Below, one piece after another: positions 1 to 64,000 of a stretch of DNA of 64,000 nt. The notes under the pieces are model-generated. The model saw only the letters and a list, made by a program, of their open reading frames with translations. It was not told the origin of the DNA and ran no database searches. The position numbers and the translations under genes were made by a program. Source of the stretch: Shinella curvata (GTDB taxonomy: Bacteria > Pseudomonadota > Alphaproteobacteria > Rhizobiales > Rhizobiaceae). Where the stretch lies: NCBI RefSeq assembly GCF_022899935.1, contig NZ_JALJCJ010000004.1, forward strand, positions 310,001-374,000, read 5' to 3'. Each line of letters starts with the position of its first letter. The stretch's first letter is position 1.

Positions 1-194
1 TTGGTTTCGTGCTCGGCCCGCTTTTGGAGGAGAACCTGCGACGTGCGATGATCCTGTCGCGCGGGGACCCGACGACGTTTGTCACGCGTCCGATCAGTGC
101 GATCCTGCTGGCCATCGCGCTCGCCGTTCTCGTCGTCGTCTTTTTGCCCTCGGTCAAAAAGAAACGCGAGGAGGTGTTCCAGGAGGAGGACTGA
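1..194 (+). CDS. Tripartite tricarboxylate transporter permease, TctA family (3' end only)
   Basis: Open reading frame already running at the left edge (frame beginning at base 3) and ending in TGA at 192-194. The visible C-terminus has the conserved GFVLGPLLEENLRRA segment typical of TctA large permease subunits, then a final membrane helix (about 20 residues rich in Ile, Leu, Ala and Val) and a short charged tail. TctA is the large membrane subunit of secondary carboxylate importers that work with a periplasmic TctC receptor and small TctB subunit; those genes, if present, lie outside the window. Family assignment rests on this short segment only; substrate unknown. Confidence 0.75.
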   Translation, partial: GFVLGPLLEENLRRAMILSRGDPTTFVTRPISAILLAIALAVLVVVFLPSVKKKREEVFQEED

Positions 195-212
195 GGCGTT
201 TCCAGTGAGTGC

Positions 213-248
213 CGGAAGGGGCGGTCCAGCGGGCCGCCCCTTCCGTTT
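213..248 (+). terminator. Rho-independent terminator after the TctA-type gene
   Basis: Perfect 12-bp inverted repeat: CGGAAGGGGCGG (213-224) and CCGCCCCTTCCG (234-245) around a 9-base loop, followed by a short TTT. It lies 18 bases after the TGA, so it probably ends the transporter operon. The T tract is short. Confidence 0.65.
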
Positions 249-297
249 GTGCCGATATTGCAATGCAGTAGCGTTCGGGATAAAACTTGACAACTTT

Positions 298-1206
298 ATG
301 AAGGAATTCTTGGTCGGCGCTATGACGTTCCAGCCGCGCATGCAAAACAAGATCGAAGGATTTTCGGTGGTCGGCGGGCTCAACCGGCGGCACTGGAATG
401 GTATCGTGGCGGATGTGTGGGACGTGGAATGCGCGCCCCGCGCCGGCGGCTACTATGTCGGACGCGATCCACGGCTCTTCATTCTCCTCGACAAGCGGGG
501 GCCGGGCGCGTCCCGCACCCGCGTGGCGCCGGGCGGCGAGGAGACCGTCGGTGATTGGGCAAGCCGGCCGATTTCGTTCATCCCGGCGGACTTCGAGCTT
601 TGGGCCGACCTCCCCGACCATCGGTTCCTGCGTCACCTCGACCTGCATTTCGACGTGGAAACCATCAGCCGGCGGCTTGCCGAAGATCTTGATCCGGAGC
701 GTCTCGGGACGCCGCAACTCTTCTTTGCCGATACCAGGCTCCTGTCGCTCGCGCAGTTGATCGCGGCCGAATGCACCAATCCGCAGCCACTGCATGATCT
801 TTACGGCGACGGGCTCTCGCTGGCGCTGATCATCGATGTGATGAAACTCGCCAAGGCGCCGGGTCGTAAGCGCAGCAAACTTGCCGCCTGGCAACTGCGC
901 CGCGCGACGGACTTCATTGAAGAAAACTGCTTGCGCAGCATCAGGCTGGAAGAGGTTGCGGGTCTCATGGGCCTGTCGCAATCCCATTTCAGCCATGCCT
1001 TCAAGGCATCGACGGGCGTTGCCCCACATCAATGGCAGGTGAACGCGCGGCTTCGACATGCCAAGCAACTGATTCTCAAGGGCGAACAATCCCTGACGGA
1101 GATTGCGGCCGAAACCGGTTTTGCCGATCAGGCGCATTTCACCCGTGTCTTCCGCAAAAACTTCGGCACGACGCCGGCCCATTGGCAGAAAGCGAATCTG
1201 GCCTGA
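298..1206 (+). CDS. AraC-family transcriptional regulator
   Basis: About 302 residues. The C-terminal ~100 residues form the double helix-turn-helix of AraC/XylS proteins (RATDFIEENCLRSIRLEEVA..., then LTEIAAETGFADQAHFTRVF and FGTTPAHWQ). The N-terminal two thirds is a poorly conserved sensory domain. It sits directly upstream of, and in the same direction as, a TonB-dependent siderophore receptor, an arrangement usual for regulators that sense a ferric siderophore and activate its receptor (RhrA/PchR-like role, inferred). The start is uncertain: ATG 298, 322 and 340 are in frame and none has a clear Shine-Dalgarno. The reading frame stays open upstream to base 79, but that part overlaps the terminator and looks non-coding. 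Confidence 0.85.
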   Translation: MKEFLVGAMTFQPRMQNKIEGFSVVGGLNRRHWNGIVADVWDVECAPRAGGYYVGRDPRLFILLDKRGPGASRTRVAPGGEETVGDWASRPISFIPADFELWADLPDHRFLRHLDLHFDVETISRRLAEDLDPERLGTPQLFFADTRLLSLAQLIAAECTNPQPLHDLYGDGLSLALIIDVMKLAKAPGRKRSKLAAWQLRRATDFIEENCLRSIRLEEVAGLMGLSQSHFSHAFKASTGVAPHQWQVNARLRHAKQLILKGEQSLTEIAAETGFADQAHFTRVFRKNFGTTPAHWQKANLA

Positions 1207-1294
1207 TGAAGGCTGTGGGCGAATATTCGCATTGCGGAAAATTGCCCAAGAATGTTCTATTTTCGCGGAATGTGACAATCCCCTTTGTTAAAAT

Positions 1295-1309
1295 TGAGTT
1301 AATCACTCA
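1295..1309 (+). promoter_or_regulatory. Predicted RirA-type iron-responsive operator
   Basis: TGAGT-taatc-ACTCA, a perfect 5-bp dyad that also fits the rhizobial iron-responsive operator pattern TGA-N9-TCA exactly (TGA 1295-1297, TCA 1307-1309). It lies about 80 bases upstream of the siderophore receptor start in the 180-base gap after the AraC gene. Binding by RirA is inferred from the pattern and from the iron-related target. Confidence 0.55.
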
Positions 1310-1386
1310 TCTTATCGTAGCCTGCCCGGAGAGGGGCGGCGTGAGTGGGGTGTCATAGAATGCAGAAGATCGGGAAAGAGCAGCGG

Positions 1387-3546
1387 ATGAGACTGGCGCT
1401 TGCCTGCGGTACGGCGGCAATCGCGCTCCTGGCGCCAATGGGCGCGTTCGCGCAAGATAGTGGCGATGCAACGCGGCTGGAAGAAATTCGGGTCGAGCAG
1501 GGCGGCGAGACGGCCAAGACGGGCGTGGAGCCGGTAAAGGGCGTCGTGGCGAAATCCACGCGTTCCGGCAGCAAGAGCGCCACCGCACTCACCGAGATTC
1601 CGCAATCGGTCACGGTCGTGGGCCGCGAGCAGATGGAAATGCAGAGCCCGCAGAAGATCGATGAGGCGCTGCGCTACGCGCCGGGCGTCAATCCATCGAC
1701 ATACGGAACCGATTCCGACACCGACTGGGTCTTCATCCGTGGTTTCCAGGCCGACCAGAGCGGCGTCTTCCTCGACGGCCTGTCCTTTTACCAGACGGGC
1801 TTCGGCACCTTCCTGATGGATCCGTTCTTCCTCGAGCGCATTGAGGTGGTAAAGGGTCCGTCGTCGGCGCTCTATGGCGGCGGCAATCCGGGCGGCTTCC
1901 TCAACTATGTCAGCAAGCGCCCCGGTGAACGTCATCGCTATATCGAGACGGGCGTCAACAGCTTCGGCAACGGCTACCTTGCCGCCGATATCGGCGACGA
2001 ACTGCAGGACGGATTTTCCTATCGCCTGAACGGAAAGGTCTCGGGCGGTGGTTGGGAGACGGACCATTCCAAGGACCTGCGCGGTGCAATCGCCCCAAGC
2101 TTCAAGTGGCAGCCGGATGATGCGACCAGCTTTACGGTTCTCGGCTCTCTGTCGCGCACGGATCTCGTCCATACCAGCACCGGTTTCCTGCCCTATGAGG
2201 GAGCGGTCGTTCCCAATGCTGCCGGCTACAAAGTCCCGCGTGATTTCTTCTACGGCGACAAGGACGTGGAGCAGTACGACCGCACGCAGGCGATGATCGG
2301 CTACGAATTCTCGCACACGTTCGACAATGACTGGACCGTTCGCCAGAACCTTCGCTACGGCACGGTGTCGCTGCAGGAGGATGGTCTCTACAGCAACGGC
2401 GTCCTCACGGGCACGACCCTGCAACGGTATCGCTGGGCACACGACACCAACGTCAATACCTTCACCGTCGACAACCAGCTCGAAGGCACGTTTGAAACCG
2501 GTGCTCTCGAACATACCCTGCTGTTGGGCGCGGATTACCGCTGGTATCGTCATGGCGCATCGACCTTCTTCGATGCATCGGCAGACGCTGCATGGCCCGG
2601 TACGACGCCGTCTATCGATATCCTCAATCCGGTCTATGGCGGCGCCTTCGGGCCGCCGGCTTTGGGGCCGGAAAGCAAGACAACGCTCAGCCAGTTCGGC
2701 CTCTATGCGCAGGATCAGATCCGCCTTGGCGGCTGGCTGGCAACGCTGAACGGCCGCTACGATTTCGTCTCGCGCAAACTCGACACGGCTAACATCAAGC
2801 GTAGCGACGGGGAATTCTCAGGCAGGGCAGGCATAGCCTATGAGTTCGCCAATGGACTGACGCCCTATCTCAGCTATTCGACGTCCTTCAACCCATCGCC
2901 CAGCGACAACGGCGCGACCGTTCCCAGCCAGCGCGCGCTGATGGATTCCGAGACCGGCCAGCAGTGGGAGGCTGGCGTCAAATATGCGCCGACATGGTTC
3001 GATGGTCTCTTCACTGCCGCCGTCTTCGACCTGACCAAGCAGAATGTCGCTGTTGCCGCACCCGATCTTGCCAATCCGTGGCTGAAGGCGGCGCTGGGTG
3101 AGGTGAACATCAAGGGCATCGAATTCGGAGCACAGGCCAACCTCGACAACGGCTTTAAGATCATCGGCGGTCTGACCTATCTCGACGCCGAGGTGACGGA
3201 GGGCGGTCCGACGGCTGCAGCGGGAACGACGCCGGTCCAGATCCCGGACCTGACGGCTTCGCTGTGGCTGGACTACGCCGTGGAAGCCGGCTCTCTCGAG
3301 GGCCTGAGCGGAGGCGTCGGTGTGCGGTATCTCGGCGAAACCTTCGCTGACACCGCCAACAAGTTCGTGGTGCCTGATGCCACTGTGGTCGATGCGGCGA
3401 TCCGCTACAAAAAGGATAACTGGAGCGTTGCTCTCAACGTGTCCAACCTGTTCAACAAGGAATATGTCGCGAGCTGCCAGAGTGTCACGTCCTGCGGCTA
3501 CGGCGCGGGCCGTACCTTCATGCTGAAGGCCAGCACCTCCTGGTAA
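1387..3546 (+). CDS. TonB-dependent siderophore receptor
   Basis: Outer-membrane ferric-siderophore receptor of the FhuA/FoxA/FhuE type, about 719 residues. From ATG 1387 the protein begins with a classic signal peptide (MRLALACGTAAIALLAPMGAFA, cut before QDSGD). The plug domain carries EIPQSVTVVGREQME and the downstream VKGPSSALYGGGNPGG element typical of siderophore receptors; a long beta-barrel follows, ending in the aromatic residue Trp (..STSW) needed for barrel assembly. ATG 1387 is preceded by GGAAAGAG at 6-base spacing; ATG 1360 and GTG 1345 are in frame and would only lengthen the n-region. Regulation is probably dual: the AraC regulator upstream and the RirA-like operator at 1295-1309. 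The specific siderophore cannot be read from the sequence. Confidence 0.93.
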   Translation: MRLALACGTAAIALLAPMGAFAQDSGDATRLEEIRVEQGGETAKTGVEPVKGVVAKSTRSGSKSATALTEIPQSVTVVGREQMEMQSPQKIDEALRYAPGVNPSTYGTDSDTDWVFIRGFQADQSGVFLDGLSFYQTGFGTFLMDPFFLERIEVVKGPSSALYGGGNPGGFLNYVSKRPGERHRYIETGVNSFGNGYLAADIGDELQDGFSYRLNGKVSGGGWETDHSKDLRGAIAPSFKWQPDDATSFTVLGSLSRTDLVHTSTGFLPYEGAVVPNAAGYKVPRDFFYGDKDVEQYDRTQAMIGYEFSHTFDNDWTVRQNLRYGTVSLQEDGLYSNGVLTGTTLQRYRWAHDTNVNTFTVDNQLEGTFETGALEHTLLLGADYRWYRHGASTFFDASADAAWPGTTPSIDILNPVYGGAFGPPALGPESKTTLSQFGLYAQDQIRLGGWLATLNGRYDFVSRKLDTANIKRSDGEFSGRAGIAYEFANGLTPYLSYSTSFNPSPSDNGATVPSQRALMDSETGQQWEAGVKYAPTWFDGLFTAAVFDLTKQNVAVAAPDLANPWLKAALGEVNIKGIEFGAQANLDNGFKIIGGLTYLDAEVTEGGPTAAAGTTPVQIPDLTASLWLDYAVEAGSLEGLSGGVGVRYLGETFADTANKFVVPDATVVDAAIRYKKDNWSVALNVSNLFNKEYVASCQSVTSCGYGAGRTFMLKASTSW

Positions 3547-3570
3547 GCCGTTCCGGCATTCCCGAATCGA

Positions 3571-3600
3571 AAACCCGGCGAAGCGATTCGCCGGGTTTTT
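3571..3600 (+). terminator. Bidirectional terminator between receptor and DeoR genes
   Basis: Perfect 12-bp stem AAACCCGGCGAA (3571-3582) / TTCGCCGGGTTT (3587-3598) with loop GCGA, followed by TTTTT on the + strand and a run of T on the - strand. It sits between the convergent receptor and DeoR genes and can serve both. Confidence 0.9.
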
Positions 3601-3618
3601 CAGTTTACTGCAGGCAAC

Positions 3619-4380
3619 TTAGGTGGTGAGGGTGATGCTGACGCCGGCGGTCTTGAGGGCGGTCGCGACGTCGCGGGGCGGGGCCTTGTCTGTGAAGAGG
3701 TCGGTGAGGGCTGCAAAGTCGCAGACGCGCACCAGCCCCTGCCGGCCGAATTTGGTGTGGTCGGTGACGACGACGGCGCGGCGGCCCTGCGCTACCACGG
3801 CTCGGGCGAATTCCGCTTCTTCCAGATCGTAGTCCATCACGCCGATGGTGGCGTCGATCGCGCCGGTCGAGATCACCGCATGGCCGACGGTGAAGTGACT
3901 GATGAATTCGATTGCGGAAATGCCGAAGGCGGCGCCGTTGTCGCTGCGAAGTTCGCCGCCGGCCATGTAGACCCTGTTGTCGTTGACGGTCGAGAGCGTG
4001 CGGGCGATGTCGGAGGAATTGGTCACAACCGTCAGCCGCCGGTGGCCAAGCAGTTCACGGGCGAGATAACTCGTCGTCGTGCCCGTATCCAACATGATCG
4101 AATCACCGTCACGGATCGTCGCGGCGACCGCGATGGCGATCGCCTTCTTCGCATCGCTGTTTTCCCGCATACGCTTTTCGAACGGCGCTTCGCCAAGAAT
4201 CGACGGCAGTGCCACGGCGCCGTGCATCTTCACCACCGCGCCGTTCGTCGTCAGCGGCCGGATGTCCCGCCGCACGGTTTCCAGGGAAACGTCGAGCTTC
4301 TTGGCGAGATCGGCGATCGTCACCGTGCCGTCCTGCTGGAGGAGCCGAAGGATGTCGTTATGGCGCTTGGAATGATTCAT
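3619..4380 (-). CDS. DeoR/GlpR-family transcriptional regulator
   Basis: 253 residues. N-terminal DeoR winged helix-turn-helix (RHNDILRLLQQDGTVTIADLA, then VSLETVRRDI), followed by the DeoR C-terminal sensor domain with the phosphosugar-binding LDTGTTTSYLA and VVTNSSDIA elements. These regulators are usually repressors released by a phosphorylated metabolite. It is transcribed divergently from a kinase and FAD/GcvT gene pair, so it most likely controls that pair; a kinase product would be a natural inducer (inference). The 225-base gap between start codons holds A-rich tracts (4461-4472) and a TTGACA (4487-4492) that could be part of the divergent promoters. Confidence 0.88.
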   Translation of the reverse strand: MNHSKRHNDILRLLQQDGTVTIADLAKKLDVSLETVRRDIRPLTTNGAVVKMHGAVALPSILGEAPFEKRMRENSDAKKAIAIAVAATIRDGDSIMLDTGTTTSYLARELLGHRRLTVVTNSSDIARTLSTVNDNRVYMAGGELRSDNGAAFGISAIEFISHFTVGHAVISTGAIDATIGVMDYDLEEAEFARAVVAQGRRAVVVTDHTKFGRQGLVRVCDFAALTDLFTDKAPPRDVATALKTAGVSITLTT

Positions 4381-4486
4381 GTCGGTTGGTCCGCGGAGAC
4401 GTTGCCTTCTTCATAATCTTATCGACGCCATCTGGCAAGAAAGCCGCAAAACCGGTCACAAAAACAGAAAAAGCCACATTTGAGGA

Positions 4487-4492
4487 TTGACA
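4487..4492 (+). promoter_or_regulatory. Candidate -35 element for the kinase-oxidoreductase pair
   Basis: TTGACA in the 225-base divergent gap between the DeoR gene and the kinase. No convincing -10 element is visible at 16-18 bases, so this is only a candidate. The A-rich stretch just upstream (4461-4472) could be part of a DeoR operator. Confidence 0.25.
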
Positions 4493-4605
4493 CCTGCTTT
4501 CATCCTGCACGAGATTGACGACGCAGGGCGACCAACAAGACCACAGGGAACGGCGCTCCGGCAAGGCATGCGGCGCATCCGCAATGCCGCTTGGGGAGGG
4601 AGTTG

Positions 4606-5517
4606 ATGGACGGACACGTCGAACTCAGCCGCGCCGTTGAGGATCGCATTCGTGCGATGCCCTGCTGGCATGGCCGGATCGAGATCGCGCCGCTGAAAGG
4701 CGGGATCAGCAATGAAAGTTACGTCGTCGGCGATAGCGCCGGACGCCATGTCGTGCGCTTCGGCAAAGACTACCCTTTCCATCACGTCTTTCGAGACCGC
4801 GAGCTGATGACGGCGCGGGCCGCGCATGCGGCCGGCTTCGGGCCGGAGGTGCGCTATGCCGAGCCCGGCGTCATGGTGTCGGCCTATCTCGGGGCGAAAA
4901 CCTATAGGGCGGGTGACGTCGTCGTCGAGCGGCGGCGCGTTGCCGATCTGCTCTGCCGTTTCCACACGCGGATGCCGCAGGAAATCAGCGGCGCCGCCTT
5001 CCTCTTCTGGCCCTTCCATGTGGTGCGCGACTATGCCCGCACGCTGAAAGCCGGAAACAGCCGCATGGTGCCGCATCTGCCTGAGTACATCGCGTTGGCC
5101 GATGAGCTGGAAGCGGCGCAGGCGCCGCTCCCGATTGTCTTCGGTCACAACGATCTTTTGCCGGCTAATATTCTCGATGATGGCCAGAAGCTCTGGCTGA
5201 TCGATTTCGAATATGCCGGCTTCTCCACCGCCATGTTCGACCTGGCCGGCGCCACCTCCAATGCCGGGCTTTCGCCCGACGAGGCGGAGGATTTCCTCGA
5301 CGCCTATTTCGGCGGTGCACCGGACCCCGCGATCCATCGCTCGCATGCAGCCATGCAATGTGCCTCGCTGCTGCGCGAGGCGATGTGGAGCATGGTGTCT
5401 GAACTGCACCTCACCGCGCCCGGCGCCGATTACGTCAGCTACACCGCTTATAATCTCGACCGCCTGGAAAAGGCCCTCGACCACTACAGACGCTCATACG
5501 GGAAACCAAAGACATGA
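4606..5517 (+). CDS. Choline/ethanolamine-kinase-like phosphotransferase (APH fold)
   Basis: About 303 residues. Kinase of the aminoglycoside phosphotransferase/choline kinase superfamily: a lobe with LKGGISNESYVV (nucleotide-binding loop), catalytic loop FGHNDLLPANIL (HNDxxxxN, Brenner-type motif) and metal-binding WLIDFEYAG (DFE). The last two motifs match choline/ethanolamine kinases better than antibiotic kinases. ATG 4606 is preceded by GGGGAGGGAG at ideal spacing. The stop overlaps the next start (ATGA), so the two proteins are translationally coupled. With a dimethylglycine-dehydrogenase-like partner, an amino alcohol or N-methylated compound is a plausible substrate, but this is inference. 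Confidence 0.82.
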   Translation: MDGHVELSRAVEDRIRAMPCWHGRIEIAPLKGGISNESYVVGDSAGRHVVRFGKDYPFHHVFRDRELMTARAAHAAGFGPEVRYAEPGVMVSAYLGAKTYRAGDVVVERRRVADLLCRFHTRMPQEISGAAFLFWPFHVVRDYARTLKAGNSRMVPHLPEYIALADELEAAQAPLPIVFGHNDLLPANILDDGQKLWLIDFEYAGFSTAMFDLAGATSNAGLSPDEAEDFLDAYFGGAPDPAIHRSHAAMQCASLLREAMWSMVSELHLTAPGADYVSYTAYNLDRLEKALDHYRRSYGKPKT

Positions 5518-7955
5518 CCCTGCCATCCCATGCCGAGATCGTTGTCATCGGCGGCGGTATCATCGGCTGCTCGACGGCCTATCACCTGGCGCGCGACCAC
5601 AAGGCGAGTGTCGTCCTGCTCGAGCAGGGCACGCTGACTTCTGGTTCCACCTGGCATGCCGCCGGCCTTGTCGGCCAGCTGCGCTCCTCGGCCTCGATCA
5701 CCCGCGTGCTGAAATACTCCGTCGATCTCTACAAAGGGCTGGAGGCCGAGACCGGCCTTGCCACCGGTTGGAAGATGAGCGGCTGCCTCCGCCTTGCCAC
5801 CAACCAGGACCGCTGGACCGAATTCCGCCGCCTCGCGACGACCGCCAAGAGCTTCGGCATGGACATGCATCTGCTGACGCCGCAGGAGGTCAAGGCGATG
5901 TGGCCGCTGATGGAGGTCGGCGATCTCGTCGGTGCGAGCTGGCTGCCGACCGACGGGCAGGCAAGCCCCTCCGACATCACCCAGTCGCTGGCCAAGGGCG
6001 CGCGCATGCATGGCGCCAAGATCGTCGAGAACGTGCGTGTCACGGGCTTCGACATGGAGGAGGGGCGCATACGGCGCGTGCGCACGACGCTCGGCGATAT
6101 CGCCTGCGAGAAGGTCGTCAACTGCGCGGGCCAATGGGCGCGGCAGGTGGGGGCGATGGCCGGCATCAACGTGCCGCTGCAACCGGTCAAGCACCAGTAT
6201 ATCATCACGGAAAAGGTGCCGGGCCTCTCGACCGATGCGCCGACCATCCGTGACCCGGATCGCCGCACCTATTTCAAGGAGGAGGTCGGTGGCCTCGTCA
6301 TGGGGGGCTATGAGCCGAACCCGCAGCCCTGGACCACCGGCGACGTGCCGGACGAATGGGCCTTCCGCCTGTTCGACGACGATTTCGACCATTTCGAGCA
6401 GCATATGGAGCAGGCGATTGCCCGCGTGCCGGCGCTGGAGACGGTCGGCGTCAAGCAGATGATCAACGGTCCCGAGAGCTTTACACCCGACGGTAATTTC
6501 ATTCTCGGCGTTGCGCCGGAATGCAAAAACATGTTCGTCGGCGCAGGCTTCAATGCCTTTGGCATCGCCTCCGGGGGAGGGGCAGGGTGGGTGCTGGCGC
6601 AATGGGTCGTCGATGGCGAAGCGCCGCTCGATCTCTGGGTGGTCGATATCCGCCGCTTCGCCGGCATGCATCGCGATCGCCAATGGGTGCTCGACCGCAC
6701 GCTGGAAGCCTATGGCAAGCACTACACGATCGGCTTCCCGCACGAGGAATATGAGAGCGGCCGCCCGCGTGTCGTCTCGCCGCTCTATGAGCGCCTGAAG
6801 GCGCATGGCGCGGTGTTCGGCTCGAAGCTTGGCTGGGAGCGGCCGAACTGGTTCGCGCCCAAGGGCGTGGAACCGAAGGATATCTATTCCATGGGCCGAC
6901 AGAACTGGTTTGCCGCCGTCGGCGACGAGCACCGCCATGTGCGCGAGGCCGTCGGCATCTTCGACCAATCCTCCTTCGCCAAATACGAGATGACGGGGCC
7001 CGACGCGCTGAAGGCGCTCGACTGGATCTGCGCCAACGACGTCGGCAAGCCGGCCGGGCGGCTCACCTATACCCAGCTTCTCAACAGCCGCGGCGGCATC
7101 GAGGCGGACCTGACGGTGGCGCGCCTTGCGGAAGAGAAATTCTACATCGTCACGGGCACCGGCTTCCGCACGCACGATCTGGGCTGGATCGAGGACCATA
7201 TCCCCGAGGGCCTCGACGTGACCCTGCGCGATGTGACCGAGGATTTCGGCACGCTCTCGCTGATGGGGCCGAAGGCGCGTGACGTGCTCGCGGCCGTCAC
7301 CGATGCGGATGTCTCCAACGCCGCCTTCCCCTTCGGCCATGTGCGGGAAATCGCGATTGCCGGCCATACCGTCCGGGCGCTGCGCGTCACCTATGTCGGC
7401 GAGCTCGGCTGGGAGTTGCACGTGCCGATCGCCGCCATCGGAACCGTTTTCGACGCGCTGATGGCGGCGGGAGCGCCCTTCGATATCCGCCCTGTCGGCT
7501 ATCGCGCGCTGGAATCGCTGCGCCTCGAAAAGGGCTATCGCGCCTGGGGTTCGGATATCACGCCGAACGACACGCCCTTCGATGCCGGTCTCGGCTGGGC
7601 GGTGAAGCTGCGCAAGAACACCGACTTCCTCGGTCGCCGGGCGCTGGAAACCGCGCAGGGCGAACCGCGCAAGAAGGCCTTCGCCGGCTTCACGGTCGAT
7701 AATCCCGATATCGTGCTGGTCGGCCGCGAGACGATCCTGCGCAACGGCGAGCCTGTGGGCTACCTCACCAGCGGCGGTTTTGGCTACACACTCGGCAAGA
7801 ATGTCGGCTACGGCTATGTGCGCCGCACCGACGGTGTCGACGACGCGTTTCTGGGCGATGGCGACTATGAGCTTGTCGTCGCCATGGAGCGTACGCCGGC
7901 CAGAATTCACCTGGAGCCGCTCTATGACCCTGCTGCTGCGCGGGTGAAGGCGTAA
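5514..7955 (+). CDS. FAD-dependent oxidoreductase with GcvT domain (dimethylglycine/sarcosine dehydrogenase-like)
   Basis: 813 residues. The N-terminal half is a DAO-type flavoprotein: dinucleotide-binding IVVIGGGIIGCSTAYHL at residues 8-24, then GSTWHAAGLVG, where the His is the covalent-FAD site in dimethylglycine dehydrogenases. The C-terminal half is a folate-binding aminomethyltransferase (GcvT) module (DQSSFAKYEMTGPDA..., YVGELGWELHVP, LEKGYRAWGSDITP). The layout is that of dimethylglycine/sarcosine dehydrogenases, which demethylate N-methyl amino acids in the cytoplasm and pass the one-carbon unit to tetrahydrofolate. Coupling to a kinase gene is unusual for simple glycine-betaine catabolism, so the true substrate may be different. 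Followed by a strong terminator. Confidence 0.85.
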   Translation: MTLPSHAEIVVIGGGIIGCSTAYHLARDHKASVVLLEQGTLTSGSTWHAAGLVGQLRSSASITRVLKYSVDLYKGLEAETGLATGWKMSGCLRLATNQDRWTEFRRLATTAKSFGMDMHLLTPQEVKAMWPLMEVGDLVGASWLPTDGQASPSDITQSLAKGARMHGAKIVENVRVTGFDMEEGRIRRVRTTLGDIACEKVVNCAGQWARQVGAMAGINVPLQPVKHQYIITEKVPGLSTDAPTIRDPDRRTYFKEEVGGLVMGGYEPNPQPWTTGDVPDEWAFRLFDDDFDHFEQHMEQAIARVPALETVGVKQMINGPESFTPDGNFILGVAPECKNMFVGAGFNAFGIASGGGAGWVLAQWVVDGEAPLDLWVVDIRRFAGMHRDRQWVLDRTLEAYGKHYTIGFPHEEYESGRPRVVSPLYERLKAHGAVFGSKLGWERPNWFAPKGVEPKDIYSMGRQNWFAAVGDEHRHVREAVGIFDQSSFAKYEMTGPDALKALDWICANDVGKPAGRLTYTQLLNSRGGIEADLTVARLAEEKFYIVTGTGFRTHDLGWIEDHIPEGLDVTLRDVTEDFGTLSLMGPKARDVLAAVTDADVSNAAFPFGHVREIAIAGHTVRALRVTYVGELGWELHVPIAAIGTVFDALMAAGAPFDIRPVGYRALESLRLEKGYRAWGSDITPNDTPFDAGLGWAVKLRKNTDFLGRRALETAQGEPRKKAFAGFTVDNPDIVLVGRETILRNGEPVGYLTSGGFGYTLGKNVGYGYVRRTDGVDDAFLGDGDYELVVAMERTPARIHLEPLYDPAAARVKA

Positions 7956-7987
7956 TCGCGATCTGTTATCAGGGCACCGTCTTCATC

Positions 7988-8013
7988 ATCCCCGGCGAAA
8001 GTCGGGGATTTTT
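7988..8013 (+). terminator. Rho-independent terminator after the FAD/GcvT gene
   Basis: 9-bp stem with one wobble pair, ATCCCCGGC (7988-7996) / GTCGGGGAT (8001-8009), GAAA tetraloop and a T5 tail. It isolates the kinase-oxidoreductase pair from dmeR. Confidence 0.88.
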
Positions 8014-8056
8014 GCTTTGAAGCCGGTTTGCCTTGGGCGTCTTCCTTTATTCTGTC

Positions 8057-8086
8057 AAATATAGTATAGGGGGGTATATTATATTT
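8057..8086 (+). promoter_or_regulatory. DmeR/RcnR-type G-tract operator
   Basis: AAATATAGTATA (8057-8068), then six G (8069-8074), then TATATTATATTT (8075-8086). The two arms are inverted repeats with a single mismatch around the G-tract, the architecture of RcnR and DmeR operators. It ends 15 bases before the dmeR start codon, so it should overlap the promoter and let DmeR repress its own operon until Ni or Co binds. Confidence 0.8.
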
Positions 8087-8101
8087 CATTGAGAGGCGGC
8101 C

Positions 8102-8374
8102 GTGAGCCACACAATTCACCAGAAAGACAAGCTGATTGCCCGCGTACGGCGCCTCAGAGGGCAGCTGGAGGGCATTGAACGTGCGCTGGAGGGTGAGGCG
8201 GGGTGTGCGGAGATTTTGCGCCAGCTGGCTTCTGTGCGGGGCGCATTGGGCGGCCTTACCGCCGAGGTGATGGAAGATCACCTGCGGCACCACGTCATGG
8301 GAGCTGAAACCGAGGTGGATCGCCGCCAGGGCGGCGAGGAACTGATCGATGTCATCAGGACCTATCTGAAATAG
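8102..8374 (+). CDS. dmeR: Ni/Co-responsive repressor, RcnR/CsoR family (DmeR)
   Basis: 90 residues, all-helical CsoR/RcnR/FrmR fold. The residues used by RcnR to bind Ni/Co are all present at the same positions: His3, Cys35, His60 and His64. FrmR-type formaldehyde sensors lack this full set, so a metal sensor is favoured. GTG start at 8102, preceded by GAGAGG. The gene is 25 bases upstream of a His-rich cation exporter, exactly the dmeRF arrangement described in Rhizobium leguminosarum, and a G-tract operator precedes it. Confidence 0.88.
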   Translation: MSHTIHQKDKLIARVRRLRGQLEGIERALEGEAGCAEILRQLASVRGALGGLTAEVMEDHLRHHVMGAETEVDRRQGGEELIDVIRTYLK

Positions 8375-8399
8375 CGCGCGGGATGGAAGGACGAAACGC

Positions 8400-9380
8400 A
8401 TGGCAATGAACTCCACGGCAGGCCTCGCGCACGAGCACGTCTTCCTCGGTGCCGACCACCAGCGCAACGAGCGCCGCGTGTGGCTCGTCATCGCGCTGAC
8501 GGCAAGCATGATGGTAGCGGAAATCGTCGCGGGCACGATCTACGGCTCGATGGCGCTGGTGGCGGATGGCTGGCACATGTCAACCCATGCCGGTGCCATG
8601 CTGATCGCGGCCCTTGCCTATACCTATTCCCGCCGTCATGCCCGCGACCCACGCTTCACCTTCGGAACCGGAAAGCTCGGCGATCTCGCCGGTTTCGCGA
8701 GCGCCATCGTGCTGGCGCTGATCGCGCTTCTCATCGGCTGGGAGAGTTTTGTGCGGCTCGCCCATCCGGTCGCCATCAGCTTCGAGCAGGCGATTGCGGT
8801 GGCGGTCGCCGGCCTTCTGGTCAACCTCCTGAGCGCCTGGCTGCTGCGCGACGATCACGGCCATCATCACCACGGGCACAGCCATTCCCATGCGCATCCG
8901 CATGATCATCATGACCACCACCACAATGCCCGGGAACAGCATGACCACGGGCATCGCGGTCGCGACAACAACTTGCGCGCCGCCTATCTGCATGTGCTGG
9001 CGGATGCGCTGACCTCCGTGCTCGCCATCGCCGCCCTCCTGCTCGGTCGCAGCTATGGCTGGCTCTGGGCCGATCCGGCCATGGGCGTCGTCGGCGCGCT
9101 GGTCATCGTGCGCTGGTCCTGGAGCCTCATCCGCGAAACCGGCGGCGTGCTGATCGATGCGGTGCCGCAGGGGGAGGGGCTGGTGGAGGATATCCGCACG
9201 GCGCTGGAGTGCGGCGAGGACCGCATCACCGACCTGCATGTCTGGCAGGTCGGCCCCGGCCATCACGCGGCGATCGTCTCCATCGCCTCGCCTGCACCGA
9301 AGGCGCCTGCCGATTACAAAGCGCGCCTTGCCCATCTCGGTGCGCTTTCGCATGTGACCGTCGAAGTTCAGCCGGCCTGA
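8400..9380 (+). CDS. dmeF: Cation diffusion facilitator, Co/Ni efflux (DmeF)
   Basis: 326 residues, inner-membrane CDF exporter with six predicted membrane helices. The metal-site aspartates are in ADGWHMSTHAG (helix II) and LADALTSV (helix V). Between helices IV and V lies a very His-rich cytoplasmic loop (about residues 155-185, alternating His/Asp/Gly), typical of DmeF-type Co/Ni exporters. GGAAGGA precedes ATG 8400; a second ATG at 8406 is also possible. Co-transcribed with dmeR and therefore expected to be induced by Ni or Co. A hairpin without a T tail (9394-9410) follows the gene. Confidence 0.9.
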   Translation: MAMNSTAGLAHEHVFLGADHQRNERRVWLVIALTASMMVAEIVAGTIYGSMALVADGWHMSTHAGAMLIAALAYTYSRRHARDPRFTFGTGKLGDLAGFASAIVLALIALLIGWESFVRLAHPVAISFEQAIAVAVAGLLVNLLSAWLLRDDHGHHHHGHSHSHAHPHDHHDHHHNAREQHDHGHRGRDNNLRAAYLHVLADALTSVLAIAALLLGRSYGWLWADPAMGVVGALVIVRWSWSLIRETGGVLIDAVPQGEGLVEDIRTALECGEDRITDLHVWQVGPGHHAAIVSIASPAPKAPADYKARLAHLGALSHVTVEVQPA

Positions 9381-9427
9381 ACGAACTTGCAGGCGACGCC
9401 GGGCGCGTCGTCTGCTATCGTTGCCCG

Positions 9428-9441
9428 TGAAAGATATTTCA
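9428..9441 (+). promoter_or_regulatory. Palindromic operator candidate 1 of the sugar/polyol operon
   Basis: TGAAAGATATTTCA, a TGAAA-N4-TTTCA dyad with one central mismatch. Its centre is 44 bases (about four helical turns) from a second, perfect copy at 9472-9485; a shorter TGATTTCA (9453-9460) lies between. Likely bound by the SorC-family regulator encoded in the operon (inference). Confidence 0.5.
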
Positions 9442-9471
9442 GTGGGCGACCTTGATTTCAGCCCTACAATC

Positions 9472-9485
9472 TGAAATATATTTCA
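9472..9485 (+). promoter_or_regulatory. Palindromic operator candidate 2 and promoter of the sugar/polyol operon
   Basis: TGAAATATATTTCA, a perfect 14-bp palindrome. Just downstream is TTGACA (9500-9505) with a weak TTTAGG (9522-9527) 16 bases on, a candidate promoter. Repression or activation by the SorC regulator at 13267-14265 would fit this position. Confidence 0.5.
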
Positions 9486-9534
9486 TTGTGTGAATTATAT
9501 TGACACGCAATGCATCCTGCGTTTAGGTGCTCAT

Positions 9535-9606
9535 ACCGGACTTCGAGGAGGAAGCCCGGTCTTCACTGAGATCAGAGGCGTCGAAACCGACGCTCACGGG
9601 CTTTTT
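9535..9606 (+). promoter_or_regulatory. Leader with mutually exclusive hairpins (possible attenuator)
   Basis: Two competing folds can be drawn. Fold A: ACCGGACTTC (9535-9544) pairs with GAAGCCCGGT (9551-9560), one mismatch. Fold B: AAGCCCG (9552-9558), part of the same 3' arm, pairs with CGGGCTT (9597-9603), enclosing a hairpin GAG-G-CGTCG / CGACG-CTC (9575-9595), and runs directly into TTTTT (9602-9606), a terminator-like end. The segment lies about 30-100 bases upstream of the substrate-binding protein start. A small AGGGC/GCCCT hairpin (9611-9625) abuts the ribosome binding site. Function is inferred from base pairing only. Confidence 0.4.
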
Positions 9607-9636
9607 GGGAAGGGCTTTGCGCCCTGAGGAGGACAC

Positions 9637-10665
9637 TTGCGCACTTTTTTCACGACGACCGCCATGGCGGTCCTTGCGACCACGCTTTTTGCCGGCGCTG
9701 CCGCTGCTGAAACGGAAAATCCGTTCCGCTGCAAGCCGGGCGAAAAATACGTCATGAACGTCATGGTATCGGGCGTCGAATACTGGTTCCCGGTCTATGA
9801 AATGTTCAAGCAGGCCGGCCAGCAGCTGGGCTGCGAGACCGAATATACCGGCACGCCGGAATATGACGTCAACAAGCAGATCGCCACCTTCGACCAGGCG
9901 CTGGCGCAGAACCCGGCCGGCATTCTCGTGCACCCGATGAACTCCGATCCGTTCATCGAGCCGATCAACCGCGCCATCGACCAGGGCACGGCCGTCGTGA
10001 CCTTCGCCGCGGACTCGCCGCTCTCCAAGCGCGTTTCCTTCATCACCTCGGACAACAACCGCGAAGGTTCCTATGCGGCCGACGCGATCGCCGAGAAGAT
10101 GGGCGGCAAGGGCGAATATGCGGTTCTGGAAAATCCGGGTCAGGACAACCACGACAAGCGCATCACCGCCTTCATCGCCCGCATGGAAGAGAAATGGCCG
10201 GACATGAAGCTGGTCGGACGCGCGGCCTCCAACCAGGATCCGACCAAGGCCTATCAGGGTCTGTCGAGCCTCATCCAGGCCAATCCGAACCTCGGTGCGG
10301 TCTTCATGCCGGAAGCCAACTCGGCGATCGGCGCCGCACAGGCCAACAAGGAAGCCGGCGGCAAGGTCCTCGTCATGTGCGCGGACGTCAATGCCAACAT
10401 CCTCGACATGATCAAGGCCGGCGAAGTCTTCGGTTCGATCAACCCGAACCAGGGCATGCAGGGCTATATGGGCTTCATGCTGCTGTGGCTCGCCAAGCAC
10501 CCGGAACTCATCGACCCGATGAACGACGCCAAGCGCTCGGGCTTCAACCCGATGAGCATCCCGGTCGTCGACAACGGCCTGTCGATCGTCACGGCCGAAA
10601 ATGCCGACGACTTCTACTGGGACAAGTACCTGAAGCGCCGCGGCACCAAGGGTATCGAGGAGTAA
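9637..10665 (+). CDS. Sugar/polyol ABC transporter, periplasmic binding protein (ribose type)
   Basis: About 342 residues, Peripla_BP_4 fold of the ribose/AI-2/rhizopine class. TTG start at 9637, chosen because GAGGAGGA lies just upstream and the product then begins with a proper signal peptide ([20 protein letters not shown], cleavage after AAA before ETENPF). Ligand-site elements include [18 protein letters not shown] and MPEANSAIG; the last two resemble positions used in LsrB, but the N-terminal ligand Lys of LsrB is not evident. First gene of the operon with its ATPase and permease. Substrate probably a sugar or polyol; not identifiable by sequence alone. Confidence 0.88.
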
Positions 10666-10677
10666 GCTCCGAAAACG

Positions 10678-10703
10678 CCATCCGCGCCTTATGGCGCGGA
10701 TGG
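10678..10703 (+). other. Intercistronic stem-loop after the binding-protein gene
   Basis: Perfect 11-bp stem CCATCCGCGCC (10678-10688) / GGCGCGGATGG (10693-10703) with loop TTAT and no T tract. Such structures after binding-protein genes commonly protect the upstream message from 3' decay so that the receptor is made in excess over the ATPase and permease. Confidence 0.7.
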
Positions 10704-10726
10704 ACTTGGAGAGTGGGAGGAAGACG

Positions 10727-12253
<1,527 letters not shown>

Positions 12254-12275
12254 GAAGAAACTGGGAGAGCGGGAA

Positions 12276-13265
12276 ATGGCAATCGACACGATGGCGGGGA
12301 GAGCGCCGAAAACATCGTCCTTCAAGCGCATCGGCTCGATGCGCGAGGCCGGGCTGATCGCGATCATCCTGGCGCTCGGCATCATCATGAGTTTCGCCTC
12401 GCCGCACTTCCTGACGCTCGGCAATTTCCGCGCCATGCTGATGAGCTTTTCCGTCGAAGGCATCGTCGTCGTCGGCATGACGATCCTGCTTATCGTCGGC
12501 GGTATCGACCTTGCCGTCGGCTCCGTCGTCTGCTTTGCGATGGTGTTGTCGGGTTCGCTCTTCCTCGCCGGGCTCGATCCCTGGACGGCCTCGCTGATCG
12601 GCATTCTCGCCTCAAGCGCCATCGGCGGCGCCATGGGCTTCTTCGTGACGGTCGTCGGCCTCAACCATTTCATCACGTCGCTGGCGGCTATGGTGATCGT
12701 GCGCGGCCTCTGCCTCATCATCACCAAGGGCACGCCGCTGTCGCTCTTCACGCTGCCGGCAGGCTTCAAGGCAGTCGGGCAGGGTACTTTCTACGGCATT
12801 CCCTATGTCATCCTGATCTTCGTCGCCGTCGTCATCCTGTTCGATTTCCTGCTGCGCCGGGCGACCGCCTTCCGCAAGGTCTTCTACACCGGTAGCAACG
12901 AGAAGGCTGCGCTCTATTCCGGCATCAAGACGAATCAAGTGAAGTTCTGGGTAACGGTGCTGTGCTCGACGCTCGCAGGCGTGGCCGGTGTGATCTACAT
13001 GTCCCGATTCGGGGCCGCCACGCCTACCTTCGGCGCCGGCATGGAGCTGAACATCATCGCCGCCGCCGTCATCGGCGGAGCTTCGCTCAGCGGCGGCTCG
13101 GGCACGGTGCTCGGTGCAATCCTCGGCATGGCGCTGCTCTCGCTCGTCACGTCCTCGCTCATCCTGCTCAACGTGTCCGTCTACTGGCAGGACATGATCA
13201 AGGGCTGCATTCTGCTTGCCGCCGTCTCCATCGATCACTTCATGCACAAGCGGAAGGCCAGCTGA
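12276..13265 (+). CDS. Sugar ABC transporter permease (RbsC type)
   Basis: About 329 residues, highly hydrophobic with 8-10 predicted membrane helices; contains the BPD_transp_2 hallmark GGIDLAVGSVV and the FNAAA-like conserved loop near FYTGSNEKAALYSGI, plus IGGASLSGGSGTVLGAILG. Only one permease gene is present, so it probably works as a homodimer. ATG 12276 has GGGAGAG at good spacing; ATG 12243 is an in-frame alternative overlapping the ATPase gene. Followed one base later by the SorC regulator. Confidence 0.9.
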   Translation: MAIDTMAGRAPKTSSFKRIGSMREAGLIAIILALGIIMSFASPHFLTLGNFRAMLMSFSVEGIVVVGMTILLIVGGIDLAVGSVVCFAMVLSGSLFLAGLDPWTASLIGILASSAIGGAMGFFVTVVGLNHFITSLAAMVIVRGLCLIITKGTPLSLFTLPAGFKAVGQGTFYGIPYVILIFVAVVILFDFLLRRATAFRKVFYTGSNEKAALYSGIKTNQVKFWVTVLCSTLAGVAGVIYMSRFGAATPTFGAGMELNIIAAAVIGGASLSGGSGTVLGAILGMALLSLVTSSLILLNVSVYWQDMIKGCILLAAVSIDHFMHKRKAS

Positions 13266-13266
13266 C

Positions 13267-14265
13267 ATGCCCATCGCCAAACTGAAGCCCGCCCCGCGCG
13301 AAGAGATCGTAATCGCCCGCCAGATGCACCAGGCGCTCGTCCTGCACTTCCTGGAAGGTCTGACGCAGGCGCAGATCGCCGACCAACTCGGCCTGTCGCA
13401 CGCCACCGTCAACCGCCTCATCAAGCGCGGCCGTCAGCTCGGTCTCGTCGAGATCAAGATCAAGTCGCCGATGGAGCCGCTGGTCGATCTGGAGGAGCGT
13501 TTGCTGGCGCTCGGCGGCATTAGCCGCGCCGTGGTGGTGCCAACCGTCTCCGACAATCCGCAGACCGCGCTTCTGGCGGTGGGGGCGGCGGCGGCGCGCC
13601 TGCTACTCGAAGAGATCGCGGATGGCGACACGATCTGCATCACCGGCGGCAAGGGCGTCAGCGCCGTCGTTGCCGGCCTGCAGGCCGCGCGCCGCTACGA
13701 TGTCGAGGTCATCCCGGCGACGGGCTGCGTGCAGGGCAAACACTATACCGACGTCAACCACGTCTCGACGCTGATGGCCGACCGGCTGGGCGGTCGCTCC
13801 TGGCAGATCCACGCGCCGCTCTTTGCTGACGATGCCGCGCAGCGCGCCATGCTGATCAACATGCGCTCCGTCGCCGATGTCTTCCAGCGGGCACGCGAAG
13901 CCAAGGTAGCGGTGGTCGGCATCGGCTCGATCCTCAGCCAAGACTCGACATATTACGACCTGCATCCCTCCTCCAGCGAGGACCGCAACGCCATCGAACA
14001 TTCCGGCGCGAGTGCCGAATTGCTCGCCCATCTGCTCGATGGCGAAGGCCGGGTCTGCGACTATTCCCTCAACCGCGCGCTCGTTTCGCTGACGCTCGAG
14101 GAATTCGAATCCATCCCGATGAAGATCGGCGTGGCCAGCGGCCTCAACAAGGCCGGCTCCATTCTCAGCGTGCTGCGCGGCAACCATCTCGATACGCTCG
14201 TTACCGACGAGGCGACTGGCGCGCGCATTCTCGAACTGGCATCCGAAGAAGGACTTTCCGCATGA
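13267..14265 (+). CDS. SorC-family transcriptional regulator
   Basis: 332 residues. N-terminal HTH (LHFLEGLTQAQIADQLGLSHATVNRLIKRGR) joined to a C-terminal sugar-phosphate-binding domain of the SorC/DeoR/LsrR/EryD type, with CITGGKGVSAVV and GVASGLNKAGSILSVLRG. The effector of this class is usually a phosphorylated sugar made by a kinase of the same pathway, here the FGGY kinase at 17908. It is embedded within the transport-catabolism operon (1-base gap before, ATGA overlap after) so it is autoregulated. The paired TGAAA-N4-TTTCA palindromes at 9428 and 9472 are candidate operators. Confidence 0.88.
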   Translation: MPIAKLKPAPREEIVIARQMHQALVLHFLEGLTQAQIADQLGLSHATVNRLIKRGRQLGLVEIKIKSPMEPLVDLEERLLALGGISRAVVVPTVSDNPQTALLAVGAAAARLLLEEIADGDTICITGGKGVSAVVAGLQAARRYDVEVIPATGCVQGKHYTDVNHVSTLMADRLGGRSWQIHAPLFADDAAQRAMLINMRSVADVFQRAREAKVAVVGIGSILSQDSTYYDLHPSSSEDRNAIEHSGASAELLAHLLDGEGRVCDYSLNRALVSLTLEEFESIPMKIGVASGLNKAGSILSVLRGNHLDTLVTDEATGARILELASEEGLSA

Positions 14266-15257
14266 GCGGTGAACAATTGACCCGTCCGATCGGACGTTCC
14301 GGCGTAGAAGCTTCCGCCGTCGGCCTCGGCACCTGGGCCATCGGCGGCTGGATGTGGGGCGGCACGGACGAGGCCGAATCCATCGCCGCCATCCAGGCCT
14401 CGCTCGATGCCGGCGTGACGCTGATCGACACGGCCCCCGCCTATGGTCTCGGCCGCTCGGAGGAAATCGTCGGCAAGGCCATTGCCGGCCGCCGCGACAA
14501 GGCCATCATCGCCACGAAATGCGGCCTCGTCTGGCACACGCAGAAGGGCAAGCATTTCTTCGATCAGGACGGCAAGCCGGTTCACCGGTATCTCGGCCGT
14601 GACGAGATCATCCACGAGGTCGAGGAAAGCCTGCGCCGGCTCGGCACTGACTATATCGACCTCTACATCACCCACTGGCAGGACCCGACGACCCCCATAG
14701 AGGAGACCGTCGCGGCGCTGGAAGAGCTGAAGAAGGCCGGAAAGATCCGGGCGATCGGCGCCAGCAACGTCAACCGGTCGGAACTGGAACAGTATATTGC
14801 TACCGGATCGCTTGATGCGATCCAGGAGCGGTTCAGCATGATCGATCGCGAGATCGAGGCGGACCTGCTGCCGCTCACCCATCAGAACGACGTGGCGACG
14901 CTCAGCTATTCTTCGCTGGCGCTCGGCCTGCTCTCCGGCATGATCGGCCCGGATCGGGTCTTTGCCGGCGATGACCAGCGCAAGGACAATCCGCGCTTCT
15001 CCGTTTCCAACCGGCAGAGGGCGAAGGATTTCTCCAATGCGATCCGCCCGGTCGCGGACCGGCATGGCGCCAGCATCGCGCAGGTGGTGATCGCCTGGAC
15101 GCTGGCGCAGCCGGGTGTGACCTTCGCGCTCTGCGGCGCCCGAAATCCGGCGCAAGCGCTCGACAATGCACGGGCCGGAACGCTTCGGCTCGATAGGGAC
15201 GATCTTGCGGCCATCGATGCCGGTATCGCGGCAAAACTGGCCAATATGGACGGATAA
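14262..15257 (+). CDS. Aldo/keto reductase
   Basis: 331 residues, (beta/alpha)8 NADP-dependent oxidoreductase. Catalytic Asp/Tyr are in LIDTAPAYGLGRSEEIVG, Lys in IIATKCGL and His in YIDLYITHWQDP; the C-terminal cofactor segment is IAWTLAQPGVTFALCGARNP. It overlaps the regulator gene by 4 bases. Closest in character to the general AKR11/YhdN-like group. In this operon it could reduce an aldehyde released by the aldolase, or oxidise the incoming polyol (inference). Confidence 0.85.
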   Translation: MSGEQLTRPIGRSGVEASAVGLGTWAIGGWMWGGTDEAESIAAIQASLDAGVTLIDTAPAYGLGRSEEIVGKAIAGRRDKAIIATKCGLVWHTQKGKHFFDQDGKPVHRYLGRDEIIHEVEESLRRLGTDYIDLYITHWQDPTTPIEETVAALEELKKAGKIRAIGASNVNRSELEQYIATGSLDAIQERFSMIDREIEADLLPLTHQNDVATLSYSSLALGLLSGMIGPDRVFAGDDQRKDNPRFSVSNRQRAKDFSNAIRPVADRHGASIAQVVIAWTLAQPGVTFALCGARNPAQALDNARAGTLRLDRDDLAAIDAGIAAKLANMDG

Positions 15258-15269
15258 CGGACTGTCATC

Positions 15270-17015
15270 ATGAACCGGACAGAGACATTGCACGGGCTCC
15301 GCCAGAGCCCGAAGGTGGACGTGTGCGTCCTCGGCGGCGGCATCAACGGGCTCAGCGTCTTTCGCGAGCTGGCGCTGCAGGGGGTCAATGTGCTGCTCGT
15401 CGAACAGGCGGATTATTGCTCCGGCGCGAGTGCGGCGCTCTCGCGTATGGTTCATGGTGGCCTGCGGTATCTGGAGAACGGCGAGTTCAGCCTCGTGAAG
15501 GAATCGCTCGTCGAGCGTGACCGGCTTCTGCGCAACGCGCCCCATTATGTCGCACCGTTGCCGACCACGGTGCCGATCTTCGATACCTTTTCCGGTCTTG
15601 CCAATGGCGTGGTGCGCTTCCTCGGCCTCACCCGCCGCCCGAGCCGCCGCGGCGCGATCGCCATCAAGGCGGGCCTCGGAATCTATGATTTCCTGACGCG
15701 CAAGCGCGCGCTGATGCCGAAACACGAGTTTCGCAACCGCCGGGCGACGCTGTCGAAATGGCCGGCGCTCAATCCGTCGATCCGCAATTCCGCCACCTAT
15801 TACGACGCCTGGGTCAGCCATCCCGAGCGCATCGGCATCGAGCTGTTGCGCGACGGCCTGTCGGCCGGCCCCAATGCCAGGGCGCTGAACTACGCGACCG
15901 TGGAGGCCAACGGCAGCGGCTATGTTCTGCGCGATGGTCTCACCGGCGAGGCGCTGCCTGTCCAGCCGCGGCTGATCATCAATGCCACCGGCGGCTGGAT
16001 CGACATTGCCAATGGTACTTTGTTTGCGGATGAGGCACGACCCGCACCGCTGATGGGCGGCACCAAGGGCTCGCACCTCATCATCGACAATCCCGTGCTG
16101 CGGGACATGCTCGATGGCCACATGATCTACTACGAGAACGAGGATGGGCGCATCTGCATCCTGTTCCCCTATCTCGGCAAGGTGCTGGTCGGCTCGACGG
16201 ATATCCGCGTCGACGATCCCGGCGCGGTGCGCTGCGAGGCGGACGAGCGCGACTATATCCTGCAATCGCTCGCCTTCGTGCTGCCGGGCGTAAAAATCCG
16301 GTCGGAGGAGATCGTCTTCCAGTTTGCCGGCGTGCGTCCGCTGCCGGCGAGCAAGGACAGCTTTACCGGCCGCATCCCGCGTGATCATTTCTGCACGGTG
16401 CTGGAGGGCAAGAACGGCGGGCCGCCGGTGCTCTGCATGATTGGTGGCAAGTGGACGACCTTCCGTTCCTTCGGCGAACTTGCCGCCGATATGACGCTGG
16501 ATCAGCTGGGCGTGAAACGCCGTGTCGATACGACAGAGCGGGCGATCGGCGGCGGGCGCGTCTTTCCAAAAGACCGAGAGAGCTGGATCCGCGACCTTGC
16601 CGCATCGACAGGCCTTCCCGTCGCACGTCTCGCGTTTCTGTTCGAACGCTACGGCACGGAGGCCGAGGACATCGCCCGCTTCATCGCGGCGAAGCCGGAC
16701 CACGCGCTGCCGCACGCTCTCTACAGCGCGCGGGAGCTTCAGTACCTCATTCGCGCCGAGGCGGTGGAGCATCTGGACGATCTGCTTTTACGCCGCACGA
16801 CGCTGGCGATCTCGGGTGATCTCTCGCTCGCCATGGCGGAGGCCGTACTGGATCTGCTCGCCGCCGAAAAGGGCTGGTCCGCGCAGCGGGCCGCCGAAGA
16901 GCGCAGCCGTTTTCTCAATCTCATGGGTGAACGCCATGGCGTCACCGAACAAACCCTTTCCACACGGAATGAACACAGGAGTGAACTATGCGAGACAACC
17001 GCAAAGTCCGGATGA
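15270..17015 (+). CDS. Glycerol-3-phosphate dehydrogenase-like FAD oxidoreductase (GlpD/EryB type)
   Basis: 581 residues. FAD-binding VCVLGGGINGLSVFRELALQG near the N-terminus, GlpD-like SGASAALSRMVHGGLRYLENGEFSLV, then GTKGSHLIIDN and VGSTDIRVDDP, and the GlpD C-terminal helical domain. The same family includes EryB, which oxidises erythritol phosphate. Because an FGGY kinase and an aldolase are in the same operon, I infer it oxidises a phosphorylated polyol to a ketose phosphate, passing electrons to quinone at the inner membrane. Its end overlaps the aldolase gene by 28 bases. Confidence 0.82.
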   Translation: MNRTETLHGLRQSPKVDVCVLGGGINGLSVFRELALQGVNVLLVEQADYCSGASAALSRMVHGGLRYLENGEFSLVKESLVERDRLLRNAPHYVAPLPTTVPIFDTFSGLANGVVRFLGLTRRPSRRGAIAIKAGLGIYDFLTRKRALMPKHEFRNRRATLSKWPALNPSIRNSATYYDAWVSHPERIGIELLRDGLSAGPNARALNYATVEANGSGYVLRDGLTGEALPVQPRLIINATGGWIDIANGTLFADEARPAPLMGGTKGSHLIIDNPVLRDMLDGHMIYYENEDGRICILFPYLGKVLVGSTDIRVDDPGAVRCEADERDYILQSLAFVLPGVKIRSEEIVFQFAGVRPLPASKDSFTGRIPRDHFCTVLEGKNGGPPVLCMIGGKWTTFRSFGELAADMTLDQLGVKRRVDTTERAIGGGRVFPKDRESWIRDLAASTGLPVARLAFLFERYGTEAEDIARFIAAKPDHALPHALYSARELQYLIRAEAVEHLDDLLLRRTTLAISGDLSLAMAEAVLDLLAAEKGWSAQRAAEERSRFLNLMGERHGVTEQTLSTRNEHRSELCETTAKSG

Positions 17016-17830
17016 ACCGGCTGTTCGGCAACGGGCGTTGCCTTGACGTGGCGATCGACCACGGCGTCTGCAACGAACCATCCTTCCTCGACGGGTTGGA
17101 GAATGTTCCGGCCGTGGTGAAGGCGCTGGTCGATGCCGGGCCGGATGCGATCCAGATGAATTATGGCCAGGCCGACCTGTTGCAGGACCTGCCCGGCAAG
17201 GACAAGCCGGCGCTGGTGATGCGCATCGACATGGGCAACCCCTATAACCGCATCCGCCATCGCGCCATGTGGGCGGTGCTGCAGAACGAGACCGAACCGC
17301 TGATCGGTGCGATGCAGATGGATGCGGCCTGCGTGGTCGTGAACCTCTTCATGCTGCCGGACGAGCCGGATCTCTTCCGCCAATGCGTGCAGAACATCGC
17401 GCGCGTGCGGGCCGATTGCGAGAAATACGGCATGCCGCTGATGATCGAGCCGCTCGTCATGCAGCCCGTCACCGAGCGCGGCGGCTACATGGTCGATGGC
17501 GATGCCGACAAGATCGTCACCCTGACGCGGCTAGCCCGCGAAATGGGTGCTGATATCGTCAAGGCCGATCCCACGACCAATGCCGAGGATTTCCACCGCG
17601 TCGTCGAGGCGGCGCGCTGCCCGGTTCTGGTGCGCGGTGGCGGCAAGGAAGACCTTTCCGCGGTCTTTGCGAAATCTGCCGCCTTGATGCAACAGGGCGC
17701 AATGGGCATGGTCTATGGGCGCAACATCTACCAGCACGCCAATCCGAGCGCCGTGGTGCGCGGGCTGATGGCGATCATCCATAAGGACGCGAGCGGCGAG
17801 GAGGCCTACGCGCTCTACCAGCAGGGGTGA
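16988..17830 (+). CDS. Class I aldolase of the DeoC/LacD/FbaB (DhnA) family
   Basis: 280 residues, TIM-barrel Schiff-base aldolase family that also includes LsrF. Recognisable elements: LDVAIDHGVCNEPSFLDGLE near the N-terminus, GADIVKADPTTN (Lys of the barrel), CPVLVRGGGKEDLS and GMVYGRNIYQHANP (phosphate-binding end). ATG 16988 follows AGGAGTGA inside the end of the preceding gene, indicating translational coupling. Likely splits a ketose phosphate to dihydroxyacetone phosphate and an aldehyde; a thiolase-like role as in LsrF is the alternative. Confidence 0.82.
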   Translation: MRDNRKVRMNRLFGNGRCLDVAIDHGVCNEPSFLDGLENVPAVVKALVDAGPDAIQMNYGQADLLQDLPGKDKPALVMRIDMGNPYNRIRHRAMWAVLQNETEPLIGAMQMDAACVVVNLFMLPDEPDLFRQCVQNIARVRADCEKYGMPLMIEPLVMQPVTERGGYMVDGDADKIVTLTRLAREMGADIVKADPTTNAEDFHRVVEAARCPVLVRGGGKEDLSAVFAKSAALMQQGAMGMVYGRNIYQHANPSAVVRGLMAIIHKDASGEEAYALYQQG

Positions 17831-17839
17831 GATGCCGGA

Positions 17840-17875
17840 CGATTGCGGGGCATACATGGCGATGTCCCGCAATCG
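17840..17875 (+). other. Intercistronic stem-loop between aldolase and kinase genes
   Basis: Perfect 10-bp inverted repeat CGATTGCGGG (17840-17849) / CCCGCAATCG (17866-17875) with a 16-base loop that can pair further. No T tract, so more likely an mRNA processing or stability element than a terminator. It lies in the longest gap inside the operon (77 bases). Confidence 0.6.
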
Positions 17876-17907
17876 TGTGAGTGAAGTGAACCTGGGAGGG
17901 GTTCTGC

Positions 17908-19437
17908 ATGCAAAAATATCTTCTGGGGCTCGATGCGGGCAACACGGTCATCAAGGCTGTCATCTTCGATCTCGAGGGCCGTGAACTCGCGCATGCCGGG
18001 GAGGAGGGGCATAGCCGTATGCTGCAGCCCGGCCATGTCGAGCGCGATCTCGGCGAGCTCTGGGCCAATGCCAAGCGCGTCATCCGCACCTGCCTCGATA
18101 AGGCGGGCATCGCGGCCAGCGACATCGCCGCCATCGGCTGCGCCGGCCACGGCAACGGGCTCTATGCGCTCGATCGGGAGGGCGCCCCGCTGATTGGCAT
18201 CCAGTCGATCGATACGCGTGCGACCGGTCTGGTCGAGGAATGGCTGGCCGAGGGCGTGGGCGACCGTACCTATCCGATCGCCCGCCAGCGCCCCTGGCCG
18301 GCGCAGACGCCGACGCTACTCGCCTGGCTGAAGCGCTTCAGGCCCGATGTCTTCAAGCGCATCGGAACGGTGTTCTACTCCAAGGATTTCGTCGTGAACC
18401 GCCTGACGGGAAAGCGCGTCAGCGAGGTCTCGGACATGTCCGGGGCAGGTCTGCTCGATCTGGCGGCCCGTCGCTATGACCGGACGCTGATGGAGGCCTA
18501 CGGTCTCGGCGATTGCATGGACCTGCTGCCGCCGCTGATCGAAAGCGCTGACATTGCCGGGCATGTGACGGAGGCCGTGGCGGCCGAAACCGGGCTTGCC
18601 GCCGGCACGCCCGTCATCGGCGGGCTCTTCGATGTCGTCGCCTCGGCACTCGGCTCCGGTGTTTCGCGCACGGGCAGCGCCTCGATCATTGCCGGCACGT
18701 GGAGCATCAATCAGGTGATCATCGACGGCCCGGACCTTGATGGCCCGGTCTTCATGTCCTCCACCTTCGATCGCAGCCGCTATATGGCGATGGAAAACAG
18801 TGCCACCTCGGCGGCCAATCTCGAATGGCTTGTGCGGGAATTCTTCGAGGGCGATCACCATGCCGAGGTCTCGCCATTCGATGCCTGCTGCGCGCTTGCG
18901 GCGGCCGTGGAGCCTGCGGCGGACGATCCGCTCTACCATCCCTATCTCTACGGCGCCCAGCAGGATGGCCATGCACGGGCGGGTTTTTACGGCATGGCCG
19001 GCTGGCACACCAAGGGCCATCTGATCCGCGCCCTGCTGGAGGGCGTCGCCTTCGGCCACCGCCAGCATATCGAGACAATCCGCAAGGCGGGCGCGACCTT
19101 CGAGGCGGCGGTTCTGTCGGGCGGCGGTTCGCGCAGCACGCTCTGGCCGCAGATCTTTGCCGATGTGCTCGGCGTGCCGGTCTCGGTGGCCGCATCGCGC
19201 GAGACGGGTGCTCTCGGCGCGGCGATTGCAGCCGGCACGGGCGTCGGCCTCTTCGCCGATTTCACTGAAGGCGCCGAGGCGATGGTGCGGACGGAACGGC
19301 ACTATAAGCCGAATGCCGGCCTTGCCGCCCACTATGCGCGGCGCTACGCGCTCTACACGGACATTGCCGAAGCGATGACGCCGCTCTGGCGGCGGCTGGC
19401 GGCTTCGGAAAAGATGGCAACGGGAGTTGCGGCGTGA
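17908..19437 (+). CDS. FGGY-family carbohydrate kinase
   Basis: 509 residues. FGGY kinase with the two actin-like ATPase domains: N-terminal LGLDAGNTVIKAVIFD (phosphate 1), sugar-contact region AIGCAGHGNGLYALD, middle SEVSDMSGAGLLDL, and C-terminal adenosine/phosphate elements VLSGGGSRSTLWPQIFADVLG and GALGAAIAAG. Belongs with L-xylulose/ribulose/erythritol/AI-2 kinases. GGGAGGGG precedes ATG 17908. It should phosphorylate the imported sugar or polyol, producing both the pathway intermediate and the likely inducer of the SorC regulator. Exact substrate unknown. Confidence 0.87.
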   Translation: MQKYLLGLDAGNTVIKAVIFDLEGRELAHAGEEGHSRMLQPGHVERDLGELWANAKRVIRTCLDKAGIAASDIAAIGCAGHGNGLYALDREGAPLIGIQSIDTRATGLVEEWLAEGVGDRTYPIARQRPWPAQTPTLLAWLKRFRPDVFKRIGTVFYSKDFVVNRLTGKRVSEVSDMSGAGLLDLAARRYDRTLMEAYGLGDCMDLLPPLIESADIAGHVTEAVAAETGLAAGTPVIGGLFDVVASALGSGVSRTGSASIIAGTWSINQVIIDGPDLDGPVFMSSTFDRSRYMAMENSATSAANLEWLVREFFEGDHHAEVSPFDACCALAAAVEPAADDPLYHPYLYGAQQDGHARAGFYGMAGWHTKGHLIRALLEGVAFGHRQHIETIRKAGATFEAAVLSGGGSRSTLWPQIFADVLGVPVSVAASRETGALGAAIAAGTGVGLFADFTEGAEAMVRTERHYKPNAGLAAHYARRYALYTDIAEAMTPLWRRLAASEKMATGVAA

Positions 19438-21059
19438 ACCATCCTGTCCATGAAACGCCTGTCGATGAGGGCACTTACGATTTCATCGTCGTGGGTGCAG
19501 GCTCGGCGGGCTGCGTGCTGGCCAACCGCCTTTCGGCCGATCCGAACAATCGTGTCCTGCTGCTCGAGGCCGGTGGTTCGGACCGCTATCACTGGGTCCA
19601 TGTGCCGATCGGCTATCTCTACTGCATGGGCAATCCGCGCACCGACTGGATGATGAAGACGGCATCGGAGAGCGGCCTCAACGGCCGCGCGCTTAACTAT
19701 CCGCGTGGCAAGGTGCTGGGCGGCTGCTCGTCGATCAACGGCATGATCTATATGCGCGGCCAAGCGGCCGACTATGATGGATGGCGACAGGCGGGCAATG
19801 CCGGCTGGGGCTGGGATGATGTGCTGCCCTATTTCGTCAAGTCAGAGGACAATTATCGCGGCCGGTCGGAGATGCACGGTGCCGGCGGCGAATGGCGCGT
19901 CGAGCGCCAGCGCCTCTCCTGGCCGATCCTCGATGCCTTCCGCGATGCGGCGGAAGAGCTCGGCATCCGCAAGACCGATGATTTCAATGAGGGTGACAAT
20001 GAGGGCTCCGGCTATTTCGAGGTCAACCAGCGCGGCGGCGTGCGGTGGAACACGACGAAGGCGTTTCTTCGCCCGGCGATGAAGCGCAAGAACCTGCGCG
20101 TCCTGACCGGCGCCGAGACCGAGCGGCTGGAATTCGACGGCAGGACGGTGACGGGCGTGCGCTTCCGTTTCAAAGGCCGGCTTTGTGTCGCCCGAGCGAC
20201 GCGGGAGGTCGCGCTGTCGGCCGGGGCGATCAATTCGCCGAAAATCCTGGAACTGTCGGGTGTCGGACGGCCGGACCTGCTGTCCGGTCTCGGCATTGCC
20301 GTGCAGCACGATCTGAAGGGCGTGGGCGAAAATCTTCAGGATCATCTGCAGATCCGCACGGTGTTCAAGATCGAGGGCGCGCGCACGCTGAACCAGCTCT
20401 ATCACAACCTCTTCAGCCGCGCCGGCATGGGGCTGCAATATGCCTTCCGTCGTTCCGGCCCGCTCTCCATGGCGCCGAGCCAGCTCGGCATCTTCGCCAA
20501 GAGCGATCCGGCGGTCGCCACGGCAGATCTCGAATATCACGTTCAGCCGCTCAGCACCGACCGGCTCGGCGAGCCGCTGCATCGCTACCCGGCCGTCACG
20601 GTGTCGGTCTGCAATCTCAGGCCCGAAAGCCGCGGGACGGTCCATGTGACGGCGCGTGATGTGGTGCTGCCGCCGGAAATCCGGCCCAACTATCTCTCGA
20701 CGCCGGGCGACCGGCTGCTGGCCGCCAAATCCATCCGCCATGCCCGCAGCCTCATGCAGGCGAGCGCGATCGCAAAATTCCGCCCTGAGGAAATGCTGCC
20801 CGGTCGCGAGTACCAGAGCGAGGACGAGTTGATCCGCCGCGCCGGCGATATCGCCACGACGATCTTCCACCCGGTCGGCACCTGCAAGATGGGCAGCGAT
20901 CCCATGGCGGTGGTCGATGCGAAGCTGCGCGTGCACGGGCTCGACCGGCTGCGCGTCGTCGACGCCTCGATCATGCCGACCATCGTGTCCGGCAACACCA
21001 ACTCGCCGGTGATCATGATTGCGGAGAAGGCGGCCGAGACGATGCTGGCGCGGGCTTAG
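19434..21059 (+). CDS. GMC-family oxidoreductase (choline/alcohol dehydrogenase-like)
   Basis: 541 residues, FAD-dependent GMC oxidoreductase. ADP-binding FIVVGAGSAGCVLANRLS at the N-terminus, GMC signature 1 around GKVLGGCSSINGMIYMRG, signature 2 GAINSPKILELSGVG, and C-terminal catalytic region FHPVGTCKMG with active-site His plus SGNTNSPVIMIAEKA. GTG start at 19434 overlaps the kinase stop (GTGA). Likely oxidises a primary or secondary alcohol of the pathway substrate. Last gene of the operon; its stop overlaps the convergent hydrolase by 4 bases. Confidence 0.87.
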   Translation: MNHPVHETPVDEGTYDFIVVGAGSAGCVLANRLSADPNNRVLLLEAGGSDRYHWVHVPIGYLYCMGNPRTDWMMKTASESGLNGRALNYPRGKVLGGCSSINGMIYMRGQAADYDGWRQAGNAGWGWDDVLPYFVKSEDNYRGRSEMHGAGGEWRVERQRLSWPILDAFRDAAEELGIRKTDDFNEGDNEGSGYFEVNQRGGVRWNTTKAFLRPAMKRKNLRVLTGAETERLEFDGRTVTGVRFRFKGRLCVARATREVALSAGAINSPKILELSGVGRPDLLSGLGIAVQHDLKGVGENLQDHLQIRTVFKIEGARTLNQLYHNLFSRAGMGLQYAFRRSGPLSMAPSQLGIFAKSDPAVATADLEYHVQPLSTDRLGEPLHRYPAVTVSVCNLRPESRGTVHVTARDVVLPPEIRPNYLSTPGDRLLAAKSIRHARSLMQASAIAKFRPEEMLPGREYQSEDELIRRAGDIATTIFHPVGTCKMGSDPMAVVDAKLRVHGLDRLRVVDASIMPTIVSGNTNSPVIMIAEKAAETMLARA

Positions 21060-21862
21060 CGCACGACCCGGTCGAGGAAATGCAGGACGGCGTGGTTGAA
21101 GAGCGCCGGCCGTTGCAGTGGTGCGAAATGGCTGACGCCTGGCAGGCTGGTGAGCGTGGCGCCCGGAATCGTGTTTGCGAGATAGGCGGCGTGCTCCGGC
21201 CGGATGAACTCGTCGTGCTCGCCGAGCACGATAGCGACGGGAATCGTGATGCCGGCCAGATCGCCTTCGGTATAGTTGGGCTCGGTCTGCATCATGCGGG
21301 AAACGTCCGCGACAAAGCTGTCGAAGGCGTCGGGCGTCGCGGACAGGGCCTGATAGTCCAGCCGATGGCGGTGGAAGCAGCGGTCGAGCACGGGTGTCGG
21401 CTGGAAGTCGAGCGTGCCGGTCGGATCCATGTTGCAGGCGAAGAAGAAGACGCCGCTGACACGCTCCGGATGCCGGTCGGCCAGGATCAGCGCGGTGCAG
21501 GCCCCATCGCTCCAGCCGACGAGAGCGGCCTTTTCGATATCCAGATGATCCATCACCGCCCGGACGTCGCCGGCCATGCGGGTATAGCTGAACGGTTCGG
21601 CGTCGCGGGTGCTGCGCCCATGGCCGCGACCGTCGATGGCGATGACGGTCTTGCCCGCCGCGACAAGGGCGGGCACCTGGTTGCCCCAGTTCCCGGCATG
21701 GCCGAGCCCGCCGTGCAGCAGGATCACGGCAGGGCCGTTGCCAAAGGCGGCATGCCAGATCCGCGCGCCGTCGTTTTCCACATAACCTTCCATGACGGCG
21801 GTGGGCAGCGGTGGTGCACCGTCCCGCTCGAAACGCATGAGATCGTCATCGGTTATCAGCAT
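21056..21862 (-). CDS. Alpha/beta hydrolase
   Basis: 268 residues. Alpha/beta-hydrolase fold: oxyanion-hole VILLHGGLGHAGNW, then IDGRGHGRS, nucleophile elbow LVGWSDGA (Gly-Trp-Ser-Asp-Gly), acid in IVLGEHDEFI and catalytic His in LPGVSHFAPLQ. Resembles 3-oxoadipate enol-lactonase-like hydrolases but the substrate cannot be named. The start at 21862 was chosen because AGGAGAGA lies 5 bases upstream; the open frame continues to 22000 without coding character. Convergent with and overlapping the GMC gene, divergent from the sRNA locus. Confidence 0.8.
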   Translation of the reverse strand: MLITDDDLMRFERDGAPPLPTAVMEGYVENDGARIWHAAFGNGPAVILLHGGLGHAGNWGNQVPALVAAGKTVIAIDGRGHGRSTRDAEPFSYTRMAGDVRAVMDHLDIEKAALVGWSDGACTALILADRHPERVSGVFFFACNMDPTGTLDFQPTPVLDRCFHRHRLDYQALSATPDAFDSFVADVSRMMQTEPNYTEGDLAGITIPVAIVLGEHDEFIRPEHAAYLANTIPGATLTSLPGVSHFAPLQRPALFNHAVLHFLDRVVR

Positions 21863-22007
21863 CGGTCTCTCCTTCTGTCTTTTGCAAAGGACGCACGGTC
21901 CGGGCACCTTCCGACAGGATCCTGAAAAAAAACAGCGGACAGGGCCGGTCGTGAAATCGCGCGAGGAGCAGCGCGGCATTTGCATAGCTGCATTGCACAA
22001 TAAATGT

Positions 22008-22036
22008 TTTCCATCTGGTCAAGAATTGGGCATAGT
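22008..22036 (+). promoter_or_regulatory. Predicted promoter of the AbcR-like sRNA
   Basis: TTTCCA (22008-22013) and CATAGT (22031-22036) separated by 17 bases, each matching the consensus at 4 of 6 positions. The predicted start near 22043-22044 gives a transcript of about 114 nt to the terminator. An inverted repeat GTGCAT-N7-ATGCAC (22035-22053) spans the start site and may be an operator. Confidence 0.4.
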
Positions 22037-22043
22037 GCATGCA

Positions 22044-22157
22044 GTCGATGCACACGGCGGTTTTCCTCCCAGTGCCGCCGCATCAGCTGTTCCCCTCTGG
22101 AGGTTTTTTAACCTTCACACTTCAATGGGCCGCGGTTTTCGCTGGCCCATTTTTTTT
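22044..22157 (+). ncRNA. AbcR-like (alpha-r15 family) trans-acting small RNA, candidate
   Basis: About 114 nt in the 466-base gap between the hydrolase and GGDEF-EAL genes; no credible protein gene is present there. Hairpin 1: CGGCGG (22055-22060) / CCGCCG (22075-22080) with a single-stranded loop containing CCTCCC, an anti-Shine-Dalgarno motif like that in rhizobial AbcR RNAs. A second C-rich stretch (CCCCTCTGGAGG, 22093-22104) and a strong 3' terminator follow. Size, C-rich loops and terminator all match my memory of AbcR1/AbcR2, Hfq-dependent repressors of ABC-transporter mRNAs. Family identity needs a covariance-model search. The 5' end is predicted, not observed. Confidence 0.6.
22124..22157 (+). 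terminator. Strong rho-independent terminator of the sRNA
   Basis: Stem AATGGGCC-GCG (22124-22134) / CGC-T-GGCCCATT (22140-22151), one bulged T, loop GTTTT, and a run of eight T (22150-22157). No + strand protein gene lies immediately upstream, so it most likely ends a non-coding transcript. Confidence 0.88.
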
Positions 22158-22206
22158 GCCTGCATTTGCGTTGTGCCAAAAGATGCGCTCGAAATGACGC
22201 AGATCG

Positions 22207-22228
22207 AATGCAATCTCATGGTTGCATT
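22207..22228 (+). promoter_or_regulatory. Inverted repeat upstream of the GGDEF-EAL gene
   Basis: AATGCAA-N8-TTGCATT, a perfect 7-bp dyad about 100 bases upstream of the diguanylate cyclase/phosphodiesterase start. Probable operator for an unknown dimeric regulator. Confidence 0.4.
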
Positions 22229-22328
22229 AGCACTTTCATCACGCTCTTGTGCTCCAATCCCCCTGCCGACGTAATACGCGAAGCCCGGATTTCCGGGCGG
22301 CGCCACGGGCAAGGATGCGCATGGTGGG

Positions 22329-24422
22329 ATGGATAGTCAGGACGGCGGGGGTCTCAACGCGGCAAAAGCGCGCTTTGTCAGCCTGTTCTCCTCAAGTCAG
22401 GGGGCTGGCATGACACAGGCACCCGGGAGAACGCCGCGCCTCATCACCGTCGCCTGGCCGTTCGTTCTCATCGTCCTCCTGCAGACCGTGCTTGCCACCT
22501 TCAGCTTGCAGGTGACGTCGTCGCTCCGCGCCTTCGTGACCGGCGAAAGCCTCTGGTCCAAGGGCCAGCATGACGCCCTCTACTATCTCAACCGCTATGC
22601 CGAATCCGGCAATCGCTCCTTCGTCGCGCGTTATCACCAGGCGATGGCGATGCCGATGGGCGACCGTGCGGCGCGGCTGGCGCTGGAAGCCGATCCGCCC
22701 GATATCGATGCGGCGTTCAAGGGCTTCCTCGCCGCAGGCAATCATCCTGACGATATCCCCAACATCATCTGGCTCTTCCGGTACTTCCGGTGGCTGCCGG
22801 TGATGGAAGCCTGCATCCGCGACTGGCGAACGGCCGAGGGTGTGCTGATGCAGTTGATCCCGATCGGTGAGGCGATCGATGCCTCGCCGCACATCAACGA
22901 GGCCGATCGTCGCGACATTACCCGCCAGCTCGACGAGATCAACGCGCTTGTCACACCCCTTACGAAGCGCTTCTCAGACCGGCTGGGTGAGGGCACACGG
23001 CAGGTGCAGGCCGTACTCCTCGTCGGCAATGTCGCGATGGCGCTGGTCTTCATTCTGCTGACGGTCTGGCGGCTGAACAGTTTTCTTGCGCATCGCCGCA
23101 ACATCGAGGACCAGCTTTCCCACAATGCCCACCATGACGCCCTCACCGGTCTGCCGAACCGCCGGCTCTTCGAAGAGCGGCTGGCCCGCGCGCTGGAGCA
23201 ACCCGGCAGTCGCCATGCGCTGATGTTCATCGATCTCGACCAGTTCAAAGCCGTCAACGACAATGGCGGCCACGCGGCCGGTGACGAACTGCTGCGTCGC
23301 ATCTCGCGCGACCTCGACAAGGCGATCCGCGGGTCGGACCTGCTTGCCCGTCTGGGCGGCGACGAATTCGGCATCATTTTGCCGAATTGCGCGCCGGAGG
23401 ATGCCTTGCGTATCGGACTTCGATTGCGGGAGATTGCCGAAGCGATCGATTTCGTCTGGAACGGGCATCGCTATTCGATCAGTGCGAGCATCGGCGTCGT
23501 CCATCTCGCCGAACGCCGCTTCACGCTGCAGGAAGCGCTGCGCGCGGCCGATATCGCGTGCTACATGGCCAAGGAAAAGGGCCGCAACCGTGTGCATGTC
23601 TTCGAGACGACGGATGCGGCGCAGACCCAGTTCACCGCCAATCTCAACTGGGTGCAGCGTCTGCATCGGGCGCTGGAGGAGGACCGTTTCCGGCTGTTTT
23701 CCCAGAAAATCGACACCATCGACGGAAATGGCGCCCCGGCCGAGCACCGCGAAATCCTGTTGCGCCTGGAAGAGAACGGCAAACTGCTGGCGCCCGGTGC
23801 CTTCATCCCGGCGGCGGAGCGTTTCGGCCTGATGCCTGCCCTCGACCGCTGGGTCGTGCGTCATGCGCTCGACGTCATCGGTCGGCGCGAAGGGCGCACA
23901 ACCGGCACCTATTCGATCAATCTCAGCGGATTGACGCTGAAGGACGACACGTTCCTGCCCTTTCTGCGGGAGGCGTTGCGCCGCAGCCGCGTGCCGGCCG
24001 ATGTGCTCTGCTTCGAGATCACCGAAACCAGCGCCATCGAAAACCTCGACGAGGCCGTCGCCTTCATGAACGCCATGCGCGCCATGGGCTGCCGCTTCGC
24101 GCTCGACGACTTCGGCGTCGGCATGTCGTCGCTCACCTATTTGAAGCGTCTGCCGGTCGATTATGTGAAGATTGACGGCAGCTTCGTGCGTGACATGCTG
24201 GCGGACAAGACGGACTGGATGACGGTCGAGATGATCAACCAGATCTCGCATCTTGCCGGGCGCAAGACGATCGCCGAATTCGTGGAGACCGCCGATATCC
24301 TTGCTGCACTCCGCACGATCGGCGTCGATTACGCCCAGGGCTATTTCATCGGCCGCCCGGAACCGTTCCTGCCGGAGACTGCCGGTTCCGTCATCCCGTT
24401 GCGCCGTGCCGGCGTCGCCTAG
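22329..24422 (+). CDS. Membrane-anchored GGDEF-EAL protein (c-di-GMP metabolism)
   Basis: 697 residues. Two membrane helices (about 38-60 and 228-248) flank a periplasmic sensor of ~165 residues; then a GGDEF domain with intact active site GGDEF (343-347) and a C-terminal EAL domain. In the latter the EAL triplet reads EIL (REILLR, near residue 475), but the other catalytic elements are kept: INLSG, FEITE, ALDDFGVGMSSL, VKIDG, AEFVE and AQGYFIG. So cyclase activity looks likely and phosphodiesterase activity possible. ATG 22410 with a better ribosome site (AGGGGG) is an alternative start that keeps the first helix. Regulates lifestyle switching by cyclic di-GMP. Confidence 0.88.
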   Translation: MDSQDGGGLNAAKARFVSLFSSSQGAGMTQAPGRTPRLITVAWPFVLIVLLQTVLATFSLQVTSSLRAFVTGESLWSKGQHDALYYLNRYAESGNRSFVARYHQAMAMPMGDRAARLALEADPPDIDAAFKGFLAAGNHPDDIPNIIWLFRYFRWLPVMEACIRDWRTAEGVLMQLIPIGEAIDASPHINEADRRDITRQLDEINALVTPLTKRFSDRLGEGTRQVQAVLLVGNVAMALVFILLTVWRLNSFLAHRRNIEDQLSHNAHHDALTGLPNRRLFEERLARALEQPGSRHALMFIDLDQFKAVNDNGGHAAGDELLRRISRDLDKAIRGSDLLARLGGDEFGIILPNCAPEDALRIGLRLREIAEAIDFVWNGHRYSISASIGVVHLAERRFTLQEALRAADIACYMAKEKGRNRVHVFETTDAAQTQFTANLNWVQRLHRALEEDRFRLFSQKIDTIDGNGAPAEHREILLRLEENGKLLAPGAFIPAAERFGLMPALDRWVVRHALDVIGRREGRTTGTYSINLSGLTLKDDTFLPFLREALRRSRVPADVLCFEITETSAIENLDEAVAFMNAMRAMGCRFALDDFGVGMSSLTYLKRLPVDYVKIDGSFVRDMLADKTDWMTVEMINQISHLAGRKTIAEFVETADILAALRTIGVDYAQGYFIGRPEPFLPETAGSVIPLRRAGVA

Positions 24423-25078
24423 GCCTGTTCGGCGCGCTCCAGCGCCTTCAGCATGGTGCGTTCGGCAAGGTTGAGATAGGTCTCCATCTGCGTGGCGGCC
24501 TCAGCCGGCTTTCCCTGCTCGACGAGGGTGACGATCGCGTCGTTCATGTCGACGAAGGGCGAGTGCAGATGCTCGGGGTCGTTCAGGAGCCCGAAGCAGA
24601 GACGCAGTTCCGCCGAGATGCGCTCGTAGAACTCGGTCAGCCGGGCGCTGTCCGAGAGGTCGATGATGGCAGTGTGAAAGACCATGTTGGCACTGCCGAC
24701 GCCGACCCAGTCGCCCGCATCACGCTTTTTTTGCCCGTCGGCGACGGCCTGTCGCATCACGCGGATGGCCGGATGCTGTTGCCAGGCCTGACGCAGCGCC
24801 CCGCATTCCAGCATGCGCCGCACGCGGTAGATATCGATGACGGAGGCCATGGAGGGCACGGTGACGAAGACGCCGCGATTGGCCTCGTGGCGCAGAAGTC
24901 CGTCCTTGGTCAGCAGGCGGAAGGCTTCGCGCAACGAATTGCGCGAGACGTCGAAACGCTCGCTGAAGGCGGCTTCCGAAAGGCGCTGGCCGGGCGCAAG
25001 CTCACCCGAAATGAGCAGTGTGCGAATGTGCCGTGCCAACCGGTCCGCCAGCGGCAGGCCTTCGTCGTCTTCCGTCAT
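24419..25078 (-). CDS. GntR-family regulator, FadR/FCD subfamily
   Basis: 219 residues. N-terminal winged HTH (LADRLARHIRTLLISGELAPGQRLSEAAFSE..., VSRNSLREAFRLLTKDGLL) and an all-helical FCD ligand domain with metal-site residues (FHTAIIDLS...). FCD regulators usually bind an organic acid or amino-acid-like ligand with a divalent metal. Divergent from the 5-oxoprolinase-type operon; a perfect 19-bp palindrome overlapping that operon's -35 (25226-25244) is its probable operator. Overlaps the convergent GGDEF-EAL gene by 4 bases at the stop codons. Confidence 0.88.
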   Translation of the reverse strand: MTEDDEGLPLADRLARHIRTLLISGELAPGQRLSEAAFSERFDVSRNSLREAFRLLTKDGLLRHEANRGVFVTVPSMASVIDIYRVRRMLECGALRQAWQQHPAIRVMRQAVADGQKKRDAGDWVGVGSANMVFHTAIIDLSDSARLTEFYERISAELRLCFGLLNDPEHLHSPFVDMNDAIVTLVEQGKPAEAATQMETYLNLAERTMLKALERAEQA

Positions 25079-25225
25079 GCTCTTCTCCCCGCCCGGGCAA
25101 ATTCTGCCCGGTTACCCTCTTTCCACTCTGCCCTTAGCATGAATGCGGGGACGGTGGCGTCGGAAATTGTGGCGAATCCCGCGCTATGTGATTGGTAAAA
25201 CGGCAGGAATAAGGAACGATATGGA

Positions 25226-25270
25226 AATATTGTTGAACAATATTGACATTTTTGTGTAGCGGTTCATCAT
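25226..25270 (+). promoter_or_regulatory. GntR operator and promoter of the oxoprolinase operon
   Basis: AATATTGTT-G-AACAATATT (25226-25244) is a perfect palindrome with 9-bp arms. Its last bases form the start of TTGACA (25243-25248), with CATCAT (25265-25270) 16 bases on as -10. This position would let the divergent GntR protein block RNA polymerase. Confidence 0.6.
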
Positions 25271-25321
25271 TGGAGCATGAAACATCCGCGAGGGGCGGGT
25301 GCGTGAGAGCGGAGAAATCTC

Positions 25322-26587
25322 ATGGAACGGAACGCAGCAGCACCCGCGGGCCAGAGCGTGGTCGCGCAGGGCCTCGAAACCGTCAAATCCCGTCGTTCGG
25401 CGCTTGTCGCGGCGATTTTCCTGATGGCGACCAGTGCCATCGGTCCCGGCTTCATCACCCAGACGGCGACGTTCACCACGAAACTCGGTGCCGCCTTCGC
25501 CTTCGGCATCCTCGCTTCCATTCTCATCGATTTCGTGGTCCAGCTCAACATCTGGCGCATCGTGACGCTGACGCGCATGCGGGCTTCGGACGTCGCCAAT
25601 GCCGCGATCCCCGGTTCGGGCTATCTGCTCGCCATACTCGTCATCGTCGGCGGCCTGTTCTTCAATATCGGCAATATCGGCGGCACGGGTCTTGGCCTCA
25701 ACGCTGTCTTCGGTCTCGACCCGAAGATCGGCGGGGCAATCAGCGCGGTCTTTTCGATCGGTATCTTCCTGTCGAAACGTGCCGGCATGGCCGTCGATCG
25801 CTTCATCATTTTCGCCGGCATCCTGATGATCGTGCTGACGGTTTACGTCGCCTTCGTCTCCGGCCCGCCGGTCGGTGACGCGCTGTTCCAGACATTCCTG
25901 CCCGATACGATCGATTTCGCGACGATCACCACCATCGTCGGTGGTACGGTTGGCGGCTACATCACCTATTCCGGCGCGCATCGCCTGCTGGATCGCGGCA
26001 TGGTCGGCCAGGAGCATCTTCCGGCGGTCACCCGCGCCGCGCTGACGGGTATCGCCGTCACGGGCCTCATGCGCTACGTGCTCTTCCTCGCGATCCTGGG
26101 CGTTGTCGCAAGCGGTGTGATCATCGACACGGCAAGCCAAGCGGCAAACCCCGCCGCACAGGCCTTCCAGGCGGCTTCCGGTGATTTCGGCCTGCGTCTG
26201 TTCGGCATCATCTTCTGGGCGGCCGCCATTACCAGCGTCATCGGCGCGGCCTATACGTCGGTCTCCTTCATCACCATCTTCAAGCAGGACATCAGCGAGC
26301 GCGCCCGCAACCTCGCTACCGTGGTCTTCATCGCCTTCTCGCTGGTCTGCTATCTCCTGATGACCACACCGCCGGCCGCCATGCTGGTCTTCGTCGGCGG
26401 TCTCAACGGCCTCATTTTGCCTATCGGCCTTTCCATCTTCCTCTTCGCCGCATGGAAGCGGGAGGACCTTATGGGCGGCTATCGCTACCCGCGCTGGCTG
26501 CTGGTGCTTGGTGCACTGGTCTGCGCGCTCACATGGTATATGGGCTACAAGTCGGCCGGCACGATCTTCGGCCTGCTGGGTCTGTAA
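25322..26587 (+). CDS. NRAMP-like membrane transporter (YcsG type)
   Basis: 421 residues, about 11 membrane helices. NRAMP/APC-fold family protein beginning with the conserved TSAIGPGFITQTATFTTKLG, but the canonical metal-ligand motif DPGN of helix 1 of true Mn/Fe NRAMP carriers is absent (GPGF instead), suggesting a non-metal substrate. The gene order matches the Bacillus ycsF-ycsG-ycsI-kipI-kipA operon, where this protein travels with 5-oxoprolinase subunits; import of 5-oxoproline or a related lactam is the natural inference. GGAGAAA precedes ATG 25322. Confidence 0.82.
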   Translation: MERNAAAPAGQSVVAQGLETVKSRRSALVAAIFLMATSAIGPGFITQTATFTTKLGAAFAFGILASILIDFVVQLNIWRIVTLTRMRASDVANAAIPGSGYLLAILVIVGGLFFNIGNIGGTGLGLNAVFGLDPKIGGAISAVFSIGIFLSKRAGMAVDRFIIFAGILMIVLTVYVAFVSGPPVGDALFQTFLPDTIDFATITTIVGGTVGGYITYSGAHRLLDRGMVGQEHLPAVTRAALTGIAVTGLMRYVLFLAILGVVASGVIIDTASQAANPAAQAFQAASGDFGLRLFGIIFWAAAITSVIGAAYTSVSFITIFKQDISERARNLATVVFIAFSLVCYLLMTTPPAAMLVFVGGLNGLILPIGLSIFLFAAWKREDLMGGYRYPRWLLVLGALVCALTWYMGYKSAGTIFGLLGL

Positions 26588-26605
26588 AAGACGAGGGAGG
26601 ACATC

Positions 26606-27373
26606 ATGACAGCGATCGATCTCAACAGCGATCTCGGTGAAAGCTATGGTGCCTGGCGCATGGGTGATGACGCGGCGATGCTCGCCGTCGTTTCCTCCGC
26701 CAACATCGCCTGCGGGTTCCATGCCGGTGATCCGGCCGGCATTTTCCGCACGGTGAAGGCTGCGGCCGCAAACGGCGTCGTCATCGGCGCCCACGTCTCC
26801 TACCCGGACCGCGTCGGCTTTGGTCGCCGCGATCTCGATGCCACGCCCGAGGAGCTGATCGCCGACGTGATCTACCAGATCGGCGCGATCAAGGGCGTTG
26901 CCGCCGCCGCTGGCACGACGGTGCGCTACGTCAAGCCGCACGGCGCGCTCTACAACCGCATCGCCTATGATGCGAAGCAGGGCCAGGCCGTCATCGACGG
27001 CATCAAGGCTATCGATCCCTCGCTGATCCTGATGGGCCTCGCCAATGCGCCCATCCTCGATCTCGCCCGCACGTCCGGCCTTGCCGTCGTCGCGGAAGCC
27101 TTTGCCGACCGGGCCTACACACCGAAGGGCGAACTCGTCTCGCGCCGCGAGGCCGGCTCCGTGCTGCATGACGAGAAGAAAATCGCCGATCGCATGGTGC
27201 AGCTCGCCCGCGAGGGCACGCTGGAGGCTATCGACGGCAGCACGATCCGCATCGAGGCGCAGTCGATCTGCGTGCATGGCGACAGCCCCGGTGCCGTTGC
27301 CATCGCCCAGGAAATCCGCCGCCGCTTCGAGGCGGAAGGTATTGCTATCCGCTCCTTCGCGAACAAGGTCTGA
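26606..27373 (+). CDS. pxpA: 5-oxoprolinase subunit A (LamB/YcsF family)
   Basis: 255 residues, full length. LamB/YcsF family with [18 protein letters not shown] at the N-terminus, [24 protein letters not shown] and [10 protein letters not shown], and a C-terminal [11 protein letters not shown]. PxpA acts with PxpB and PxpC in ATP-dependent opening of 5-oxoproline to glutamate. GAGGGAGGA precedes the ATG. Second gene of the operon. Confidence 0.93.
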
Positions 27374-27382
27374 GGTGACGTC

Positions 27383-28192
27383 ATGACGCTGCCGACCGCC
27401 TATCTGGATCACGCCAACGCCACGGCCGCCCGTCAGGCGCGGGCGACCTACCGGGATGGGCTCGTCGCGCCGACCTCGGGCATCGCGCCGGGCTTCACCC
27501 AGGCCAATATGATCGTGCTGCCGCGCGACTGGGCCTTCGATTTCCTGCTCTATGCGCAGCGCAATCCCAAACCCTGCCCGGTGCTCGATGTTTCCGATCC
27601 GGGCTCGCCGACGACGCTTCTGGCGCCCGGTGCCGACCTGCGCACCGACCTGCCGCTCTATCGCATCTGGCGTGACGGCAAGCTTGCCGAGGAAACGCCT
27701 GACGCCACCGCCGCCTGGGCGGAGCGCGACGACCTCGTCGCCTTCCTGATCGGCTGCTCCTTCACCTTCGAGACGCCGATGGTCGAGGCGGGCATCGAGA
27801 TCCGCCACATGACGGACAAGAGCAATGTGCCGATGTACCTGACCAACACGGCCTGCCGCCCGGCGGGCCGGCTGAAGGGCAACATGGTGGTTTCCATGCG
27901 GCCGATCCCGGCCTCGCGCGTTGCCGATGCCGCCACGATTTCCGGCCGCTTCCCGGCCGTGCACGGCGCGCCCGTGCATGTGGGTTCGCCCGCGGATATC
28001 GGCATCGCCGACCTCGCAAAACCGGATTTCGGCGATGCGGTGCGCATCGAGCCGGGCGAAGTGCCGGTTTTCTGGGCCTGCGGCGTCACCCCGCAGGCGG
28101 CCGTGATGGCTTCGGGCGTGCCCTTCGCCATCACCCATGCGCCGGGCTACATGTTCATCACCGATATCCCCGATTCCGCCTATCACGCGTGA
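27383..28192 (+). CDS. YcsI-like putative hydro-lyase (DUF1445, D-glutamate cyclase-like)
   Basis: 269 residues. Member of the DUF1445/YcsI family: conserved [13 protein letters not shown] near residues 32-45, [10 protein letters not shown], and the C-terminal [10 protein letters not shown] with [13 protein letters not shown]. The mammalian relative DGLUCY interconverts D-glutamate and 5-oxo-D-proline, which fits neatly with a 5-oxoprolinase operon. GAGGTGA precedes the start. The bacterial function is not established by sequence alone. Confidence 0.83.
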
Positions 28193-28199
28193 GGCTTCG

Positions 28200-29792
28200 A
28201 TGCGTTTTCTACCCGTCAGCCTGACCACCATCCTCGTCGAGCTTGCCGATCTCGACGAGACGCTTGCCCTTTTCGCCTCGCTGCAGGCCGATCCGATCGA
28301 CGGCATCGCGGAAATGGTGCCGGCCGCCCGCACGCTGATGATCCGTTTTCGCCCGGAAAAGGTCTCGTCTTCGGATCTTGCGGCAGGCATCGCGACGCGC
28401 GATCTCTCGGCGAAAATCGCGCCCTCGGAGCATCTGGTGGAAATCCCCGTGCGCTATGACGGCGAGGATCTCGGCGATGTCGCCGAGCTGACCGGCCTCA
28501 GCGTCGAGGAGGTCATCCGCCGTCACACGGAAAGCGAATTCACAGTTGCCTTCTGCGGCTTCGCGCCCGGCTTCGGCTATCTCGTCGGCGGTGATACCGC
28601 ACTGCATGTGCCGCGCCGCAAAAGCCCGCGCACCCGTATTCCGGCCGGTTCCGTAGCACTGGCCGGTGCCTTCAGCGGTGTTTATCCGCAAAACAGCCCC
28701 GGCGGCTGGCAGATCATCGGCACCACGCCCGTCAAGATGTGGGATATCGACCGCGACCCCGGTGCGCTGTTCCAGCCCGGCTACCGCGTGCGTTTCTTCG
28801 ATATGGCGAAGGCGGGCAAGACCGTTAGCATCCCCGAACCGGCCGCCCGCGCGGAGCGCGCTGTCGCAGCCGACGACCCGCAGTTCAAGGTGTTTGCCGC
28901 ACCGATGCCTGCGGTCTTCCAGGATCTCGGCCGTTTCGGTCAGACGGGACAGGGCGTCTCCGCCTCCGGCGCGCTCGACCGTGGCGCCTTCAACGCCGCA
29001 AACCGTATCGTCGGCAACCCGGGCAACACGCCGGCTCTCGAATTGACCCTCGGCGGCTTCTCCTTCGAGAGCAATGCGCGCGCCGTGATCGGCCTTGCCG
29101 GCGCACCCTGTCCGGTGACGGTGCGCGATGCCGCCGGTCGCAATCGGGATTTTCAGACCTGGCAGCCGATCGCGCTGGAGCCCGGCGACGTCGTCACCAT
29201 CGGCCATCCGAAAACCGGCATGCGCGCGTATCTCGCCGTGCGCGGCGGGTTCGACGTTGCTTTGGTCCTCGGCAGTGCGGCGACCGACACACTCGCCGTT
29301 GTCGGCCCGGAGCCGGTCACATCGGGAACGGTGCTGGCGCTGAAAGGCCGCAATGAAGGGCTGACAAGCGTCTCCACCGATGAAATCCCAGCCTTCGATG
29401 CGCCGTCAGCAAGCGAGGTGGTGACGCTCGACGTAGTGCTTGGCCCGCGCACGGACTGGTTCACCGAGAAGGGCCTGGAAACGCTGACGAGCCAGCTCTG
29501 GCAGGTCACGCCGCAATCGAGCCGTGTCGGTATCCGCCTTGCCGGCGATGTGCCGCTGGAGCGCAAGGATAGTGCTGAGCTACCGAGCGAAGGCACGGCA
29601 ACGGGGGCGATCCAGGTGCCGCACAGCGGCCAGCCGGTGCTCTTCCTCGCCGACCATCCGCTGACCGGCGGCTATCCCGTCATCGGCGCGGTCGCCGAAT
29701 ACCATCTCGATCTGGCCGGCCAGATCCCCATCAACGCAAAGATCCGTTTCCGCCCGATCGGCCCCTTCGCCGATATCGCAGCAAGCCGCTAG
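28200..29792 (+). CDS. 5-oxoprolinase subunits B and C, fused (KipI-KipA / PxpB-PxpC)
   Basis: About 530 residues in one polypeptide. Residues ~1-215 are the KipI/PxpB part (FCGFAPGFGYLVGGD..., VPRRKSPRTRIPAGSVALAG, YPQNSPGGWQIIGTTP). Residues ~225-530 are the KipA/PxpC part (AVFQDLGRFGQTGQGVSASGALDRGAFNAANRIVGN, RAYLAVRGGFDV, HSGQPVLFLADHPLTGGYPVI). In Bacillus and E. coli these are two separate proteins. The true start is ATG 28200 just after the previous stop; the open frame reaching 28137 is not coding. The same two domains also occur inside urea carboxylase. Confidence 0.9.
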   Translation: MRFLPVSLTTILVELADLDETLALFASLQADPIDGIAEMVPAARTLMIRFRPEKVSSSDLAAGIATRDLSAKIAPSEHLVEIPVRYDGEDLGDVAELTGLSVEEVIRRHTESEFTVAFCGFAPGFGYLVGGDTALHVPRRKSPRTRIPAGSVALAGAFSGVYPQNSPGGWQIIGTTPVKMWDIDRDPGALFQPGYRVRFFDMAKAGKTVSIPEPAARAERAVAADDPQFKVFAAPMPAVFQDLGRFGQTGQGVSASGALDRGAFNAANRIVGNPGNTPALELTLGGFSFESNARAVIGLAGAPCPVTVRDAAGRNRDFQTWQPIALEPGDVVTIGHPKTGMRAYLAVRGGFDVALVLGSAATDTLAVVGPEPVTSGTVLALKGRNEGLTSVSTDEIPAFDAPSASEVVTLDVVLGPRTDWFTEKGLETLTSQLWQVTPQSSRVGIRLAGDVPLERKDSAELPSEGTATGAIQVPHSGQPVLFLADHPLTGGYPVIGAVAEYHLDLAGQIPINAKIRFRPIGPFADIAASR

Positions 29793-29801
29793 GAGAGCGC
29801 C

Positions 29802-31526
29802 ATGAAGAAAGTGCTGATTGCCAATCGTGGCGAAATCGCCGTGCGCATCCTGCGCGCCTGCCGGGACTATGGCCTGCAATCCGTCGCCGTCTATGCCGAT
29901 CCGGATGCCGATGCGCTCTTCGTGCGCCTGGCCGACGAAGCCTACGGCCTTGACGGTGTGCGCCCGGCGGAAACCTATCTCGATATCGACAAGCTGATCG
30001 CGATCGCCAAGCGCTCGGGTGCTGACGCGGTCCATCCGGGCTACGGCTTCCTGTCGGAAAACGCCCGCTTCGCCAAGGCGGTGCAGGAGGCCGGCCTGAC
30101 CTGGATCGGCCCCGATCCCGACGTCATCGTGGCGCTTGGCGACAAGGTCGAGGCGCGGCGCATCGCGCAGAGCGTCGGAGCACCGCTCGTGGCCGGCAGC
30201 GACGGTCCGGTTTCCTCGGCGGCGGAAGTGATTGCCTTTGCGGAACAACACGGTCTGCCGGTTGCCATCAAGGCCGCGCATGGCGGTGGCGGACGCGGCA
30301 TCAAGGTCGCGTGGAAAATGGAAGAGGTGGCCGATCTCTACGAGTCTGCCGTGCGTGAGGCGACCGTTGCCTTCGGCCGCGGTGAATGTTTCCTCGAACG
30401 GTTCCTGGATCGTCCGCGCCATATCGAGGCGCAGGTCATCGCCGACAAACACGGCAATGTACTGGTTCTCGGCACCCGCGACTGCTCCGCGCAGCGACGC
30501 AACCAGAAGCTCATCGAGGAGGCCCCGGCGCCCTTCCTCGCGCCTGAACAGCGCGAACGGATCCACGCCGCCGCCAAGGCGATCTGCGCGGCCGCCGGCT
30601 ATTCCGGTGCCGGCACGGTGGAATTCCTGCTCGGCGTCGACGGCACGATCTCGTTCCTCGAGGTCAACACCCGCCTGCAGGTGGAACATCCCGTCACCGA
30701 GGAAACGACGGGCATCGACCTCGTCATCGAGCAGTTCCGCGTCGCCGAAGGCCAGCGGCTGACGCTGCTCGAAACACCCGCGCCGCGCGGCCATTCGATC
30801 GAGTTCCGGATCAATGCGGAGGACCCCGGCCGAGGCTTCCTGCCGACGCCGGGCGCCATCACCGCCTTCGATCCGCCCTCCGGCCCCGGCGTGCGCCTCG
30901 ACAGCGGCGTCGTCACCGGCTCGACCATCCCCGGTGTCTACGATTCGCTGATGGCGAAGCTCATTGTGACCGGCGCCACCCGCGACGAGGCGCTGCGCCG
31001 CGCCCGCCGGGCGCTGAAGGAATTCCGCATCGAGGGTGTCGCGACGGTCCTGCCGTTCCATCGCGCGGCCATCGACACCGAGGATTTCATCGGGACCGAT
31101 GGATTCAAGGTGCACACTCGCTGGATTGAGACCGACTTCGCTGCGATGCCGGAGGCGGCGACCCGACCGGAGCCGGCGTTCGACCCGACGCTGATCCGCA
31201 CCCATCTCGAAATCGACGGCAAGCGGGTTTCGCTGGCGTTGCCGAGCCTGCTGCTGGCCGGCCTCGGCACAGCGGGGCAGGGCACGATATCGGTCGGCAG
31301 TGGCAAGCCCGTCGAGGATGGCATCGCCGCCCCGGTCTCAGGCACGCTGCAGGCCTTCAAGATCGCCGATGGTGCCATGGTTGCCGAGGGTGAGCTGGTC
31401 GCCGTCATGGAAGCGATGAAGATGGAGACGCAGGTGCTCGCCCCCAAGGCCGGCCGTCTGCGTCTGCGCGTCAAGGAAGGCGATTATCTTCAGGCCGGCG
31501 ATACCTTGATGGTCTTCGAGAGCTGA
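29802..31526 (+). CDS. Biotin carboxylase with C-terminal biotinyl (BCCP) domain
   Basis: 574 residues. N-terminal biotin carboxylase: [24 protein letters not shown]-grasp loop [14 protein letters not shown], catalytic [19 protein letters not shown] and [18 protein letters not shown]-terminal biotinyl domain with the biotin-attachment Lys in [11 protein letters not shown]. No carboxyltransferase domain is present in the polypeptide. Last gene of the operon, 9 bases after pxpBC. BC-BCCP plus KipI-KipA together contain the building blocks of urea carboxylase, so a biotin-dependent carboxylation step on a lactam-type substrate is possible. Alternative: a propionyl/acetyl-CoA carboxylase alpha subunit recruited here. 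Confidence 0.88.
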
Positions 31527-31534
31527 GCGCCCAT

Positions 31535-31577
31535 CCCAAATGGGACATTGACCCAAACGGGCAGCACTTGCCTTAAT
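31535..31577 (+). promoter_or_regulatory. Promoter with paired CCCAAAYGGG sites upstream of agmatine deiminase
   Basis: CCCAAATGGG (31535-31544) and CCCAAACGGG (31552-31561), two near-identical dyads 17 bases apart. The second overlaps a TTGACC -35 (31548-31553); CTTAAT (31572-31577) 18 bases on is a candidate -10. The repeats are likely an operator for aguA and the next gene; the regulator is not known. Confidence 0.45.
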
Positions 31578-31605
31578 CCCCCCGGATTTTTCATCTGGGG
31601 GATAC

Positions 31606-32718
31606 ATGGTACGCACGCTTCAAAGCACGCCGAAGGCCGATGGTTTTCGCGCACCGGGAGAATTCGAGCCGAAGGCCGGCTGCTGGCTGATATGGCCGGA
31701 ACGGCCGGATACCTGGCGGCTCGGCGCTAAGCCCGCGCAGAAGCTCTTTGCACGGGTCGCGGCGGCGATTGCCGAAAGCGAACCGGTCACCATCGCCGTC
31801 TCCTCCCGCCAGTGGCTGAATGCCCGCGCCATGCTGCCGGAGCACGTGCGCCTCGTCGAAATGTCGACGGACGATTCCTGGCTGCGTGACAGCGGCCCGA
31901 ACTTCGTCATCAACGATCACGGTGCGGTGCGCGGCGTCGACTGGACCTTCAACGCCTATGGCGGCAATGACGGCGGCCTCTATGCGCCGTGGAACCTCGA
32001 CGATCTCGCCGCCCGCAAGGTGCTGGAAACCGAGAATATGGACCGCTACCGCTCGACGCTGATCGCCGAGGGCGGCGGCCTGCAATGCGACGGGCAGGGC
32101 ACGCTGATCACCACGGAACAGTGCCTTTTGAACCCCAATCGCAACGGCCATCTCGGCAAGGCCGAGGTGGAAAAGCAGCTGTCCGATTACCTCGGCCTCG
32201 AACACGTGATCTGGCTGCCGCGCGGCTTCTGCTTCGACGAGACGGACGGCCATGTCGACGACGTCTGCTGCTTCGTGCGGCCGGGCGTCGTGGCGATGAG
32301 CTGGACGGAGGACCGCGACGATCCGCAATACGATATCGTGCGTGAGGTGGAGGACGTCTTGCGTTCGGCCCGCGATGCGCGCGGCCGGTCGCTGGAGGTG
32401 CATCGCATCCTGCATCCCCGTCCGATCGAAATGACGGCGGAGGAGGCGGCGGGCGTCGATCAGGTCGACAGCACCTGGGCGCGTCCGGCCGGCAACCGCA
32501 TCGCGGCCACCTATATCAACTACTATCCCGGCAATTCCGCCGTCGTCGTGCCGCAGTTCGACGACGAGAAACTCGACCTTGCCGCCAAGGCCAAGCTCGC
32601 CGAACTCTTCCCCGAACACCGCATAACCGGCATCGAAAATTCCCGTGAAATCCTGCTCGGCGGCGGCAATGTCGCCTGCATCACCCTGCCGGTCTATGCT
32701 GGCCAGACGAAAGCCTGA
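31606..32718 (+). CDS. aguA: Agmatine deiminase
   Basis: 370 residues, peptidyl-arginine-deiminase fold. Hydrolyses agmatine to N-carbamoylputrescine and ammonia. Recognisable: EFEPKAGCWLIWPERPDTWRLG, DDSWLRDSGPNFV (Asp for guanidinium), NAYGG, DETDGHVDDVCCFV (catalytic His/Asp) and the C-terminal nucleophile loop ILLGGGNVACIT. In well-known AguA enzymes I recall this loop as GGGNxHCIT; here the residue before the Cys is Ala. Catalytic Cys is kept. GGGGGA precedes ATG 31606. Probably an operon with the polyamine-binding protein 10 bases downstream. Confidence 0.88.
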   Translation: MVRTLQSTPKADGFRAPGEFEPKAGCWLIWPERPDTWRLGAKPAQKLFARVAAAIAESEPVTIAVSSRQWLNARAMLPEHVRLVEMSTDDSWLRDSGPNFVINDHGAVRGVDWTFNAYGGNDGGLYAPWNLDDLAARKVLETENMDRYRSTLIAEGGGLQCDGQGTLITTEQCLLNPNRNGHLGKAEVEKQLSDYLGLEHVIWLPRGFCFDETDGHVDDVCCFVRPGVVAMSWTEDRDDPQYDIVREVEDVLRSARDARGRSLEVHRILHPRPIEMTAEEAAGVDQVDSTWARPAGNRIAATYINYYPGNSAVVVPQFDDEKLDLAAKAKLAELFPEHRITGIENSREILLGGGNVACITLPVYAGQTKA

Positions 32719-32728
32719 GGAGAAGACC

Positions 32729-33823
32729 ATGCGCAAGACAGCTCTCGTCTCGGCCCTCGCTCTGCTCGCTGCCATTGGCGGCGCGCAGGCGCAGGAGGAA
32801 AAGGTCGTCAATGTCTACAACTGGTCGGATTACATTGCGCCGGATACCGCGGAAAAGTTCGAGAGGGAAACCGGCATCCGCGTCGTCTATGACGTCTATG
32901 ACGGCAACGAGGTGCTGGAAACCAAGATGCTAACCGGCGGCTCGGGCTACGACGTCGTCTACCCCTCCGCCTATCCGTTCCTGAAGAACCAAGTGAAGGC
33001 CGGCGCCTTCCAGCCGCTCGACAAGGCGAAGCTCGGCAATATCGGTAAGCTCGATCCGCAGGCGCTGTCGCTGATTTCGGGCGCCGATCCCGACAACATC
33101 CACGCCGTGCCCTACATGTCCGTCACCGATGGCATCGGCTACAATATCGCGGCGGTGAAAGAGCGCATGCCGGACGCGCCGGTCGATAGCTTCGCCATGG
33201 TCTTCGACCCCGCGATCGTCGAGAAATTCGCCGATTGCGGTGTGGCCATGCTCGATGCGCCGGCCGAAATCATCCCGATGGCGATGAACTATCTCGGCAT
33301 CAATCCGCATTCGACGAACCCTGATGATATCGCCAAGGCGGAAGAGCTGCTCCTGAAGGTGCGCCCGCACATCCGCTACTTCCATTCCTCGCGTTATATC
33401 AACGACCTCGCCAATGGCGACATCTGTGTCGTGCTCGGCTGGTCAGGCGATATCCTGCAGGCCAAGGCGCGGGCAGCCGAAAGCGAGAAGAAGCTGGAGA
33501 TCGCCTATGCCATTCCGAAGGAGGGCACGCTGATCAACTTCGACACGATGGCCGTGCCGAAGGATGCGCCGCATCCGGAAAACGCGCTCGCCTGGATCGA
33601 TTTCAACATGCGGCCTGAGATCGCGGCGGCCAATTCCAGTTATGTCTCCTATGCCAATCCGATCCCGGAATCGCTACCGCTGATGGATCAGGCTGTTGCG
33701 AAGGATCCCGGCGTCTTCCCACCGGATGACGTCAAGGCAAAGCTCTTCGTGGTGGAAACGAGCGACGCGAAGCTGCTGCGGCTGCAAAACCGCCTGTGGA
33801 CGCGGGTCGTTTCAGGGCAGTGA
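32729..33823 (+). CDS. Polyamine ABC transporter, periplasmic binding protein (PotF/SpuD type)
   Basis: About 364 residues. Signal peptide MRKTALVSALALLAAIGGAQA, then the PotF-like mature start VVNVYNWSDYIAPDTAEKFERETGI with the conserved aromatic/Asp contacts for amines, GYDVVYPSA, VPYMSVTDGIGYN and VLGWSGDILQA. TGAGGAGAAG precedes ATG 32729. Together with agmatine deiminase it suggests uptake of agmatine or putrescine, but no permease or ATPase gene is adjacent, so it must borrow a membrane module from elsewhere. Its 3' end overlaps the convergent LuxR gene by 12 bases. Confidence 0.88.
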   Translation: MRKTALVSALALLAAIGGAQAQEEKVVNVYNWSDYIAPDTAEKFERETGIRVVYDVYDGNEVLETKMLTGGSGYDVVYPSAYPFLKNQVKAGAFQPLDKAKLGNIGKLDPQALSLISGADPDNIHAVPYMSVTDGIGYNIAAVKERMPDAPVDSFAMVFDPAIVEKFADCGVAMLDAPAEIIPMAMNYLGINPHSTNPDDIAKAEELLLKVRPHIRYFHSSRYINDLANGDICVVLGWSGDILQAKARAAESEKKLEIAYAIPKEGTLINFDTMAVPKDAPHPENALAWIDFNMRPEIAAANSSYVSYANPIPESLPLMDQAVAKDPGVFPPDDVKAKLFVVETSDAKLLRLQNRLWTRVVSGQ

Positions 33824-34573
33824 AAGCGGCGCGCGGCCGCCGTCGCGTGCGGCGGCCATCAGCTCGACCTGCGAGTGGATGCCGAGCTTGCGATAGACCG
33901 TCTTGATGTGGTTGCGCACCGTGCCGGGTGAGATGGAGAGGTCGCGCGAAATGGTTTTCGCGCAGCCACCATCGATGAGGAGGAGGGCGATCTGACGTTC
34001 CCTCGTGCTTAATTCGCCAAGCGAGAGTGGACTTCCCCCCGCCGGGCGCCATTGCCGCCACAGGCGCTCCAACACCAGGCGGGTGGCCTCGGCGGTGGCT
34101 TCAGCCATCGCCACATCCTCGGCGCCGAAGGGGCGGGCACCACGACGGCGCAGATAGGTGACGAAGCCCGCAGCATTGCGGTCGAAATTGAAGACGCCGG
34201 TGATCTCATCGAAACTGCCCGACGGTTCGTAGAAATCCCGGTAATAGGCGCTGGTGTGGAAGTCGCCCTTGTCGAGCGCGGAGAGCGGCAGCAGGAAATC
34301 CTGCTTTGAGCCGACGAACCGGCGGAAAAACGGATCCTGCTGGTATTTGCGCGTGTCGTAATTGTGGTTCCAGTGGTCCGGATCGCGCTCGTAAATGGTG
34401 ATCGAGGCGCTGTCGCGCAGATAGAGGCCGATATAGACCTGGTCGGAGGCGATGAGATCCCGCGCGCCAGCCGTGAAATGCGCCGAGATTTCTTCGGGCA
34501 AGGTGGCGCTGACGGCGGAAGCGATGCCGCTGCTCCAGCGCTGGAGCTGTTCGAAGGTAAGGTTCGGGCGCAT
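33812..34573 (-). CDS. LuxR-type transcriptional regulator
   Basis: 253 residues. C-terminal LuxR/GerE HTH (LSTRERQIALLLIDGGCAKTISRDL, SPGTVRNHIKTVYRKLGIHSQVELMA). The N-terminal ~170-residue domain has no receiver Asp; patches such as YDTRKYQQDPFFRRFV and GFVTYLRRRGARPFGAEDVAM recall the general layout of ligand-binding LuxR N-domains, but I cannot assign it as an acyl-homoserine-lactone domain. It follows nadE on the same strand after 40 bases and may be the last gene of that operon. No luxI-like synthase is present. Confidence 0.82.
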   Translation of the reverse strand: MRPNLTFEQLQRWSSGIASAVSATLPEEISAHFTAGARDLIASDQVYIGLYLRDSASITIYERDPDHWNHNYDTRKYQQDPFFRRFVGSKQDFLLPLSALDKGDFHTSAYYRDFYEPSGSFDEITGVFNFDRNAAGFVTYLRRRGARPFGAEDVAMAEATAEATRLVLERLWRQWRPAGGSPLSLGELSTRERQIALLLIDGGCAKTISRDLSISPGTVRNHIKTVYRKLGIHSQVELMAAARDGGRAPLSLP

Positions 34574-34613
34574 GGCGACAGGATAGACGGGGCGGCCGGG
34601 AATTCAAGCGGCC

Positions 34614-35597
34614 CTAGCCGATGGGCTCATCCATGACGAGCGGTGCGCAATGCAGGTAGCGGGCGACCTTGCGTTTGGCGGTTATGTCCGCCCAGACCAG
34701 CTCGACCTGGCTTGAACTGAGGCCCGTCGCCGCGGCAATCGTCTCGGCCGGCAGCCCGTGGTTCAGCCCGTAGAGGCAGATATCCATCTTGTCGTAGGGC
34801 AGGGCGAAGTAGAACTCCTCCTGCGTCTGCGGCAGGGAATAGGTGTCGGTCGTCGGCGGTCGTGAGAGGATTTCGGCTGGCACGCCGAGATGGGCCGCGA
34901 GCTGATAGACCTGCGACTTGTAGAGATGGGCGATCGGCTTGATATCGGCTGCGCCGTCGCCGTTCTTCACGAAGAAGCCCTGATCGTATTCCAGCCGGTT
35001 AGGTGTTCCCAGCACCGCGAAATTCAACCGGTCGGCATGGTAATATTCGAGCTGCTTGCGGCTGCGCTGCTTCATGTTCGTCGCCGCGACGATGCCGAGA
35101 TAGGCGCTGGCCGGCAGGCGTACCTTGCGCATCTCGCCGTCGGGCGTGCGCACGACGAGCGAGGAGATGTTGTAGCCGCCTGTCGTCATCGTGCTGTCGA
35201 AGACGATCTTCGACGCCCAGCCGTCGCCGTATTCGGGCACGGCCTCGCGGATGGCCGAGTCGCGGCGCGCGTAGCAGCCCATGGCGGCGAGTGCCGGGCC
35301 AATATCCTCAAGAGTGCTGTCGATGCCGAAGGTTTCGGCGACGGCACGGCCAAGCCGCAGGCTTTCCGGATCGGAATCGTTTTCCGGCATATAGAGGGCA
35401 AAGACGTTCTTCGCGCTGAGCGCCTTGGCGGCGAGCGCGGCGCACAGGCTGGAATCGATGCCGCCGGAGAGGCCGAGCACCAGTCCGCGCTTGCGCAGAT
35501 CGAGCCGCAGCTTCTCGCGCAGCCATTGCGAGATGCGCTCCACCTCGGCGGCGGGATCGAGCACGAGCGGGGCGAAGGCGGGGATATGGGACATCAT
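34614..35597 (-). CDS. NAD(+) synthetase-like amide ligase (NadE family, ammonia type)
   Basis: 327 residues, somewhat longer than ammonia-type NadE (~275). PP-loop ATPase motif VLGLSGGIDSSLCAALAAKAL, then NMKQRSRKQLEYYHADRLNFAVLGTPNRLEYDQGFFVKNGDGAADIKPIAHLYKSQV condensed in the NadE pattern (GTxNxxE-type and GD-D segments recognisable). No glutaminase domain, so ammonia must be free or supplied by a partner. ATG-ATG start overlaps the ligase stop. Being the last enzyme of an ACP-dependent operon, it may be a paralogue that amidates another carboxylate rather than the housekeeping NAD synthetase (inference). Confidence 0.8.
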   Translation of the reverse strand: MMSHIPAFAPLVLDPAAEVERISQWLREKLRLDLRKRGLVLGLSGGIDSSLCAALAAKALSAKNVFALYMPENDSDPESLRLGRAVAETFGIDSTLEDIGPALAAMGCYARRDSAIREAVPEYGDGWASKIVFDSTMTTGGYNISSLVVRTPDGEMRKVRLPASAYLGIVAATNMKQRSRKQLEYYHADRLNFAVLGTPNRLEYDQGFFVKNGDGAADIKPIAHLYKSQVYQLAAHLGVPAEILSRPPTTDTYSLPQTQEEFYFALPYDKMDICLYGLNHGLPAETIAAATGLSSSQVELVWADITAKRKVARYLHCAPLVMDEPIG

Positions 35598-37114
35598 TTC
35601 GATCCTGTCGGGTTGGCGGGCAGGGCGGCGAGACTACGGCTGGCCTTGCCGCTGTCGGTTCGGGGCAGGCTGTCACGGAATTCGACGACCTTTGGCACCA
35701 TATGGTCTTCGAGATGGCGAGCGCAAAAGCGCTGGATCTCGCGTTCCGTGAGATCGGCATTAGAGGCGACGACGACGGCTTTGACAGCCTCGCCAAGCAC
35801 ATCGTGCGGCACGCCGACGACCAGCGCCTCGGCAATACCGGGCATGCGGCACAGCACCTCTTCCACCGCCTGCGGTGCGACCTTCTCGCCGCGCGATTTG
35901 ATGATGTCGTCCATGCGGGCGACAAAGGTGAGGTAACCGTCGGCATCGGCCGTGAAGAGATCGCCGGTATGCAGGCGAAGCGTTCCGGTGTGGGGCGCCG
36001 GCCGCAGCGCTCGGCTGGTAGCGTCCGCTTTGCGCCAATAGCCGCGCATGACATGAGGCCCGCCGATGACGAGTTCGCCGACAATGCCGGGCGAAACCGC
36101 CTCACCCGCCTCGTCCACCACCGCGGCGGTGGTGCCCGGTATGGCGATGCCGACCGACCCTCGCTTCGCGTCGATCGTTTCCGGTGGAAGCCAGGTGGCG
36201 CGGGTGCATTCGGTCTGGCCGTACATGCAATAGATCCGCACATGGGGCAGGAAGCTGCGCAGCCAGTCGAGATGGGCGAGCGGCAGTGGCGCTGCGGCGC
36301 TGGTAATGTAGCGCAGGCTCGAAAAGAACGACGCATCGAGGTCGCGCGCCTGCATCATCATCGCGGCCATGGCCGGGACGAGCGGAAACCCCGTTACCCG
36401 CTCCGTGCGGATCGTCTCGAAGACGGCCTGCGGAAAGGCGAAGGACTTTTCGATGACGAGCGTCGCGCCTGACAGTATCGCGGTCACGAGCTGGTTGAGC
36501 CCGTAGCCGAAGGACAGCGGCAAGACAACCAGCAGGACGTCGTCGGCGGTATTTTCGAGATAGCGGGCTATCGACCGGGCCGCGGCGTCGAGTGTGGCGT
36601 GGCTATGCATCACGCCCTTGGGCTCCCCCGTCGAGCCGGAGGTGTAGATAAGTGCGGCGAGGTCGGTGTCGGGACGGTTTTCGGCCGGGATCAGAGGCAT
36701 TGCTGAAAGCGCGGCGTCGAAGCTGCCGGCCTCGCCTGCAACGAGCCGGGGGCGGGCGGCGAGAGAGGGGATTTCTTCGACAAGGTGTTGCAGGCGGCTT
36801 TCGAGGATGAGGGCGACGGGCTCGCAATCGCGTGCGATGGCGGCCAGCCGTTCGGCCTTCGTCGCGGGATTGACCGGGCAGATCGCAGCGCCCGCCATCC
36901 ATGTCGCCAGCACGGCGACGGCGGTGCGCCAGCCGTTGTCGAGAAAAATGAGCACGCGTTCGCCGCGACCGGCGCCGTGGTCGCGGAGCGTCGTCGCAAG
37001 ACGTCTGGACAGGTCGAGCAGCTGGTCGTAGCTCAGGCGCGTCTCGCCGGAGACGATCGCCGTCCTGGCGCCGTCGCGTTCCACGCTGGCCTGGAGATAG
37101 TGCTCGATCCGCAT
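35594..37114 (-). CDS. Acyl/aminoacyl-AMP ligase (ANL superfamily)
   Basis: 506 residues. Class I adenylate-forming enzyme with all core motifs: A3 LIYTSGSTGEPKGVMHSH, A5 YCMYGQTECT, A7 LRLHTGDLF, A8 hinge ARMDDIIKSRGEKV, A10 Lys in RTDSGKASR. Activates a carboxylic acid with ATP and most likely loads it on the acyl carrier protein encoded 11 bases upstream. No fused thiolation or condensation domain. Substrate not predictable by eye. Overlaps nadE by 4 bases. Confidence 0.85.
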   Translation of the reverse strand: MRIEHYLQASVERDGARTAIVSGETRLSYDQLLDLSRRLATTLRDHGAGRGERVLIFLDNGWRTAVAVLATWMAGAAICPVNPATKAERLAAIARDCEPVALILESRLQHLVEEIPSLAARPRLVAGEAGSFDAALSAMPLIPAENRPDTDLAALIYTSGSTGEPKGVMHSHATLDAAARSIARYLENTADDVLLVVLPLSFGYGLNQLVTAILSGATLVIEKSFAFPQAVFETIRTERVTGFPLVPAMAAMMMQARDLDASFFSSLRYITSAAAPLPLAHLDWLRSFLPHVRIYCMYGQTECTRATWLPPETIDAKRGSVGIAIPGTTAAVVDEAGEAVSPGIVGELVIGGPHVMRGYWRKADATSRALRPAPHTGTLRLHTGDLFTADADGYLTFVARMDDIIKSRGEKVAPQAVEEVLCRMPGIAEALVVGVPHDVLGEAVKAVVVASNADLTEREIQRFCARHLEDHMVPKVVEFRDSLPRTDSGKASRSLAALPANPTGSK

Positions 37115-37125
37115 CGCCGATGCCG

Positions 37126-37380
37126 TCAGGCAGTCTGTTTGCGGGCGATGAAGCCAGCAATCCGGTCGATCGTATCCAGATTGGCCGGCACGATATCCGC
37201 GTCAGCAATGGAGATGGCGAAGCGTTCCTCCAGGAAGCCGACCAGTTCGAGGATGCCGGTGGAATCGATGAGGTCGTTGTCGATCAGCGAGAGGTCGTTT
37301 GCAAGCGGCTGGCTGTCGTCGCCGAAGAGGAAGTTCTCCACGATGAAGGCGCGGATGGCGGTTCTGCTTTCGTCGGACAT
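37126..37380 (-). CDS. Acyl carrier protein
   Basis: 84 residues, acidic, four-helix carrier protein. The 4'-phosphopantetheine attachment Ser is Ser40 in NDLIDSTGILELVGFLEE; the motif is DST rather than the DSL of fatty-acid AcpP, so this is a specialised carrier. It is sandwiched between AMP-ligase and AsnB-type genes, implying that the ligase loads it and the product is built while tethered. The S. meliloti orphan carrier protein SMb20651 may be an orthologue (from memory, unverified). Confidence 0.88.
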   Translation of the reverse strand: MSDESRTAIRAFIVENFLFGDDSQPLANDLSLIDNDLIDSTGILELVGFLEERFAISIADADIVPANLDTIDRIAGFIARKQTA

Positions 37381-37398
37381 GTCTGGGATCCCGATCCT

Positions 37399-39330
37399 TT
37401 ATGCGCGAGGTGTCGATGGCGCGGCAGCGCCGAGAAGCTGTGTCGAAAGAATGCCGATGAAGGCGGCGTTGTCGCGAAAACCGCTCGCCTGGCCCTTGAG
37501 GACCTTGTCCTTCAGCTTGCCGACCGCCGGGCCATTGAAGAGGCCGCTTTCGGCAAGCCGGGCCGGCGAAAGCACATCGTCGAGATAGGCCGGCGTGCCG
37601 GGCGCGGCGAAACTTTCGCTGTCGGGCGCGCGGTACGGCTGCTTCGGGCGGTTGATGATCGCTTCGGGCACGAGGCCGCGCGCGGCTTCCTTGAGAATGT
37701 GTTTTTCACGCAGGCCCTGCAGCTTCGCCTCGGGCGGAAGCCTTGCGGCGAAGGCGACGACGCGATGGTCGAGGAAGGGAAAGCGCCCCTCCACGCCATT
37801 TGCCATCATTACCCGGTCCCCCTGGCTGGAAAGGATATAGCCGGGCAACAGGAAAGCCGTTTCGAGATATTGCGCCTGATGCAGCGGGTGCCACCGGGCG
37901 AAATCGCGCGGCAGCTGGGCGGCGAGGTCGGCGGCGGCGTCATAGTCGCCGAGCGTGTCCTTCAGGTCGGCGGAGAAGAACAGTTTGGCGGCGGCCGTCG
38001 AGCGGAAGCGCGGGCGGTGGGAATAGAGCGGATCGTCGAGCGCCTCGGCGCCGAAGGCGAAGAAGCGCGCGAGATATTCCGGCGTCTGCTGGTGCAGGCC
38101 GGGCAGGTACGGATAAAGCCGCTGGAAGAGGCGGGGGCGGCGGGTGGAGGCGGGCTGGCCGCCGCAGAAGCGCCGGACGCGCGCCTCGCGGAAAAGATCG
38201 TAGCCGGCAAAGATCTCGTCCGCGCCCTCGCCGGTGAGGACGACCTTCATGCCGCGCTCGCGCACGCGGGCCGCGAGCATATGGAGCGGCACGGGTGCCG
38301 TGCGCAGGATCGGGCACTCGATATGCCGCATCGCCGCGGGCAGGTCGGCCGCAATCGCCGCCGTCGTGCATTCCACGCTGTCGGCCGCGACATCGAGCGT
38401 CGCGGCCATCTGCCGCTGCCAGTCGCTTTCATCATGTTCCCCGCTGCGAAAGGTCAGGGAGAAGGTCCGCAGGCCATGGGTGACCGTTCGCGTGGCAAGC
38501 GCCGAGATCAGCGATGAATCGAGTCCGCCGGAGAGATAGGCGCCGACCGGCACGTCGGCGCGCAGGCGGATACGGGTGGCGTCGGAGAGAAGCGCCCGCA
38601 GTTCTTCGACCTGCTCGCCTTTTCGGCCGGCCGGCGGCATGTCGGCGCGATCGGGGAAGGAGAGCTGCCACCACGGCCGGATCGTCCGCGCGCCGTCTTT
38701 CACGAGCATCAGGTGGCCGGGCGGAAGTTCGTGGATGCCCCGGTAGGCGGTGCGGGGCGGGATGGGGCACCAGAGCGTGAAGACCTGGTCGAGCGCGAGC
38801 GGATCGATCTGCGCCGTCATGCCGGGAAGCGCGAGCAGCGCCTTGATCTCCGAGGCGAAGAACAGTGCGCCCTCGTGTTCGGCATAGAAGAGGGGGCGGA
38901 CACCCATGCGATCGCGTGCCAGAAGCAGCGTGCGGTTGCGCGCATCGTGCAGGGCAAAGGCGAAGTCGCCGTTGAAATCCTGCAGGCAGTCGATGCCTCT
39001 CGCCTCGTAGGCCTTGAGCAGCACTTCGGTATCGGAGGTCGTGCGGAAGCGGTGTCCGCGCGCCGCAAGGTCTGCACGCAGTTCCACATAGTTGAAGATC
39101 TCGCCGTTGAAGGAAACGGCGAGTGACGTGTCCTCCGTTGCCATCGGCTGGGCGCCGTCGGCAAGGCCGACGATGGAAAGGCGGGTGTGGGCCAGGCCGG
39201 TATCGCCGCTGATAAGCATGCCCTCGGCATCCGGCCCGCGATGGCGCAGGGCTGCGACCATGCGGCCGAGCAGGTCCGCGGCCCGTTCCGGTGAAAAATT
39301 CCCTCCGTGATATCCAGCGATCCCGCACAT
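37399..39330 (-). CDS. Asparagine synthetase B-like glutamine amidotransferase
   Basis: About 643 residues. The start is fixed by the class II amidotransferase nucleophile: MCGIAGYHGG, where Cys2 must follow the processed Met; the longer open frame to 39408 would bury it. Glutaminase domain: LRHRGPDAEG, LAHTRLSIVGLADGAQPM, SFNGEIFNYVELR. Synthetase domain: PP-loop GAYLSGGLDSSLISALA and VVLTGEGADEIFAGYDLFREAR. Makes amides from carboxylates by glutamine-derived ammonia; in the company of an ACP and AMP-ligase it is more likely a biosynthetic amidotransferase than a housekeeping asparagine synthetase. Confidence 0.87.
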   Translation of the reverse strand: MCGIAGYHGGNFSPERAADLLGRMVAALRHRGPDAEGMLISGDTGLAHTRLSIVGLADGAQPMATEDTSLAVSFNGEIFNYVELRADLAARGHRFRTTSDTEVLLKAYEARGIDCLQDFNGDFAFALHDARNRTLLLARDRMGVRPLFYAEHEGALFFASEIKALLALPGMTAQIDPLALDQVFTLWCPIPPRTAYRGIHELPPGHLMLVKDGARTIRPWWQLSFPDRADMPPAGRKGEQVEELRALLSDATRIRLRADVPVGAYLSGGLDSSLISALATRTVTHGLRTFSLTFRSGEHDESDWQRQMAATLDVAADSVECTTAAIAADLPAAMRHIECPILRTAPVPLHMLAARVRERGMKVVLTGEGADEIFAGYDLFREARVRRFCGGQPASTRRPRLFQRLYPYLPGLHQQTPEYLARFFAFGAEALDDPLYSHRPRFRSTAAAKLFFSADLKDTLGDYDAAADLAAQLPRDFARWHPLHQAQYLETAFLLPGYILSSQGDRVMMANGVEGRFPFLDHRVVAFAARLPPEAKLQGLREKHILKEAARGLVPEAIINRPKQPYRAPDSESFAAPGTPAYLDDVLSPARLAESGLFNGPAVGKLKDKVLKGQASGFRDNAAFIGILSTQLLGAAAPSTPRA

Positions 39331-39337
39331 GGCCGGC

Positions 39338-40447
39338 CTACCCGAAACGATCGCCGATGAGGCGCGTCCAGCCCTCGCCGGCAAGGCCGTTGAGGAAGGG
39401 CTGGCCATGCGTCAGCGCTGCGAGAATGGCGGGGTCGCGGGCGTGCACGACGGTCGAGGACGTGTGCAGGAAGGCGCATTTCTTGCCGATCATCGCCTGC
39501 AACAGCTCAGGCTGCGTGCGGCCCCTGACCGCGACGAGGCCGCGGTCATAGGCATTGCGAACAAGGCAGTCGATGACGATCGCTTCGTGCCCCGGCGCCG
39601 CCATGATCTGCACGACGCGGCCGATGCCGCCGGGATTGCCGTAATAGAGATAGAGGCCGACCGGCTTGCCGGAGCGGGTGCGCACGATGTGCTGGATGCG
39701 CTCGCCATGCAGTGCCTTGCGTTCGGCGTGTTTCAGCATCCCCTCGAGCGTCGGCCGGTCCCAGGCAGGGCGCAGGGGAAACCGTGCGACGAGATCAACG
39801 CAGAGGGCGGCGAACTCGGCGTTGTCGGCAGGTTTCGCCTCGAGGGCGTCGGCCTTGCCGGCAAACGGCGTATAGTGCGACCAGCTCTGCTTGCCGCCGC
39901 GCCGGCGCAGGACGGCGTCGCCAAGTTTGGCGACGGGCGACAGCAGGCGCGCAGCCGAAACTTTCGCCGACGCTGCTTCCAGCGCGAAGGCGGCGGGTCT
40001 GAGGATGCGCAGCCATTCCAGGCTGTAAGGCGCCAGCACGCCTGCCCGCATCGTCCGCCACATGTCGGTGGAGACATCGTTCGACGTTTCGCTGAAGGAA
40101 AGGTCCTGCGGGCCCGACAGCACGTCGCGCAAGAGGCGCGCGCCGGCAAAGGGGTCGCTGTCGCGGTCGTCGCAGGCGAAGGTGCCGCAATTGGCGGCCA
40201 GCAGGCGGCGTCCGTCGAAATGCATCTCGACAGGCAGCACGCCGAGGAAGCCCGATACGGTGTCGTCTGCACGCACATGCACGCGCGAGAAAAGCCCGGC
40301 TTCGCGGTTGGCGCCGTCAAGGAAGAGGGTGTGGATATAGGCCTTCAGGTCGTCGTTCGCCGGCTGGCCGCTCTTGCGCAGCAATCGCTGGAAGAGGTCG
40401 GCGACCGCATCCACATCCCTTGCCTCAAATGAACGTACGCTCGACAT
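39338..40447 (-). CDS. GNAT-fold acyltransferase-like protein
   Basis: 369 residues. N-terminal region VRSFEARDVDAVADLFQRLLRK and GFLGVLPVEMHFDGRRLLAANCGTFACDD have the pattern of GNAT N-acyltransferases (cf. double-GNAT proteins of cell-surface clusters); a second GNAT-like half follows (GKPVGLYLYYGNPGG...). First gene of the five- or six-gene operon; 7 bases before asnB. Probable role: transfer of an acyl or aminoacyl group from the carrier protein. Function is inferred from fold and context only; no obvious ribosome site decides between ATG 40447 and later starts. Confidence 0.65.
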   Translation of the reverse strand: MSSVRSFEARDVDAVADLFQRLLRKSGQPANDDLKAYIHTLFLDGANREAGLFSRVHVRADDTVSGFLGVLPVEMHFDGRRLLAANCGTFACDDRDSDPFAGARLLRDVLSGPQDLSFSETSNDVSTDMWRTMRAGVLAPYSLEWLRILRPAAFALEAASAKVSAARLLSPVAKLGDAVLRRRGGKQSWSHYTPFAGKADALEAKPADNAEFAALCVDLVARFPLRPAWDRPTLEGMLKHAERKALHGERIQHIVRTRSGKPVGLYLYYGNPGGIGRVVQIMAAPGHEAIVIDCLVRNAYDRGLVAVRGRTQPELLQAMIGKKCAFLHTSSTVVHARDPAILAALTHGQPFLNGLAGEGWTRLIGDRFG

Positions 40448-40543
40448 CGCGACCCACTCAGAACCTGCCCCATTCCGGCTCCCGGCGAAGAATTGCCGTC
40501 AGTTTCCCTTACGTGAGGAGCATGAAGAAAGGGTCAAGAATGG

Positions 40544-40569
40544 AAAAGCGGCGCCGCTTGGGGCGCCGC
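40544..40569 (-). terminator. Terminator of the glutaredoxin-MauE gene
   Basis: Perfect 8-bp stem GCGGCGCC (40548-40555) / GGCGCCGC (40562-40569) with a 6-base loop, followed on the - strand by TTTT (complement of 40544-40547). It lies just after the fusion gene and ahead of the biosynthetic operon, separating the two. Confidence 0.75.
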
Positions 40570-40578
40570 CGATCTGTT

Positions 40579-41358
40579 TTACATGGCGTGGGTGCCGATA
40601 TAGCCCAGCGAGGCCGCCGCCATCCAGAGCGCCATGGCGATCATCATCAGGTTCTCCGTCAGCGAGATGAAGCCGAGCGGGACGTTGCTTGCGCCGCCGA
40701 CACAGGCGCATTTCAGCTCGCGTCTGTCGAGATAGACAGCCTTGAACACCGAGGCGGCGCCGATCGTACCGATGAAGAGGGCGACGGGGACGGACAGCCA
40801 GTTCAGCGCGCCCGCCACCATCAGCAAGCCGGCCAAGCCTTCCGCATAGGGGTAGATGTAGCTGTAGGGCACCCAGCGCTTGGCGAGCAGGTCGTAGTTG
40901 AGGAACATGGTGGCGAAGCTTTCCACGTTCTGCAGCTTGAGCAGCGCCAGCACCACCATCGAGAAGGCGATGAACCACTCGGCGGCGCGCAGCGTGAAGG
41001 GCGAGCCGCTGACGGCATAGCTTGCCGCCATCGCAGTCAGCGCCGTCAGGGCGAAGAGCACGATGACCGGCCGGTAGGTGGTGGCCTTCGGATCGGCGAC
41101 GGGTTTGCCGAGATAGCGGCGCAGGTCGTCATAGCCCCCGACCCTGACACCGCCGATGAAGACCTGCGGCGTGGTGGCGACGCCATGTTCTGCCTTGAAC
41201 GCGTCGGTCGCCTCACGGGTCGTCAGGTGGCGGTCCTCCACCACATAGCCCGAGCGCTTGAGCAGATCCTTCGCCTTGAGGCCATAGGGGCAGGTGTGGC
41301 TCTCCATCACCATGCGGTAGAGAACGGCCTTCTTGGCATCCTGGGTTTTGTCCAACAT
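40579..41358 (-). CDS. Glutaredoxin-MauE/DoxX fusion membrane protein
   Basis: About 259 residues. Residues ~10-95 are a glutaredoxin domain with active site TCPYG and the cis-Pro segment TTPQVFIGG; then four membrane helices of the MauE/DoxX type, with a second Cys pair (KCACVGG) facing the membrane edge near the C-terminus. It looks like a membrane electron-relay for thiol/disulfide chemistry. AGGAGATGTGAG precedes ATG 41358, fixing the start; the much longer open frame to 42015 runs antisense through merR. Driven by a MerR-type promoter in the 51-base gap to the divergent regulator. Confidence 0.82.
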   Translation of the reverse strand: MLDKTQDAKKAVLYRMVMESHTCPYGLKAKDLLKRSGYVVEDRHLTTREATDAFKAEHGVATTPQVFIGGVRVGGYDDLRRYLGKPVADPKATTYRPVIVLFALTALTAMAASYAVSGSPFTLRAAEWFIAFSMVVLALLKLQNVESFATMFLNYDLLAKRWVPYSYIYPYAEGLAGLLMVAGALNWLSVPVALFIGTIGAASVFKAVYLDRRELKCACVGGASNVPLGFISLTENLMMIAMALWMAAASLGYIGTHAM

Positions 41359-41393
41359 CTCACATCTCCTGTATTGTGAAATCGTTGGCAGGA

Positions 41394-41424
41394 CTATAGG
41401 TTCCGTATCATGGTACGGAGTCAA
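41394..41424 (-). promoter_or_regulatory. MerR-type promoter/operator with 19-base spacer
   Basis: On the - strand: -35 TTGACT (complement of 41419-41424), a 19-base spacer (41400-41418) containing the dyad TCCGTA-N6-TACGGA (41402-41419), and -10 CTATAG (41394-41399). The over-long 19-base spacer with a dyad between the hexamers is the hallmark of MerR-activated promoters, and the sequence resembles the classic mercury-operon operator. The dyad also covers the ATG of the divergent regulator gene. Confidence 0.82.
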
Positions 41425-41814
41425 CAGCCAAAAGACCTGACGATCGGAAAATTTGCAGCGGCGGCCGATGTCGGCGTCGAGACGGTGCGTTTCTACCAGC
41501 GTCGAGGCCTGCTTCCGACGCCGAAGCGCGTCGGCGGCATCCGCCACTACGGCGAAAGCGACGTCAGCCGGCTGCGCTTCATCCGCCATGCGCAGGCGGC
41601 CGGTTTCACGCTGGAGGAGATCCGCCAGCTTCTGGCTCTCGATTCCGGCGAGGACCGCGCGGCGGCGCGCGAGATGGCGTCCAGACGCCTTGCCGAGCTC
41701 GATGCACGCATGGAGGCGCTGCAGCATGCGCGGGTCTCGCTGCAGAAGCTGGTGTCCGAATGTGCCATCGGCAAGACCGGGCCATGCCCGATCCTGAAAT
41801 CCTTTGGTGCCTGA
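41410..41814 (+). CDS. MerR-family regulator, mercury-type but lacking one metal Cys
   Basis: 134 residues. HTH and coupling helices are very like MerR of mercury operons (LTIGKFAAAADVGVETVRFYQRRGLLP, IRHYGESDVSRLRFIRHAQAAGF, LEEIRQLL). The C-terminal metal loop retains two cysteines (Cys118 and Cys126, in ECAIGKTGPCPIL) but the third Hg ligand, the Cys of the upstream helix, is replaced by Arg around position 83. So the ligand is probably not Hg(II) in trigonal geometry; a thiol-reactive stress or other soft metal is possible. It activates the divergent glutaredoxin-MauE gene. No merT/P/A genes are near. Confidence 0.85.
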   Translation: MVRSQQPKDLTIGKFAAAADVGVETVRFYQRRGLLPTPKRVGGIRHYGESDVSRLRFIRHAQAAGFTLEEIRQLLALDSGEDRAAAREMASRRLAELDARMEALQHARVSLQKLVSECAIGKTGPCPILKSFGA

Positions 41815-41833
41815 GGCCTGCCGGCCGAGGTCC

Positions 41834-41860
41834 TTGACAAAGGTCGAACGAGCGTATTTC
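41834..41860 (+). promoter_or_regulatory. Promoter of the amide-utilisation operon
   Basis: TTGACA (41834-41839) with TATTTC (41855-41860) 15 bases on (ATTTCA at 16 and TTTCAA at 17 are alternatives). Transcription starting near 41868 would begin right at the first leader hairpin. Confidence 0.45.
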
Positions 41861-41870
41861 AATCCTCTGC

Positions 41871-41971
41871 AATAAGCGGGATCGGTTCTCCCGTTATTCT
41901 CACATGACTTCGTTTGTCGAAGGGCAATAGCGCCCACAGCGGCCCGGTTTCCGGGGCTTCCCGCTGTGGGC
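41871..41971 (+). promoter_or_regulatory. Leader with two small hairpins and a terminator (ANTAR antitermination candidate)
   Basis: Hairpin 1: AATAAGCGGGA (41871-41881) / TCCCGTTATT (41889-41898), one bulged G. Hairpin 2: CTTCG (41908-41912) / CGAAG (41918-41922), 5-base loop. Terminator: GCCCACAGCGG (41932-41942) / CCGCTGTGGGC (41961-41971), perfect 11 bp, then TTTTCGTTTT. It precedes an AmiC-AmiR pair whose AmiR has an RNA-binding ANTAR domain. The two-hairpin plus terminator order is that of ANTAR targets, though the loops do not fit the canonical AxxGxx hexaloop exactly. Confidence 0.6.
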
Positions 41972-41989
41972 TTTTCGTTTTGGTGGCTG

Positions 41990-43126
41990 ATGCAGGAAAG
42001 CGTGAAGATCGGCATCCTCTATTCGACCTCCGGACCCTATGGGGCGATGGGGCGGGATGCGCATGCCGGCGCGGAATTCGCCTTTCACGATTATCGCGCC
42101 CGCGGCGGGTCCGAGATCGAGCCGGTCTTCTTCGATCCGCGTGCCGATCTCTCGGCCTATCTGGAGGGCGCGCGCAGCTTGATCCGAGACCATGGCTGCC
42201 GACACATTGTCGGCACCATCACGTCGTCGGCGCGGAAAGAAGTCATTCCGCTCGTCGAGAAACATGATGGCCTGCTCTGGTACATGTGTCCCTATGAGGG
42301 TTTCGAGGCGAACGAGAACGTCATCTATATCGGCGGCTGCCCCAACCAGCACCTGATCCCGCTGTTCGACTATCTGCTGCCCCGCCACGGCGCGCGGCCC
42401 TATCTCGTCGGTGCGAACTACGTCTGGGGCTGGGAAATGAACCGGCTGGCGCGTGAACTGATCCACAATGCCGGCGGCACGGTGCTCGGCGAGCGTTATC
42501 TGCCGCTTGAGGAAACCGCCGTCGAACGCATCGTCGCCGATATCGCCGAGAAGCGGCCGAGTTTCGTGCTGAACAATCTCGTGGGGCCGTCGAGCTACGC
42601 CTTCCTTGCTGCCATGCGCGAACTGGGTGAGCGCGACCCGGCCTTCCTGCCGGAAAACTGCCCGGTCGCCAGCTGCGACCTGCAGGAATGCGAACTCGGC
42701 GACATCAGGGACGGTGCCGCCCTCGGCCAGCTCTGCGCCGCCTCCTATTTCGATACGCTCGACACGCCCGACAACAAGGCCTTCAAGGCGCGGCTGACTG
42801 CCTGGAGTGGCGGCGAGCGTGTCGTCTCCAGCCTTTTCGCCAGTGCCTACACGGCCGTCAGCCTGTGCATCGCCGCCATCGAGGCCGCCGGTTCCGACGC
42901 GCCAGAGCGCGTGCGCGCAGAAGTTCTCGCCCGCGACTGGCCGTCGCTTTTCGGCGCTATGCGGGTGGATACGGCGACCAATCATGCCGCGCTGCCCTTC
43001 CTGCTCGGCCGCATCAACGACCGGCGCGGTTTCGATGTCATCGCCTCCGCCCCGGCACTCGCCGCCGATCCCTATCTGACGGGAGCGCCCACCAAGCCGG
43101 CGCCGCGCCTGAGGGTTGTGTCATGA
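41990..43126 (+). CDS. AmiC-like amide sensor / amide-urea binding protein
   Basis: About 378 residues, type I periplasmic-binding fold without signal peptide, so cytoplasmic, as for AmiC. Conserved: VKIGILYSTSGPYGAMGRDAHAGAEF, DLSAYLEGARSLI, GTITSSARKEVIPLVE, WYMCPYEGFE (aromatic residues of the amide pocket) and YLVGANYVWGWEMNRL. AmiC binds short amides and releases AmiR to act. ATG 41990 lies downstream of the leader terminator; a GTG at 41966 would start inside it. Overlaps amiR by 4 bases. Confidence 0.85.
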   Translation: MQESVKIGILYSTSGPYGAMGRDAHAGAEFAFHDYRARGGSEIEPVFFDPRADLSAYLEGARSLIRDHGCRHIVGTITSSARKEVIPLVEKHDGLLWYMCPYEGFEANENVIYIGGCPNQHLIPLFDYLLPRHGARPYLVGANYVWGWEMNRLARELIHNAGGTVLGERYLPLEETAVERIVADIAEKRPSFVLNNLVGPSSYAFLAAMRELGERDPAFLPENCPVASCDLQECELGDIRDGAALGQLCAASYFDTLDTPDNKAFKARLTAWSGGERVVSSLFASAYTAVSLCIAAIEAAGSDAPERVRAEVLARDWPSLFGAMRVDTATNHAALPFLLGRINDRRGFDVIASAPALAADPYLTGAPTKPAPRLRVVS

Positions 43127-43707
43127 CGACGAGGACCCCGAATTTCACCGGCTGGCGTGCCGTCATCCTCAGCGAGGCGGATGGCAACACGGATCGCCTG
43201 TGCCGCCAGCTCGGCCTGCTTGGCATAGCCGTGTCTATCCAGTGGACACCGCTTGCGGCGGCCGACCTGCCGGATCTGGTGCTGATCGATGCCGATCGCG
43301 GCTGGGACGAGCTTCTGCTCTTTTCCGATGCTGCGCCGGCCTGCCCGGTGGTGGCGCTGCTCGGGTCGGAAGCGCCGGGCCGCATCTCCTTTGCGCTGCG
43401 GCACGGTGCCGGCGCGATCATCTCGAAGCCGGTCGCAGCCTCCGCCGTCTATCCGGCGCTGGTGCTTGCCGTCTCCATCCATGCCGAGCGGGTTGAAGCC
43501 CGCCGCCGCATCGACCATCTCGAAGAGCGGTTGAAGCTCAGGCCCATCGTCTTCGCCGCCATCGTCCGTCTCAAGGCCGAGCGGCACATTGATGACGAGA
43601 AGGCCTATGCCATCCTGCGCGACTGCGCGATGCGCCGCCGCATGCCCATTGAACAGCTTGCCGCCTTCTTCCTCGGCGGTTCCGAAACCTTGCGCGAGGT
43701 CGGTTGA
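43123..43707 (+). CDS. ANTAR-domain antiterminator (AmiR-like)
   Basis: 194 residues. N-terminal pseudo-receiver domain (ILSEADGNTDRLCRQLGLLG..., VVALLGSEAPGRISFALRHGAGAIISKPV) without a clear phosphorylation triad, a coiled linker (VEARRRIDHLEERL), and a C-terminal ANTAR RNA-binding three-helix domain (RLKAERHIDDEKAYAILRDCAMRRRMPIEQLAAFFL). AmiR proteins prevent termination in the amide-operon leader when AmiC binds amide. The leader terminator at 41932-41971 is the obvious target. Confidence 0.87.
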   Translation: MTTRTPNFTGWRAVILSEADGNTDRLCRQLGLLGIAVSIQWTPLAAADLPDLVLIDADRGWDELLLFSDAAPACPVVALLGSEAPGRISFALRHGAGAIISKPVAASAVYPALVLAVSIHAERVEARRRIDHLEERLKLRPIVFAAIVRLKAERHIDDEKAYAILRDCAMRRRMPIEQLAAFFLGGSETLREVG

Positions 43708-44554
43708 TGCGGGTCCTGAAGGAATTGTGCCGCCAGCCCGCCGCGGTTTTCGGTCTCGTCATCGTTCTCGCCGTGGTCTCTGCGGCCATCGCCGCACCGT
43801 GGCTTGCACCCTATGAGCCCGACAACCAGATGTTCGATGGCCTGACGCTGGAGGGTGCGCCGATGCCGCCCGGCGATCAGTTCGCGCTCGGCACGGATAC
43901 GCTCGGCCGCGATCTGCTCTCGCGCCTGCTCTATGGCGCGCGCACCTCGCTGATCATCGGCCTTGTCGCCAACGGCATCGCGGTTGCCATCGGCCTCTTC
44001 GTCGGCGTGACTGCCGGTTACATGCGCGGCTGGGTCGGCGGCCTCCTGATGCGCTTCACCGACCTGATGATGGCCTTTCCGGCCTTGCTGCTCGCCATTG
44101 TGCTCGCCGCCATCCTGAAGCCCAGCCTCTGGATCGTTGCCATGGTGATCGCGCTGGTCAACTGGGTGCAGGTGGCGCGCATCGTCTATACGGAGACGCG
44201 CGGGCTGGTGGAGCGCGATTTCATCATGGCCGAACGGGCGCTCGGTGCGGGCAATGCCCGCATCGTGCTGCTGCATGTCCTGCCGCATCTCGTGCCGACG
44301 GCCATCGTCTGGGGCACGCTCGGCATCGCGACGACGGTGCTGCTCGAGGCCACGCTTTCCTTCCTCGGCATAGGCGTGCAGCCGCCGCAGCCCTCCTGGG
44401 GCAACATCATTTTCGAGAGCCAGAGCTATTTCCAGGCCGCTCCCTGGCTCGTCTTTTTCCCCGGCGCGGTGATCCTTTTGACGGCGCTCGCCTTCAATCT
44501 GGTGGGGGACGCGTTGCGCGACATCCTCGACCCGACGCAGCGGGGGCGCGGCTG

Positions 44555-44555
<1 letters not shown>
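43707..44555 (+). CDS. ABC transporter permease (DppC type)
   Basis: About 282 residues, BPD_transp_1 family of peptide/opine/nickel transporters. Starts with the OppC-like N-terminal helix, then LGTDTLGRDLLSRLLYGARTSL, several helices and the EAA loop ERALGAGNARIVLLHVLPHLVP. TGATG overlap with amiR (ATG 43707) shows tight coupling. Partner of the DppB-type permease that follows. Confidence 0.9.
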
Positions 44556-45475
<920 letters not shown>

Positions 45476-45496
45476 AACCAAAAGGGGAACTTTAAA

Positions 45497-47113
45497 ATGT
45501 TCAATCGCTGGATTTTGACCACTACGACGGCGGCCGTGCTCGCCTTGTCTCCGCTGCTGGCCCATGCCGAAACGCCCGCCCAGGGTGGCGAGATCGTCGT
45601 GACCTACAAGGACGACATCACCACGCTCGACCCGCATATCGGTTACGACTGGGTCAACTGGTCGATGATCAAGAGCCTGTTCTCGCGCCTGATGGATTAC
45701 GAGCCGGGCACCGCCAATCTCGTACCGTCGCTCGCCGAAAGTTTCGAGGTCGCGCCCGATGGCCTCACCTATACGTTCAAGCTGCGCAAGGGCGTGAAGT
45801 TCACCAACGGCCGCGAGATTGTCGCCGGCGACGTGAAATATTCCATCGAACGTGCCGTCAACCCGAAGACGCAGGGCCCCGGTGCCGGTTTCTTCGGTGC
45901 CATCAAGGGCTTTGACGACCTGACGGGCGGCAAGTCGGAACTGCTCTCCGGCATCGAGACGCCCGACGACCAGACTGTCGTCTTCCATCTTTCGCGCCCC
46001 GATGCGACCTTCCTGCATGTCATGGCGATCAACTTCGCCTCGGTCGTGCCGAAGGAGGCTGTCGAAGCCGCAGCGGGTGATTTCGGCAAGAAGCCGGTCG
46101 GCTCCGGCTCGCTTGTCCTCAAGGACTGGACGATCGGCCAGAAGCTCGTCTTCGAACGCAACCCCGATTACTTCGTCAAGGATGTGCCGCATGTCGACAA
46201 GGTGACGGTTGAGGTCGGCCAGGAGCCGCTGGTTGCGCTGCTGCGCCTGCAGAAGGGCGAGGTCGATATTGCCGGTGACGGCATTCCGCCGGCAAAGTTC
46301 CTGGAGATCAAGAACTCGCCCGAGGGTGCGGCGATGATCGTCGACGGCGAGCAGCTGCACACCGGCTACATCACGCTCAACACCAAGGTAAAACCCTTTG
46401 ACGACGTGAAGGTGCGCCAGGCCGTCAACATGGCGATCAACAAGGAGCGTATCACGCGCATCCTGAACGGCCGCGCCACCGCCGCAAACCAGATCCTGCC
46501 GCCGCTGATGCCGGGTTACGACAAGGCCTTCACCGGCTATGCCTATGATGTGGAGAAGGCCAAGGCCTTGCTCGCTGAGGCCGGCCATCCGGATGGTTTC
46601 GAGACGGTGCTCTATTCCACCAACACCGATCCGCAGCCGCGCATCGCCCAGGCGATCCAGCAGGATCTCGCTGCCATCGGCATCAAGGCCGAGGTCCGCG
46701 CGCTGGCGCAGGGCAACGTGATCGCCGCCGGCGGCACGGAAGGCGAAGCGCCGATGATCTGGTCCGGCGGCATGGGCTGGATCGCCGACTTCCCGGATCC
46801 GTCCAACTTCTACGGCCCGATCCTCGGTTGCTCGGGCGCGGTCTCGGGTGGCTGGAACTGGCCGTGGTATTGCAACGAGACGATCGACAAGCGCGCCGGC
46901 GAAGCCGATGCCATGTCCGATCCGGCCAAGGCCGCGGAGCGCCAGGCGGCTTGGGGCAAGATCTTCACGGATGTCATGGCGGATGCGCCCTGGGTCCCGG
47001 TCATCAACGAGCGCCGTGTCGTGGCGAAGTCGCTGCGCATGGGCGGGCCTGACAACATCTACATCGATCCGACGCGCGTCATCAATTACGACGCGATCTT
47101 CGTGAAGCCCTAA
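45497..47113 (+). CDS. ABC transporter substrate-binding protein (DppA/OppA family)
   Basis: 538 residues. Signal peptide in the first ~25 residues (cleavage after AHA before ETPAQGG), then SBP_bac_5 features: ITTLDPHIGYDWVNWSMIKSLFSRLM, NLVPSLAESFEVAPDGLTYTFKLRKGVKF, and C-terminal PDPSNFYGPILGCSGAV. The family carries peptides, opines, nickel and amide-like solutes; the formamidase and AmiC/AmiR neighbours suggest an amide-bearing ligand. A stem-loop follows the gene. Confidence 0.9.
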   Translation: MFNRWILTTTTAAVLALSPLLAHAETPAQGGEIVVTYKDDITTLDPHIGYDWVNWSMIKSLFSRLMDYEPGTANLVPSLAESFEVAPDGLTYTFKLRKGVKFTNGREIVAGDVKYSIERAVNPKTQGPGAGFFGAIKGFDDLTGGKSELLSGIETPDDQTVVFHLSRPDATFLHVMAINFASVVPKEAVEAAAGDFGKKPVGSGSLVLKDWTIGQKLVFERNPDYFVKDVPHVDKVTVEVGQEPLVALLRLQKGEVDIAGDGIPPAKFLEIKNSPEGAAMIVDGEQLHTGYITLNTKVKPFDDVKVRQAVNMAINKERITRILNGRATAANQILPPLMPGYDKAFTGYAYDVEKAKALLAEAGHPDGFETVLYSTNTDPQPRIAQAIQQDLAAIGIKAEVRALAQGNVIAAGGTEGEAPMIWSGGMGWIADFPDPSNFYGPILGCSGAVSGGWNWPWYCNETIDKRAGEADAMSDPAKAAERQAAWGKIFTDVMADAPWVPVINERRVVAKSLRMGGPDNIYIDPTRVINYDAIFVKP

Positions 47114-47128
47114 GCTTTTGATGTCGCT

Positions 47129-47148
47129 CTCCCCGCCTCGGTGGGGAG
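47129..47148 (+). other. Intercistronic stem-loop after the binding-protein gene
   Basis: CTCCCC (47129-47134) / GGGGAG (47143-47148) with an 8-base loop that can pair further through CCG/CGG. No T run. Same position, relative to a binding-protein gene, as the hairpin at 10678-10703. Confidence 0.5.
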
Positions 47149-47181
47149 GGCTTTCCAAGAACACTATGACGGGAGGCTTTC

Positions 47182-48122
47182 ATGTGCGTCGCCTGCACCT
47201 ATACCATCCACCGCGCGCAGCATAATTTCGGCTGGAACCGCGATTTTCCGCCGGCACTGACGGCCAAGCCCGGCGAGACCATCCTCTTCGAATGCCTCGA
47301 TTCCTCCGGCGGCCAGCTCGGCAGGGATGCGACGCTGGAAACGCTGGCGGCGCTCGATTTCGGCAAGGTGAACCCGGTTTCCGGCCCTGTTTATGTCGAG
47401 GGTGCGGAGCCCGGCGACGCCCTGAAGGTGACGATCCGCAAGTTCCATCCCTCCGGCCACGGCTGGACGGCCAATATTCCGGGCTTCGGCCTGCTCGCCG
47501 ACCAGTTCAAGGACCCGGCGCTGCATATCTGGTCCTATGACACGGCCTCCATGGCGCCCTCGGCCTTCGGCCCCGGCGGCCGGGTGCCGCTGAAGCCGTT
47601 TACCGGCACAATCGGTGTGGCTCCGGCCGAAGCCGGCCTGCATTCCGTCGTCCCGCCGCGCCGCGTCGGCGGCAATATGGACATCCGCGACCTGACGGCC
47701 GGCGTCACACTCTATCTGCCGGTCGAGGTGGAAGGCGCGCTGTTTTCCGTCGGCGATACCCATGCCGCGCAGGGTGACGGTGAGGTCTGCGGCACGGCGA
47801 TCGAAAGCCAGATGAATGTCGAGCTGACCCTCGACCTCGTGAAGGGCGCCAATCTGCAGACGCCGCGCTTCACCACGACCGAGCCGGTGACGCGCCATCT
47901 TGACGGCGCCGGCTACGAGGTGACGACCGGCATCGGCCCGGACCTGATGACGGGTGCGCGCGAGGCGGTGATGCGCATGATCGACCTGCTCGTCGCCGAA
48001 CACGGCTACAGCCCCGTCGATGCCTATATGCTCTGCTCGGTCTGCGGCGATCTCCGGATCAGCGAGATCGTCGACATGCCGAACTGGGTCGTCTCCTTCT
48101 ACTTCCCGAGGATCGTCTTCGC

Positions 48123-48126
<4 letters not shown>
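47182..48126 (+). CDS. Acetamidase/formamidase family protein
   Basis: 314 residues, FmdA_AmdA family. Core elements: NFGWNRDFPPALTAKPGETILFEC, YVEGAEPGDALKVTI, GGNMDIRDLTAGVTLYLPVEVEGALFSVGDTHAAQGDGEVCGTAIE in condensed form (metal-ligand region GDTHAAQGDGE), and MLCSVCGDLRISEIVD at the end. These Zn-dependent enzymes hydrolyse formamide or short aliphatic amides to acid plus ammonia. Being in the AmiC/AmiR-controlled operon makes amide hydrolysis the likely purpose; substrate length is undetermined. Confidence 0.88.
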
Positions 48127-49795
<1,669 letters not shown>

Positions 49796-49799
<4 letters not shown>

Positions 49800-50950
49800 G
49801 CTTCCAGTTCATCGACGAGGCGGGCGAGCATCGTATCGCAGCGCGCAAGCTGCTCCGCGCTGACGAATTCGTCCGGCTTGTGCCCCTGGTCCATGAAACC
49901 GGGGCCGCAGATGGCGGTGGACATGCCCAATTCCTGATCGAAGAGCCCGCCTTCCGTACCGAAGGCGACCTTGAGCGTGCCGTCGTCGCCGAGAATCCTT
50001 TTGAGGAGTGTCACGACCGGTGCATCCGCGCGGGTATTGAGACCGGGATAGCCCGAGACGGACGCGATCTCGATGCAGGCCATGGGAAAGCGGTTGCGAT
50101 GGGGTTTTGCAATGGTCTCTGCATCGGCCGCGATACCGGCGAGGATGGCGTTAGGGTCGTCCTCGGCGATGTTGCGGATCTCGAAATCGATTTCGCAGCG
50201 GTTCGGTACGATGTTGAGGGCGGTGCCGCCCTGGATCATGCCGGCATGGATGGTGGAATAAGGAATGTCGTAAGCGTCGTCGCGTGCGCCATGGTTGGCC
50301 AGCGCCTCCTGCCGTGCCTGAAGCGCCTTGATGAAGGCGGCGCCGAGATGGAGCGCGTTCAGCGCATTCGGCGCGAGCGCCGAATGGCCTTCCTGCCCGT
50401 GGCAGCAGGCGCGCAAGGCGAGCTTGCCCTTGTGGCCCGTCGCGATCTTCATGCCCGTCGGCTCGCCGACGATGCAGAGCGCCGGCCGGTCGGATCGCGC
50501 CGCGAGCGCCTCGATCATGCCGCGCACGCCGATGCAGCCGATCTCCTCATCATAGGAGAGCGCAAGATGCAGCGGGCGCTTCAGCGGACGCTCGGCGGCG
50601 AGCAACATGGCGCGGAGCGCCGAGGCGACGAAGCCCTTCATATCCGCCGTGCCGCGACCGTAGTAGCGGCCGTCCCGCTCGATCAGCGTGAAGGGATCGC
50701 CCGTCCAGGCCTGCCCCTCGACCGGCACGACATCGGTATGGCCTGAGAGCACGACGCCGTCGGGCCCATCCGGACCGATGGTCGCGAAGAGATTGGCCCT
50801 GCTGCCGTCGGGATGGACAAAGCGCTCGATGCGCGCACCAGCGGCACGCAACAGGCCTTCTACATAGTCGAGCAGCGCGAGATTGGAGGTCCGCGAGAGC
50901 GTCGGCTCGGCGACGAGGCGGGCGAGGATTTCCGGGGTCGAGGGGATCAT
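49796..50950 (-). CDS. M20-family deacylase, ArgE/acetylornithine deacetylase-like
   Basis: About 384 residues. Metal-dependent amidohydrolase of the ArgE/DapE/CPG2 type: SGHTDVVPVEGQAWTGDPF (first Zn His/Asp), YGRGTADMKGFVA, LSYDEEIGCIGVRGMIEAL (catalytic Glu), IVGEPTGMKIATGHKG, and C-terminal CGPGFMDQGHKPDEFVS (last His). Removes an N-acyl (acetyl or formyl) group from an amino acid. Last gene of the long minus-strand amine cluster, so it more likely acts on a pathway intermediate than in arginine synthesis. Start at 50950 chosen by homology-like N-terminus; open frame to 51181 is not convincing. Confidence 0.85.
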
Positions 50951-50999
50951 GCGCCCATCCGTCGTAAAATGGCGAGGGGCAGGATCGCCCCTCCATCGA

Positions 51000-51677
51000 T
51001 CAGAGATCGCCCGGCACGCCGTAGCTCGGCGCGCCCGAAGGGTTGAGCGCGCGGGTGACATAGGCGTCCATCTCGCCGCGCCAGCGCTCCCAGAGTGCTG
51101 CGCATTCCTCGATAGGGTCGCCCTCGGTCCAGTCGACGCGCAGGTCCGCGACATTCCACGAGACCTTGTCGACCATGACAAGGCCCATGGAATGGACAGG
51201 GCCTTCCTCGCCGCCCGCCGCGATCGCCGCGCGCATGGCTGATATCAGCCGGTCGCCGAGATGCTGGTCTTTCGCGGCCTCGAAGGTATCCACCATCTTT
51301 TGCGGGATGTCTGTCGTCGTTAGCATGTTGCCGGCCGCAACGACATTGTTGCCGCGCGCCGTCGCGTGGGTGCCGAGGGTCTTTGCGCCGGAATAGCTTG
51401 CCGTCCCACCTGCCGCATCGACGAGCGCCAGCTGGCGGTATTCGATATTCGGGGCCTCGGCGACGAGACGGGCCAACGCCGCCTCGGCGGAAAGGCCTGT
51501 TGCCATCAGGTCCAGCCCTTTCGGGCCAAGACGTGGATCGGTAACATTCTGGGTCGAGACCGCACCGACGCCGGCGCGCACATGGGCGCAACGCGCCGCG
51601 ACACTCGGCGAGGACGAGGAGACGGCGATGCCGAACATGCCGGTCCTCTCGCAGCGTCCGGAGATCGAGAAGGTCAT
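51000..51677 (-). CDS. DUF1028 family protein (Ntn-hydrolase-like)
   Basis: 225 residues, full-length DUF1028. Conserved TFSISGRCERTGMFGIAVSSSSP with N-terminal Thr2 as the presumed nucleophile of an Ntn-type fold, GVGAVSTQNVTDPRLGPKGL, ASYSGAKT and AARGNNVVAAGNML-like glycine-rich segment, and a C-terminal AYVTRALNPSGAPSYGVPGD. TGAGGAGAGC precedes ATG 51677. Biochemical role of the family is not established; frequently beside RidA and amine/amidase genes, as here. Confidence 0.82.
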   Translation of the reverse strand: MTFSISGRCERTGMFGIAVSSSSPSVAARCAHVRAGVGAVSTQNVTDPRLGPKGLDLMATGLSAEAALARLVAEAPNIEYRQLALVDAAGGTASYSGAKTLGTHATARGNNVVAAGNMLTTTDIPQKMVDTFEAAKDQHLGDRLISAMRAAIAAGGEEGPVHSMGLVMVDKVSWNVADLRVDWTEGDPIEECAALWERWRGEMDAYVTRALNPSGAPSYGVPGDL

Positions 51678-51687
51678 GCCGCTCTCC

Positions 51688-52110
51688 TCAGGCTTCGTCG
51701 GGGATGACAGCGGTCGCCTCGATCTCCACCAGCCATTCCGGGCGGGCAAGCGCGGAGACGACAAGACCGGTCGAGACCGGGAAGACGCCCTGGAGATACT
51801 TGCCCATTTCGGTATAGACGGCCTCGCGGTAGCGGATGTCGATGAGATAGACGACGACGCGGCAGATATGGCTGAGGTCGGAGCCGGCCTCCTCCAGCAG
51901 CATCTTGATGTTTTCCATAGCCTTGCGGGCCTGTGCGCCGGCATCGCCGATATGCAGGCTTTCGCGCGTGTCGAGGTCCTGCGCGATCTGCCCGCGCACG
52001 AACACCGTAGCCCCCCGCGCCACCACCGCCTGGCAGAGGTCGTTATTCAGCTTTTGCTCGGGATAGGTTTCCTTCGTGTTGAAGGGGCGGATACGGGTGT
52101 GCACGGGCAT
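51688..52110 (-). CDS. RidA-family (YjgF/YER057c/UK114) protein
   Basis: 140 residues, slightly longer than the RidA archetype (~128). Contains FVRGQIAQDLDTRESLHIGDAGAQARKAMENIKMLLEEAG and VVVYLIDIRYREAVYTEMGKYL in the family pattern. The usual imine-binding Arg of the RidA subgroup near the C-terminus (CxPAR) is not seen here; the corresponding segment is LARPEWLVEIEATAV, suggesting a Rid subfamily other than RidA proper. Probably hydrolyses a reactive enamine/imine made by the amine dehydrogenase of the cluster (inference). Confidence 0.85.
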   Translation of the reverse strand: MPVHTRIRPFNTKETYPEQKLNNDLCQAVVARGATVFVRGQIAQDLDTRESLHIGDAGAQARKAMENIKMLLEEAGSDLSHICRVVVYLIDIRYREAVYTEMGKYLQGVFPVSTGLVVSALARPEWLVEIEATAVIPDEA

Positions 52111-52168
52111 GTTGGTCTCCTTGATGGCGATGGTTGGCGCCGCGGTTTCCCGCGGCGCAGGGGCGGGA

Positions 52169-53185
52169 TTACTGGAGGAGCTGCGTCCAGACGCGGGTCA
52201 CGAGATCCTGCGCGGCGGCCGAGCAGGTGCGCGAGAAGGTGATCGGCACGTCGGGATAGAGCTCCGGTGCCGTCTCCTTCGTGTTCTCCACCTTGTCCTC
52301 GATGACCTTCATCGGCGAGGAGTGCGAATAGAAGTTCATCTGCTCCGTGGCGTTTTCCAGCGTCGACATGAACTCGATGAACTTCACCGCATTGTCGTGG
52401 TTCGGTGCGCCCTTCGGGATGACGTAGCTGTCCATCCAGCCGACGAGGCCTTCCTTGGTCATGGCGAGCTTAACCGGCGAGCCGGTCTTGCGGGCGCGCA
52501 GCGAGTCACCGTCCCACCAGAAATGCGCGGAGACTTCGCCGGAGGCGAGGCGGCTTGCGATATTGTCGGAGGAATAGACGGCAACCGACGGCTTCTGGGC
52601 CATCAGCAGATCGAGCACCTTCTTCATTTCCGCCTGGTCTTCCGAGCAGAAGGGCACGCCGAGATAGAGTTGGGCAGCGCCGATCACTTCGTCGGGATAG
52701 GAGAGCAGCGCGATCTTGCCCTTCAGCTCGCCTTCCGGCTCGAAGAAGTATTTGAAGCTGTCAGTCGCACCCTTGTACTGGTCGGTATTCACCACGAAGC
52801 CGGCGGTGCCATAGGCGAGCGGGATGGAATAATCCTGCGTCTCGTCCCACCACTGGTTACGCCACTTCTCCTCGATATTCTCATAGGCCTTCAGCTTGCT
52901 GGCCCCGAAATTCTCGATGATGCCCTGGTCGATCATCACGCGCAGGAAGTGCTGCGAGGGGGTGGCGATATCGTAGCCGGAGGAGCCGGCTTGCAGCTTG
53001 GTCAGCAGGTCCTCGTTGGAGGTGAAGCTGTCGACATTCACCTTCACGTCGTTCTCCTTGGAGAACTTTTCGATGAGTGCAGGCGAGATGGATTCGGCCC
53101 AGGCGTAGATGTTCAACTCGCCGGCAGCTTGCGCGCTGGTGGCGAAGCAGAGGGCGAGGGCTGTGGCTGCAAAGTATTTTTTCAT
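52169..53185 (-). CDS. Polyamine-type ABC transporter binding protein (PotD type)
   Basis: About 338 residues. Signal peptide MKKYFAATALALCFATSAQA, mature start GELNIYAWAESISPALIEKFSKEN; the position of the PotF Trp-Ser pair reads Trp-Ala. Other PotD-like elements: NEDLLTKLQAGSSGYDIATPS, IPLAYGTAGFVVN, HFWWDGDSLRARK. Start fixed by the signal peptide; the longer open frame to 53878 is antisense-like. Together with three downstream-oriented partners forms a complete importer inside the amine catabolic cluster; ligand probably the amine oxidised by the dehydrogenase. Confidence 0.9.
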   Translation of the reverse strand: MKKYFAATALALCFATSAQAAGELNIYAWAESISPALIEKFSKENDVKVNVDSFTSNEDLLTKLQAGSSGYDIATPSQHFLRVMIDQGIIENFGASKLKAYENIEEKWRNQWWDETQDYSIPLAYGTAGFVVNTDQYKGATDSFKYFFEPEGELKGKIALLSYPDEVIGAAQLYLGVPFCSEDQAEMKKVLDLLMAQKPSVAVYSSDNIASRLASGEVSAHFWWDGDSLRARKTGSPVKLAMTKEGLVGWMDSYVIPKGAPNHDNAVKFIEFMSTLENATEQMNFYSHSSPMKVIEDKVENTKETAPELYPDVPITFSRTCSAAAQDLVTRVWTQLLQ

Positions 53186-53220
53186 TTTATGTTCCTCTCT
53201 TTGGTTATGGTTCGGCCAGG

Positions 53221-54030
53221 TTAGTGTTCGGGATTGTCGCGTGTACCCCGTGCGGCAACCAGAAGCGCTGCGGTGGCGAGGACGAGCGAGGCGAGGATCA
53301 GCAGCGTCGCGATGGCGTTCAGTTCCGGCGAGGTGCCGGCGCGGATCAGCGAGAAGATATAGACAGGCAGCGTCGTCGAACCGCCGGTGGCGAGCAGGTT
53401 TGACGTGATGAAATCGTCCATCGAAATGAGGAAGGCGAGCATCGCGCCGGAGAACACGCCCGGGAAAATCAGCGGCAGCGTCACACGGCGGAAGGTCGTC
53501 CAGCTGTTGGCATAGAGGTCGGCGCTCGCCTCTTCCAGGTCGAGCGACATGCCCTGCAGGCGTGCGCGGATCGGCAGGAAGGCGAAGGGCGTGCAGAAGG
53601 CGGAATGGGCGACGATGAGCCGGACAAGACCGTTCTGGATGTCGAGCAATGAGAACAGGATGAGGGTCGCGACAGCCAGCACGATTTCCGGCAGGAGCAG
53701 CGGCAGGTTGACCACCGTTTCGGAGAGCTTGCGGAAACGGACGTTCTTGCCCCTGATGATGGCGAGGGCCGCCGAGAGCGCAATGAGGGTGGAGACGACG
53801 GTCGCCACGGCGGCGATGGTCAGCGAGGTTTCCAGCGCGCTCATCAGCGCGGCATTGTTCAGCGCCGAACCGTACCATTTAAGCGAAAAGCCCGTCCACA
53901 CGCCGGCAACGCGATTGGCGTTGAAGGAATAGACGACGATGACGGCGAGCGGCACGTAGAGATAGAGGAAGAAGAAGATCGTGAGGGGGCCGAGGCCGGG
54001 ATAGCGCTTGACGTCGTGACGGATGCTCAT
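53221..54030 (-). CDS. Polyamine-type ABC transporter permease (PotC type)
   Basis: 269 residues, six predicted helices; N-terminal YPGLGPLTIFFFLYLYVPLAVIVVYSF is typical for PotC, and the EAA loop is LDLEEASADLYANSWTTFRRVTLPLIFPG. The start overlaps the PotB-type gene by 4 bases (ATGA). Moves the ligand across the inner membrane with PotB and PotA. Confidence 0.92.
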   Translation of the reverse strand: MSIRHDVKRYPGLGPLTIFFFLYLYVPLAVIVVYSFNANRVAGVWTGFSLKWYGSALNNAALMSALETSLTIAAVATVVSTLIALSAALAIIRGKNVRFRKLSETVVNLPLLLPEIVLAVATLILFSLLDIQNGLVRLIVAHSAFCTPFAFLPIRARLQGMSLDLEEASADLYANSWTTFRRVTLPLIFPGVFSGAMLAFLISMDDFITSNLLATGGSTTLPVYIFSLIRAGTSPELNAIATLLILASLVLATAALLVAARGTRDNPEH

Positions 54031-54956
54031 GGCCGGACCTCCCGGCGCGCGGCGCGCAGTGCCGTGGCGATCAGGAAGAGCATGACGAGGGCCATGAGCG
54101 TCATGGCGATGGCGGCGCCGAAAGGCCAGTTGCGGCCGCCGCCGAATTGCAGCTGGATCAGCGAGCCCATCATCATCTGCTTGCCGCCGCCCATCAGCGT
54201 CGGTTCGAGCACGGCGCCCAGCGCCGGTACGAAGACGAGGATGGCGCCGGCGACGAGACCGGGGGCGGTCAAGGGCAGGATGACCCGGCGCAGCGTCACC
54301 CAGCGGTCGCCGTAGAGATCGTGCGAAGCCTCGATCAGCGTGCCGTCGAGCTTTTCGATGGAGGCGAAGACCGGCAGCACCATCAGCGGCATGGCGGTAT
54401 AGACCATGGCCGTCAGCGTCGCACCGTCGTTGAACATGAAGCTCATGCCGGCGGGAAAACCGAGCTGTTCGAGCAGGCTGGGCAGGGTGCCGTCCTTGCC
54501 GAGGATGATCATCCAGGCATAGACGCGCAGAATCATCGAGACCCAGAAGGGCAGGGTGACGAGATAGACGAGAACAGCCTTGCGGCTCGCCGGCTGGCGC
54601 GAGATGAAATAGGCGACGGGCACGGCGAAGAGGAGGCAGATCAGCGTCGTGGCGCCGGCCAGAAGGAAGGTGCGGCCGATGATCAGCAGATATTGCGGGG
54701 TGAATTCCAGTTCCCCGGTCCAGCCTTCGTTGAACAGGATCTGGCTATAGCCGGCGAGGTTGAAATCCCAGGTGAAGCCGCCATAGGCGCCGCGGGTCGC
54801 GACCGAGACGGCGGCGATGATGAAGATCGGCAGGATCAGCGCGAAGCCCATCAGCAGCCGCGACGGCAACAGGCCCCAGAAGGAAAGGTCGTGCCAGAAC
54901 CGGGCGCGCGGCGCGCGCTCCAGTCCGGCGGGGGCGTGGAGGGCGCTGTCCGTCAT
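54027..54956 (-). CDS. Polyamine-type ABC transporter permease (PotB type)
   Basis: 309 residues with an N-terminal cytoplasmic segment and six helices. PotB features: long periplasmic loop (RGAYGGFTWDFNLAGYSQILF...), AYFISRQPASRKAVLVYLVTLPFWVSMILRVYAW in condensed form, and EAA loop LIEASHDLYGDRWVTLRRVILPL. Overlaps both flanking genes by 4 bases, so potA, potB and potC are translationally coupled. Confidence 0.92.
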   Translation of the reverse strand: MTDSALHAPAGLERAPRARFWHDLSFWGLLPSRLLMGFALILPIFIIAAVSVATRGAYGGFTWDFNLAGYSQILFNEGWTGELEFTPQYLLIIGRTFLLAGATTLICLLFAVPVAYFISRQPASRKAVLVYLVTLPFWVSMILRVYAWMIILGKDGTLPSLLEQLGFPAGMSFMFNDGATLTAMVYTAMPLMVLPVFASIEKLDGTLIEASHDLYGDRWVTLRRVILPLTAPGLVAGAILVFVPALGAVLEPTLMGGGKQMMMGSLIQLQFGGGRNWPFGAAIAMTLMALVMLFLIATALRAARREVRP

Positions 54957-56026
54957 GCCGCCAGCACCCGTGCGGAGCCCGCGACGAAGCCAACCGGAAC
55001 CGTCGCGCCGAGCGGGATCGTGTCGCCCTCGCGCGAGGCGTTGCGGCGCGAGGCGCGCAGCTCCGTGCCTGCGACGTCGAGCGTGTAGTGGGTGTAGCCG
55101 CCCATATAGTTCTTGTTGGTGACGCGACCCTCGAAGGTGATGCCTTGCGCCTGGTTGCCGAGATTGATCTTTTCCGGCCGCACGGAAAGGGTCGCGCGCC
55201 CCTTCGCGGCGCTGCCGGTTGCCGGTACCGTGATATCGAGGCCGAAGGGTGTGCGGATCGTCGCCTGCCCCCCAAGCGTTTCGAGCACTTCGATATCCAA
55301 AAAATTCGTCTCACCGACGAAATCGGCGACGAAGCGGTTGACCGGCTCCTCGTAGATTTCCGTCGGCGTGCCGATCTGCTGCACCTCGCCACCGCCGAGC
55401 ACGGCGATGCGGTCGGACATGTCGAGCGCCTCTTCCTGGTCGTGCGTGACGAAGACGAAGGTGATGCCGGTGTCCCGCTGCAGGGTACGCAGTTCGTCGC
55501 GCATCGCCTGGCGCAGCTTCAGGTCGAGGGCGGACAGCGGCTCGTCGAGCAGCAGCACTTCCGGTTCGGGGGCGAGCGCGCGGGCAAGCGCGATACGCTG
55601 GCGCTGGCCGCCGGAAAGCTGGGCGGGCTTGCGCCTGGCCATCGCCGACATGTGGACGCGCTCCAACATCTCGCCGACACGGGCCTTGATGCGGCCCTTC
55701 TCCCAGCCGAGATTTTCCAGGCCGTAGGCGACGTTCTGTTCCAGCGTCATATGCGGGAAGAGCGCGTAGCTCTGGAAGACCGTGTTGACGCGGCGCTTGT
55801 GCGGCGGGATCGAGACGACCTCTTGGCCATTGAGCAGGATCGAACCCGTATCCGGGCTTTCGAAGCCGGCGAGCATGCGCAGAAGCGTGGTCTTGCCGCA
55901 GCCGGACGGGCCGAGCATCGTGAAGAACTCGTTGCTGCCGATATGGAAGCTGACCGATTTCAGCGCCTGATAGGCCCCGAAGTGCTTGGAGACGGACTGG
56001 ACTTCGATGGCCTTGGCTTGGGTCAT
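54953..56026 (-). CDS. Polyamine-type ABC transporter ATPase (PotA type)
   Basis: About 357 residues. Walker A GPSGCGKTT, Q-loop FQSYALFPHMTLEQNVAYGL, signature AQLSGGQRQRIALARAL, Walker B VLLLDEPLSALD, switch His in VTHDQEEAL, followed by a C-terminal TOBE domain (~residues 275-357). GAGG precedes ATG 56026. It lies 10 bases downstream of the amine dehydrogenase gene, so import and oxidation are co-expressed. Confidence 0.93.
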   Translation of the reverse strand: MTQAKAIEVQSVSKHFGAYQALKSVSFHIGSNEFFTMLGPSGCGKTTLLRMLAGFESPDTGSILLNGQEVVSIPPHKRRVNTVFQSYALFPHMTLEQNVAYGLENLGWEKGRIKARVGEMLERVHMSAMARRKPAQLSGGQRQRIALARALAPEPEVLLLDEPLSALDLKLRQAMRDELRTLQRDTGITFVFVTHDQEEALDMSDRIAVLGGGEVQQIGTPTEIYEEPVNRFVADFVGETNFLDIEVLETLGGQATIRTPFGLDITVPATGSAAKGRATLSVRPEKINLGNQAQGITFEGRVTNKNYMGGYTHYTLDVAGTELRASRRNASREGDTIPLGATVPVGFVAGSARVLAA

Positions 56027-56036
56027 GCTGTAATCC

Positions 56037-58118
56037 TCACGCCGGCTCGAGCTGGGTGACTTCGCGGCGGAAGGGCAGGGCATCGCCGATATCGGGCGTG
56101 TCCAGTTCCCGCGCATAGCGATGGCCGGCATAGGTCGCCCAGGCGATGGGGGCGGGTGCCGCGGCATCGCCGATGATCTTCACCGTCTTGATGCCGGCGT
56201 CGGCCCAATCGTCCTTGCGGGCGATCAGGTCGTTGTAGAGCGCATCATCCGAAAGGCGCGAGGCGACCATGACGACGGCGTCGCAGCCGATGGCGGTCTT
56301 GCGGCCGGTATAGGTGCAGTTCGTCTCGACCTCGCCGGCGCGGATGGCGGTGACGCCGCGGTTGAGGCGGATATCGACGCCGAGATCGTCGAGGCGCACA
56401 TGGATCGCGCCCTGTTCCAGCGTGTTGCGCGTCCAGTCGGAGACATAGGCCGAAGGCGTGACGAGGATGACCCTGGCGCCGGCCTTGGCCATCACCTCGG
56501 CCATGACGCCGCCCATGTAATAGTGGTCGTCGTCATAGACCACGACGGTCTTGCCGGCGAGGTTTTCCGGGTGCACCTTGCCCATGACGTCATCGGGGGT
56601 CCATACGGTCATGCCGGGATCGATCGACATTGGCACGACATGCTGGCGGGCCACACCGTCGCGGCGCCAGTGCGAGCCCGTGGCGATGGCGACATGCTCG
56701 AAGCCGAAGCCGAGCACGTCGTCGGCCGTCAGGCGGCTGTCGAAATAGGTCTCGACATTGGTGCGCTGGGAAATCTGGTACTGGCGGTAGTCGACGACGC
56801 GGCCCCAGGCGGAGAGGCCGGGGAGCAAGCGCTCGCGGGCGACGCGGCCGCCAAGCGTGGTCGTGGCTTCCGCCAGCGTCACGTCATAACCGCGCATCGA
56901 AAGCGCACGGGTGGCTTCGAGACCGGCCGGGCCGGCGCCGACGACGAGCACGGTCTGGCTGTCGCCCTTCTCGTTCATGCGTTCCGGGTGCCAGCCCTTG
57001 CGCCATTCCTCCATGAAGGTCGGGTTCTGCGTGCAGCGGCTGATCGACATGGTCATGTCGCCGGTGATGCACATGTTGCAGCCGATGCATTCGCGGATGT
57101 CCTCGATGCGGCCTTCCTCGATCTTCTTCGGCAGGAAGGGATCGGCGATCGACGGGCGGGCGCAGCCGATGAAATCGAGCACGCCCTGGCGGATCATGCG
57201 CGCCATGACATCCGGCGAGGTGAAGCGGCCGACGCCGACGACGGGCTTCGAGGAGAGTTCGCGGATGCCCCTGACCAGCAGTTCCTGTGCGCCCTCCTCC
57301 TTGAAGCGCGAGGGGCCGGAACAGTCTTCCCAGGCGCCGTGCGCGAGGTCCCAGAGATCGGGCAGGTCGGCGTTCATCTCGACGAATTCGCGCACTTCGG
57401 CATTGGAGAAGCCGAGTTCGCCGATCGTCTCGTCGAGGCTGACACGGAGCGTGATCGCGGTCGTGTCGCCGACTGCGTCGCGGATATCGGCGATCACCTC
57501 GCGGGCGAAACGCGAGCGGTTTTCGAGGCTCCCGCCATATTCGTCGGTACGCTGGTTGGTGGCGCGCGACAGGAAGTGCTGGAAGATCCCGAACCCGTGA
57601 GCGCCGTAAAGACAGATCAGGTCGAAGCCGGCGATCTTGGAGCGCTTGGCGGCATTGACGAACCAGCGGCGCAGGTCCTTGATCTCGGCCTTGTCGAGCG
57701 CGCGGGCCTGCACCGGGTCGTTGGTGAAGGTGCGGATCGGCAGGGCCGACGGGGCGAGCGGCACTTCCTTCGTATAGAAATTCGGGCCGTTGATGCCGGA
57801 ATAGGCGAGCTGGATGCCGGCGAGCGCGCCGTGCACCTTCATGGCATCGGACATGCGGCGAAGGCCGGGAATGTCCTTGTCCTCCCACAGGCGCAGCTCG
57901 ATGAACGGCGTGATTTCCGAGGTGTGGTGCATCTCCGTCTGCTCGGTGAAGATGACGCCCCAGCCGCCTTCCGACTTGATGCCGCGCATGGCCGCGGCCG
58001 CCGAAGGATCGCGGTAACCGCCGCCGTTGCAATGCGGCACCTGATAGAACCGGTTTTTCGCGATGTGCGGGCCGATCGCGAGAGGTTCGAACAGGATATC
58101 GTATTTGGCGTCGCGCAT
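56037..58118 (-). CDS. Histamine dehydrogenase-like FMN/Fe4S4 amine dehydrogenase (TMADH family)
   Basis: About 693 residues, same layout as trimethylamine dehydrogenase: FMN barrel (1-~340), Fe4S4 cysteines Cys344, Cys347, Cys350, Cys362, then two dinucleotide-binding domains (VLVVGAGPAGLEATRALS). Cys30 in RFYQVPHC matches the Cys that covalently holds FMN, and Tyr171/His174/Asp265 match the catalytic triad. The trimethylamine aromatic bowl (Tyr60, Trp264, Trp355) is here Gln60, Trp263 and Asp354, the combination I recall for histamine dehydrogenase (Gln65/Trp267/Asp358); such an enzyme is known from a Rhizobium isolate. Oxidative deamination of histamine to imidazole acetaldehyde plus ammonia is therefore the best call. 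ATG 58118 follows GAGG. Confidence 0.78.
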   Translation of the reverse strand: MRDAKYDILFEPLAIGPHIAKNRFYQVPHCNGGGYRDPSAAAAMRGIKSEGGWGVIFTEQTEMHHTSEITPFIELRLWEDKDIPGLRRMSDAMKVHGALAGIQLAYSGINGPNFYTKEVPLAPSALPIRTFTNDPVQARALDKAEIKDLRRWFVNAAKRSKIAGFDLICLYGAHGFGIFQHFLSRATNQRTDEYGGSLENRSRFAREVIADIRDAVGDTTAITLRVSLDETIGELGFSNAEVREFVEMNADLPDLWDLAHGAWEDCSGPSRFKEEGAQELLVRGIRELSSKPVVGVGRFTSPDVMARMIRQGVLDFIGCARPSIADPFLPKKIEEGRIEDIRECIGCNMCITGDMTMSISRCTQNPTFMEEWRKGWHPERMNEKGDSQTVLVVGAGPAGLEATRALSMRGYDVTLAEATTTLGGRVARERLLPGLSAWGRVVDYRQYQISQRTNVETYFDSRLTADDVLGFGFEHVAIATGSHWRRDGVARQHVVPMSIDPGMTVWTPDDVMGKVHPENLAGKTVVVYDDDHYYMGGVMAEVMAKAGARVILVTPSAYVSDWTRNTLEQGAIHVRLDDLGVDIRLNRGVTAIRAGEVETNCTYTGRKTAIGCDAVVMVASRLSDDALYNDLIARKDDWADAGIKTVKIIGDAAAPAPIAWATYAGHRYARELDTPDIGDALPFRREVTQLEPA

Positions 58119-58193
58119 GGCAGTCCTCGGAGTTTCTGGGTCTATAGGATTGGGCAACGAGCTTCCGGTAAATGACGCGTTCCGGAAACATGG

Positions 58194-58214
58194 ATTAGGT
58201 TCAGACTAATCAGG
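58194..58214 (-). promoter_or_regulatory. LysR-type site upstream of the amine dehydrogenase
   Basis: ATTAG-N7-CTAAT (58194-58210) contains the T-N11-A core of LysR-type operators, about 76 bases upstream of the dehydrogenase start within a 299-base gap. The element GGTTCAG (58198-58204) recurs upstream of the FMO-like gene at 62358-62364. The rest of the gap (58215-58378) shows no gene. Confidence 0.4.
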
Positions 58215-58378
58215 GTCTGCCGTGTGGCGGCTTCCTAATTTCAATCTGCGCGCGAAGGCGTGACTTCGCCGCGGCGGCTAGAAAATTCTCTTTTATTTTC
58301 ATTGTGTTGTGAAGGGAGAAGACATGCGTTTCGGCCCCGCAGACATGCGGGATCGCACCATGCCGCCTCCGATGCGCG

Positions 58379-58405
58379 AAAACCGGGCGGCGCGCTGCCG
58401 CCCGG
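58379..58405 (-). terminator. Terminator after the aldehyde dehydrogenase gene
   Basis: Perfect 9-bp stem CCGGGCGGC (58383-58391) / GCCGCCCGG (58397-58405), 5-base loop, then TTTT on the - strand (complement of 58379-58382). It splits the cluster into an upstream LysR-ALDH unit and a downstream dehydrogenase-transporter unit. Confidence 0.75.
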
Positions 58406-58417
58406 ACAGGCGCCTGC

Positions 58418-59899
58418 CTAGTATTTCACCCACACGGTTTTGAGCGCGCAGTACTTGTCGAAGCTGTGGATCGACAGGTCGCGGCCGAAACCGGACTGTT
58501 TCATGCCGCCGAAGGGCGTCATGGCCGAGAGCGCATCGACGGTGTTGACCGAGACCGTGCCGGCATTCAGCCGATCGGAAACGGAGAGCGCGCGCGACAG
58601 GTCCTTCGTCCAGACGGAGGCGGCGAGGCCGTATTCGCTGTCGTTGGCCATGCGCAGCGCCTCCTCGTCGCTGTCGAAAGGCATGATGGCGAGCACGGGG
58701 CCGAAAATCTCTTCCCGCGCGATGCGGGCGTCCGGCGCGACGTCTTTGAAGATGGTCGGCTGGATGTAGCAGTCCGAGCCGTCGCGCGTCTCGCGCGCAC
58801 CGCCATGGGCAAGGCGGGCCTCCTTGCGGCCGATGTCGATATAGGAGGCGACACGGTCGGCATGGGCCCTTTCCACCAGCGGTCCCATGCGGGTGGCGGG
58901 ATCGAGCGGGTCGCCGAGCGGCCAGGCGGCTGTGGCGGCGATGACCTTCTGCGTGAATTCCTCCTGCACGGAGCGATGCACCAGCAGGCGCGAATTGGCC
59001 GAGCAGACCTCACCGGAATTGAACAGGATGCCGAAGGCGGCCATCTCGGCGGCCTTGTCGAGATCGGCATCGGCGAAGACGAGGTTCGGCGATTTGCCGC
59101 CGGTCTCCAGCCACACCTGCTTCATGTTGCTCTGGCCGGCATAGGTCATGAACAGTTTGCCGACCTTGGTCGAGCCGGTGAAGACCAGCGCATCGACATC
59201 CGGATGCAGGCCGAGCGCCCGGCCGGCATCCTCGCCGAAGCCCGGCACGACGTTCAGCACACCATCCGGCAGGCCGGCTTGCGAAGCGAGTTCGGCGAGC
59301 ATCAGGGCGGAGAGCGGCGATTGCTCGGCCGGCTTCAGCACCACGGAATTGCCCGTCGCCAGCGCCGGCGCGAGTTTCCACGTCGCCATGTCGAGCGGGA
59401 AGTTCCACGGCACGACGGCGCCGATGACGCCGAGCGGCACGCGGCGGATGAGCGCGAGGTCGCCGCGTCCCGTCGGGGCGATTTCGTCATAGAGCTTGTC
59501 GATGGCTTCGGCATGCCACTGGAAGAAATGCGCCGAGCCGGGCGCGTCGATAGTCGAGCTGTCGCCGATCGGCTTGCCGACATCGAGCGTTTCGAGCAGT
59601 GCCAGTTCCGGGATGTTCTCGCGGATGAGGGCGGCAAGGCGCAGCAGCACCTCCTTGCGCTCAGCCGGCGATTTGCCCGACCAGCGGCCGTCATTGAAGG
59701 CGCGCCGCGCGGAGGCGACGGCGGCGTCGATATCCTCGGCGGTGCCGCGTGCGACGGCGGTCAGAACCTGCGCGTTGGCCGGATTGATGGTCTCGAACCG
59801 GCTGCCCTTCGCCGCTTCGCGGAACTTGCCGTCGATATAGACGCCGTTGCGGAATTTCAGGCTCTGGGCGCGGGCGCGCCAATCGATCGTCGTGGTCAT
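58418..59899 (-). CDS. NAD(P)-dependent aldehyde dehydrogenase
   Basis: 493 residues, ALDH superfamily, closest in style to PuuC-type gamma-glutamyl/aminoaldehyde dehydrogenases. PWNFPLDMATWKLAPALATGNSVVLKPAEQSPLSA in condensed form (Asn and Lys of the cofactor site), Glu in WLETGGKSPN and nucleophile Cys in FNSGEVCSANSR; C-terminal TPFGGMKQSGFGRD. In context it would oxidise the aldehyde from the amine dehydrogenase (imidazole acetaldehyde to imidazole acetate). Start overlaps the LysR stop by 4 bases. Confidence 0.92.
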   Translation of the reverse strand: MTTTIDWRARAQSLKFRNGVYIDGKFREAAKGSRFETINPANAQVLTAVARGTAEDIDAAVASARRAFNDGRWSGKSPAERKEVLLRLAALIRENIPELALLETLDVGKPIGDSSTIDAPGSAHFFQWHAEAIDKLYDEIAPTGRGDLALIRRVPLGVIGAVVPWNFPLDMATWKLAPALATGNSVVLKPAEQSPLSALMLAELASQAGLPDGVLNVVPGFGEDAGRALGLHPDVDALVFTGSTKVGKLFMTYAGQSNMKQVWLETGGKSPNLVFADADLDKAAEMAAFGILFNSGEVCSANSRLLVHRSVQEEFTQKVIAATAAWPLGDPLDPATRMGPLVERAHADRVASYIDIGRKEARLAHGGARETRDGSDCYIQPTIFKDVAPDARIAREEIFGPVLAIMPFDSDEEALRMANDSEYGLAASVWTKDLSRALSVSDRLNAGTVSVNTVDALSAMTPFGGMKQSGFGRDLSIHSFDKYCALKTVWVKY

Positions 59900-60855
59900 G
59901 AACTGCCTTTCTGGTCTTTGGGGCGAGCGGCGGAGACCGGCAGGTCCATGACCATGTCGCCGATCTTCTCGCCGCAGAAATCGATGAAGCGCCGCACCGT
60001 CAGCGCCGGGCTCACGCCACCCATGGAGAGGATGCCCATGCGCATGGGGCGCAGGTTGCCGGTGAGCGGCACGAAGGAGAGCTTGCCGCCGTCGAGCGCA
60101 TAAGTGGAGACGGGGCGGATATTGGCGATGGAATAGCCGAAGCGGTTGGCGACCATGGCGCGCATCACCGACATGTCGCGCGTGCGCTCGACGATCTGCG
60201 GCGAAAGCCCCGCCTCGCGGAACAGCGAGAGGAAATAGGCCGAGCTGTGCGGCAGGTCGAGCAATATCATCGGATGGGATGCGAGATCCTCGATCGTCAC
60301 GGCGCTGCGGCCGGCGAGCGGGTGATCCTCATGCAGCACCGCATAGGGCGGCAGCACGGCCAGCTCATGGAAGGCGATGTCGGCGGGAATGTCGAGATCG
60401 TAGGACAGCGCGATGTCGAAGCGCGCCATGCGCAGCCCCTCCAGGATGCGCGCCTGGTCGCGCTCGTACTGGAAGAAATCGACATCGGGATATTCGTCGG
60501 AAAAGGCGCGTCGCAGCGCAGGGATGACGGCCTGCGCGAAGGTGACGAGACAGGCGACATGCAGCGGCCCGCGAATCTGCCCGGTCAATTCGTTGGAGAG
60601 TGCATTCAGCTTGGCGGCTTCACCGAGAATCTGGCGCGCCTGGTCGACGAAGGTGTGCCCGGCCTGCGTCAGAGACAGGCCATGCGCATGGCGCCGCACG
60701 AACAGCGTGATGCCGAATTCCTTCTCCAGCTGCGAGATCGCCGCCGAGACGGAGGGGGCGGAAACGTTCACCCGCTCGGCCGCCTCGGTGACGGAGCCGT
60801 ATTCCCCGACCGCGACGAGATATTCCAGTTGCCGGAGCGTGAAGCGCAACACCAT
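59896..60855 (-). CDS. LysR-family transcriptional regulator
   Basis: About 319 residues. N-terminal winged HTH (LRQLEYLVAVGEYGSVTEAAERVNVSAPSVSAAISQLEKEFGITLF) and a LysR substrate-binding domain (GPLHVACLVTFAQAVIPALRRAF..., HPLAGRSAVTIEDLASHPMILLDLP). ATG 60855 follows AGGGGAA; the open frame extends to 61005 without coding signs. Embedded in the amine cluster and coupled to the aldehyde dehydrogenase, so presumably its activator, with an amine or aldehyde/acid product as co-inducer. Confidence 0.9.
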   Translation of the reverse strand: MVLRFTLRQLEYLVAVGEYGSVTEAAERVNVSAPSVSAAISQLEKEFGITLFVRRHAHGLSLTQAGHTFVDQARQILGEAAKLNALSNELTGQIRGPLHVACLVTFAQAVIPALRRAFSDEYPDVDFFQYERDQARILEGLRMARFDIALSYDLDIPADIAFHELAVLPPYAVLHEDHPLAGRSAVTIEDLASHPMILLDLPHSSAYFLSLFREAGLSPQIVERTRDMSVMRAMVANRFGYSIANIRPVSTYALDGGKLSFVPLTGNLRPMRMGILSMGGVSPALTVRRFIDFCGEKIGDMVMDLPVSAARPKDQKGSS

Positions 60856-61007
60856 GTCTGTTCCCCTGTTGAGGCCCCAATTAAGGAACAGATTTTTCTG
60901 CGCGGGAAGAGCGTGGCTCTCCGGGCTGTGGATGAGCCGGCTCGTGCCGGGATCCTGGTCTCGCATCATCGCATGCTCGCCCCCTCCTGCGGCCGCGTTC
61001 AACACCC

Positions 61008-62264
61008 TCAGGAGGCCGCGGTTGCGGCCCCGGTTTTCTCATCGCTGCGGTGCTCGGCGATATAGCCGGCCAGATAATCCGCATCGTGCCAGCAGCCCCA
61101 GATGAAGGAGGAGGCGCGGCGCGACAGCCAGGGCAGGCCGATGAAGAACAGGCCGGGCACCTTAGAAACGCCGCGCTCATGCACCGGCCGGCCCTTTTTA
61201 TCGAGCGCGTCGAGCTTCAGCCAGCTGTAATCGACCGCATAGCCCGTCGCCCAGATGATGGAGGTGATGCCGGCTTCCTTGAGGTTCAGCGCGAGGATCG
61301 GATCGGTCACGCAGGCCGGGTCCGGCTCCTTGTGGCGGGCTTCCGGCTCTTCCGGCAGGTCGAGATTGTTTTCCGCGGCATAGGCATCGGCGCGGTCGAG
61401 CAGCGACAGCTGGTTGGCGTCGCCGCGGGCGATGTTGTCGGCAAGATCGGGCGCGATCTGCAGCACGCCGTCCTTGAAGCTCTCCGCCCGGCCGAGCAGG
61501 GTCATGCCGCGATTGCCGAGGCGTCGGAAATCGACGGTGTTGCCGCCATAGGCGCCGCTGACGGCGATGGTGACGTGTTCGGTGTTCGGCGCGGGCACCT
61601 TGAGGTCCCAGATGCCGAGCACGCCGAGCCACCAGCAGAAATCCTTGCCGCGATAGCGGCGCGGCGGGCGGTCATGCGGGCCGATGGAGAGATAGACGCG
61701 ACGTCCCGCGCGCAACAATTCGTCGGCGATCTGCGTGCCGGAGGAGCCGGCGCCCACCACCAGCACCGCACCCTCGGGCATCTGGCCGGGATTCCGGTAG
61801 GTGTTGGAATGGATTTGGGTGAGGCCCTCTTCCGCCGGTACCAGCGCCGGCGTGACCGGCCGCTGGAAGGCGCCGGTGGCGGAGACGACGTTCTTCGTCT
61901 CGATGACGCCATCGGAGGTTTCGACGCGGAAGCTGTCACCCGCGCGGGAGACGCTCTTTACCTCGACGCCGGTGCGGATCGGGGCGTTGATCATTTCGGA
62001 GTAAGCGACGAAATAATCGGCGACCTGTTCCTTCGGGGCGAAGGCATCGTCTTCCAGGCCGGGAAAGGTCATGCCGGGGAAACGGTCGTGCCAGGCGGGG
62101 CCGTTGGCCACCAAGCTGTCCCAGCGCGCAGTGCGCCAGCTTTCGGCGATGCGGTTCTTTTCGAGCACCAGATGGGGTACGCCGCGCTTGCCGAGATGTT
62201 CGCTCATGGCGACGCCGGCCTGGCCGGCGCCGATGACGAGCGTGTCCACTTTTTCCACTGACAT
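61008..62264 (-). CDS. Flavin-dependent monooxygenase (FMO/YUCCA-like)
   Basis: 418 residues. FAD motif TLVIGAGQAGVAMSEHLGKRG at the N-terminus, NADPH motif VLVVGAGSSGTQIADELL in the middle, the FMO/BVMO-type linker ending TQIHSNTYRNPGQ and C-terminal ATGYAVDYSWLKLD. Single-component NADPH monooxygenase. In a histamine pathway the obvious oxygenation is ring hydroxylation of imidazole acetate, but this family more often N- or S-oxidises amines, so the role is open. AGGGGAAGCCGG precedes ATG 62264. First gene of the minus-strand cluster. Confidence 0.85.
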   Translation of the reverse strand: MSVEKVDTLVIGAGQAGVAMSEHLGKRGVPHLVLEKNRIAESWRTARWDSLVANGPAWHDRFPGMTFPGLEDDAFAPKEQVADYFVAYSEMINAPIRTGVEVKSVSRAGDSFRVETSDGVIETKNVVSATGAFQRPVTPALVPAEEGLTQIHSNTYRNPGQMPEGAVLVVGAGSSGTQIADELLRAGRRVYLSIGPHDRPPRRYRGKDFCWWLGVLGIWDLKVPAPNTEHVTIAVSGAYGGNTVDFRRLGNRGMTLLGRAESFKDGVLQIAPDLADNIARGDANQLSLLDRADAYAAENNLDLPEEPEARHKEPDPACVTDPILALNLKEAGITSIIWATGYAVDYSWLKLDALDKKGRPVHERGVSKVPGLFFIGLPWLSRRASSFIWGCWHDADYLAGYIAEHRSDEKTGAATAAS

Positions 62265-62353
62265 GCCGGCTTCCCCTTGCTTTCCGGTGCGGCGGCCCTT
62301 GCGGCCGCGACATGCGAAAGGTGTAGAGGAAGCCCGTTTTGCCCGACATAAGA

Positions 62354-62375
62354 GTTTGGTTCAGCGCTGATTAGG
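62354..62375 (-). promoter_or_regulatory. Palindromic site upstream of the FMO-like gene
   Basis: Contains a perfect 10-bp palindrome TCAGCGCTGA (62361-62370) and the element GGTTCAG (62358-62364), shared with the LysR-type site at 58194-58214; CTGATTAG (62367-62374) here is the reverse complement of CTAATCAG there. About 90 bases upstream of the FMO-like start. Binding by the cluster's LysR protein is inferred. Confidence 0.35.
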
Positions 62376-62392
62376 TGGCCGCTAAGCCGGCT

Positions 62393-62977
62393 CTAATCCA
62401 GGATCGCCATATCGAGCTCCGCCTTGCGGCCGAGCTTCGTCATCCATTCCACATATTGCGGCTGCTTGTGGATCTGCCGTCCGTAGTGGCGGCGAAGGGC
62501 TGCGGTGAGGTCGCCCTTGCGGCCCAGCTGCTCGTCGGCAAAGCCGATCATCTGCGAGTTCGGCCAAGCCTGCGGGCGAATGACGGCGAGGCGGGTGAAG
62601 AGGTTTTCGGCCTCCTCGTCCGGATTGCCCTGCGCCATCAGGGTGAGCATGGCGGCCGTCGAGCGGGAAATGCCCATATGGCAGTGGACGAGCAGATGGC
62701 TCGCAGCGTTGCGGTCCTGCCGGTTCAGGAAATCCTGCCCGAAGGCGAGGATCGACGTGACGTGGTCGGGCCGCGGCCGCACCCGTTCGGGCAGGTCGTC
62801 GATGATGTCGTGGAAACGCAGCGTCGTACGCAGGTGCTTGCCATAGCTCTGGAAAGCCTCGAGTTCCGGGAGTTCCGGATCGAGCAGCGAGAGCACATGG
62901 GTTACGTTCCGGGCGCTCTGGCCGGGCAGCTCCTCGATGCCGCAGATGGTGAGCTCCGGAGAAAATACGACGTCCAT
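62393..62977 (-). CDS. Tyrosine/dual-specificity phosphatase-like protein
   Basis: About 194 residues. Cysteine-phosphatase signature HCx5R in LLVHCHMGISRSTAAML, with a plausible general-acid Asp region (FHDIIDDLPE) upstream. The ATG at 62977 is preferred over GTG 62992 because AAGGA lies 7 bases before it. Homologues are annotated as protein tyrosine phosphatases in rhizobia; substrate unknown. Divergent from the SMP-30 gene with a 139-base shared promoter region; separate from the amine cluster. Confidence 0.8.
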   Translation of the reverse strand: MDVVFSPELTICGIEELPGQSARNVTHVLSLLDPELPELEAFQSYGKHLRTTLRFHDIIDDLPERVRPRPDHVTSILAFGQDFLNRQDRNAASHLLVHCHMGISRSTAAMLTLMAQGNPDEEAENLFTRLAVIRPQAWPNSQMIGFADEQLGRKGDLTAALRRHYGRQIHKQPQYVEWMTKLGRKAELDMAILD

Positions 62978-63116
62978 TTCAAAATCCTTCACAGCAATTG
63001 ATTTGCGCAGGATACAGGCGGCCTGTGGGGAAACGAAGGCGTTTCTTGGCCGATCTTGCCCGAAGCGTTTCGATCGTTATCCTGCGGCGCGGTATATTCA
63101 AAAAGGAGAGTACGGG

Positions 63117-64000
63117 ATGTCGTTTTTTGCTGCGGAAGAGCCCGAATTCTCCACTTTCGTGCTGGGTAATGCGCCGCTGAAAAAACTGGCCGGCGGCTTC
63201 GACTGGGTCGAGGGGCCGGTCTGGTTCGGCGATCACGACTGCCTGCTGTTTTCCGATATTCCCAACAACCGCATCCTGCGCTGGAGCCCCGCGACCGGCA
63301 TCACCCCGTTTCGCGAGCCGTCGAATTTCTCGAACGGCAACACCCGCGACCGGGAAGGGCGGCTGGTGACCTGCGAACATGGTACACGCCGGGTCACCCG
63401 TACCGAGCATGACGGCACGATTACCGTCATCGCCGACCGTTTCGAAGGCAAGCGGCTGAATTCGCCGAACGATGTGGTTGTCGCCTCCGATGGCGCGATC
63501 TGGTTCACCGATCCGCATTACGGCATCGCCTCCGACTACGAGGGCACGCGCGCCGAGCAGGAGTTGCCCTGCAACGTCTATCGCGTCGATGCGCTCTCCG
63601 GCGAAATCCGCGCCGTGCTCACCGATTTCCACTGCCCGAACGGTCTTGCCTTCAGCCCGGATGAAAAGCGTCTCTACGTCGCCGATACCGGCCGGATGTT
63701 CCAGGACGATCCGCGTCATATCCGCGTCTTCGATGTGGGGGTCGACTGGGCGCTGACGGGTGGCCGGGTCTTCCACACGATCTCGCCGGGTTGTGCGGAT
63801 GGCATGCGCGTCGATGCGGCGGGCAATCTCTGGCCTTCGGCGGGCGACGGCGTGCATTGCATCGCGCCGGACGGGCGGCGTCTCGGCCGCATCCTGGTGC
63901 CGGAAACCGTGTCCAACATCTGTTTCGGCGGCCGGCAGGGCCATCGCCTGTTCATCACCGCGACGACCTCGCTCTATGCCGTCTCGCTTGCCATTCGCGG
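63117..64000 (+). CDS. SMP-30/gluconolactonase/LRE family protein (3' end beyond window)
   Basis: 294 residues visible, still open at the window end. Six-bladed beta-propeller lactonase family: FDWVEGPVWFGDHDCLLFSDIPNNRILRW with the metal-ligand Glu in VEGP, FSNGNTRDREGRLVTCEHG, RLNSPNDVVVASDGAIWFTDP (ligand Asn) and CPNGLAFSPDEKRLYVADT, PGCADGMRVDAAGNLW (ligand Asp). Hydrolyses sugar lactones such as gluconolactone. ATG 63117 follows AAAAGGAGAG; TATATT (63093-63098) is a possible -10. Confidence 0.9.
   Translation, partial: MSFFAAEEPEFSTFVLGNAPLKKLAGGFDWVEGPVWFGDHDCLLFSDIPNNRILRWSPATGITPFREPSNFSNGNTRDREGRLVTCEHGTRRVTRTEHDGTITVIADRFEGKRLNSPNDVVVASDGAIWFTDPHYGIASDYEGTRAEQELPCNVYRVDALSGEIRAVLTDFHCPNGLAFSPDEKRLYVADTGRMFQDDPRHIRVFDVGVDWALTGGRVFHTISPGCADGMRVDAAGNLWPSAGDGVHCIAPDGRRLGRILVPETVSNICFGGRQGHRLFITATTSLYAVSLAIR

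Follow-up and report, generated by a model that had tools for sequence, protein, structure and literature searches.

What might be made by a locus of Shinella curvata that places two amide-forming enzymes, one of the AsnB and one of the NadE family, beside a carrier protein, an AMP-forming ligase and a GNAT-like transferase? The window analysed is a stretch of 64,000 nt of contig NZ_JALJCJ010000004.1, and the five genes occupy 5.8 kb of its minus strand (Table 1). Their open reading frames were confirmed at the place and on the strand given in an earlier sequence-only reading, and the families named there were matched. The operon looks like a widespread uncharacterised pathway, in which an acid bound to its own carrier is amidated and handed to an acceptor; a full-text literature search found no description of the cassette.

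Table 1. Features of the cassette and its upstream boundary (positions in the window)
Feature	Position	Strand	Basis
GNAT-like transferase, 369 aa, tandem GNAT fold	39338..40447	-	ORF; structure model
AsnB-family glutamine-dependent amidotransferase, 643 aa	37399..39330	-	ORF; Pfam/NCBIfam; gene caller start
Type II carrier protein (ACP), 84 aa	37126..37380	-	ORF; carrier models all below cut-off; profile matches
ACP Ser40 codon, predicted phosphopantetheine site	37261..37263	-	Invariant in 15/15 aligned ACPs
AMP-forming ligase, 506 aa; pocket Gly203, Thr304, Arg305	35594..37114	-	Pfam/NCBIfam; ligase alignment
NadE-like PP-loop amide ligase, 327 aa, NF002048 family	34614..35597	-	Pfam/NCBIfam; structure model
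NadE-like PP-loop SGGIDS, residues 44-49	35451..35468	-	Invariance in 40 sequences
NadE-like extra segment, ~residues 105-165	35103..35285	-	Two-stretch NadE matches; alignment with the two other NadE proteins
GC-rich hairpin followed by a T-rich tail, lying between the upstream glutaredoxin-MauE gene and the GNAT gene	40547..40570	-	Consensus match

The ligase and NadE-like genes overlap by 4 bp. The gene caller makes 39330 the most likely start of AsnB, rather than 39408, so that the overlap with the GNAT gene disappears and the protein begins with MCGIAGY, exposing an N-terminal cysteine. The earlier reading had noted no polyketide or NRPS module, and no condensation or ketosynthase module occurred among the flanking genes scanned with Pfam. 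PADLOC matched no defence system. The hairpin could separate two transcription units, although the evidence from it is weak, six terminator-like sites having been observed in the stretch where 5.8 were expected. No Rfam match was found in 33000-48500, and no sigma-70-like promoter in 33500-42200.

The NadE-like protein matches PF02540 (173 bits) and exceeds the cut-off of NF002048 (PRK00876.1, a subfamily named 'NAD(+) synthase'; 504.9 bits, cut-off 313). Against models of housekeeping NadE (TIGR00552 and PRK13980-type) the picture is mixed: the TIGR00552 score of 158 bits exceeds the cut-off of 63.65, but the match is split over two stretches, and NF010587 gives 167 bits, below its cut-off of 255. 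The PP-loop residues S44, G45, G46, D48 and S49 are invariant in all 40 NadE-like proteins aligned, and the structure model (pLDDT 85) has NAD synthetases as its top Foldseek matches. Most NadE motifs are retained in the alignment, and genuine NAD or NMN synthesis by this protein may thus be possible. However, profile searches revealed two further complete nadE genes in the S. curvata genome, which argues against the activity implied by the name of NF002048; the sequence-only reading, which suspected a repurposed enzyme, was right in that this is not the sole copy. The fold, the PP-loop and the C-terminal motifs are shared with NH3-dependent NAD synthetase (NadE) and with 3fiu, titled NMN synthetase. 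Unlike these, the NadE-like protein carries an extra segment of about 60 residues, is genetically linked to an ACP, and coexists with two other NadE proteins, which both lack the segment. The nadE2 gene of Azospirillum was rejected as a counterpart, since the available part of PMC7196632 describes a glutamine-dependent NAD synthetase.

The AsnB-family enzyme (PF00733, 304 bits, with a GATase_7 domain) scores well above the cut-off of the asparagine synthase model TIGR01536 (499 bits, cut-off 267), and both the N-terminal cysteine and a PP-loop are present in its sequence. Its second-best model is the XrtA amidotransferase TIGR03108, at 426 bits below a cut-off of 817. Against TIGR03104, of the N-acetylglutaminylglutamine amide system, the cassette reached 376 bits, below the cut-off of 570, and the best-scoring solved sequence for AsnB is 7ylz, titled hydroxyamidotransferase. 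Profile searches found no second full asnB in the genome; its GATase matches were read as PurF and GlmS, and the other PF00733 matches span only short parts of the profile. The earlier suggestion that a lone asnB would be a housekeeping gene is therefore literally borne out as regards copy number, yet the role that it implied is unlikely for the cassette, because no AsnRS was found above the cut-off in the S. curvata genome and 4 of the 21 Shinella genomes lack a match to NF002048. The absence of AsnRS suggests that Asn-tRNA is presumably made via the amidotransferase route.

The carrier protein has no Pfam match at E 0.001 and stays below the cut-offs of all ten NCBIfam carrier-protein models that it matches (best NF052616, 61.5 bits, cut-off 130). 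A profile built from its alignment matches peptidyl and acyl carrier proteins of known structure, including the PCPs 2my5, PigG and PltL, and the invariant Ser40 lies in a DST motif. The ornithine-lipid (OlsHI) ACP, its best NCBIfam match, was dismissed as an identification, the score being far below the cut-off and OlsH belonging to a GH3-like pathway in the portion of its description available. The AMP-ligase (PF00501, 311 bits) is best matched by the XrtA ligase model TIGR03098, below its cut-off (404 bits, cut-off 592). Arg305 is present in all 98 ligases compared, and the ligase of the window belongs to the Gly203 class. An apparent tie between Asp203 and the linked methyltransferase described below (39/68 against 0/30) failed a tree-aware test (five independent pairs, p 0.5).

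The transferase has neither a Pfam nor an NCBIfam match at E 0.001, and its assignment to the GNAT fold is a structural prediction, resting on a model of high confidence (mean pLDDT 92.8) and on its PDB matches. Foldseek retrieved GNAT proteins and N-myristoyltransferases at E ~1e-12 and TM ~0.5-0.57, with 2hv2, NMT and 2i00 at the top. No second copy was detected in the genome at E 0.01.

Searches through NadE yielded 107 loci, or 104 after removal of three duplicates (L031, L033 and L042, of L055, L056 and L126). All four core genes are present in 97 of them, a cohesion beyond chance, within a median span of 4797 bp and in the order AsnB-ACP-Lig-NadE in 88 loci, NadE-AsnB-Lig-ACP in eight and AsnB-Lig-ACP-NadE in one. 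The counts lean toward close relatives, since NadE was used to find the loci and the 80 that are named have the highest scores; two (L053 and L110) are short or lie at contig edges. Four of the loci counted fall outside the host order, Rhizobiales. ACP-Lig-NadE is retained together with GNAT, but with no AsnB nearby, at four loci. One genome collection contains at least 575 relatives, and the occurrence is patchy: 20 genomes out of 297 in the order and 15 out of 398 sampled in the phylum, some genomes belonging to both samples. The view of the locus as a dedicated ACP operon is strengthened by this survey, the same gene order being kept in 88/104 loci and far beyond close relatives.

Within 12 kb, a GNAT gene was found at 81 of the 104 loci and a thioesterase gene at ten; no locus has both, and 13, one of them a 3.7-kb contig, have neither. 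This mutual exclusivity suggests alternative modes of carrier unloading, and the NadE tree requires at least two switches between GNAT and thioesterase. The 81 loci include three of the outgroup (L144, L146 and L147) whose own proteins served as queries. The GNAT-like proteins of these three have three query matches each and seem to match one another; that of L146 has a Pfam GNAT match, but profile comparison (hhalign) with the GNAT family of the window was negative for all three.

Polysaccharide genes, scored where at least three of Wzx, Wzz, Wzy, deacetylase and GT occurred, lie near the cassette at 27/104 loci, and a PrmC/HemK-like methyltransferase (TIGR00536, 150 bits, cut-off 115.5) at 39/104, both counts being tied to query proteins taken from only one or two loci (L063 and L035). 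On the tree, methyltransferase linkage changes 12 times and polysaccharide linkage 10 times. Outside the order, L147 combines an XrtA-type EpsB_2 glycosyltransferase over the cut-off with deacetylase and GT genes, and L145 has genes for a deacetylase and GT, its match to a PEP-CTERM model staying below the cut-off. Judged by gene content, the Wzx/Wzy-type neighbours point to a probable product other than a signal or metallophore at those 27 loci. The cassette of the window has neither a PrmC-like methyltransferase nor Wzx/Wzy-type genes nearby. The linked deacetylase had no match in the S. curvata genome, in a search without a positive control, and the linked methyltransferase only matches of 26-36% identity; with no second GNAT either, the window itself shows no sign of a polysaccharide link.

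The reading we favour, with confidence a little better than even, is a self-contained pathway in which an amidated acyl unit is built with the help of the carrier protein and then handed over. Gene content, gene order, conservation, the other NadE genes and the GNAT/thioesterase exclusivity are observed, and from them the steps are inferred; the chemistry is proposed. Judging from the enzyme families and the ligase pocket, the AMP-ligase would activate an acid, probably one that has a further polar or carboxylate group close to Arg305, and load it onto Ser40 of the ACP. The AsnB-type enzyme would then convert a carboxylate to an amide with ammonia from glutamine. In the third and least certain step, the NadE-like ligase, recruited from NAD synthesis, would adenylate a carboxylate and form a second amide bond, either once the unit is on the carrier or earlier, on the acid prior to loading. 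Finally, the GNAT would remove the unit from the ACP and transfer it to an amine. A thioesterase occupies the place of the GNAT in other lineages, where the new amide may also be methylated by a PrmC-like enzyme; where a Wzx/Wzy cluster and a deacetylase are linked, the acceptor would probably be an amino sugar of a surface polysaccharide. More tentatively, and at rather less than an even chance, the NadE fold would here work outside NAD metabolism, forming an amide on an ACP-bound acyl or aminoacyl unit, with optional PrmC-like N-methylation and either GNAT delivery to surface amino sugars or thioesterase release. The 'complete small pathway' of the sequence-only reading is not supported as regards substrate supply and acceptor.

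The cassette bears resemblance to several known systems. The XrtA/PEP-CTERM exopolysaccharide module likewise combines an AMP-ligase (TIGR03098) with an AsnB-type amidotransferase (TIGR03108) in a polysaccharide context. However, a NadE-like ligase and an own ACP are regular in the cassette, the scores against both models lie below the cut-offs, and no exosortase was present among the flanking genes scanned in the window. The Wbp/Vim linking-sugar pathway includes the deacetylase VimE, whereas the linked deacetylase is without a match in S. curvata. In Porphyromonas, according to the available part of PMC7468200, WbpS (AsnB-like), VimA (transferase) and VimE act on one surface sugar, a precedent for the favoured reading; as in the cassette, an N-acyl(aminoacyl) transferase is paired with an AsnB-like enzyme; unlike in the cassette, a carrier protein, a ligase and NadE are not named in that part. 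ActJ and MatC of actinonin and matlystatin formation are AsnB-like enzymes proposed to generate a carboxamide or hydroxamate on a thioester-bound diacid (PMC5719088, in the part available), and the AsnB-like enzyme of the cassette, like these and 7ylz, may amidate an acyl thioester. The cassette differs in its additional NadE-like ligase, and no oxygenase, PKS or NRPS elongation was found in it.

An unlikely alternative is that AsnB and the NadE-like enzyme act on a nucleotide-linked uronic acid sugar, while an acyl group is produced and attached independently by the ligase, ACP and GNAT. The natural substrate of NadE is a dinucleotide with a carboxylate, so that an NDP-uronate would be a small step for a NadE-like enzyme. 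The 426 bits of AsnB against eps_aminotran_1, the family of WbpS and WbqG, for which uronamide formation has been proposed (PMC7468200, in its available part), are in line with this, as is the polysaccharide linkage in 27/104 loci, but the score is below the family cut-off (817 bits) and the other 77 loci are under the polysaccharide threshold, with a single query set. Stand-alone cassettes also exist, that of the window included, and the thioesterase-bearing loci hint at a released product.

That the product is a small secreted or sensed amide (a signal, a siderophore-like compound or an osmolyte) is improbable. A LuxR gene recognised with Pfam (33812-34573) lies 40 bp downstream of the cassette, and amide-sensing, uptake and acetamidase genes (AmiC, AmiR, Opp permeases, SBP and FmdA, 41990-48126) lie just upstream; relatives of AmiC, AmiR, both permeases and SBP stand in the same row beside two other cassettes (L049 and L097), with FmdA in the latter. 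However, in clustering of 100 loci the LuxR protein had no clustered relative in the other 99, and no transport or signal gene family kept a constant position relative to the cassette, an ABC-ATPase cluster occurring in 34 loci at scattered offsets. In one lineage (L117), a TonB receptor and an MFS gene do flank the cassette. Eleven genomes of the genus have both the cassette and an AmiC match, which lie less than 20 kb apart in two (S. curvata itself and G660), about 80 kb apart in three and on different contigs in six; the amide-sensing operon was thus rejected as a functional partner. The 'signal or metallophore-like' product of the sequence-only reading finds no backing here.

The least probable explanation, that housekeeping or back-up genes of NAD and asparagine synthesis stand by chance beside an acid ligase and an ACP, has in its favour the family name of NF002048, the TIGR01536 score, the largely retained NadE motifs and the lack of another full AsnB, but was rejected as the main reading in view of the two other full NadE, the absence of AsnRS above the cut-off and the 4/21 genus genomes without NF002048; that these genes stay so closely associated with an ACP, a ligase and either GNAT or thioesterase also speaks against it.

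In relatives, the cassette genes are annotated as those of NAD and asparagine synthesis. Should the NadE fold here indeed have left NAD metabolism, hundreds of 'NAD(+) synthase' and 'asparagine synthase' proteins would be misannotated. If the carrier-pathway reading is right, the cassette would show the NadE fold in a role not seen before and open a new route to surface-glycan decoration or small amides. The cassette occurs in model rhizobia, with an intact copy on pSymB of S. meliloti 2011, and metabolic reconstructions could therefore mis-model it. SMb20481-84, considered as its location in S. meliloti, was not supported. Cassette-linked polysaccharide genes are annotated in S. medicae and S. 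meliloti and are unbroken in S. meliloti 2011; the idea that SMb21506 (Jofre and Becker) is a member of this cluster was not retained, the locus tag being without a match to coordinates.

The five cassette genes span 34614-40447 of the window, all on the minus strand, with intergenic gaps of 7, 18 and 11 bp and a 4-bp overlap between the ligase and NadE-like genes. The five-gene operon described in the sequence-only reading is correct and was understated. The four core genes, encoding AsnB, a carrier protein (ACP), an AMP-ligase (Lig) and the NadE-like protein, occur together in 97 of 104 non-duplicate loci (three duplicates were dropped from 107), with a median span of 4797 bp. The gene order is likewise conserved beyond close relatives: AsnB-ACP-Lig-NadE is found in 88 of the 104 loci, the remaining complete loci being arranged as NadE-AsnB-Lig-ACP (8) or AsnB-Lig-ACP-NadE (1). 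Four loci (L144, L145, L146 and L147) come from outside the taxonomic order. The cassette is broadly distributed and probably misnamed in annotation; no description of it was found in the portion of the open-access PMC literature covered.

Features of the cassette and its surroundings in the window
Feature	Position	Strand
LuxR-type regulator (GerE domain)	33812-34573	
NadE-like	34614-35597	minus
AMP-ligase	35594-37114	minus
Carrier protein	37126-37380	minus
AsnB	37399-39330	minus
GNAT-like	39338-40447	minus
Glutaredoxin-MauE fusion	40579-41727	
MerR regulator	41410-41814	opposite to the fusion
Amide gene row	41990-49799	

The AsnB sequence retains the N-terminal Cys and the PP-loop. Ser40 of the carrier protein is invariant (15/15), and the protein passes the cut-off of no named carrier-protein model. 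The GNAT protein has no family match; its confident predicted model (pLDDT 92.8) matches GNAT proteins and N-myristoyltransferases. The NadE-like protein retains the PP-loop and C-terminal NadE motifs, and its predicted structure resembles those solved for NadE, with TM scores to the target reaching 0.87. The genome (6.07 Mb, 99.99% complete) encodes two further full NadE proteins, one of the long glutamine-dependent type and one short, both lacking a stretch of roughly 60 residues that the NadE-like protein carries at around positions 105-165. Francisella 3fiu, titled NMN synthetase, is a NadE relative with another substrate. A second full AsnB was not found in this genome, nor was an AsnRS above cut-off or a second GNAT copy at E 0.01.

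The NCBIfam model NF002048, named NAD(+) synthase and fitted by the NadE-like protein, has matches in 20 genomes (13 of 123 genera) out of 297 in the taxonomic order and in 15 out of 398 sampled across the phylum, the two samples sharing some genomes; among 14 control genomes only the archaeon Methanosarcina acetivorans exceeded the cut-off. A scan of genome contigs gave at least 588 stretches, of which at least 575 were relatives, the best 80 providing the loci named from it. Among 72,556 plasmid records 117 matched, 76 of them from Sinorhizobium. Within the genus the NadE-like gene is present in 17 of 21 genomes, including this one, and the nearest named loci among the matches listed are from Shinella (L047, L048 and L049, with 89%, 87% and 82% NadE-like identity).

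Seven loci lack one or more core genes, including L110, which is truncated at the edge of its contig. In four of the seven (L122, L124, L125 and L126, from Neorhizobium, Xaviernesmea and a Rhizobiales isolate), ACP-Lig-NadE persists together with GNAT. Additional genes of this AsnB-less variant (L126:2230-19403) encode a second ligase, a DHDPS-like enzyme and a 2-hydroxyacid dehydrogenase. In L126 there is a gene of the amidase family as well, which clusters with a relative in L125. In S. meliloti ml46 the cassette AsnB is split into two frames (L131:13244-15188), and it is stop-free in strains 2011 and LMB1.

The most economical reading of the enzyme families and their context is a pathway in which an acid would be loaded on the ACP, amidated, optionally N-methylated, and then transferred by the GNAT or released by a thioesterase. 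The product class suggested earlier, a small signal or metallophore-like molecule, is not supported. Arg305 is invariant among 98 ligases, and position 203 is Asp in 68, Gly in 14, Thr in 8, Asn in 4, Ala in 2 and Ser in 2; Lys304 accompanies Asp203 in 67 of the 68, and the window's own ligase combines Gly203 with Thr304. Judged from the homologous adenylation domains of NRPSs, position 203 would be the residue that binds the alpha-amine, and Arg305 would belong to the side-chain pocket; therefore, Asp203 ligases might load an amino diacid and Gly203 ligases another acid.

GNAT and thioesterase look like alternatives for one unloading step: within 12 kb of the cassette, 81 of 104 loci have a GNAT, 10 a thioesterase, none both and 13 neither. 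The thioesterase gene overlaps NadE in some loci, and in some the thioesterase is part of a fusion with an AMP-binding domain. Eight thioesterase loci form a single clade with NadE-first order; the other two, L045 and L149, show the usual arrangement and branch away from that clade in the NadE tree (a quick tree with flagged long branches), which implies at least two switches. AMP-binding and thioesterase fusions head the NadE-first cassette at L035:11959-14751 and L037:7376-9460; these proteins are NRPS-like, with no condensation domain match.

A PrmC/HemK-like methyltransferase lies near the cassette in 39 of 104 loci. PrmC methylates the side-chain amide of glutamine, which would agree with a product that contains a primary amide. 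The methyltransferase accompanies 39 of 68 Asp203 ligases versus none of 30 others, a tie that in a tree-aware test comprises just 5 independent pairs (p 0.5). Polysaccharide genes, counted when three or more of Wzx, Wzz, Wzy, deacetylase and glycosyltransferase are present, neighbour the cassette in 27 of 104 loci. After the cassette, Sinorhizobium medicae and S. meliloti have minCDE and then polysaccharide genes; the S. meliloti 2011 copies of the cassette genes, both GNATs, methyltransferase, Wzx, Wzz, Wzy and deacetylase are stop-free over the aligned stretches. The linked deacetylase resembles HfsH (174 bits, below the HfsH cut-off of 400). Among the four loci from beyond the taxonomic order, L147 encodes a deacetylase and a glycosyltransferase of the XrtA-type EpsB_2 family that passes the cut-off. 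L145 has a DUF3473-type deacetylase, glycosyltransferase genes and a PEP-CTERM model match under cut-off, and L146 has glycosyltransferase-like genes; L144 shows no clear polysaccharide gene apart from a weak deacetylase match. With 12 changes on the NadE tree for methyltransferase and 10 for polysaccharide linkage, both linkages are recurrent but loose. In loci with both a Wzx/Wzy cluster and a deacetylase, the VimE/VimA/WbpS system (PMC7468200) offers an analogy, by which the unit would probably be accepted by an amino sugar that has been freed; a Thauera polysaccharide cluster has an asparagine synthase and a deacetylase (PMC4784049).

The cassette of the window has neither linkage. Its genome holds four matches to the linked methyltransferase (26-36% identical), which look like general PrmC/PrmB-type relatives, and none to the linked deacetylase in a search made without a positive control. 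The LuxR-type regulator, which follows the NadE-like gene after 40 bp on its downstream side, is not kept beside the cassette among the loci clustered. A hairpin lies between the GNAT gene and the upstream glutaredoxin-MauE gene, such matches being no commoner than in shuffles. The L048 cassette likewise has a relative of the fusion on its upstream side (86% identity across 260 aa). Further on, an AmiC-like sensor, an AmiR-like ANTAR regulator, Opp-type ABC permeases, an SBP, an acetamidase/formamidase and an ABC ATPase make up an operon for sensing, taking up and hydrolysing amides. The cassettes of L049 and L097 adjoin a comparable row of genes, an arrangement that is rare in genus-mates.
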